A stretch of 30,370 bases of DNA from a virus. Positions 1 to 30,370 of this stretch are shown in pieces. The position numbers and the translations under genes were made by a program. Below the pieces are notes generated by a model. It saw only the letters and a list, made by a program, of their open reading frames with translations, had not been told where the DNA came from and did no database searches. The DNA lies in IMG/VR virus record IMGVR_UViG_3300017782_000121, positions 1-30,370 of that record; one strand, written 5' to 3'. Position 1 is the first letter of the stretch. Every line of letters begins with the position of its first letter.

Positions 1-552
1 CTTAAGTTTCAATACAACGCAACTACAGGCGTAATTGTTAATGTTATTGGCGGTGGTGACACTGAAGAAGAAATGGTTGCTAATGAAGGTCCTGTAATGG
101 AAGGTCATCTTCCAGGAGTTATAGATGCAGATGCGGCTCCTCTACACGCGGCAATGATTCACAGAACTTATGATTCAGGTGAAAAAGCAGATTATTCAGA
201 AGACTTAGGCACAACAGATTCAGAAGGTGCCGCAGAAACTTGGGAACACGTATGGAACAACAACATGGGTTTACTTGCACAAATTTGGAATTTAGAAACA
301 ATCAAATATGTTGACAATGCAATAGTAATGCCAGAGTTTAGAACACACGGAACAACAGAAGCACAATTTACAGACAGTATTACAAGTCAAGTAGCGGCTT
401 GTGACACAGAATTAGCAAGAGCTGACGTGTACACAGACGATGAAAAAACAGCCATCACAGCACACAAAACTTTCCTAGAAGGAATAGCAACAAAGTATGC
501 TGGTGTATCTTTTTGGAAAATTCCTTTTCCATCACAACCAAACTTTAAGTAA
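1..552 (+). CDS. Hypothetical protein, 5'-truncated by window edge, paralogue of the next gene
   Basis: The reading frame is open from the first base of the window, so the gene starts upstream; 183 residues are visible. An internal ATG at 73 is not taken as the start because the residues before it (LKFQYNATTGVI) align with LKFAVNEATGLV at about residue 47 of the following protein. The two proteins also share a C-terminal pattern: a W..HVWN-like segment, KY+D, a P-x-FR-x-H segment, C..EL, EKTAI, and a final WK-x-P-rich tail. About 45 N-terminal residues are probably missing. No enzyme motif, signal peptide or membrane segment is visible. The neighbours (glycosyltransferases, then fibre genes) suggest a role linked to the virion or tail fibre, but this is inference only. 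Confidence 0.8.
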   Translation, partial: LKFQYNATTGVIVNVIGGGDTEEEMVANEGPVMEGHLPGVIDADAAPLHAAMIHRTYDSGEKADYSEDLGTTDSEGAAETWEHVWNNNMGLLAQIWNLETIKYVDNAIVMPEFRTHGTTEAQFTDSITSQVAACDTELARADVYTDDEKTAITAHKTFLEGIATKYAGVSFWKIPFPSQPNFK

Positions 553-583
553 TCACTTTTAGTCCACACTCATTCTAACTAGC

Positions 584-591
584 AATAAATA
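584..591 (+). promoter_or_regulatory. Late-promoter-like motif AATAAATA
   Basis: This is an exact match to NATAAATA, the T4-type late -10 element. It lies 9 nt before the ATG at 601. With T4 geometry, transcription would start near 597, leaving a leader of only a few nucleotides. The motif sits between the arms of a 6-bp inverted repeat, AACTAG (577-582) and CTAGTT (595-600). Confidence 0.5.
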
Positions 592-600
592 TTTCTAGTT

Positions 601-1266
601 ATGGAAGGTTTGCGAGATCAATTAAATAAATTCCCGTTCGAGATGGAAATTCCTGACGAACCTTACCTTGATAATTTCAGTCAAAACAAATCACAAACAG
701 CATATTACGTTGGCGATAGATATCTAAAATTTGCAGTTAACGAAGCCACAGGACTTGTTGGTGAATGTTTGTGGAGAGCACCTACATTAGAACTGTTGGA
801 AAAAAGAATATGTCATCCAGAACCAGGTCATTATGTAATCACACTTGATGCAAAAGAAAATCCTTGGGAAGCATCTTACATGACAAACACATATCAACAC
901 GAACCAGTTGCTAATTATGAAGAAAATGTTGGACAACTTGACAGTGAAGGCAATCCAATTTTATGGGATTACTCTTGGGGTCATGTTATAAATCAAATTT
1001 ACTACATAAACGATTTAAAATACATTGACGGAAAGTTTGTAAAACCAGCATTCAGATTTCACCAACACACCAACGAAACAGTTTGGAAAACTGTTGCAGA
1101 TCACATAGAAATGTGTACAAAAGAATTAGAAAGATTGGTATATCAACCAGAAGAAAAGACAGCAATTGAAGATTGCAAAGCAGGCTGGATCGACATAAGA
1201 GATAATTTTCAACACGTGCATCATTGGAAACTAAAATACCCAGATATGCCATTAATAAAACCATAG
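601..1266 (+). CDS. Hypothetical protein, paralogue of the preceding gene
   Basis: This 221-residue protein is not assigned to a named family. It resembles the preceding gene along its length, sharing the segments YLKF..NEATG, a tryptophan-rich centre, LKYIDG, FVKPAFRFH, C.KELE, EKTAI and a closing HHWKLKYP. The pair therefore looks like a tandem duplication that has diverged strongly. The protein is rich in aromatic and acidic residues and shows no signal peptide, membrane helix or catalytic motif. The ATG at 601 follows a late-promoter-like motif and has no clear Shine-Dalgarno. The gene precedes the glycosyltransferase-carbamoyltransferase group, so a structural or fibre-associated role is possible but not shown. 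Confidence 0.8.
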   Translation: MEGLRDQLNKFPFEMEIPDEPYLDNFSQNKSQTAYYVGDRYLKFAVNEATGLVGECLWRAPTLELLEKRICHPEPGHYVITLDAKENPWEASYMTNTYQHEPVANYEENVGQLDSEGNPILWDYSWGHVINQIYYINDLKYIDGKFVKPAFRFHQHTNETVWKTVADHIEMCTKELERLVYQPEEKTAIEDCKAGWIDIRDNFQHVHHWKLKYPDMPLIKP

Positions 1267-1298
1267 AATCACTATTATAATCACACAAAAAGTTAATC

Positions 1299-1306
1299 TA
1301 TAAGTA
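1299..1306 (+). promoter_or_regulatory. Late-promoter-like motif TATAAGTA
   Basis: The site differs from TATAAATA at one base. It lies 10 nt before the ATG at 1317 in the only sizeable gap upstream of the glycosyltransferase operon. It could drive the three-gene unit 1317-5079. No Shine-Dalgarno is visible between the motif and the ATG. Confidence 0.35.
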
Positions 1307-1316
1307 ATTGTATCAA

Positions 1317-2270
1317 ATGAACACAGAACAAAAAAGACCTAAAGCATTTTTACTTAACGGAGGAATGGGAAGAATTATTTCTGCTATTCCTGCCTTAGAA
1401 AAATATCAAGAAGAAGGAAATGATCCAAATTTTATTATTGTTATTGAAGGAGTGTGCGACATATTAAAAGGTCATCCAACATTAGATTCAAAAACATATG
1501 ATATGTATCATAAAAATTTATTTCATACAAAATTAGTTAACATGGATATTGTAAGTCCTGAACCATACAGAGTACATGAATATTTTAATCAAAAATGTAA
1601 TATTGCTCAAGCATTTGATGTATTAATAAACAACAAAGGTATTAGAGATTTACCTAAACCAACATTGGTATTAAACAAAGAAGAATTAATTGCTGGAAAA
1701 AAAGCAATAGATGACACAAAAGAAAAATTAAAAAAAGAAAAAGTTGTTATTATTCAACCTTTCGGAAGAGCAATACAACAAATAGATGGTTCTTTTGTAG
1801 ATAAAACAAACAGAAGTATTGAGTTTTTTAATTTAAAAAATATTATTAAAAAATTACAAGAGAAAGACTTTGCAGTTATGTTAATGGCTGAGTTTGGAAT
1901 TGATTTTAAAGATGCTGGATTTCCAGACGAAGTAGCAATGCCTGAAAAAGTAGAATTAAGACAATGGGCGGCAATAATAAAATATGCTGATCATTTTTTA
2001 GGTTGTGATTCTTTAGGACAACACATGGCTTACAGTTTAGATACACCCGCAAGTGTTGTGTTTGGTGCTACATATCCAGAAAACACATCATATGCTAAAT
2101 CAGAAAAATTTAATCATATAGACCTAGGACAAATGACACGTGAATATGATCCAATTAGAATAACAATGGACGAAAGAATTAGTAGAAAACAAGAACAAAT
2201 AATGACCATGACTCCTGAGATAGAGGATTATGTTGTTGCCGCTTGTAATGGTGACCCAATAGAGGAATAA
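1317..2270 (+). CDS. GT9-like (heptosyltransferase-type) glycosyltransferase, copy 1
   Basis: This 317-residue protein is predicted to transfer a sugar, by family most likely ADP-activated heptose, to an acceptor. The N-terminus has a GGMGRIISAIPALEKY segment, matching the G-x-G-D/R and hydrophobic-P pattern that opens GT9 enzymes. Near residues 217-260 it has ADHFLGCDSLGQHMAYSLDTP followed by FGATYPENTS (split here for length), which corresponds to the GT9 C-terminal donor site (GNDSGPMHLAAALGTP..FGPT-like). The GT9 histidine position is kept. The ATG at 1317 is preferred to an upstream TTG at 1308. The gene is followed after 2 nt by a carbamoyltransferase and then by a paralogue, so the three probably act together. 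The exact donor and acceptor are unknown. An inactive or repurposed GT-B fold cannot be excluded. Confidence 0.72.
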   Translation: MNTEQKRPKAFLLNGGMGRIISAIPALEKYQEEGNDPNFIIVIEGVCDILKGHPTLDSKTYDMYHKNLFHTKLVNMDIVSPEPYRVHEYFNQKCNIAQAFDVLINNKGIRDLPKPTLVLNKEELIAGKKAIDDTKEKLKKEKVVIIQPFGRAIQQIDGSFVDKTNRSIEFFNLKNIIKKLQEKDFAVMLMAEFGIDFKDAGFPDEVAMPEKVELRQWAAIIKYADHFLGCDSLGQHMAYSLDTPASVVFGATYPENTSYAKSEKFNHIDLGQMTREYDPIRITMDERISRKQEQIMTMTPEIEDYVVAACNGDPIEE

Positions 2271-2272
2271 AA

Positions 2273-4102
2273 ATGGACGATATAGAACAATATAACAAAA
2301 CGGGATACATTGCCGCAATTGCCAGAGGACACAATGCAGGTGTTTGTCTTTTAAAAGACGGTGAAGTAGTTTTTTCAATTGAAGAAGAACGTTTATCTAG
2401 AAGAAAATATGACGGTGGACCATATGCATCAATGGTAGAAATATTGAAGTACACAGATAAAATTGATTACCTCGTTGTTGCTCACACACAATCTTTAGAA
2501 GATAGATCAACAGGCAGAGTTGATTATTCAGGTGACGATGTTTATACAGGTATGGCAAGAAAACTTGGATTAATTGATAGACACGTACAAGAAATAAAAC
2601 ACCCTCAAGTAATTGATTTAGCACACATTCATCACAAACTACATGCCGCCTGTGCTTTTTATAGATCAGGTTTTGATAAAGCAGTGGCAGTAATTGTTGA
2701 CGGTGCTGGAACTTTTATTCCAATTAAAAATAGTATCTCAGGTGAAATGACAGTGTTTGAAGTTGAAAGTATTTTCAGTTGCGATTATCCTAATGATATT
2801 TTCGCACTGTACAAACATTATGGTACGGGAGAAGCAAGTCCAGGAGCATTTTATCCAGACTTTGCTTCTGATTCCATAGGTGAACCGGGCAAAACACACC
2901 AAGCATTATTCACAGACAGAGCAGGGATTGTAAAAGTTTACGAAGCAGTTACACAGTATTGTGGATTTTCGGCAATCGAAGCAGGAAAGACAATGGGATT
3001 ATTTCCATATGGTAAACCAAACGACCTGGTTCCTAAACTTTTTAAGAAAGAAGGATACTATTCTTTATCAGATAGAAATTTTATTATTCCAACATATCCT
3101 AATGCCTCAATAGTTAACAGTGGACTTTATCCTTATATTGATGAAAACCCTGCGTCAGAGAAAAAAGATGATTGGACAACATTACAAAACAGAAGAGATT
3201 TAGCATATGCAGTTCAAACGGAATCACAAAAAGAATGTTTAGATTTAATCTACAAAGCAGTACAGTTAAGTGGTTGTAAAAATGTTGTATTCTCAGGAGG
3301 ATATGGACTAAACTGTGTTGCCAATTACTATTATTTAGAACAATTAAAGAAAGACGGTATAAACTTTTATGCTGAACCAGTGTCAAACGATGCAGGGACG
3401 GCAATGGGAGCGGCAATGTTGTTTTATTACAGTCTTACACAGTCTAAAGAAAAGAAAGTAGACGAACCAACACTTTATCTTGGACCAAAAAGAACATACA
3501 CAACAGATCAAATTGAAAACGTATGCAATCAAGAAGGTGTAGAACTTACAGATGCAACCAATGAAGAAGTTGTAAAAATTATTACTGATAAAAATATTGT
3601 TTCAGTGTTCCAAGGAGCCAGTGAAAATGGACCTAGAGCATTGGGTAACAGATCAATATTATACGATCCAAGAGATCCAGATGGTAAAGACCATGTAAAC
3701 AAAGTAAAACATAGAGAATACTTCAGACCTTTTGCTGGAACTATATTGCACGAGTATGTGCATGAATGGTTTGATTTAAGAGGTATGGACGAAACTCCGC
3801 ATATGATGTATGCAGTGAATTGTCAACCAGGAATAGAAGAAAAAATACCTAGCATTATTCACGTTGACGGAACTTGTAGAATACAATCTGTGAAAAGAGA
3901 ACAAAATCCTTTGTATTATGACCTAATAAAAGAATTCCATAAACAAACAGAATGTCCTATAATTTTTAATACATCATTTAATTTAGGTGGAGAACCATTA
4001 GTAGAAACATTAGAAGATGCTGTAAGAACATTAATACACAGCGAAATAGAATATTTGTTTTTGCCTGAATATAACAAATTAATAAAGGTAGCAAACAAAT
4101 GA
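2273..4102 (+). CDS. NodU/TobZ/HypF-type carbamoyltransferase
   Basis: This 609-residue protein has the full length of the carbamoyltransferase family, which transfers a carbamoyl group from carbamoyl phosphate via carbamoyl-AMP to a hydroxyl of a sugar or nucleoside. The N-terminal Kae1-like domain shows GHNAGVCLLKDGEVVFSIEE-like residues (19-38) followed by ERLSRRK, and the metal-binding histidine cluster HIHHKLHAA (118-126). Later come VVFSGGYGLNCVAN (about 338-352), the NDAGTAMGAA segment, PRALGNRSILYDPR from about 454, and NTSFNLGGEP near 565, all typical of the C-terminal half. The stop overlaps the next start as ATGA, indicating translational coupling. Placement between two GT9-like genes points to a glycan acceptor. 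Phage carbamoyltransferases acting on hydroxymethylated DNA bases are a known alternative. Confidence 0.93.
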   Translation: MDDIEQYNKTGYIAAIARGHNAGVCLLKDGEVVFSIEEERLSRRKYDGGPYASMVEILKYTDKIDYLVVAHTQSLEDRSTGRVDYSGDDVYTGMARKLGLIDRHVQEIKHPQVIDLAHIHHKLHAACAFYRSGFDKAVAVIVDGAGTFIPIKNSISGEMTVFEVESIFSCDYPNDIFALYKHYGTGEASPGAFYPDFASDSIGEPGKTHQALFTDRAGIVKVYEAVTQYCGFSAIEAGKTMGLFPYGKPNDLVPKLFKKEGYYSLSDRNFIIPTYPNASIVNSGLYPYIDENPASEKKDDWTTLQNRRDLAYAVQTESQKECLDLIYKAVQLSGCKNVVFSGGYGLNCVANYYYLEQLKKDGINFYAEPVSNDAGTAMGAAMLFYYSLTQSKEKKVDEPTLYLGPKRTYTTDQIENVCNQEGVELTDATNEEVVKIITDKNIVSVFQGASENGPRALGNRSILYDPRDPDGKDHVNKVKHREYFRPFAGTILHEYVHEWFDLRGMDETPHMMYAVNCQPGIEEKIPSIIHVDGTCRIQSVKREQNPLYYDLIKEFHKQTECPIIFNTSFNLGGEPLVETLEDAVRTLIHSEIEYLFLPEYNKLIKVANK

Positions 4103-5079
4103 GTAAAAAAACAGCAATATTTTTAAACGGTGGCGCTGGTAGAATGATAAGTTCTATTCCAGCAGTAGAAAAATACCTAGAAGAAAATCCTGAAAAGGAC
4201 CCTATACTAGTTTGTGAAGGCGGAACTGATGCTTTTAAAGGTCATCCTAAATTGTATTTTAGAGCATATGACAGTTGGCATAAAAATTTATTTCAAGAAC
4301 TTCTTAAAGAAAGAGAATTAATTAGTCCTGAACCGTACAGGATTTGGGAATATTACAATCAAAAATGCAGTCTTGCTCAAGCATATGATATCGCTATTAA
4401 CAACAAAGGCATTAGAGATTTACCAGCACCAACTATAAGATTAAGCAAAGAAGAATTATTAATGGCAAGAAAAATGATTGCTGAAGTAAAAGATAAAACA
4501 GGCAAAAACAAAATTGTTGTAGTTCAGCCATTTGGAAGAGGTGCTCAACCTGAAAATTTAACTGAAAAACAAATGAAAGAAGGCAAACAGCCAGAAATTA
4601 CAGATGTTACTGGCAGAAGTATAGAACTAAAAAATATTTGGAGTCTTGTACGTAAATTATCTAAGAAGTACGGAGTTATGATGATGAGTGAATTCCCATT
4701 AGAATTTAAAAATCATATGTCTGCTCCAGTGGCAACTCCAATGAACGTACACATAAGAATATGGATGGCAGTCATAAAACAAGCAAATCATTTTGTTGGT
4801 TGTGATTCAGTTGGACAACATCTTGCTTACGCATTCGACGGCACTGCAACGGTGCTGATAGGATCCACATATCCCATAAACACATCATTTCCTGAAGCAG
4901 ATAATTTTGATATTATTGATCTTGGATTAGATGATAGAGTTTATTCACCTATAAGAATTACCTCAGATGAGTTTAGTGATAGGCTGAATGAAGGTATTAT
5001 GGCTATGGATGACCAGAAAGAAGACAGTATTATCAGGTCAGTTGAAAAGATGCTTAAACACAGCAAAAACAAGCAGTAA
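4099..5079 (+). CDS. GT9-like (heptosyltransferase-type) glycosyltransferase, copy 2
   Basis: This 326-residue protein is a clear paralogue of the gene at 1317. It shares FLNGGAGRMISSIPAVEKYL at the N-terminus, a central SPEPYR..EYYNQKC segment, NNKGIRDLP, VVQPFGRG and the C-terminal donor-site region VGCDSVGQHLAYAF near residue 230, followed by GSTYPINTS. It differs mainly by a lysine-rich insertion after VVQPFGRG. It starts inside the stop of the carbamoyltransferase (ATGA). Two diverged copies in one operon suggest successive transfers to different positions or acceptors rather than dosage. Substrate specificity cannot be read from sequence. Confidence 0.72.
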   Translation: MSKKTAIFLNGGAGRMISSIPAVEKYLEENPEKDPILVCEGGTDAFKGHPKLYFRAYDSWHKNLFQELLKERELISPEPYRIWEYYNQKCSLAQAYDIAINNKGIRDLPAPTIRLSKEELLMARKMIAEVKDKTGKNKIVVVQPFGRGAQPENLTEKQMKEGKQPEITDVTGRSIELKNIWSLVRKLSKKYGVMMMSEFPLEFKNHMSAPVATPMNVHIRIWMAVIKQANHFVGCDSVGQHLAYAFDGTATVLIGSTYPINTSFPEADNFDIIDLGLDDRVYSPIRITSDEFSDRLNEGIMAMDDQKEDSIIRSVEKMLKHSKNKQ

Positions 5080-5117
5080 TACCCAAAATACAGTAGTAAT
5101 ACAATAGTTCTAGAATA

Positions 5118-5125
5118 GGTAAATA
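5118..5125 (+). promoter_or_regulatory. Late-promoter-like motif GGTAAATA
   Basis: The site has one mismatch to NATAAATA and lies 23 nt before the ATG at 5149. An AAGGA Shine-Dalgarno lies between them (5135-5139). A 7-bp inverted repeat, TAGAATA (5111-5117) and TATTCTA (5141-5147), brackets motif and ribosome binding site. Confidence 0.3.
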
Positions 5126-5148
5126 CACTATAATAAGGATTATTCTAT

Positions 5149-5583
5149 ATGTTTGATGTATCAAGATTTTTTGGAAAAGGTGACAGAAATACTCTGTTAA
5201 TGAAGAACGGGCTAAACCTGTCTTACAATGGTCCATATTCTGTAGTAGAAGAAGGCATGATTTTAGACCAATGGCACGTGAACACATTTACCACAGCAGA
5301 ATACACAATCAGTGTAGACTATGACACAAACAATAAAGAAATTTTAAAAGTACTTGTATCAGCAAGTCCAAATCAAAGCAGTCTATCAATATATGGTAGA
5401 TCAAATCTAGGGAATAAATTAATCAAGATCGATAGCGAAGTTAACAATTCATATGTTCGAATCAAGATAAACCCAGCAGACAAAAGTGCAACAGAAAAAT
5501 ACACTGGTTCTAAGATTATCTTTGGTGCAACATATTTTGCTACATTGAATGCTTTGGTTGGAGGTACGCAAGTAACAGAATAA
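5149..5583 (+). CDS. Small virion structural protein (fibre region)
   Basis: This 144-residue protein opens with MFDVSRFFGKGDRNTLLMKN and continues with alternating polar and hydrophobic stretches (YTISVDYDTNNKEILKVLV, SLSIYGRSNLG, KIIFGATYFATL) that suggest an all-beta domain. I recall similar small proteins beside structural genes in T4-like marine phages, but I cannot name a family. It has an AAGGA ribosome binding site about 9 nt before the ATG. It lies directly upstream of two fibre genes, so a tail-fibre or virion role is inferred. No catalytic residues or signal peptide are visible. Confidence 0.7.
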   Translation: MFDVSRFFGKGDRNTLLMKNGLNLSYNGPYSVVEEGMILDQWHVNTFTTAEYTISVDYDTNNKEILKVLVSASPNQSSLSIYGRSNLGNKLIKIDSEVNNSYVRIKINPADKSATEKYTGSKIIFGATYFATLNALVGGTQVTE

Positions 5584-5589
5584 TAAATA
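5582..5589 (+). promoter_or_regulatory. Late-promoter-like motif AATAAATA
   Basis: This exact NATAAATA match overlaps the stop codon of the preceding gene and ends 13 nt before the ATG at 5603. The predicted start near 5595 would leave a leader of about 8 nt without a Shine-Dalgarno. It probably serves the fibre operon 5603-15220. Confidence 0.5.
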
Positions 5590-5602
5590 TGGATATAACA
5601 CA

Positions 5603-7465
5603 ATGGCAGTAGTTTTTAAACCTTTCGAAACAGATTACGGATACAAGTCACCCGGATTTACAGTTGATGTAGACGGAAATGTTATAGTACGTACTATTAC
5701 GAATACATACACACCGCCAGTAGTTCCGGTTGCACCAGATTTTAACATCAATGAAACTGCAGGAGCATTCACAGTACTAAACAAAGGCACAGCAGTTGTT
5801 GGTGATAATCCAACAATTACTGTAGAAAGAGGATCAACTTATACTTTTGTCTTAGACACGTCTAGTCTTGCTTTTAATATCTACAAACCAGATGTTAATA
5901 ATATAACTGTTCCAGGAGAACTATACAATGAAGGTTTATCTCATACCAACACAGTTACAGGTTTAGATTTAACATCAGGCACTTATAACTTTCCGCAAAC
6001 TTGGCAACAACAACAATCGGGTTATAACAGAACTGCTCAAATAGTTGTTCCAGATACAACTAACACACCATTAGCAGGAAAGAAAATACCAGTTGTAATT
6101 TCATTACACGACAAAGGATTTAATCAAGCAAATGGTATTACAAATGTTAATTTTATCACTGACAAAATTTTAATTGCACCACAAGGTTACAGCAACGAAT
6201 GGAACGTAGGATATCAAACATCAAAAGCAGATGATATTGCTTTTATTGATTCTATTATTGCTAGTTTCAGTTTATACGATAACGTAGATACTAGAGAAAT
6301 CACAATAATAGGATATGGAAATGGTGCACAATTGGCTTTACAATATGCAAACTATTCACAGAATGCATCTATAAAAAATATTATAACATTTAACGGATTA
6401 TTAAACAGTGATCAATATTTTTCAACTGACCACAGTTTTTATAATTATACATTAGACCCTCAAAACCAAGATAATTCAACAATTATAAATTGGACAAGTG
6501 TTACACCACTGGGTAATAGAAATGTATTAATGTTTAACGGTAAAGATGATTTACAATTTCTTTATAATGGTGGAGTCATTGATGGACAAACACTTTACAG
6601 TGCAGAAGATACTGTGTATGGAATGGCAAAAGCCGATTCTACAATTGAAAATAAATTAACAGTACCAACTAATGAATCTGATGGAAGTGAAAGTTATTCT
6701 TATGATAACGAGTCAATAAGAATGTATGCATTCACAGGAGTTGCTAACAACTTTACAACATATCAAAACTCTATTAGAACAAGAATTACAGATGCTATTG
6801 TTACAAGTACATATCTTGCAATACCGGTAGCAACAACTTTAACAGATGCAGAAGCTCAAGGCAAACAATCAGGAACTTTAACTTATGCTGTTCCGGTTGA
6901 CTCTCCAGATTCACTATTTTATGCAGACTCAGACGGTGTACCTTATGCTACACTTACTGTTGCTCAACCAAGTATTATTGGTGCAGGTGTTTTCAGTTCA
7001 ATATTAGACACTGGTGATTTATTAGCAGAAGGAGTTAATGCACAAATAAGATTAAAACCTACAGGAACAGGAACAGTTACAATTAATCCTGCCACAGTAG
7101 GATCAATTACCAACATGAATGTTAATGCACTAAATTTATCAACTAGTGGTCAGGTTAGTTTAACACCTAATGCTGATGTCACAATAAGTCCACAAGCAGG
7201 TGGAACACTTACATTGAGACCAACAGACGTTGGTGTTGTAGATAATGTTACAATAGGGTCTGTAATACCAAGAAATGGAACCTTTTCAACATTGAATTCT
7301 TCGCAAGGAACGTTAAATAACACTACAATAGGACTAACATCAGCAACGTCGGCGGCTTTTACAGGAGCAACTGTAACAAGCGATCCAACAAATGCTAATG
7401 ATGTTACTAAAAAGCAGTATGTCGATAACACAGCCACAGTGTTAGCGATAGCATTAGGAGTATAG
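5603..7465 (+). CDS. Tail-fibre-type virion protein with an esterase-like domain inserted in a cupredoxin-like domain
   Basis: The protein has 620 residues. Residues 1-45 open in the style of marine phage structural proteins. Residues about 65-125 (NPTITVERGSTYTFVLD onward) look like the first half of a cupredoxin-like virion domain, and residues about 420-455 (SGTLTYAVPVDSPDSLFY) like its second half. Between them, residues about 140-400 resemble a PHB-depolymerase/feruloyl-esterase (LpqC-like) alpha/beta hydrolase: a PVVISLHD oxyanion-strand segment (163-170), DDIAFIDSII, a nucleophile-elbow position GYGNG (237-241) and FNGKDD..YNGG (311-324). The usual nucleophile serine is glycine 239, so the canonical esterase is probably inactive. 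The C-terminus has fibre repeats (NVTIG..P.NGTFSTL, NNTTIG) and a DPTNANDVTKKQYVDN ending typical of fibre proteins. It is followed after 6 nt by the giant fibre gene. Confidence 0.8.
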   Translation: MAVVFKPFETDYGYKSPGFTVDVDGNVIVRTITNTYTPPVVPVAPDFNINETAGAFTVLNKGTAVVGDNPTITVERGSTYTFVLDTSSLAFNIYKPDVNNITVPGELYNEGLSHTNTVTGLDLTSGTYNFPQTWQQQQSGYNRTAQIVVPDTTNTPLAGKKIPVVISLHDKGFNQANGITNVNFITDKILIAPQGYSNEWNVGYQTSKADDIAFIDSIIASFSLYDNVDTREITIIGYGNGAQLALQYANYSQNASIKNIITFNGLLNSDQYFSTDHSFYNYTLDPQNQDNSTIINWTSVTPLGNRNVLMFNGKDDLQFLYNGGVIDGQTLYSAEDTVYGMAKADSTIENKLTVPTNESDGSESYSYDNESIRMYAFTGVANNFTTYQNSIRTRITDAIVTSTYLAIPVATTLTDAEAQGKQSGTLTYAVPVDSPDSLFYADSDGVPYATLTVAQPSIIGAGVFSSILDTGDLLAEGVNAQIRLKPTGTGTVTINPATVGSITNMNVNALNLSTSGQVSLTPNADVTISPQAGGTLTLRPTDVGVVDNVTIGSVIPRNGTFSTLNSSQGTLNNTTIGLTSATSAAFTGATVTSDPTNANDVTKKQYVDNTATVLAIALGV

Positions 7466-7471
7466 AAAAGA

Positions 7472-10400
7472 ATGGCAAAAAAACGTATTAATACATACAA
7501 ATTTACACCAGGGATACCACAATCTGGAAACCTTTATCCTAATGCATGGGCTCAAATCAATGCCAACAAAGAATGGTTGAAAGATGAATCCAATGCTTAC
7601 ATAGATTACAAAATTACACAAGACACAGCGGCAGATTTATATCCAAGTGCATCATTAAGATATCTTAACAACAGAGAATATATAAAAGCAGAAGTGGCGG
7701 CATGGGTTGCTGTACAAGTTGCTGGAAATATTTCACCGTTTGCAGGTTACACAAAAACTGCAACACAAATTAAAAATGATGTAGAAGGAGTTATACAAGC
7801 GGCATATCTTGATATGAGATATGGCGGTAATGAAAATATTAGAACAACATCACAAAGTTATTATGTAGACGGAGTGCTACAATTAGCGGCGGCAGGAGAA
7901 CCAGAATTAGCATATTGGACAAAAGCCAAACAGATTATAGACTTATACATTTTTACAGGTTTAGGATATAGCAGTATCAACGGAGATGGTTTATCACAAA
8001 ACACGTCAGGGTCAAATGCAGAAGCAGGTGCCAAGACAGGATTTGCGGCAAACATGGCAGTAATTGATAATGTTGTAGACAATGGTATTTTAAATTTACC
8101 AGCACTTGTAAGTTCGGTATATGTATTTGCTAACTTTACATACGAACCTTACCTTTGTGAAAGAGATATGGGTTACAACATTGATGGTATTTTAACAGAT
8201 TTAAGATACGGTGGAAATCAACAATCAAGATACAATGCTGGAACTTATTGGGTAGGCACAGTATCAGTTTTGAGTGGAGATAGACAACCTGAATTAGCAG
8301 TAAAAAATGAAATAAGAAGTATTATTAACAATTATGTAATACCAGGTACTGCTTACTCGTCAAGACAATCACCGGTGGTAACACAACAAACACTAGTAGG
8401 TACACCAGGTGAAGCAGGAGCCACAACAAGAGTGACTACTTTGTTTGGAATAGTTACAGATGTGATTGAAAATGGATTAGATAATTTACCAGCTCTAGTT
8501 AGCAACGGAATTTCAAGTGTAAAAATTCCTGAAAGAGTTGAATTAGCAGAATTATTATTGATTACAAACACTACTTCTAATGCAGTTTTATACACGTTCA
8601 ATGATCCTGTAAAAGGAGCCACAACAACTTATCAAAGAGAATATTCTACAGATACATCAAACCCAACGGCGTTTATTGATCCAGATTTTCCTAAAGCATA
8701 TCATGGCAATGACACAATCACAACTATATTTTTAAATGCTGATACATCTACAGATGGTGCAACAGACCAATTACAAATTTTTGTTGAAGATGATGAAATA
8801 AGAACACGTCCACATGATTTTGGAACAGATGCAATTGAAAGATTGAGAGTTGCACAACCAGAGTCAATGCTTGATGCTGACTTTGAATATGGTCTTCAGC
8901 CAACGAAGTGGCAAGCAATTGCAACACAAAGAGGTTATCCATCAATTTATGAAGTACCGGGTACAGACTTTGACATAGCATTAGTAACATCAGACGCTTC
9001 AGCAGGAACATCAGGTATTGGTTCATCTTTAATCACAGTTACAACAATTGGACCACACAATTTTGAAGAAGGTCAACCATTTACAATAACAGGTTTTGAT
9101 AACTCAGTGGCAGGTGCAAGTAGAGCCGCAGGATCATTTGTGGTTAACACAGTGCCAACTTCATTGACATTTACATATTATGGAAAAGCAAAAGTTGGAA
9201 CAGTAAATCCTACAACAATTTCTACAAACTTTACTCAATTGAGACAGGGAGACTTTTACACAGGAGCGGCAATTGGATTTCCATCATTCAGTATAGATTC
9301 AAATGGTTCATCAGGAAATTTTGTAACAAGTTTAGCAACACTATCAGGATCAACAATTTTACCATACACAGGTGTGCAACCTGAAATAGGAGCACCACTT
9401 ACAGGAACAGGAATTCAAACAGGTACACAAATTACAGCAGTTAACGGATCAGGTGGAGCATTAGCGTCTCCAACAGTAACAGGAGATTATTCATCAGGTG
9501 CAACATCAATTACTGTGGCAGACTCGGCAGGAATTATTCAAAACTCTGTGATTGATAGAGGTGACGGATTTGCAGTAACAATTATTAATGTTGTAGGAAA
9601 TGAATTAACATTAGGATCACCTTTGAATCAAGATTTAATTGGTGATATTTCTCAATACACAAATTTAGCAGGTGTAAATTATACTCCAGCAGGACAATTA
9701 GGAAGATTTGACATATTCAGAGTTGGCGGAGCATACTCTGTATCATTAGTTACTAATGGACAAGTTGGATCAGGACAAGATTATGCAGTGGGTGATGCCA
9801 TTGTTGTAAGTGGTACAGTATTAGGTGGAGCAACACCAGCCAATGATGCAATAGTAACTGTAGAATCAGTAGACACTGGTGGAGAAATTTTAACAGCATC
9901 AGTTACAGGTACAGCATTTACAGGAACAGGTACAGCATCAGCAGTAACACCAGTATTCCAAGGTGGTGCAGGAACAGGTGCTCAAATAAATGTAACAAAA
10001 AATGCAGGAACTTATTCAGTAGCATTAAACAGTCCTTCATACACAAACGTACCAACATCTGCATATGCAGGTGGTAACGGTACAGCGGCAATTTTTGACA
10101 TTGATGTAGATGCAGGTGCATACACAGTAGCAGTAGACTCAGCAGGATCAGGATACATTGTTAACGATATTATAAGAGTTGCAGGATCTACATTTGGTGG
10201 AACAGGTACAAACAATTTAGATATTAGAGTAACTGCTGTAGGCGGATCAGGAGAAGTTCAAACAATTTCTTCGGCAGGTACAGCACCAGATCAACAAATA
10301 AGTTATGTTTCACCAATATTTACAACAGCAAGTGCTGGAGGTACAACAGCAAACTTCACAGTAACTAGAACAGGTACAACATATTCTGCAGTAGTAACAA

Positions 10401-13400
10401 CAATAGGAAATGGTTATTCAGCAACAGACACTCTTGTGTTTGCAGGAACACAACTTGGTGGAGCAACAACAGCTAATGATGCAACACTAACTGTTGATTC
10501 TGTTGATGGTAACGGTGGAATTTTAACTTTTTCAGTAGCAGGTACGGCAGTAAATTCACAAACATATCCAAATGTAAGTTCAGGTTCAAATCTTTCAGGA
10601 TCGAATGCAACTTTTGATGTTGCAATTTCATCAACAAGTTATACAGTAACTATAAACACTGCTGGTGACGATTACGGTGTTGGGCAAACACTTACAATTC
10701 CAGGAACAAGTTTAGGTGGAGCAACACCAGCCAATGATGTATCAATTGCAATCGACACTATTGTTAGTGCAGGAGCAAGTGGAATTGCTACAATCACAGC
10801 AACAGGTACAGCGGCATTAGAAGGTACATCAGGATACAAAGTAGGAGATCAATTATTTGTAAGTGGATCTGATTTAGGTGCGGCAACACCAACCAATGAT
10901 GCTTATGTAACTATCAGCACAGTTGATGGAAATGGTGGTATCACAGCATTAGGAATCACAGGAACAGGTACAGCGGCTAACGTGGATTATGCATCAGTTG
11001 TTTACTCTACTAATAACTCAGGTGCGGCGGCAGTTATAGACATCAACAGAACAGCCACAACATACACAGCAACATTTACAAATACTGGTTCATCATTTGC
11101 TGGAGCAGATACAATTACAATTTTAGGAACAGCAGTTGGCGGATTAACACCAGCCAACGATGTAACAATCACAGTTGATACAGTGACAGCAGGTGCAATA
11201 GCAACTTACACTGTAACAGGTACAGCAGTTAACACACAAACATTTACAAATGTAAACAAATCAAACAGAACACCTTCAGGACTAACAATAGATGTAACAT
11301 TGAATTCAGGTTCATACACATTGGCAGTTAATAATGGTGGTAGCGGACATGCACCAGATCAAGTATTTAAAATAGTAGGTACAGATGTGTTTGGTGGTTC
11401 ACCTGCAAATGATTTAACATTTACAATTGCTGGTATAGATGCTGTTTCAACAGGATCAGTAACTTCAGTGTCAGCGGCAACAGGAACAGCAAACACAGGA
11501 ACAGGTAATGCATTGAATGTTCAAGGCACAAACAGAACACCTATTGGTGTTGGTGCTCAATTCAGTGTTACAAGAACTAATGCAACAGATTCATCAACTG
11601 ATTACTCAGAGTGTATACAAATACAAGACGGTACAAACTATGCTGTAGGTGACAAAATTATAATTTCAGGATCAAGTTTAGGTGGAACAACACCAGCCAA
11701 TGATATAACTGTAACAGTACAAGGAGTTACTTCTTTTGGTGGTGTGGTAAGCAACACACACGTGGGAACAGCAATTGGTGGAACAGGATTAAGTGTTTAT
11801 TCTTCAGTAACAATTTCAGATCCAGTTACACAATCAATTCCATTAACTTCAACAATTTCTTATTCAGCATTGGCAACAATGAGAGTTAACTTTACTACAC
11901 CACATGGACTTGTTCCAGGTAATGCATTCTTAGTTGTAATAATATCTGATGATGGATCAAACAATCACATATTGGCTTCAGGACCGTTCTTAGCAACTTC
12001 TATTCCATCACCGACTAGTTTAACTTATCAAGTTAGATCACCAGGTGCTATCACAGATGCAGGTTGGCAAGGATCAATATATGGCAGACCAGATTCATTC
12101 TTTATACACAGACCATTCGATGGTGGTGTTCAATTAGGAACAGGTGGTCCGGCACACGGTGCTCAAGCAATACGTCAATCTAAAAAATATATTAGATATC
12201 AATCAGGTAAAGGTTGTATGTACACAACTGGTGCTCTATTTGCTCCAAGTTATGACATTCTAAACATTACTGCTAATGGAATCAATGCAGGTTCGACAAT
12301 CACTGTAACAACAGATGACGTTGATCATAATTTACAAGTTGGTGCTATTATTAGATTAGTGGGTGTAGCAACATCAGGTTATGATGGTGAATACACAATT
12401 ACATCAATTACAAATGAAAGAACATTTACAGTTATTGCACAAATTACTTTAGGAGGATCAACTCCTGAATTTACAGATCAACCACAAGTATCATTGTATA
12501 AATGGAATGGTGCAACTGTAAGATCAGGAATATTTGATGATCAAAACGGAATTTTCTGGGAATATGATGGACAAAACACAAATGCTGTACAAAGAACTGC
12601 CACAAGACAATTGGCAGGAACAGTTACAGTTACGCCTAATTCAAATTCTGTATCAGGTACAGGAACAAGATTCAGAGAACAAGTTAAAGCAGGTGACAGA
12701 GTTGTAATAAGAGGTATGACTCACGTGGTATCAAGTGTTACCAACAACACAACAATGAGTGTTACTCCAGATTACAGAGGTGTTAATACATCAGCAGGTG
12801 TTAAAATGTGTGCTGTGGTAGACAAAAAAGCAAAACAATCAGAATTTAACAAAGATGTATTAGACGGAACAGGACCAAGTGGATACAAATGGGACGTGTC
12901 TAAGATGCAGATGATTGGGATACAGTTTTCATGGTACGGGGCTGGATTTATCGATTGGATGACTAGAGGTCAAACAGGTAACTTTATTTTCGTACACAGA
13001 ATGAGAAATTCAAACGTTAACACAGAAGCATTTATGAGAACAGGTAACCAACCTGTACGTTATGAAGTGACCAACGAAGGTCCAGGTGCAAGACTACTTG
13101 AAAATATGGATACAACACAAACTACAATTACTGTTGTAGATGCATCATTCTTCCCAACAGGAGGAGGTACTGTGTACATTGATAACGAAATTATAACATT
13201 TACAGGTATCACAGGTGACACATTAACAGGTTGTACTAGAGCGGCACAACTTACAAACTTTGCGGCAGGTGCCACAAGAAACTATACAGCAGGTGTGGCG
13301 ACGGCACACTTTAGAAACACTGGAGTTGTGTTGATATCCAACACAGCATCTCCAATCATATCACACTGGGGATCAGCATATCTAACAGATGGTAACTTTG

Positions 13401-14506
13401 ACGAAGATAGAGGATATCTATTCAACTACTCAGGTCAAGGATTACAACTATCAACAATTAGACAAACTGTATTCTTAATGAGATTGGCGCCTTCAGTATC
13501 CAATGCCTTAACAGGTGACTTGGGAGACAGAGATCTACTTAACAGAGCCCAGTTGCTACTAGACGGTATTGAGATTACCACAGAGCCAGTTGCGGCAGGT
13601 GGCGTACAAGGTCAGTTGGTTGTACAAGGAATTATTAATCCACAAAACTATCCAATTGATCCAGCAGACATAGGTTGGACAGGACTACAAGGTACAGCAC
13701 AAGGTGGACAACCAAGTTTCGCCCAGATTGCTCCGGGTGGTTCAGTTAACTGGAACGGTGGTGCATCAATCACAACTCAGACAGCAAATACTCAAGCAGA
13801 AATGACATCTTCATCTACTCACTGGTTTAACTTGAGTGGTAACAGAAACTATATGTATTTCTTGGAAGCAGAATGGGAAGGCAAAGGACACGTGGTAGGT
13901 ATGAAAGTAACCTCAGCACAATTCCCTAGCAACACAGTGGTTACACAGATTAGTGATAGTGGTTCTTATTATTTTGTAAGATTTTCAAACAGACACACAG
14001 GTGTGTCAGGCGGTGATGCTGTGAACTTTGCATTTGGCGGTGACTTTGCAAGTACTAACTACTTGTTCTTTGATCCAACAACATGGGAAGCCTCAGGCGC
14101 TGTGGCAGGTACTGAAGTGGATACAGCAACAACAACTGAATTTCCACCAGGTACAGTTGTACAAAGTGTACAAGCAAAAACAGCATTTGGTTCAACAGAA
14201 TACTACAGAGTTGACTTTAACCAATCATTCAATGGAACGATTGCCGCGGCAAGCAGTATATCATTTAACTTTGGTCAACCACCTTACGCACAACCAGGTG
14301 AAACTATTTTCTCTTTCATTGCCCAACCGGGAGAAAGAGCAACACTTGCCTTAGACAAGATCAAAGCCTTAACTAACACAACACTAGGTGGACGTGGTAC
14401 GTTCCCTAATGGTCCAGACGTGTTGGCAATCAACGTATTTAGAACTGCTGGTACAGGTGATGTAGCAGGAACAGTTACACTGCGTTGGTCTGAAGCACAG
14501 GCTTAA
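7472..14506 (+). CDS. Giant repeat-built tail fibre or adhesin-like virion protein
   Basis: At 2344 residues this is the largest gene in the window. Residues about 100-345 hold two tandem copies of a helical module with the core DLRYGGN or DMRYGGN, each ending in NLPALV. Residues about 740-1450 are glycine/threonine/serine-rich beta repeats, with at least seven recognisable copies of an LGGATPAND-like motif. The C-terminal part (about 1530-2344) is less repetitive and holds conserved-looking segments such as IRQSKKYIRYQSGKG and IGIQFSWYGAGFIDWM, which I associate with large structural proteins of marine T4-like phages. No signal peptide or enzyme motif is seen. The role is inferred to be host contact. 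The stop overlaps the start of the next small ORF as TAATG. Confidence 0.85.
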   Translation: MAKKRINTYKFTPGIPQSGNLYPNAWAQINANKEWLKDESNAYIDYKITQDTAADLYPSASLRYLNNREYIKAEVAAWVAVQVAGNISPFAGYTKTATQIKNDVEGVIQAAYLDMRYGGNENIRTTSQSYYVDGVLQLAAAGEPELAYWTKAKQIIDLYIFTGLGYSSINGDGLSQNTSGSNAEAGAKTGFAANMAVIDNVVDNGILNLPALVSSVYVFANFTYEPYLCERDMGYNIDGILTDLRYGGNQQSRYNAGTYWVGTVSVLSGDRQPELAVKNEIRSIINNYVIPGTAYSSRQSPVVTQQTLVGTPGEAGATTRVTTLFGIVTDVIENGLDNLPALVSNGISSVKIPERVELAELLLITNTTSNAVLYTFNDPVKGATTTYQREYSTDTSNPTAFIDPDFPKAYHGNDTITTIFLNADTSTDGATDQLQIFVEDDEIRTRPHDFGTDAIERLRVAQPESMLDADFEYGLQPTKWQAIATQRGYPSIYEVPGTDFDIALVTSDASAGTSGIGSSLITVTTIGPHNFEEGQPFTITGFDNSVAGASRAAGSFVVNTVPTSLTFTYYGKAKVGTVNPTTISTNFTQLRQGDFYTGAAIGFPSFSIDSNGSSGNFVTSLATLSGSTILPYTGVQPEIGAPLTGTGIQTGTQITAVNGSGGALASPTVTGDYSSGATSITVADSAGIIQNSVIDRGDGFAVTIINVVGNELTLGSPLNQDLIGDISQYTNLAGVNYTPAGQLGRFDIFRVGGAYSVSLVTNGQVGSGQDYAVGDAIVVSGTVLGGATPANDAIVTVESVDTGGEILTASVTGTAFTGTGTASAVTPVFQGGAGTGAQINVTKNAGTYSVALNSPSYTNVPTSAYAGGNGTAAIFDIDVDAGAYTVAVDSAGSGYIVNDIIRVAGSTFGGTGTNNLDIRVTAVGGSGEVQTISSAGTAPDQQISYVSPIFTTASAGGTTANFTVTRTGTTYSAVVTTIGNGYSATDTLVFAGTQLGGATTANDATLTVDSVDGNGGILTFSVAGTAVNSQTYPNVSSGSNLSGSNATFDVAISSTSYTVTINTAGDDYGVGQTLTIPGTSLGGATPANDVSIAIDTIVSAGASGIATITATGTAALEGTSGYKVGDQLFVSGSDLGAATPTNDAYVTISTVDGNGGITALGITGTGTAANVDYASVVYSTNNSGAAAVIDINRTATTYTATFTNTGSSFAGADTITILGTAVGGLTPANDVTITVDTVTAGAIATYTVTGTAVNTQTFTNVNKSNRTPSGLTIDVTLNSGSYTLAVNNGGSGHAPDQVFKIVGTDVFGGSPANDLTFTIAGIDAVSTGSVTSVSAATGTANTGTGNALNVQGTNRTPIGVGAQFSVTRTNATDSSTDYSECIQIQDGTNYAVGDKIIISGSSLGGTTPANDITVTVQGVTSFGGVVSNTHVGTAIGGTGLSVYSSVTISDPVTQSIPLTSTISYSALATMRVNFTTPHGLVPGNAFLVVIISDDGSNNHILASGPFLATSIPSPTSLTYQVRSPGAITDAGWQGSIYGRPDSFFIHRPFDGGVQLGTGGPAHGAQAIRQSKKYIRYQSGKGCMYTTGALFAPSYDILNITANGINAGSTITVTTDDVDHNLQVGAIIRLVGVATSGYDGEYTITSITNERTFTVIAQITLGGSTPEFTDQPQVSLYKWNGATVRSGIFDDQNGIFWEYDGQNTNAVQRTATRQLAGTVTVTPNSNSVSGTGTRFREQVKAGDRVVIRGMTHVVSSVTNNTTMSVTPDYRGVNTSAGVKMCAVVDKKAKQSEFNKDVLDGTGPSGYKWDVSKMQMIGIQFSWYGAGFIDWMTRGQTGNFIFVHRMRNSNVNTEAFMRTGNQPVRYEVTNEGPGARLLENMDTTQTTITVVDASFFPTGGGTVYIDNEIITFTGITGDTLTGCTRAAQLTNFAAGATRNYTAGVATAHFRNTGVVLISNTASPIISHWGSAYLTDGNFDEDRGYLFNYSGQGLQLSTIRQTVFLMRLAPSVSNALTGDLGDRDLLNRAQLLLDGIEITTEPVAAGGVQGQLVVQGIINPQNYPIDPADIGWTGLQGTAQGGQPSFAQIAPGGSVNWNGGASITTQTANTQAEMTSSSTHWFNLSGNRNYMYFLEAEWEGKGHVVGMKVTSAQFPSNTVVTQISDSGSYYFVRFSNRHTGVSGGDAVNFAFGGDFASTNYLFFDPTTWEASGAVAGTEVDTATTTEFPPGTVVQSVQAKTAFGSTEYYRVDFNQSFNGTIAAASSISFNFGQPPYAQPGETIFSFIAQPGERATLALDKIKALTNTTLGGRGTFPNGPDVLAINVFRTAGTGDVAGTVTLRWSEAQA
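7771..8500 (+). repeat. Tandem duplication of a helical module inside the giant fibre gene
   Basis: Two in-frame copies encode about 115 residues each. Copy 1 (about 7771-8106) has GVIQAAYLDMRYGGN and ends in ILNLPALV. Copy 2 (about 8156-8500) has DGILTDLRYGGN and ends in LDNLPALV. Both also share AEAGA or GEAGA and EPELA or QPELA segments. Confidence 0.75.
9790..11760 (+). repeat. Array of beta-repeat modules in the giant fibre gene
   Basis: Copies of an LGG(A/T/L)TPAND motif followed by a valine-rich strand begin near nt 9821, 10452, 10712, 10877, 11132, 11385 and 11678, with a degenerate copy near 10195. Spacing is mostly about 255-290 nt, with one short unit of about 165 nt. Confidence 0.8.
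9821..10739 (+). repeat. Perfect 28-nt direct repeat, 891 nt apart, with a near-copy downstream
   Basis: The 28 nt at 9821-9848 and at 10712-10739 are identical by eye. A third copy at 11678-11704 matches with one G-to-A change. The offsets (891 and 966 nt) are multiples of three, so recombination between copies would keep the reading frame. Confidence 0.8.
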
Positions 14507-14628
14507 TGTATCAACTCATCAAGCATATATGCGAGACGTGTGGGTGTGAACAACACTGCAAAAGATCGTGTGGAGAATGTCTAGATTGTCCAGACTGTCG
14601 TTGTAAGGAATGTATTAAAAAAGACTGA
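14506..14628 (+). CDS. 40-residue cysteine-rich mini-protein
   Basis: A short ORF of 40 codons starts at the ATG that overlaps the stop of the giant fibre (TAATG) and ends 4 nt before the methyltransferase start. It encodes ten cysteines and two histidines, arranged as repeated C-x2-C pairs (C9/C12, C22/C25/C28/C31, C33/C36), with lysines at the C-terminus. This suggests a compact zinc-binding or disulphide-rich protein. The overlap indicates translation by termination-reinitiation. Tight packing on both sides and the ordered cysteine spacing argue that it is real rather than a chance frame. No named family is recognised. Its expression is unproven. Confidence 0.6.
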   Translation: MYQLIKHICETCGCEQHCKRSCGECLDCPDCRCKECIKKD

Positions 14629-14632
14629 TAAG

Positions 14633-15220
14633 ATGAATTATAATAGGCTTCGTGTACTGGAAAGAGAAAACCCACACAAAGAACCTGAACGATGTTTTGT
14701 TTTACAAAAATTAATCGAAAAACACAATTTAAAAAAAGGCGCTGAACTAGGAGTTAGAAGCGGCGAACTTTATTATTTTTTGTTATCTCATTGTCCTGAA
14801 CTTACCTTGATTGGTGTAGATTTGTACGAAAGTCAACCAAATGGAAGTACTGATCCTCAACGAAAAAGAACATATGATCAACCTCATATGGGGTTTAGTT
14901 ATGATCACTCAATGTATCACAATTTCATAAAAGAGTTACAAAATGAATTTGGAACAAGAGCTCAATTTATAAAAGATTGGACTTCAAATGCGTCTTTATT
15001 AATTGAAGATAATTCATTAGATTTTGTGTTTTTAGATGCTGATCATGGATTTGATGGATGTTCGCAAGATATTGAAAAATGGACACCAAAAGTTAAATCT
15101 GGTGGATTTATAACAGGACATGACTTCTGGTTGTCAGGAGTAAAAAAAGCAGTACAAAAATATTTTGGCAACGATTATAAGAAATATCCAGATCACGTCT
15201 GGATACATCAAAAAAAATAA
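14633..15220 (+). CDS. Class I SAM-dependent methyltransferase
   Basis: The 195-residue protein has a Rossmann-type methyltransferase fold. Motif I is GAELGVRSGE (36-45), the acidic end of strand 2 is in IGVDLYE (60-66), the DFVFLDADHGF strand-4 segment is near residue 130-140, and PKVKSGGFITGHDF follows near 152-165. This resembles the Methyltransf_24 class, which often acts on sugars or small molecules. It lies at the end of the fibre operon, 4 nt after the cysteine-rich ORF, and ends 1 nt from the convergent cupin gene. Methylation of a glycan or fibre component is plausible given the neighbours, but the substrate is unknown. No DNA-methyltransferase motif (DPPY or PC) is visible. Confidence 0.8.
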   Translation: MNYNRLRVLERENPHKEPERCFVLQKLIEKHNLKKGAELGVRSGELYYFLLSHCPELTLIGVDLYESQPNGSTDPQRKRTYDQPHMGFSYDHSMYHNFIKELQNEFGTRAQFIKDWTSNASLLIEDNSLDFVFLDADHGFDGCSQDIEKWTPKVKSGGFITGHDFWLSGVKKAVQKYFGNDYKKYPDHVWIHQKK

Positions 15221-15221
15221 A

Positions 15222-15599
15222 TTATTTTTCTTCTATTTTTTGTGAATCGCCGGGAATAATTCTATAATTGTCTTCTGGATCATCAGCAGTACTCACTTCT
15301 GTGATGCTACCGCGATCAGTTAAACATTGTACTTGATGTGGCATTAGAGGTAAGTTTCTCCAAGTTTCGCCTTCATTAAGTTCTTTTGTTAGTAAAGTTG
15401 CAGTTTGAGTGTCAATCCAACTTAAAAGAAATTTACCTTCATTTACAAACCAAGTTTCATCTTTAGTTTTGTGAAAGTGCATTGAAAATTTAGCACCCTT
15501 GCGTTCGAACACCATAATTTTTCCACAGTATTTGTCATTGGAAGCCCAAATTAATTCGTATCCCCAACCTTTGTCTACTTTACCTTCTTTATTAATCAT
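15222..15599 (-). CDS. Cupin-fold protein (sugar-isomerase/epimerase-like)
   Basis: This 125-residue single-domain cupin has the first metal-binding motif H41-x-H43-x4-E48 within FHKTKDETWFVNEG and a second histidine in PLMPHQVQCL (H88). The opening KGWGYELIWA is typical of small cupins related to the C-terminal domain of mannose-6-phosphate isomerase/guanylyltransferase, which bind phosphosugars. It is the last gene of the seven-gene minus-strand run and overlaps the HldD stop by 8 nt. In this setting a role in isomerising or epimerising a sugar intermediate is likely. The exact reaction cannot be assigned. Confidence 0.8.
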   Translation of the reverse strand: MINKEGKVDKGWGYELIWASNDKYCGKIMVFERKGAKFSMHFHKTKDETWFVNEGKFLLSWIDTQTATLLTKELNEGETWRNLPLMPHQVQCLTDRGSITEVSTADDPEDNYRIIPGDSQKIEEK

Positions 15600-16407
15600 T
15601 TAAATATTGCTCAACTGTTTTATATTTTATTATAACATTTTTATTTAATTCTGTTAAATCTGCACAGGTGTAAGACTGATATTGCCCTTTAAGTTGTTGA
15701 GGCATAGGTATTGTTTGTATTTTGGCATTGTATTTTTTAGCCACAGATTCTGCAACACTTTGAAAAGATGTTGCTGTACCAGTACCAACATTGTAAATAC
15801 CGCTCACATCTTTTTGTAGCATTTGGCACTGTACATTACATAAATCATCTACACATACAAAATCTCTAAGGAATTGATCACTATTTTCAAATAGTTTTAT
15901 TGTGCCATCTTGTTTTGCTTGTTTTGTAAATTTACTTACTGGAGATGCTTGATCACCTTTGTGTTCTTCATGATCTCCATAAACATTGAAATATCTAAAT
16001 CCTTGTACTAATATTTTAAATTCTCCCATGGCTTGTTGTACAAATCTATCAAACAAATACTTGCTCCAAGCATATGGTGATTGAGGATACACTGGACCGT
16101 TTTCTACAAAACTGTTTGTGTTACCATACACACTGGCAGAACTGGCATATTGAAAATTTACTCCCATAGTGTCGCACATCTGTAATAATTTTAAACTGTA
16201 TTCATAATTTTGATCCATAATTAGTTCTACATTTCTTTCGGTTGTGGAACTAATTGCTCCAAGATGTATTACCCAATCATATAAACTAGGATCAGGAAAA
16301 CTATTTTTAGCATATTCAAATTTTGTGACTTCATGATTCATGTCAATTAAATGTTTACACAAATTTTTTCCTATAAATCCTTCAGCACCTGTTACACAAA
16401 TTTTCAT
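15592..16407 (-). CDS. hldD: ADP-L-glycero-D-manno-heptose 6-epimerase (HldD/RfaD-like)
   Basis: This 271-residue short-chain dehydrogenase/reductase is predicted to convert ADP-D-glycero-D-manno-heptose to the L-glycero form. The NAD(P) site TGAEGFIG lies at 6-13, AISSTTE at 51-57, YASSASVYG at 87-95 and the catalytic Y112-x3-K116 in YAWSK. GFRYFNVYG..EEHKG, RDFV.VDD and SGIYNVGTGTATSFQ follow in the same order as E. coli HldD, and LKGQYQSYTCADLT matches its KGRYQAFTQADLT region. Length is slightly below the roughly 310 residues of E. coli HldD. The start at 16407 is preferred because it gives an ATGA overlap with the upstream oxygenase gene; an upstream ATG at 16419 is possible. It works with HldE two genes upstream. 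Confidence 0.9.
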   Translation of the reverse strand: MKICVTGAEGFIGKNLCKHLIDMNHEVTKFEYAKNSFPDPSLYDWVIHLGAISSTTERNVELIMDQNYEYSLKLLQMCDTMGVNFQYASSASVYGNTNSFVENGPVYPQSPYAWSKYLFDRFVQQAMGEFKILVQGFRYFNVYGDHEEHKGDQASPVSKFTKQAKQDGTIKLFENSDQFLRDFVCVDDLCNVQCQMLQKDVSGIYNVGTGTATSFQSVAESVAKKYNAKIQTIPMPQQLKGQYQSYTCADLTELNKNVIIKYKTVEQYLND

Positions 16408-17006
16408 ATATGACTCCATAAGTTATTAATTGCTTCTGCTCCTTGTGGCAAAATAGGTTTTAATAATTGGTTATTCCAACTAGCAACAAAATTAATATTG
16501 ATATTAACTCTACATCTTGTATCTGTACAAGTACTACCAGTGTGTTCCATATAACTAGGAAATATAACCATAGAGTTTGCTTCGCTAAAAACTTTATCGC
16601 CATCTTTAAATTCTGTGTAACCATTGTTTGTATTACAATAAAAGATTGCTGTGTAACTTAATGGCACACTAACATCACAATGCATACCGTGAGTTACAAT
16701 TTCATTTTGTCCAGGAATATTATTTGCTTTCACACGTAAAAAAGTATGAGGTTGTAACACAGCAAATATAGGAAACAACATATTCCATAATTCAGGACCT
16801 GTCACTATGTTGCTCGATTCATGAAATTTGTGTACAAATTGTATTTGATATTTTTCTTCTGTATTGGATTGATGTGAATGTACAACATGGTTTTGATAAA
16901 ACCAAGGAAATTTATCACTCATGATTATATCCGTTAACTGTTTAAAATGTTCATCACTTAAAACATTTTTTAATGTTATTTTGTTATTTTTTATCTGTTG
17001 TTCCAT
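16404..17006 (-). CDS. 2OG-Fe(II) dioxygenase
   Basis: This 200-residue protein is predicted to use 2-oxoglutarate and O2 for hydroxylation. Iron ligands are the HxD pair H109-C-D111 (in HGMHCDV) and H155 in SYMEHTG, with an arginine in CRVNIN (R164 or R166) to bind 2-oxoglutarate. The N-terminal LSDEHFKQLTDIIMSDKFPW segment is of a type I recall from phage-encoded members. It overlaps the end of hldE by 23 nt and couples to hldD by ATGA, so it lies inside the heptose operon. That context suggests it hydroxylates a sugar intermediate or a glycosylated product, but protein or nucleobase substrates are also possible. Confidence 0.82.
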   Translation of the reverse strand: MEQQIKNNKITLKNVLSDEHFKQLTDIIMSDKFPWFYQNHVVHSHQSNTEEKYQIQFVHKFHESSNIVTGPELWNMLFPIFAVLQPHTFLRVKANNIPGQNEIVTHGMHCDVSVPLSYTAIFYCNTNNGYTEFKDGDKVFSEANSMVIFPSYMEHTGSTCTDTRCRVNININFVASWNNQLLKPILPQGAEAINNLWSHI

Positions 17007-18243
17007 TAACTTTGTTTAATAAATTTGTTGTTGAAAAACCTTTGACAGTTGGAAAAATTTTCACATCTGCCATTTCATTACCTACAGTGGTTTCCACACT
17101 GTAATCTCCACCTTTAACTATTACATCAGGTGTATATTTTTTAATTGATTCTAGTGGTGTATCTTCATTGAACACAACAACCTGATCTACCCAAGGCAAC
17201 TCCATTAATTGTTGTTGTCTTACTGACATACTATTGTAAGGACGGTCATTGCCTTTTAGTCTTTTAACACTATCATCTGAATTAATACCTACAATCAATT
17301 TGTCTCCTTGATTTTTGGCAAATTTTAATAATTCTAAATGTCCTTGATGTAGAATATCAAAAACTCCATTAGTCCAAACTATTGTGTCTTCTATATCACT
17401 AATCTTAACAACAGTGACGCCTCTGTGTTGTACAACACTACTTGCACCTTTTAAAGCAAGAGAACAAGCATCTGTCATACTATGTCCTTGTTCAACATAT
17501 TTTACAATAATTGCTAACACTGTATCTCCTGCACCACTAACATCTGCCAATTCAACAGCGTCACCAGTGATGTGTTTGTATTCATTGTCGCCAACAACAT
17601 GAATGCCGTGACCTCCGTCAGTTATCACTAACCAGTTCCAATTGAATTGCTTTCTGTATTGATCAGCATTTTTAGGATCAAATTTCCCAAACCATTGCTC
17701 ATACTCTTTCATATTAGGTTTAACCAAATATGCGTTTTTATAGCAGTCAGGATTTTGTTTTGGATCTACGTAAACTCTTTTTACTAGATTAACAATATCA
17801 TTGACGAGTGTGCTGTTGATCACTCCTTTGTTGTAATCGCTTACCAAAACAATATCGTCTTTTTGTAAATTTTTTAATAAATTTTGTGTGGGTTGAGATT
17901 GGGTGTATTGTTCTTCACGATCCAGTCTCAACAAGTGCTGTCCGTCAGGACCAATCATACGTGTTTTCACAGTGCTGGTTACAGCATCGTTACTGATGTA
18001 TGATGTGATATTGTTTTTAAGCAGTATTTCCTGTATTCTATGCCCTGGGGCATCGTTGCCCACCGAACTGTAAAGATGCGTGTCTACGCCGAGATTTGAC
18101 AGGTTTAAAGCGAGGTTTCCTGCTCCTCCTATGTTGTATTTACGATCACTTTCCTTTAGTACAAGAGTGGATGCTTCTGGAGATACTTTGGTACAATCGC
18201 CCTGTACCCAAACATCTAGCATTACGTCTCCGATTATTTTCAT
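16984..18243 (-). CDS. hldE: Bifunctional heptose-7-phosphate kinase / heptose-1-phosphate adenylyltransferase (HldE/RfaE-like)
   Basis: The 419-residue protein has two domains. Residues 1-280 are a PfkB/ribokinase-type kinase: GDVMLD at the start, SPEAS, NIGGAGN (37-43) and the anion-hole motif GAGD (237-240). Residues about 288-419 are a nucleotidyltransferase: TNGVFDILHQGH (291-302, with the HxGH motif), GINSDDSVKRLKG, KGGDY and GFSTTNL. This matches E. coli HldE (477 residues) with a shorter N-terminus and linker. The enzyme phosphorylates heptose-7-phosphate at C1 and later adds AMP to give ADP-heptose. GmhA and GmhB, needed for the flanking steps, are not in the window. The start overlaps the Nudix stop as ATGA. 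Confidence 0.93.
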   Translation of the reverse strand: MKIIGDVMLDVWVQGDCTKVSPEASTLVLKESDRKYNIGGAGNLALNLSNLGVDTHLYSSVGNDAPGHRIQEILLKNNITSYISNDAVTSTVKTRMIGPDGQHLLRLDREEQYTQSQPTQNLLKNLQKDDIVLVSDYNKGVINSTLVNDIVNLVKRVYVDPKQNPDCYKNAYLVKPNMKEYEQWFGKFDPKNADQYRKQFNWNWLVITDGGHGIHVVGDNEYKHITGDAVELADVSGAGDTVLAIIVKYVEQGHSMTDACSLALKGASSVVQHRGVTVVKISDIEDTIVWTNGVFDILHQGHLELLKFAKNQGDKLIVGINSDDSVKRLKGNDRPYNSMSVRQQQLMELPWVDQVVVFNEDTPLESIKKYTPDVIVKGGDYSVETTVGNEMADVKIFPTVKGFSTTNLLNKVNGTTDKK

Positions 18244-18674
18244 TTGATCAATTTTAACATTTTAAACACAGTATCCAATTTAATTTGGTTGGTTTTATTT
18301 TGGAAAGTTTTACGCAATCCTTGGTGTAATGGCTTGGGCCAATTACCAAAAGTTACCCATGCATATCCATCGTGCTCTGTGTTTAAAGTTGGAATAAATT
18401 CTTTTTCAACCACACACAAATATGTATGATATAAAAAATTTTCATCGTTACTGATGAAAGTTTCCATTGGAATAGTTTTTTTGATTTGTTGTTCGCCTAT
18501 TTCTTCTTTAATTTCTCTTTGAAGACCGTCCCATAAATTTTTATCTGAAGTTGTGGTACCGCCAACAAGTCCCCATACATTATTTTGTTTGCTTTGGGTT
18601 CTATGTAATAACAAAAATCTTTTGGTATCTAATGTATAGAAGAGTGCTCCACACCCTACAATTTTACTGTTCAT
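18240..18674 (-). CDS. Nudix hydrolase
   Basis: The 144-residue protein carries a Nudix box at 39-61: GTTTSD, then K45 where the consensus has glutamate, then the catalytic REIKEEIGE. The metal-binding REXXEE core is intact, so activity on a nucleoside diphosphate derivative is still expected. The start is placed at the ATG at 18674 (MNSKIVGCGALF), 16 nt after the gp15 stop. A longer frame from 18755 would overlap gp15 heavily and adds residues unlike Nudix proteins. It lies between gp15 and hldE and overlaps hldE by ATGA. A substrate such as an ADP-sugar, NADH or an oxidised nucleotide is possible; none can be assigned. Confidence 0.85.
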   Translation of the reverse strand: MNSKIVGCGALFYTLDTKRFLLLHRTQSKQNNVWGLVGGTTTSDKNLWDGLQREIKEEIGEQQIKKTIPMETFISNDENFLYHTYLCVVEKEFIPTLNTEHDGYAWVTFGNWPKPLHQGLRKTFQNKTNQIKLDTVFKMLKLIK

Positions 18675-18690
18675 GTAAGTAATTATATGA

Positions 18691-20100
18691 CTACTGGATC
18701 TTCCAAGTGCCTTTTCGATATTCACCTTCGAAAGACAATAACCATTCACTACCATTCCATTTGTACTGAACGCCAGTGTTCAAATTGGTAACGTGTGTGA
18801 GATCTGTGATTGTGCTGGCATCAAAAATAACTTCCCAATTTGTGCCGTTCCATTCTATAATGTCATTTGCACCTGCAACTAAATCTATATTGCTGTCACC
18901 TTTCCAAGCATCAGCACCATCTTCGTTATCAGAATCACCAATACCTTTTAACAACAATAATCTTTTTCCATTCTGTTTGACCGTTGATGGATCAAATTTT
19001 GTAGGATCTACTATAAAGTCAACTGATCCACTTGTTGTGATTGGGCCAACAATTACAGTATCAGTTGGGATTGTATCTTCGTCCCAATTAATTAAAAGTT
19101 GGAATGGATTTGTTTCATTGACTGCAACTGTTCCAACCACTTGGGCATCAATACCTTCTCTATTCAAATAAATTTTACTTAATCCGTTTTTATAATTTGG
19201 TATAGTTAAAACATTACCTGTCCATACTTCTCCGCCTATCACACCTTTAGTAATAATTTGAGCAACACTGTTTAACACATAAATGGTTTGATCTATACCT
19301 GTTGTTCCTTGTACTGAGTCTGTATCTTTTCTTACGGCTCTTCCTTTGTCGTCTAACTTAATACTGTTTTCATATCCATCTTGATATGCTTTTAGTTCAG
19401 GCATAGTTTGACTTAAATCTACATTTCCTGTTTGCTCATTGAATATACTTGTAATAATGTGTGTGATTACTCCTAATTTTTTTACTTTTGTTGGAGGTGA
19501 AATATATATAGGTGTTGTAAAACCTAAAGTAGCAACATCAACTTCTGTTTCTGTTCCTAATGGAATAGTTCTAGATGAAAAATTAATTTGAGATAATTCT
19601 ACTACACTTAAACTTGTCCAGTCAACGTAGTTGTCTGTGGTTTGTATTTCAAGAGATGGATTAAACAACATCATTATTTGTTCCATTACTTGTAATTTTT
19701 GTTCAGTGTTTGATGTCCAAATATCAGCATTCAATGTTAATGTGTATGGTGTTGGCATTAATCTTTCCACCGTGACATTTTTACCTTGTTCATTTATATA
19801 TTCTTTACCAGCACTATCATATGCTCTTTCTCTAACATGAACTTTACTAATAAAACTAGAATCTGCTAAACGAGTTCTATCCATTTCTAAACCAGTAACA
19901 TACACACCCATTCTAGGTACAGACGGTAATTTATTTTCTGAATTATCTCTTATAATGTGTGATACTTGTCTTGAAATATCTCCATACATAACAGGAATAG
20001 TTTTTAATCCACCATCTCCATCTTTGTATGAAAAATTACTCATCAGTCTAATTATTTGAGTAATATATCTTCTAATCTGTCCGTCGTAAAAAAATTGCAT
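18691..20100 (-). CDS. gp15: Tail sheath stabiliser / tail-completion protein, T4 gp15-like, with C-terminal extension
   Basis: This 469-residue protein begins FFYDGQIRRYITQIIRLMSNF, which parallels the T4 gp15 opening (FYNSSFRRY..LMGDLFSNI; T4 gp15 has 272 residues). It keeps the order of later gp15 features: a VPMYG-like segment, PRMGVYVTGLEMDR, MPTPYTLTLNADIWT and the EQIMMLFNP helix. In T4, gp15 forms a ring that ends the tail and joins it to the neck. The extra C-terminal part includes two WNG-containing segments, IIEWNGTNWEV and YKWNGSEWLLS, that resemble modules in the sheath gene of this phage. The start overlaps the gp14 stop by 1 nt. Confidence 0.87.
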   Translation of the reverse strand: MQFFYDGQIRRYITQIIRLMSNFSYKDGDGGLKTIPVMYGDISRQVSHIIRDNSENKLPSVPRMGVYVTGLEMDRTRLADSSFISKVHVRERAYDSAGKEYINEQGKNVTVERLMPTPYTLTLNADIWTSNTEQKLQVMEQIMMLFNPSLEIQTTDNYVDWTSLSVVELSQINFSSRTIPLGTETEVDVATLGFTTPIYISPPTKVKKLGVITHIITSIFNEQTGNVDLSQTMPELKAYQDGYENSIKLDDKGRAVRKDTDSVQGTTGIDQTIYVLNSVAQIITKGVIGGEVWTGNVLTIPNYKNGLSKIYLNREGIDAQVVGTVAVNETNPFQLLINWDEDTIPTDTVIVGPITTSGSVDFIVDPTKFDPSTVKQNGKRLLLLKGIGDSDNEDGADAWKGDSNIDLVAGANDIIEWNGTNWEVIFDASTITDLTHVTNLNTGVQYKWNGSEWLLSFEGEYRKGTWKIQ

Positions 20101-21257
20101 TAATTATCCGCCTTTGGTCTGAGTGCTTTTGATAAACTTTGTCTTTCAGTAACTGATTCACCAGCAATCGTTGAAGTTTTAGTATTGTTAACAAACGTAC
20201 CTTTTTGTGTGCTTCGTGTGTCAGTGTTAGTTAGTGTCATACGTATGTTGTCTTCCATTTTTACCCAACGACTAGTGTCTCTTCTGAATAATCTATTGGG
20301 TAAGAAATCTGTTCTTAAAAAATAATCACCTTTATCAGATGTTGCTGGAAAACTAATACCAAAGCCAAACTGTTCGCCGTTGGGTGCAATACCGTCTCCA
20401 AGAATATATCCATCATATCCTTCTTTGCTAGGAGTTTGAGTTACTCTGTCTGCCAATGTGTTTTGTGTGGTTGCATCTAATTGTGTTGTATCTGTAGTAA
20501 CTAGTTCAGGTTTTCCTTGATCATCCACTTGTAGTGTATAAAAATGTGCTATGTCATAACCCGACTTAGGTGAATCTGCTTCTGCTTGTTGAACCACAGC
20601 ATTGTTGATCTGCATTTCTTTCTCGTAAGTAGAAAGCACATCTCTTAATGTCTTACCATCACCTGCTCCAGCGTCTTTGTTTAATATTTCTTTAAATTCT
20701 TGTGAGTCGTATATTTGTTTTAGTTTAACTCTATATAGGTGTGGATACCAAGTTTGTGAAAATCCTTCTGCCGCTCTGCTAACATCTTCCACAACATAAA
20801 ATCTTTTAAGTGCTACATTAAAATCGTTCAAGGCATATTCATCTTTTAAATGAGGTAATTCAAATACATCACCTGGCATAACTTTTCTGCCCAAAGTTTT
20901 AACACTGCTGGTGATTGGAATAGTCATAAACAATGTGTCATTCTGTAAAAATAGTCCAAATTGACTCATATCAAAATCAATATCTTGCACATTGTATATG
21001 CCTCTTAAACTGTACACATCTTGACTGTATTTTCTATCTCTATTTTCAAGAAACAACATATCCTGTATGTTGGTTTCTTTCACAGCATCGTATTTTGGCT
21101 GGGTTGGAGTAGCGTCTGCTTCGTCGGTATTCTTAGGTCCTAGGTATTTGTGTACAAATACATCGGTTCCGCCCACAGTGAACATTTCCACCACTGTTTT
21201 GTCTAAGAATGTGTAGTCGTTCCCTTTTTCTGGTTTATAAAGACTTAATCTCGGCAT
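20100..21257 (-). CDS. gp14: Neck protein, T4 gp14-like
   Basis: This 385-residue protein matches in style the neck protein gp14 of T4-like marine phages: MPRLSLYKPEKGNDY at the start, VGGTDVFVHKYLGP, IQDMLFLENRDRKY, IYNVQDIDFDMSQFGLFLQN and GDVFELPHLKDEY. It is longer than T4 gp14 (256 residues). In T4, gp13 and gp14 form the neck that joins the head to the tail. The start is set at the ATG at 21257 because the longer frame reads through the divergent promoter; an ATG at 21263 is also possible. The gene is first in the minus-strand run that continues into the heptose genes and is divergent from gp13. Confidence 0.9.
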   Translation of the reverse strand: MPRLSLYKPEKGNDYTFLDKTVVEMFTVGGTDVFVHKYLGPKNTDEADATPTQPKYDAVKETNIQDMLFLENRDRKYSQDVYSLRGIYNVQDIDFDMSQFGLFLQNDTLFMTIPITSSVKTLGRKVMPGDVFELPHLKDEYALNDFNVALKRFYVVEDVSRAAEGFSQTWYPHLYRVKLKQIYDSQEFKEILNKDAGAGDGKTLRDVLSTYEKEMQINNAVVQQAEADSPKSGYDIAHFYTLQVDDQGKPELVTTDTTQLDATTQNTLADRVTQTPSKEGYDGYILGDGIAPNGEQFGFGISFPATSDKGDYFLRTDFLPNRLFRRDTSRWVKMEDNIRMTLTNTDTRSTQKGTFVNNTKTSTIAGESVTERQSLSKALRPKADN

Positions 21258-21264
21258 ATACATA

Positions 21265-21272
21265 TATTTATC
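21265..21272 (-). promoter_or_regulatory. Late-promoter-like motif GATAAATA for the minus-strand operon
   Basis: On the minus strand this is an exact NATAAATA match ending 7 nt before the gp14 ATG (21257). The predicted start would fall about 2 nt before the ATG, leaving no room for a Shine-Dalgarno. It pairs as an inverted repeat with the plus-strand motif at 21277-21284. Confidence 0.55.
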
Positions 21273-21276
21273 GGAC

Positions 21277-21284
21277 GATAAATA
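21277..21284 (+). promoter_or_regulatory. Late-promoter-like motif GATAAATA for gp13
   Basis: This exact NATAAATA match lies 17 nt before the ATG at 21302, with an AAGGAAAA ribosome binding site at 21290-21297. Together with the minus-strand motif it forms a near-palindromic two-headed promoter with only 4 nt between the elements. Confidence 0.6.
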
Positions 21285-21301
21285 TGTATAAGGAAAACTG
21301 T

Positions 21302-22060
21302 ATGAGTGATTTAAGCACACAAAAACAAGAAGTATTCGACTACGTTCACACTAGCCTAGGTGGCGGTATGGTAGACGTAGAATTAGACCCTGTACACTAT
21401 GAAACAGCATTAACTGACGCATTAGACAGATTTCGCCAGAGATCTGATAACTCTGTTGAAGAAAGTTATATGTTTCTGCCTTTAGTGAAGGATCAAAACG
21501 ATTATACACTTCCAAACGAGGTGATAGAAGTTAGACAAATCTTTAGAAGATCAATAGGTTCAAGATCAGGCGGTGGAGATGGTGGTACATTGTTCGAACC
21601 ATTCAATATGGCATACACAAACACATACCTATTAGCAAGTTCTAACATGGGTGGTGTAGCAACATACAATATGTTTGCTCAATATCAAGAATTAGTAGGA
21701 AGAATGTTTGGTTCTTTCATAGAATTTAAATGGAACACAACAACCAAAAATTTAACAATACTTCAAAGACCAAGACAAGGTGAAGAAGTATTACTAGAAT
21801 GTTACAATTACAGACCAGATTCAGAATTGCTTAAAGATTATTTGGCAAAAAAATGGTTAAAGGATTATACACTTGCTAAATGCAAATATATGTTAGGTGA
21901 AGCAAGAAGCAAATTCAACACAATAGCAGGTCCACAAGGTGGAACATCACTAAATGGTGATGCATTAAAACAAGAAGCCATAGCAGAAATGGAAAGACTC
22001 GAAATAGAAGTCAAAACACAAACTGGTGGTGGTCAAGGATATTCCTTCGCAATTGGTTAA
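21302..22060 (+). CDS. gp13: Neck protein, T4 gp13-like
   Basis: This 252-residue protein resembles gp13 of T4-like marine phages: FDYVHTSLGGGMVDVELDP, HYETALTDALDRFRQRS, VEESYMFLPL, YTLPNEVIEVRQIFRRS, YQELVGRMFGSFIEFKWN, LECYNYRPDSEL and KWLKDYTLAKCKYMLGEARS. With gp14 it forms the neck that closes the filled head and receives the tail. The ATG at 21302 has a strong AAGGA ribosome binding site. Upstream codons in the same frame cross the promoter and are not considered coding. It is transcribed away from gp14. Confidence 0.9.
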   Translation: MSDLSTQKQEVFDYVHTSLGGGMVDVELDPVHYETALTDALDRFRQRSDNSVEESYMFLPLVKDQNDYTLPNEVIEVRQIFRRSIGSRSGGGDGGTLFEPFNMAYTNTYLLASSNMGGVATYNMFAQYQELVGRMFGSFIEFKWNTTTKNLTILQRPRQGEEVLLECYNYRPDSELLKDYLAKKWLKDYTLAKCKYMLGEARSKFNTIAGPQGGTSLNGDALKQEAIAEMERLEIEVKTQTGGGQGYSFAIG

Positions 22061-22063
22061 ATC

Positions 22064-22082
22064 TTAGTTGACAATCAACTAA
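22064..22082 (+). other. Perfect 8-bp hairpin after gp13
   Basis: TTAGTTGA (22064-22071) pairs fully with TCAACTAA (22075-22082) around a CAA loop. No T-tract follows, so it is not a canonical terminator. It may protect mRNA ends or form part of a control element with the next hairpin. Confidence 0.6.
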
Positions 22083-22083
22083 A

Positions 22084-22106
22084 CATATAGTAATATACAC
22101 TATATG
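22084..22106 (+). promoter_or_regulatory. Hairpin that pairs the oxygenase start codon
   Basis: CATATAGT (22084-22091) is the exact reverse complement of ACTATATG (22099-22106), with a 7-nt loop. The ATG at 22104-22106 lies in the 3' arm, so the folded RNA would hide the start codon. No Shine-Dalgarno or late-promoter motif is visible in the gap. Confidence 0.45.
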
Positions 22107-22742
22107 AAACATCAAGTTACTCCATTATTTTCAGTACCATTATACAAAACTGTTCTGGATCCTTTAGATCCCATGGAAGAATCTTGGATAAAAAATTTAA
22201 AATTTCCTCCACAAAGCGTTGGTTTATATGACGCCGAAAATGAAGAACCAAAAAATGCAGGAATGCAAGTATTGAATCAACCTCAATTAAAAAATCTTAG
22301 ACAACAGATATTGAAAGTAATGAATCATTTTGTAAGCGATGTATTAGATATTGAACAAGATTTTGAATTAACAACAAGTTGGGTAAACAAAAATGGAAAG
22401 GGTGATCATATTGTTCAACATTCACACCCAAATGCAATGATTAGTGGAGTGTATTATGTTGAAAGTGATGACACATCTGCTCCGATAATATTTAACAAAC
22501 CTTATTTTTACACAAATCTTTTTCACGAAACAATTAAACCAACTTTTAGAAATAAAAATCAAAACCAATACAATGTAGATTATTACGGCATGAAGCCTAA
22601 AAAAAATGATCTGTATATGTTTCCATCTTGGTTAGAACACACAGTACCTCCGCAAGATGCAGACAAAGATAGATTAAGTTTAGCATTTAATTTTTTTGTT
22701 AAAGGCAAGGTAGGAGTAGGTACAACACAATTACAATTATGA
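22104..22742 (+). CDS. 2OG-Fe(II) oxygenase (TIGR02466-like)
   Basis: This 212-residue protein opens TPLFSVPLYKT, a start often seen in a phage and marine-bacterial oxygenase group. Putative iron ligands are in HIVQHSHPNAMISGVYYV (H106-S-H108) and LEHTVPP (H179), and R190 in DKDRLSLAFNFF would bind 2-oxoglutarate. Unlike the oxygenase at 16404, the first ligand site is HSH rather than HxD. It follows gp13 after a 43-nt gap holding two hairpins, and its stop overlaps the next start as ATGA. The substrate is unknown. Nucleotide, protein or glycan hydroxylation are all possible. Confidence 0.82.
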   Translation: MKHQVTPLFSVPLYKTVLDPLDPMEESWIKNLKFPPQSVGLYDAENEEPKNAGMQVLNQPQLKNLRQQILKVMNHFVSDVLDIEQDFELTTSWVNKNGKGDHIVQHSHPNAMISGVYYVESDDTSAPIIFNKPYFYTNLFHETIKPTFRNKNQNQYNVDYYGMKPKKNDLYMFPSWLEHTVPPQDADKDRLSLAFNFFVKGKVGVGTTQLQL

Positions 22743-23365
22743 TTATAGGAATATGCGGACTGATAGGTTCAGGCAAAGATACCATCGCTGACTTTTTAGT
22801 AAAAGAACACAACTTTCAAAAGTTATCTTTTGCTGACAAATTAAAAGACAGTGTGGCTGAAATGTTTGATTGGGATAGACAGTTGCTGGATGGTAAAACA
22901 GATGAAAGCAGAGCATGGCGTGAAAAGTCAGATGAATTTTGGAGCAAAGAAATGGGTAGAGACATCACACCAAGATACGTGCTTCAAGTGTTTGGCACAG
23001 AATGTATGCGTGACGGATTCTATGATGGCATATGGGTAAGTTTAACAAAAAAGAAAATTTTAGACAATCCAAATATCAACTGGGTAATACCTGATGTGCG
23101 TTTTGAAAATGAATCTAAAATGATTAAAGAGGTACATGGAGAAGTATGGTGGGTAAAAAGAGGATCACTGCCTGTATGGTTTAGAATGTATCAAGACATC
23201 GGAAAAGTACCCAAAGATGTTCATCCTTCAGAATGGGCGTGGGCAAACACAGATTTCAACACAGAATTATCCAACAATGGCACTATTGCTGAACTTAAAA
23301 ATCAGGTACAAGATCGCCTTGTTGCCAACGGATTCCTTCAAGGTGCAAAGATCTCTGGCAGTTAG
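22739..23365 (+). CDS. gp1: Deoxynucleoside monophosphate kinase, T4 gp1-like
   Basis: This 208-residue P-loop kinase has GLIGSGKDT at residues 7-15 and LSFADKLKDSVAEMF just after it, the arrangement of phage dNMP kinases (T4 gp1 has 241 residues). Further family-like segments are ITPRYVLQVFGTECMR, IWVSLTKKKI and INWVIPDVRFENE. The enzyme phosphorylates dNMPs to dNDPs for phage DNA synthesis and, in T4, also handles hydroxymethyl-dCMP. It is coupled to the upstream oxygenase by ATGA. Its last 71 nt overlap the antisense HNH gene. Confidence 0.9.
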   Translation: MIIGICGLIGSGKDTIADFLVKEHNFQKLSFADKLKDSVAEMFDWDRQLLDGKTDESRAWREKSDEFWSKEMGRDITPRYVLQVFGTECMRDGFYDGIWVSLTKKKILDNPNINWVIPDVRFENESKMIKEVHGEVWWVKRGSLPVWFRMYQDIGKVPKDVHPSEWAWANTDFNTELSNNGTIAELKNQVQDRLVANGFLQGAKISGS

Positions 23366-23702
23366 CACATACTGTTTTTAGATTGTTAAATCTACAATTA
23401 TTAAGATTACTGTCCACGTGAAACACGTTAAATTGTTGTTTATATTTGCTGGTGTGTCCACATTTATCACACTTTGTTTTAGTTCTATATCCAGCAATAT
23501 ACCATTTGGGTTGATAACCACTAGGTCCTCCATACTTTAAACACATCTCACACTGCTTTCTATAATAGGTCTTATTGCCTTTTTTATAGTTCACAGCACA
23601 TGGTCTTTTACTACATTTCACACATAACGGTCTCATACGGATGTATTTACCTACCCTTTCCAACCCCTTTTTTATTACAGTTAATACGGCTTGATTTGGC
23701 AC
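23295..23702 (-). CDS. HNH/zinc-finger protein, putative endonuclease
   Basis: This 135-residue protein resembles small cysteine-rich proteins I recall from T4-like marine phages. Zinc-binding pairs are C27/C30 with C35, C51/C54, C78/C81 and C112/C115. The C-terminus reads FHVDSNLNNCRFNNLKTVCA and ends with H120, which fits an HNH nuclease core: H95-x-D97, an asparagine in NNL, then C-x2-C and histidine. The start is the GTG at 23702, since no in-frame ATG occurs before M23; it is uncertain. It diverges from the sheath promoter and overlaps the end of the dNMP kinase by 71 nt. It could be a free-standing homing nuclease or a nuclease with a packaging or regulatory role. Confidence 0.72.
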   Translation of the reverse strand: MPNQAVLTVIKKGLERVGKYIRMRPLCVKCSKRPCAVNYKKGNKTYYRKQCEMCLKYGGPSGYQPKWYIAGYRTKTKCDKCGHTSKYKQQFNVFHVDSNLNNCRFNNLKTVCANCQRSLHLEGIRWQQGDLVPDF

Positions 23703-23707
23703 ATTGT

Positions 23708-23715
23708 CATAAATA
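23708..23715 (+). promoter_or_regulatory. Late-promoter-like motif CATAAATA for the sheath gene
   Basis: This exact NATAAATA match lies 43 nt before the sheath ATG. An AGGAG ribosome binding site at 23745-23749 follows, so this unit has a normal leader of more than 30 nt. Confidence 0.6.
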
Positions 23716-23758
23716 CTAGCAATAATAAAGTTTTACACTTTAATAGGAGATAAAAAAA

Positions 23759-26700
23759 ATGGCATTAGTTTCACCAGGAGTACAGGTTAGTGTAATAGAC
23801 GAAAGTTTCTACACACCAGCAGAACCGGGCACAGTCCCAATGATATTTGTTGCTTCGGCACAAGACAAAACAAACAGTTCAGGAACAGGAACAGCACAAG
23901 GTACAACAGCGGCTACGGCAGGCAAAGTATACTTGATGACTTCACAAAGAGAATTAGCAGAAACATTTGGTGATCCAGTATTTAAAACTGATGCAAATAA
24001 TAATCCTATCAATGGTGGTGAAACAAACGAATACGGATTACAAGCGGCTTACAGTTATTTAGGTGTTGCCAACAGAGCATACGTTGTTAGAGCAGGAGTT
24101 GACATGGGTCAATTAGAAGCAACAGCAACAGCACCAGCGGCAAATCCAGAATCAGGAACTTATTGGTTTGACACAGCATCTTCAAAATTTGGAATATTTG
24201 AATGGAATGGCGCAAGTGCAACAACAACAGGTGGACAATCATTTACAAACAAAGTACCTCACGTAATTACAAGTGCAACACTTTTAAGTGCAGGTGTTCC
24301 AAAAACTTCATTTGGACAAGCAGGTGATTATGCAATCGTGGCAACAACAGATGCCAACGAAATGTTTTACAAAAAATACGATGGTAACTGGGTAGGTGTT
24401 GGCACAGCGGCTTGGGTTGGATCAAATCCAACTGTAACAGGTTCAACAGCAACAGCAGGTTACACAGGTGTAATTGGTTCAGGAACAACTTTCACAATCA
24501 CTATAAACGGTGGTGCTACTACAATCACAACATCAGGTACAACAGTAACGCAAGTTGCGGCAGATATTGCAGGTGCAGGTGTTTCAGGTTTAACAGCAAG
24601 AGCAGTAGGCGGAGTATTAGCAATTCATTATGATGGTTCTAATGACGCTGACATTATTCTTGCTAACGGTACATTAGACATAGCAGTAGGTTTAGGTATT
24701 GCACCAGGAACATATTACGTTCCAGCATTACAAACTGCTCCACACACTTCAGTACCAGCATACAAAACTGCTGACGCACAATCAAGACCAACAGGTTCTT
24801 TATGGGTGAAAACAACAACACCTAATTCAGGTGCGAAATGGTCAGTTAAAAAATTCAACGGTACAACAAAGTTATGGGAAGAAGTAACAGCACCAATTTA
24901 TGAAACAGCCGAAAAAGCAATATACAATTTAGATAGAGCAGGCGGCGGATTAAATCTTGCTGTAGGCAGTTTATACATTGACCATGATAATGGAACAAAT
25001 GCATTAGAGCAAACAATTTTAAGAAGAGAATCTACAGGTTCAACAAAAATTACAGGTACAGCAATTACAACGGGTATCACAGCAGGTAGCAAATCATTTA
25101 CTATTGCTGAATCAATTGTTGGACAAGAAGCAATGAACTCAGCAGTAACAGTCAGTGTAACTCCAACAGGAGCGGCAACTGACAGTGATTTAATAGCAGG
25201 TGCTATTAATGGTTCAGGTTTTACAAACATTGTAGCAAGTGTTGATGCGTCAAACAGAGTTTCAATTGAACACAACGATGGCGGAGAATTTGACATTGTT
25301 GACACAAATAATACTTTGGAAGAAGCAGGATTCACTAATTACAATTACACAACAAAGGCAGGAACAGCAAATTTATATCAAACAGCAGGTGGTTCTAGAG
25401 CAAGTAACTGGAAAGTTTTAACTTACACAGCAAGTGACACAGCAGTTACAACAACTGCGGCAGACGGACAATTATGGTACAGTTCAATTGTTGATGAAGT
25501 AGACATTATGTATCACAACGGTACAGACTGGAAAGGTTACTCAGCAGTAGCAAGTTCAGATCCAGCAGGTCCACAAGTTAAATCAACTGCTCCAACTACA
25601 CAATCAGATACAACAGCACTTGTTGAAGGCGACTTATGGATTTCAACAGCAGACTTAGAAAACTATCCAACAATTTACAAATGGAATGCAAGTTCTTTAA
25701 AATGGGTACTAGTTGACTCAACTGATCAAACAACAGAGAATGGAATTTTATTTGCTGATGCAAGATTTGGTACAACAGGTGGTACGGCAACAGTTGCACC
25801 AGCAGGCACTATTGCAGAATTATTAGCAAGTGACTTCTTAGACACTGATGCTCCAGATCCAGCATTATATCCAAAAGGTATGTTGTTATGGAATACAAGA
25901 CGTTCAGGTTTCAATGTTAAGAAATTTACTAGAAATTATGTTGATGTTACAGCAAACAATACAAGAGGAACAGACAGCGGCAGTTCAATGGCGGCTTACT
26001 ATCCACACAGATGGACAACTGAATCGGCCAACCAAGCAGATGGTTCAGGATCATTTGGTAGAAAAGCACAACGTAAAGTAATTGTACAATCATTACAAGC
26101 AACGTTAAACTCTAATCAAGAAATCAGAGATGATGAATCTAAATTGTTTAACATAATGGCAACACCAGGATATCCAGAATTGATTGGTGAAATGATTGCA
26201 TTAAACAATGACAGAGGCTTGTCAGCATTTATAGTTGGTGACTCACCAATGAGATTAACTCCAGATGCAACGAGTTTACAAAATTGGGCAACAAACGTTA
26301 ACCTAGCAGTAGAAGACAACGACAACGGTTTAGTTAGCACAGATGAATATCTTGGTGTGTTTTATCCATCAGGATTTACAAGTGATAACTTTGGTAACAA
26401 TGTTGTTGTTCCAGCATCACACATGATGTTAAGAACAATTGCTTTAAGCGATCAAGTTTCTTTCCCATGGTTTGCACCAGCAGGTACAAGACGTGGTGGA
26501 ATTACAAATGCTTCTTCAACAGGTTACATTAATAACGAAGGCGAATTTGTTTCAACAGCATTAAATGAAGGTCAAAGAGACACATTGTATTCAAACAATG
26601 TTAACCCAATCACTTTCATAACAGGTGCTGGTTTAGTCAACTACGGACAAAAAACAAGATTTGCTGGAAGTTCTGCATTAGACAGAATTAATGTTGCTAG

Positions 26701-26998
26701 ATTAGTAATTTACATGAGAAGTCAGTTAAACAAATTAGCAAGACCTTATGTTTTTGAACCAAATGACAAAATAACAAGAGATGAAATCAAAGCTCAAGCA
26801 GAAAGTTTATTACTTGAACTAGTTGGTAACAGAGCGATTTTTGACTTCCTAGTTGTGTGTGACGAATCAAACAACACACCTACTAGAATAGACAGAAACG
26901 AATTGTACTTGGATATTGCTATTGAACCAGTCAAAGCAGTAGAGTTCATCTATGTACCATTAAGATTGAAAAACACTGGCGAAATAGCAGGATTATAA
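23759..26998 (+). CDS. gp18: Contractile tail sheath protein, T4 gp18-like, enlarged
   Basis: This 1079-residue sheath protein compares with 659 residues in T4. The N-terminus (SPGVQVSVIDESFYTPAEPG) and the C-terminus (KAQAESLLLELVGNRAIFDF, then LYLDIAIEPVKAVEFIYVPL) are the conserved sheath ends that link neighbouring subunits. The conserved core resumes about residue 745 (YYPHRWTTESAN..GSFGRKAQRKVIVQ). The extra mass lies between about 120 and 730 and holds six copies of a G-x-x-W...K-x-W/F-N-G-x-x-W-like module (near 133, 190, 346, 570, 624 and 707). It also has two related stretches near 262-315 and 476-525 ending in D-rich I-L..G segments. The sheath contracts to drive the tube through the envelope. 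Strong ribosome binding site and late promoter are present. Confidence 0.95.
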   Translation: MALVSPGVQVSVIDESFYTPAEPGTVPMIFVASAQDKTNSSGTGTAQGTTAATAGKVYLMTSQRELAETFGDPVFKTDANNNPINGGETNEYGLQAAYSYLGVANRAYVVRAGVDMGQLEATATAPAANPESGTYWFDTASSKFGIFEWNGASATTTGGQSFTNKVPHVITSATLLSAGVPKTSFGQAGDYAIVATTDANEMFYKKYDGNWVGVGTAAWVGSNPTVTGSTATAGYTGVIGSGTTFTITINGGATTITTSGTTVTQVAADIAGAGVSGLTARAVGGVLAIHYDGSNDADIILANGTLDIAVGLGIAPGTYYVPALQTAPHTSVPAYKTADAQSRPTGSLWVKTTTPNSGAKWSVKKFNGTTKLWEEVTAPIYETAEKAIYNLDRAGGGLNLAVGSLYIDHDNGTNALEQTILRRESTGSTKITGTAITTGITAGSKSFTIAESIVGQEAMNSAVTVSVTPTGAATDSDLIAGAINGSGFTNIVASVDASNRVSIEHNDGGEFDIVDTNNTLEEAGFTNYNYTTKAGTANLYQTAGGSRASNWKVLTYTASDTAVTTTAADGQLWYSSIVDEVDIMYHNGTDWKGYSAVASSDPAGPQVKSTAPTTQSDTTALVEGDLWISTADLENYPTIYKWNASSLKWVLVDSTDQTTENGILFADARFGTTGGTATVAPAGTIAELLASDFLDTDAPDPALYPKGMLLWNTRRSGFNVKKFTRNYVDVTANNTRGTDSGSSMAAYYPHRWTTESANQADGSGSFGRKAQRKVIVQSLQATLNSNQEIRDDESKLFNIMATPGYPELIGEMIALNNDRGLSAFIVGDSPMRLTPDATSLQNWATNVNLAVEDNDNGLVSTDEYLGVFYPSGFTSDNFGNNVVVPASHMMLRTIALSDQVSFPWFAPAGTRRGGITNASSTGYINNEGEFVSTALNEGQRDTLYSNNVNPITFITGAGLVNYGQKTRFAGSSALDRINVARLVIYMRSQLNKLARPYVFEPNDKITRDEIKAQAESLLLELVGNRAIFDFLVVCDESNNTPTRIDRNELYLDIAIEPVKAVEFIYVPLRLKNTGEIAGL

Positions 26999-27000
26999 TA

Positions 27001-27008
27001 GATAAATA
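27001..27008 (+). promoter_or_regulatory. Late-promoter-like motif GATAAATA for the tube gene
   Basis: This exact NATAAATA match lies 15 nt before the ATG at 27024, with AGGAG at 27013-27017. TATAATA (26994-27000) and TATTATA (27007-27013) form a 7-bp inverted repeat around and partly over the motif. Confidence 0.6.
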
Positions 27009-27023
27009 TTATAGGAGAAACAA

Positions 27024-27650
27024 ATGAGTATATCTACACTATCAAAAATTACAGTACCTTTAGACAGTAACCAATCTGCTTCTAACCAAGGTCTGTTAAT
27101 GCCAAAGTTACAGTATCGTTTTAGAGTATCACTAGAAAACTTTGGTGTATCTACACCGACTACTGAACTTACAAAACAAGTTGTAGATATTACAAGACCT
27201 AATTTAAGTTTCGAAACAACTACTATTGATGTTTATAACTCTAAAGTATATCTAGCAGGTAAACACACATGGGAAACTGTTACACTAACATTAAGAGAAG
27301 ATGTCAGCAACAACGTGCAAAAACTTGTTGGTGAACAATTACAGAAACAATTTGACTTCTTTGAAATGAGTGCGGCGGCTTCAGGTTCAGATTACAAATT
27401 CGTAACAAGAATAGAAATTACAGACGGTGCAAATGGTGCCAACACAGTAAATGTTTTAGAAACATTTGAACTGTATGGTTGCTACATTGAATCAGCAAAC
27501 TACAATCAATTAGCATATCAAACAAGTGAACCTGTGACTGTAACGTTAGCATTAAGATACGACAATGCTATCCAGACTCCACAAGGAACAGGAGTAGGTA
27601 CTGCTGTAGGCAGAACAACAAACACTTTAATTACGGGCGGCGGAGCGTAA
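27024..27650 (+). CDS. gp19: Tail tube protein, T4 gp19-like
   Basis: This 208-residue protein is the major tail tube subunit (T4 gp19 has 163 residues). Recognisable segments are LMPKLQYRFRVSLENFG, DITRPNLSFETTTIDVYNSK, the GKHTWETVTLTLREDVSNN strand region and ELYGCYIESANYNQLAYQTS. It directly follows the sheath, as in T4. It has its own late-promoter motif and AGGAG site, in keeping with the very high copy number needed. The glycine- and threonine-rich C-terminal tail is an extension relative to T4. A terminator follows. Confidence 0.93.
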   Translation: MSISTLSKITVPLDSNQSASNQGLLMPKLQYRFRVSLENFGVSTPTTELTKQVVDITRPNLSFETTTIDVYNSKVYLAGKHTWETVTLTLREDVSNNVQKLVGEQLQKQFDFFEMSAAASGSDYKFVTRIEITDGANGANTVNVLETFELYGCYIESANYNQLAYQTSEPVTVTLALRYDNAIQTPQGTGVGTAVGRTTNTLITGGGA

Positions 27651-27678
27651 TTTTCGTAAGCATTTATAAATTTAGGGG

Positions 27679-27711
27679 AGGACTTTTAAAAATCTTTAGA
27701 AGTCCTTTTTT
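27679..27711 (+). terminator. Intrinsic terminator after gp19
   Basis: AGGACTT (27679-27685) pairs with AAGTCCT (27700-27706) and is followed by a T-run to 27711. The position just past gp19 fits a stop for the highly expressed tube transcript. Confidence 0.8.
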
Positions 27712-27718
27712 AATGTCC

Positions 27719-27730
27719 GGGCATTAGCCC
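27719..27730 (+). other. Second small hairpin downstream of the gp19 terminator
   Basis: GGGC (27719-27722) pairs with GCCC (27727-27730) around an ATTA loop, followed by ATTTTTA. It may be a backup terminator or part of the leader of the next gene. Confidence 0.4.
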
Positions 27731-27765
27731 ATTTTTATCAATCAAAAACAGTAGAGGAAAACGTT

Positions 27766-28134
27766 ATGAAAATGACAAAGAAAAAAGTAGCTCTAGGTGT
27801 GGCGGTTATTATCGCTCTTGGAGTTTTATGGTCAGTGCTAAAACCAGCACCGGCTGAAGCGGCAAATGTTGATTTTACATTTGGTGCTGAAAGAAAAATA
27901 GAAGCAGAAACGAATGCTATGTATCTTGACTCACACGTTAAAATATTTGCAGGTATTGATGCTACTAGTGGTGTGAACTACACAGTTGATGATGACATGG
28001 ACGCAACATTTGATTCATTTGAATTAGATTTTGCTAAAGACATCACTGAATCAGCGACTGTTTATGTTAACAACGATTTCGGTGTTAATTTAGACCACAC
28101 TGAATCTACAATAGGGTTTAAAATTAAGTTTTAA
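27766..28134 (+). CDS. Exported outer-membrane-protein-like small protein
   Basis: This 122-residue protein starts with a lysine-rich n-region (MKMTKKK), a hydrophobic core (VALGVAVIIALGVLWSVL) and PAPAEA-A, giving a signal-peptidase I site after about residue 32. The mature part alternates polar and hydrophobic residues, as in beta strands, and ends IGFKIKF. That C-terminus, with a terminal phenylalanine and alternating hydrophobics, resembles the signal recognised by the BAM outer-membrane assembly machinery. At about 90 mature residues it is too short for a typical eight-strand monomeric barrel, so an oligomer or a non-barrel periplasmic protein are alternatives. It has an AGAGGA ribosome binding site 7 nt before the ATG and is bounded by terminators on both sides. 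The function is unknown. Confidence 0.7.
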   Translation: MKMTKKKVALGVAVIIALGVLWSVLKPAPAEAANVDFTFGAERKIEAETNAMYLDSHVKIFAGIDATSGVNYTVDDDMDATFDSFELDFAKDITESATVYVNNDFGVNLDHTESTIGFKIKF

Positions 28135-28162
28135 TACTCAATTTCAAACTCTTGAACACACT

Positions 28163-28196
28163 GTAAGGCGGCTTTAAGTCGCCTTACTGTTTTTAA
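28163..28196 (+). terminator. Intrinsic terminator after the exported protein gene
   Basis: GTAAGGCG (28163-28170) pairs with CGCCTTAC (28180-28187) and is followed by TGTTTTTAA. The 8-bp GC-containing stem stands out in this AT-rich sequence. Confidence 0.88.
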
Positions 28197-28215
28197 CACA
28201 CCACTTTTTACAGCA

Positions 28216-28223
28216 CATAAATA
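28216..28223 (+). promoter_or_regulatory. Late-promoter-like motif CATAAATA
   Basis: This exact NATAAATA match ends 6 nt before the ATG at 28230. With T4 geometry the transcript would begin at or next to the start codon, implying a leaderless mRNA. No Shine-Dalgarno is present. Confidence 0.55.
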
Positions 28224-28229
28224 CTGTAT

Positions 28230-29360
28230 ATGGCAAATTTACTCAAAGGTTTCTTAGACAACGTTCTAAAAGGTACACTCAATCCTAAAGGTAATTTAGG
28301 TGATTTTGCCCATGCTTCTAGACTATATGTTGATGATAGTTTTAGATTAGCACCCAAACAAAAGTTTTTATATCATGTGGTTTTCAATATTAATCCACAA
28401 GCGGCAATCACAGATCCGCCATTAGCGAATCATCAGAGAGAATTGAATATGTTGGTCAAAGCAGTAGACTTGCCACAATACACTGTGGACATGATTACAG
28501 CACAACAATACAACGTTAAAAGAAAAATACAAACGAAGATTGCATATGATCCAATTAATATCACTTTCCATGATGACAATTATGGTGTAACAACTGCACT
28601 ATGGGAAACATATTATAGATATTATTTCAAAGACGGAACGTATGCTAATAAAGATACACAAGGAAATCAATCCACAAGTACAGATAGACCTTATAGTAAA
28701 TCAGGTGGATTAACAAATAACAAAGGAACTAAAAATAGATTTGGATTAGATGCTGATGCTAATATTCCGTTTTTTACAAGTATTCAAATTTATCAAATGG
28801 CAAGAAAAACTTATACTTGTTACACATTAGTAAATCCAATTATTCAAAGATGGCAACACGATTCAATGAACAATCAGGAATCGGCACCAGTACAGAATCA
28901 AATGTCAGTTGAATATGAAGCAGTATTTTATTCTAGAGGTAGAGTACAAGCCAACGGTGCTCCTGCTGGTTTTGGAAAAGAACATTATGATCGAACTCCA
29001 TCACCTAACAGTTTATCAGGCGGAGGTTCTACAAGTTTATTAGGAACAGGTGGAGTATTATCAGGATTATTTGGAGCCAACGATGGACCATACACGTACA
29101 TCGGCAGTCAACTAGGAGCAAGTAGACGAGGAATAACTCTTGGTTCAATAATTAGAACTGCAAATAGATTAAAAAATGCAAAAAATTTATCCAAAGAAGG
29201 ATTACGTCAAGAAGGATTTAATATATTAACAGGAGCAATAGGTAGAATAGGAAACACTTCCGATCAGTCTTATGGTGTTCCAAATACTTTTATAGGTAGA
29301 AGTGCTTCTAATATCGGTGCAGGCATAAAGGCTGTAACAAAAGCAATAATAAGGAAATAA
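28230..29360 (+). CDS. Tail-tube-fold baseplate protein (gp48/gp54-class candidate)
   Basis: This 376-residue protein has a central region (about 85-145: KAVDLPQYTVDMITAQQYNV, then KIAYDPINITFHDD) that resembles the tail-tube fold of gp19, including the strand pairs and a following WETYYRYYF helix. T4 baseplate proteins gp48 and gp54, which start the tube, share this fold and are similar in length, so it may be the tube initiator. The N-terminus (LLKGFLDNVLKGTL) and the C-terminus (GLRQEGFNILTGAIGRIG) are amphipathic helices, and residues about 255-290 are glycine/serine-rich. It is followed after 1 nt by a small conserved gene and then by gp4. The exact T4 counterpart is uncertain. Confidence 0.68.
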   Translation: MANLLKGFLDNVLKGTLNPKGNLGDFAHASRLYVDDSFRLAPKQKFLYHVVFNINPQAAITDPPLANHQRELNMLVKAVDLPQYTVDMITAQQYNVKRKIQTKIAYDPINITFHDDNYGVTTALWETYYRYYFKDGTYANKDTQGNQSTSTDRPYSKSGGLTNNKGTKNRFGLDADANIPFFTSIQIYQMARKTYTCYTLVNPIIQRWQHDSMNNQESAPVQNQMSVEYEAVFYSRGRVQANGAPAGFGKEHYDRTPSPNSLSGGGSTSLLGTGGVLSGLFGANDGPYTYIGSQLGASRRGITLGSIIRTANRLKNAKNLSKEGLRQEGFNILTGAIGRIGNTSDQSYGVPNTFIGRSASNIGAGIKAVTKAIIRK

Positions 29361-29361
29361 A

Positions 29362-29724
29362 ATGTCAAACATACCAAAACAAAATAATGATAGTAATCAA
29401 CCAGTAAAAGAATTTTTCAATGAATATTTCAATGAGACTATTGCTTTTCCTAGCAATGATGTAGATGCAGTTGTAGGTTATTTTGAATCAAGAGGCTTTG
29501 ACAGAACTGCCAGCATATCTACAGCAACAGTGATATTACAACAAGCAAAAATAGACGGTGTTAAAGTTTTTGAATTAATAGATACTTTACAAGGTATGGA
29601 CAAAGTACAATTAAGTTATATCGTTACTGAAATTTTAAATCATAACAGATCAAATACATCATCACTTGGTTATAAAGTTAAAACTGAAAACAGTCTTTCA
29701 GAAAAACGTAACATAGTAGTATAG
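29362..29724 (+). CDS. Small conserved hypothetical protein of T4-like marine phages
   Basis: This 120-residue protein has an acidic, asparagine-rich N-terminus, a central SNDVDAVVGYFESRGFDRTA segment followed by helical STATVILQQAKIDGVKVFEL, and LSYIVTEILNHNR. The pattern is one I recall from short proteins next to gp4 in T4-like marine phages, though no biochemical role is known to me. It looks soluble and mostly helical. A good AAGGA site lies 6 nt before the ATG. It stands between a tube-fold protein and gp4, so a baseplate or head-tail completion role is possible. Confidence 0.75.
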   Translation: MSNIPKQNNDSNQPVKEFFNEYFNETIAFPSNDVDAVVGYFESRGFDRTASISTATVILQQAKIDGVKVFELIDTLQGMDKVQLSYIVTEILNHNRSNTSSLGYKVKTENSLSEKRNIVV

Positions 29725-29728
29725 TCCA

Positions 29729-30166
29729 ATGGCGAAGTTCGCTCAAGGTAGATATCAAATAAAAAATCCAGACAAATATGTTGGAGGCCGAACTCCTTTA
29801 TATAGAAGCAGTTGGGAATTTGCTTTTATGAAGTTTTGTGATGAAAGTCCTAGCATACAAAAATGGGCTAATGAATCTATAAGAATTCCTTACAAACATC
29901 CTATGACAGGAAAGTTTACTATATATGTTCCAGATTTTTTCATTGCCTACACAGACAAAAACGGAAGACCTCATGCAGAAGTAATAGAAATCAAACCCGA
30001 GAATCAAACATTAGTAGAAAAAGTTGGAAAGAACAGATACAATCAAGCACAATTGATTATCAATAAAGCCAAATGGAGCAGTGCTCAAATGTGGTGTAAG
30101 AACAAAGGATTCCGTTTCAGAGTGATAAATGAAAAAGACATTTTTCATGGTGCCAAAAAAGGTTAA
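29729..30166 (+). CDS. gp4: Head completion protein / putative nuclease, T4 gp4-like
   Basis: This 145-residue protein matches T4 gp4 (also called gp50; about 150 residues) in both ends and centre: MAKFAQGRYQIKNPDKY, TPLYRSSWEFAFMKFCD, IRIPYKHPMTGK, IYVPDFFIAY, VIEIKP, VGKNRYNQAQ and WCKNKGFRFRVINE. E30, D69 and E87-I-K89 form a PD-(D/E)xK-type nuclease site, as expected for this family. In T4 the protein finishes packaged heads so that tails can join. It follows the preceding gene after 4 nt with no Shine-Dalgarno, suggesting coupling. Confidence 0.93.
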   Translation: MAKFAQGRYQIKNPDKYVGGRTPLYRSSWEFAFMKFCDESPSIQKWANESIRIPYKHPMTGKFTIYVPDFFIAYTDKNGRPHAEVIEIKPENQTLVEKVGKNRYNQAQLIINKAKWSSAQMWCKNKGFRFRVINEKDIFHGAKKG

Positions 30167-30167
30167 C

Positions 30168-30175
30168 ACTAAATA
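30168..30175 (+). promoter_or_regulatory. Weak late-promoter-like motif ACTAAATA
   Basis: The site has one mismatch to NATAAATA and lies 12 nt before the ATG at 30188. In AT-rich sequence this is weak evidence on its own; it is listed because it fits the pattern at the other gene starts. Confidence 0.25.
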
Positions 30176-30187
30176 AAAATATAACTT

Positions 30188-30370
30188 ATGACCAAAAAAT
30201 TAGAAGAACTGCTTAATCTTCCAGAATCTCAAGAGATACTAAAAGAAGAACAAGAAAAATCACAAGCAGAAGATAAAAAAACAGAAAAGAAAAGCAAAAG
30301 TATTGAACAGCAACAATCCACAATGCGAGACATTGCTGAGTTTGATAAAATTGCGGCGGCACTACCAAAA
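30188..30370 (+). CDS. Probable terminase small subunit (gp16-like), 3'-truncated by window edge
   Basis: Sixty-one codons are visible, open to the window end. The N-terminus TKKLEELLNLPESQEILKEE is followed by a highly charged lysine/glutamate linker and then a helical TMRDIAEFDKIAAALPK. T4 gp16 similarly starts with a short LL..LP segment, a variable charged linker and a helical core. A phage packaging or assembly gene is expected next to gp4. The assignment rests on these general similarities and on context, so another small assembly protein is possible. No Shine-Dalgarno is visible before the ATG. Confidence 0.5.
   Translation, partial: MTKKLEELLNLPESQEILKEEQEKSQAEDKKTEKKSKSIEQQQSTMRDIAEFDKIAAALPK

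Follow-up and report, generated by a model that had tools for sequence, protein, structure and literature searches.

A coupled GT9-like glycosyltransferase and carbamoyltransferase trio in a phage fibre region, its linkage to heptose genes, and a possible role in virion glycosylation

What would a phage do with two glycosyltransferases flanking a carbamoyltransferase, and which sugar would they handle? The question is raised by IMG/VR record IMGVR_UViG_3300017782_000121, positions 1–30,370 (the whole stretch of DNA analyzed, hereafter the window), which contains three coupled genes:

1317–2270, plus strand: GT9-like glycosyltransferase A (GT A), an open reading frame with an ATG start, matching PHROG 8954
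2273–4102, plus strand: NodU/TobZ-type O-carbamoyltransferase (CT), 609 aa, by Pfam matches, solved relatives, and a retained GPRALGNR motif
4099–5079, plus strand: GT9-like glycosyltransferase B (GT B), matching PHROG 8954; its subfamily and that of GT A are not sisters

An alternative TTG extension of GT A begins at 1308 in the list of open reading frames. In the sequence, GT A and CT are separated by 2 nt and CT overlaps GT B by ATGA; the trio and its coupling, as originally predicted, are borne out by the reading frames, the sequence, and the profile matches. CT lies 3′ of a GT in 86/86 sources, although 85 of these were picked by their GT and therefore provide no GT-free control, and also in 7/7 MAG contigs, two of which (L100 and L103) look like copies.

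Both GTs match PHROG 8954, a family of unknown function (419.8 and 439.9 bits). Pfam GT9 (PF01075) is matched by GT A above its cutoff of 22 (24.7 bits) and by GT B below it (13.8 bits). The GT-B fold on which the original prediction depended is present in an AF2 model of GT A (pLDDT 91.4), for which Foldseek ranks 1–30 are all WaaF, Veillonella GT9, TibC, or WaaC. Structural alignment gave Z scores of 18.4–23.0 for ADP-heptose transferases; among non-heptosyltransferase folds, three NDH-complex entries reached 17.7–18.2 and others among the matches listed were at most 11.6. By this model, GT A is a GT-B fold enzyme whose nearest solved folds are GT9 enzymes; GT B is 48% identical to GT A (312-column alignment).

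The active site is less conventional. Among four WaaC donor-site positions (K192, D261, T262, and H266), D261 and H266 are kept, with K192 replaced by Arg and T262 by Ser, in 64/64 GTs in a sequence alignment (R166, D231, S232, H236). Elsewhere in the WaaC donor site conservation fails: T187/T188 lie opposite a gap, Asp mostly replaces E222, and M242 and G263 are hydrophobic. The catalytic Asp13 of WaaC is replaced by an invariant Arg (R19) in 64/64 GTs, in agreement with the offset at which the structural alignment with WaaC starts; the replacement is placed by WaaC because the WaaF N-terminus aligned poorly. For this reason the enzymes are termed GT9-like rather than filed among GT9 heptosyltransferases. 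Profile alignment to WaaC and WaaF alone was weak (probability 8.9 and 4.1%). The LPS heptosyltransferases WaaC and WaaF resemble GT A in fold (253–269 residues aligned, Z 18.4–21.3) and share an Asp–Ser/Thr–His donor motif with the phage GTs; in contrast to them, the phage GT has the Asp13 replacement, is 13–14% identical by structural alignment, and sits in a fibre region with a CT. The autotransporter heptosyltransferase TibC, which works on protein, is likewise similar to GT A in fold (Z 19.9 for 4rap; 19.7 for 4rb4, with ADP-heptose), but identity is 13% and no autotransporter partner was seen.

In the gene tree, A copies form one clade and B copies another, and these are not sisters. By this topology, A and B represent two old, non-sister subfamilies, and a recent tandem duplication was rejected. 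Across ten A/B pairs, N-terminal halves are 51–61% and C-terminal halves 45–52% identical, with only four positions separating the groups; these half-by-half identities gave no clue to a division of labour. The disaccharide once proposed as the product of the pair is unsupported, given the age and non-sister placement of the subfamilies and the presence of heptose genes in single-GT phages as well.

The candidate source of the sugar lies roughly 10 kb from the trio on the opposite strand, as the coordinates confirm:

15222–15599, minus strand: cupin (PHROG 7851) that is part of the run of heptose genes and is of the same kind as in cyanophage cassettes
15592–16419, minus strand: HldD-like ADP-heptose 6-epimerase, by TIGR02197 and motifs
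16404–17006, minus strand: PHROG 274 protein (labelled "DNA endonuclease V" there), with no Pfam or NCBIfam match
16984–18243, minus strand: HldE-like fused heptose-7-phosphate kinase/heptose-1-phosphate adenylyltransferase, by family match and motifs
18240–18755, minus strand: NUDIX hydrolase, part of the run of overlapping genes that includes HldE
18691–20100, minus strand: gp15 tail sheath stabiliser
20100–21320, minus strand: virion protein (PHROG 11591) occupying the place of gp14; its real start is probably close to 21260

The HldE-like and HldD-like proteins have those families as best matches and keep their motifs, both scoring below the NCBIfam equivalog cutoffs; the HldD-like protein scores 248.6 bits against TIGR02197 (cutoff 274.6) and retains GxxGxxG and YxxxK relative to E. 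coli HldD. The 16404–17006 protein is perhaps 2OG-Fe(II) oxygenase-like; it is not GmhA. Searches for a GmhA-type domain (SIS_2, PF13580) gave no match in the window and none in the 50 related records searched (of a set of 80, defined below), so that the GmhA step would have to be the host's. GmhB was not found among the window proteins scanned or in the 15 trio records searched (0/15), whereas strong GmhB-like matches occur in 13/40 HldE-positive records. With neither GmhA nor, in trio records, GmhB found in these searches, the phage heptose pathway is incomplete.

The trio itself is surrounded by fibre-region genes and T4-late-promoter-like motifs:

73–552, plus strand: paralogue of the 601–1266 protein
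585–591, plus strand: ATAAATA, T4-late-promoter-like, 16 nt 5′ of the ATG at 601; the next plus-strand site is at 5583
601–1266, plus strand: fibre-region protein of unknown function, of a family conserved upstream of the GT
5149–5583, plus strand: protein 3′ of the trio, with a Cadherin-like beta sandwich match below cutoff
5603–7465, plus strand: fibre-region protein (PHROG 2576, unknown function)
7472–14506, plus strand: 2344-aa virion structural protein (PHROG 5838)
21265–21271, minus strand: ATAAATA, 5′ of the gp14–gp15–NUDIX–HldE–HldD–cupin run

The 73–552 frame is probably cut by the contig end, since its relatives are about 218 aa. Seven ATAAATA sites occur in the window, five preceding recognised virion genes and two preceding the fibre-region genes at 601 and 5603, a tally for which the gp13 (21302) and gp14 (21260) starts were set with the sequence already in view and in which the site at the cupin is questionable. 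Across loci, the motif match precedes the two 601-family genes in 12/17 and 21/40 cases, CT in 1/91, and GT B in 0/23. The plus strand contains no ATAAATA between 591 and 5583, and a late promoter belonging to the trio itself was rejected; a TAAATA at 5120 precedes the 5149 gene. The sequence TATAAATA itself is not present in the window, sigma-70-like sites in positions 1–19000 are at chance level (79 observed, 77.5 expected), and Rfam and tRNA scans returned nothing. In 64/80 eligible sources the GT has a 601-family gene no more than 1.5 kb upstream; these include S-CAM1 and S-CAM3, whose 601-family gene is missed by tblastn. The fold likeness of the 601 protein to tail-fibre assembly proteins is weak (best E 0.003), and no solved relative or fold was found among the families in the lists compared. 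A collagen-type acceptor for 2OG oxygenases was rejected, the 2344-aa protein having no GXY run of eight or more. Distant GT relatives occur among tail genes in Aeromonas phage HJ05 and Vibrio phage K479. Judged from sequence, the trio is tied to virion genes by the late-promoter-like motifs and by the fibre-region gene conserved upstream of it.

We tentatively favour, at somewhat less than an even chance, a late-expressed glycan module in which virion proteins would be glycosylated with a heptose-type sugar and that sugar carbamoylated by CT. What follows on donor, acceptor, sequence of steps, late expression, and the action of CT on a sugar is our inference. HldE and HldD, within the late gp14/gp15 run, would turn heptose-7-phosphate made by host GmhA into ADP-heptose; both GT9-fold transferases would attach a heptose-type sugar, activated by ADP, to a virion protein, with the tail fibre or its tip the likeliest acceptor; and CT would cap a hydroxyl of the transferred sugar. 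A more specific version, which we regard as doubtful, holds that late protein heptosyltransferases with an Asp-to-Arg active site put heptose on fibres for CT to cap, that the sugar would derive from the host sedoheptulose-7-phosphate pool, and that the cyanophage virion glycan would be foreign to host LPS.

Carbamoylated heptose might instead be added to LPS or another envelope glycan of the host, blocking superinfection or changing a receptor as has been proposed for pelagimyophage GTs, which we consider rather improbable on balance. Carbamoylated heptose in the Pseudomonas LPS core is described as made by heptosyltransferases and a putative carbamoyltransferase, WapO (PMC8005017). The likeness to WapO is one of description, and WapO is a bacterial LPS enzyme, whereas the phage genes lie with fibre genes. 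In pelagimyophages, the host-recognition region is reported to contain rfaE and GTs, and a change of O-chain was suggested (PMC7029224). A heptosyltransferase I annotated in huge phage 1-SewaA, also phage-borne and likened by annotation, was interpreted in PMC10747093 as host LPS synthesis, unlike our reading of the window GT. Against modification of the host surface, cyanobacterial LPS is described as lacking heptose and KDO (PMC4390846), which leaves cyanophage versions without a heptose core of the host's own on which to build; moreover, the trio genes appear to ride late virion units adjoining fibre genes, and the distant GT of HJ05 lies in a tail cluster in a record without a CT match.

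Linkage bearing on the donor was assessed in 80 loci, the top-ranking ones among 505 confirmed relatives. A record was scored HldE-positive when its TIGR02199 match reached 100 bits, so that L033, L050, L072, and L084 (51–88 bits) count as negative and L057 (102 bits) as positive, though its HldE is 95 kb from the GT; the searches for GmhA, GmhB, and HldD covered 50 of these 80. In 40/80 viral records, comprising all 40 HldE-positive ones, the GT is followed downstream by an HldE-type gene, for 39 of them at no more than 16.5 kb, and HldD is present in 40/40 of these and absent or weak in 10/10 HldE-negative records. Heptose genes are 3′ of GT-CT in all five GT-bearing cyanophages opened. Among 53 named GT-match records, all 23 with matches covering at least 80% of the query (about nine distinct phages) have an HldE-type match; the 30 short matches (29 Vibrio, 1 Aeromonas) are absent among the 60 of 72 HldE matches listed.

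The trio and single-GT records differ. Genes for gp15 occur in 59/80 records; after dropping L058 and L063 (contigs ending inside CT, both HldE-negative), 15 trio and 42 single-GT records remained, the trio count excluding the window and L006, which is identical in both GTs and lacks gp15. HldE is missing in 23/42 single-GT records and 0/15 trio records, all of them fragments; trio records form one clade in both GT and CT trees, so the associated Fisher p of 1e-4 overstates independence. Trios in phages without HldE were thus not seen among records reaching gp15. The predicted co-occurrence with hldE/hldD stands as physical and phyletic linkage: the heptose link of GT-CT is real, but it is not universal. 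The dedicated heptose pathway also survives in part, favoured by the GT fold and the HldE/HldD linkage and weakened by the missing GmhA and GmhB, the frequency of HldE-less GT-CT pairs, and heptose genes without this GT, as in cyanophages P-TIM68 and S-T4 (neither among the 53 GT matches).

Given the single-GT records without HldE, the donor may be host-derived or not heptose. That the GT uses a different nucleotide sugar, with the heptose genes serving another transferase and the neighbourhood shared for other reasons, would accommodate these records, the heptose genes without this GT, the changes at the GT active site, and the lack of GmhA-type domains. We nevertheless judge it unlikely, as ADP-heptose transferases are the nearest folds by a wide margin, HldE accompanies every long named GT match, and contiguous GT-CT-nucleotidyltransferase-kinase runs occur in S-CAM1, S-CAM3, Sf-FS3, and P-SSM2.

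CT holds both Pfam halves (Carbam_trans_C, PF16861, 198.7 bits; Carbam_trans_N, PF02543, 82.6 bits), has 7xb6, GdmN, and TobZ as solved relatives, and keeps HHxxH and GPRALGxRS when aligned to 7xb6 and GdmN; by these sequence criteria it belongs to the NodU/TobZ-type O-carbamoyltransferase family. A superfamily member that makes 5-carbamoyloxymethylcytosine, probably phage-derived, is known (PMC8670742), and CT could by analogy be a 5-hydroxymethylcytosine (5hmC) carbamoyltransferase with the GTs as DNA glycosyltransferases. However, GPRALGxR is kept in 84/84 family ORFs longer than 500 aa where the 5hmC enzyme reads GPRALCNT; positions G421 and R423 of TobZ (numbers counted by hand) are G and R in 84/84 and C and T in that enzyme. 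Two of three residues tied to DNA modification in PMC8670742 thus differ, and the third, W408, is V in the window and I in the DNA enzyme. No BLAST alignment between the two exceeds 300 aa, the 5hmC enzyme is remote from CT in a tree whose outgroup branches are very long, the window ORFs scanned included neither a dCMP hydroxymethylase nor a thymidylate synthase, and the late-type promoter motifs count against it as well. DNA modification by the trio was dropped on residues, tree, and context as highly improbable. A CT adjoining thymidylate synthase in S-RIM44 was rejected as a 5hmC case, the gene being annotated ThyX and the CT keeping GPRALGNRS.

Among the closest known arrangements is cyanophage cluster T4-GC 302–308 (P-SSM2, S-SSM7), with GT (302), CT (303), nucleotidyltransferase, kinase, HAD-like, cupin, and epimerase genes, as in the window. 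The cluster has one GT and the window two; in the window, about 10 kb of fibre genes split off the heptose genes, and the sheath points to another phage lineage. The original description of the phage as marine T4-like agrees with its gp13–gp15 type genes but not with its best sheath matches (best 15 of 2573), which are in the jumbo phages Phosso, PA5oct-like, and Atu_ph07 (43–48% identity). A 2010 cyanophage genome survey (PMC3037559) counts T4-GC 304, 305, 307, and 308 with the LPS genes that co-occur, and does not settle whether LPS-type clusters have a function or are "stuffer DNA".

The PHROG 8954 GT, formerly without an assigned function, is now linked to CT, to the heptose and fibre genes, and to late-promoter-like sites. 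This linkage yields a concrete predicted product, a virion that carries carbamoylated heptose, and the isolated phages P-SSM2 and S-CAM1 have relatives of the system. If true, it would mean that a virus uses heptose to modify proteins, and would add a new level to phage–host recognition or protection.

Three open reading frames run head to tail on the plus strand of the window, a full 30,370-base IMG/VR record:

1317-2270, plus strand: GT A, a GT9-like glycosyltransferase (GT), first of the three frames
2273-4102, plus strand: an O-carbamoyltransferase (CT), starting after a 2-nt gap
4099-5079, plus strand: GT B, a second GT9-like frame, sharing an ATGA overlap with the end of the CT

GT A and GT B are 48% identical and both fall within PHROG 8954, a family with no assigned function; the Pfam GT9 match lies above the cutoff for GT A and below it for GT B. 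Pfam recovers both halves of a NodU/TobZ-type O-carbamoyltransferase in the CT, which can be aligned with solved members of that type. The frames, PHROG and domains thus bear out the originally predicted trio, with its 2-nt spacing and ATGA overlap; the trio is real and conserved, and the earlier interpretation was right in part.

The predicted structure of GT A, built on a 64-sequence alignment (pLDDT 91.4, pTM 0.90), proved closest to GT9 enzymes. The best 30 Foldseek matches in the PDB were all GT9 enzymes (WaaF, Veillonella GT9, TibC, WaaC), and VIA-align Z scores were 23.0 (3tov), 21.3 (WaaF), 19.9 (TibC), and 18.4-18.8 (WaaC), followed by three NDH-complex entries (17.7-18.2) and, among the remaining rows listed, values of at most 11.6. 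Aligned to WaaC, all 64 GTs carry R, D, S, and H at K192, D261, T262, and H266, respectively; T187, T188, E222, M242, and G263 are not conserved, and the D13 position is an invariant Arg, in a register that agrees with the structural-alignment offset. In WaaC, D13 is the catalytic residue and the others are donor-site positions. Sequence profiles by themselves barely connect the GT with WaaC/WaaF. The fold, the changed positions, and the weak profile link together lead us to describe the GT as a predicted GT9-like enzyme with an altered active site. Seven confirmed relatives came from a scan of a bacterial and archaeal genome collection, each located on a metagenome-assembled contig with a CT after it; two of the seven appear to be copies. 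The family is almost restricted to phages.

A CT lies downstream of the GT in every one of the 86 sources (80 viral loci, the best 80 of 505 confirmed relatives; five annotated cyanophages; and the window), the viral loci and cyanophages all having been picked by their GT. The two genes lie within 50 nt in 66 sources and are separated by one or two genes of a single family in the other 20. Members of this intervening family (e.g., L058:10952-11872 and L059:10998-12791, from two viral loci) are ~280-320 aa long with GCS[FY] and D.HP motifs, which by eye appear SGNH-hydrolase-like; neither of two members scanned had a Pfam match over cutoff, and HldE was not found in 15 of the 20 records. A second GT lies 3′ of the CT in 22 of the loci and in the window. 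Because GT A and GT B copies form separate, well-supported, non-sister clades, and the CTs of trio phages form a single clade, the trio probably arose in a single event that brought together two old GT subfamilies, rather than by recent tandem copying. Separately, S-RIM44 and S-SCSM1 carry a CT split into two permuted genes, C-terminal piece first (L088:4998-6619, L089:4968-8550), with two such pairs in S-SCSM1, and S-SSM7 has an additional short CT comprising the N domain only.

The predicted association of GT-CT with heptose genes held for the trio, but less so for single-GT loci: among gp15-bearing records, all 15 with the trio contain an HldE-type adenylyltransferase match (TIGR02199, at least 100 bits), versus 19 of 42 counted single-GT records. 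Overall, 40 of the 80 viral records reach this threshold; HldE lies downstream of the GT in all 40 (within 16.5 kb in 39), and HldD is present in all 40 and absent or weak in all 10 HldE-minus records searched. An HldE-type match also occurs in 23 of 23 named records (about nine distinct phages) whose GT match covers at least 80% of the query. The five GT-bearing cyanophages examined encode, directly after GT-CT or later, a nucleotidyltransferase, PfkB kinase, short HAD-like protein, and cupin, with an epimerase on the opposite strand. The nucleotidyltransferase begins at the CT end in P-SSM2, S-CAM1, Sf-FS3, and S-CAM3 (there an unannotated ORF); four genes intervene in S-SSM7. The window HldE and HldD keep the E. 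coli enzyme motifs that were checked.

HldE/HldD linkage favors the proposal of a heptose pathway. Against it, searches of the window and of 50 records yielded no GmhA-type domain, and P-TIM68 and S-T4 carry heptose genes without this GT. Strong GmhB-like matches occur in 13 of 40 HldE-plus records, and the 15 trio records have none. The simplest reconciliation is that phages would carry HldE/HldD where the host cannot provide ADP-heptose and would rely on host heptose-7-phosphate. In P-TIM68 (L096:5664-9427), an annotated transketolase-like gene lies immediately 5′ of heptose kinase, epimerase, and nucleotidyltransferase genes, possibly its own sedoheptulose-7-phosphate supply. Cyanophage "phosphoheptose isomerase" genes (loci L005:19024-19368, L003:23708-24043) resemble small HAD phosphatases; that of P-SSM2 has a weak sub-cutoff TIGR01689 capsule-phosphatase match, a DIDGTIC motif, and no SIS match, and the label is likely a misannotation. 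One viral record without an HldE match has a HAD-family protein adjoining GT-CT (L060:12900-13571, minus strand) that resembles the GmhB-like protein of locus L082.

The T4 late promoter motif is given as TATAAAT (PMC3037559). The T4-type late-promoter motif ATAAATA has the following matches in the window:

585, 5583, 21278, 23709, 27002, 28217, plus strand: motif match
21271, minus strand: motif match

Each of the seven is followed within 60 nt by a virion or fiber-region gene: five stand just 5′ of recognized virion genes (gp13, the gp14 position, sheath, and two tube-like genes) and two before fiber-region genes 601 and 5603. TAAATA is depleted over the window (23 found versus 44 expected), yet lies 8-60 nt 5′ of nine of 25 tested gene starts (one, the cupin, doubtful; two set by eye), versus 0 to 5 in 20,000 random placements. 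Across loci, such sites precede the two 601-family genes in 12/17 and 21/40 and the 5603-type gene in 22/27, versus 11/86 for GT A, 1/91 for CT, and 0/23 for GT B; within the GT-CT block they are scarce, with 7 sites where 53 were expected. This distribution suggests that the trio is expressed from the late unit to which gene 601 belongs, and HldE/HldD from the one with gp14 and gp15. The phage carrying this T4-type motif has a sheath closest, among the best 15 of 2573 match rows, to those of jumbo phages: the 1079-aa protein at 23759-26995 best matches Phosso, PA5oct-like, and Atu_ph07 proteins (43-48% identity), not cyanophages.

In 64 of 80 eligible sources, a gene of the 601 family occurs no more than 1.5 kb ahead of the GT. 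Gene 601 had no tblastn match in named phages; in S-CAM1 and S-CAM3, profile searches place its family immediately 5′ of the GT, and in P-SSM2 two genes 5′, with weak matches in S-SSM7 and Sf-FS3. Its modeled product (pLDDT 95.2) is similar to proteins of S-CAM1 and P-SSM2 and shows a weak likeness to tail-fiber assembly proteins. Distant GT relatives follow a gene with a weak tail-fiber match, two genes before the sheath, in Aeromonas phage HJ05, and lie 5′ of a tail protein in Vibrio phage K479; neither genus is among the CT matches. The late-promoter-like sites, the 601 family, and this tail-gene setting together favor a virion protein, probably a fiber, as the acceptor.

The main rival is host-surface modification by GT and CT, as proposed for pelagimyophage GTs (PMC7029224) and for a huge-phage heptosyltransferase (PMC10747093); cyanobacterial LPS is described as lacking heptose and KDO (PMC4390846), which weighs against it for the cyanophage relatives only. 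DNA modification fares worse: of the three residues diagnostic of the 5hmC carbamoyltransferase described in PMC8670742, two are different in the CT family, and that enzyme sits far away in a tree whose outgroup branches are very long.

Virion glycosylation has precedent in mycobacteriophages, whose virions carry glycans (as cited in PMC12619734); a prior proposal of virion glycosylation by GT9-CT was not found in the open-licence papers searched. Cyanophages are already known to carry carbamoyltransferase and heptose or LPS genes (PMC3037559, PMC7378029). Carbamoyl heptose in Pseudomonas LPS is credited to the putative carbamoyltransferase WapO (PMC8005017), a system that shares the pairing of heptosyltransferase and CT, so this pairing is a known route to carbamoyl-heptose. 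The trio is a variant of phage glycan cassettes, a kind already known.
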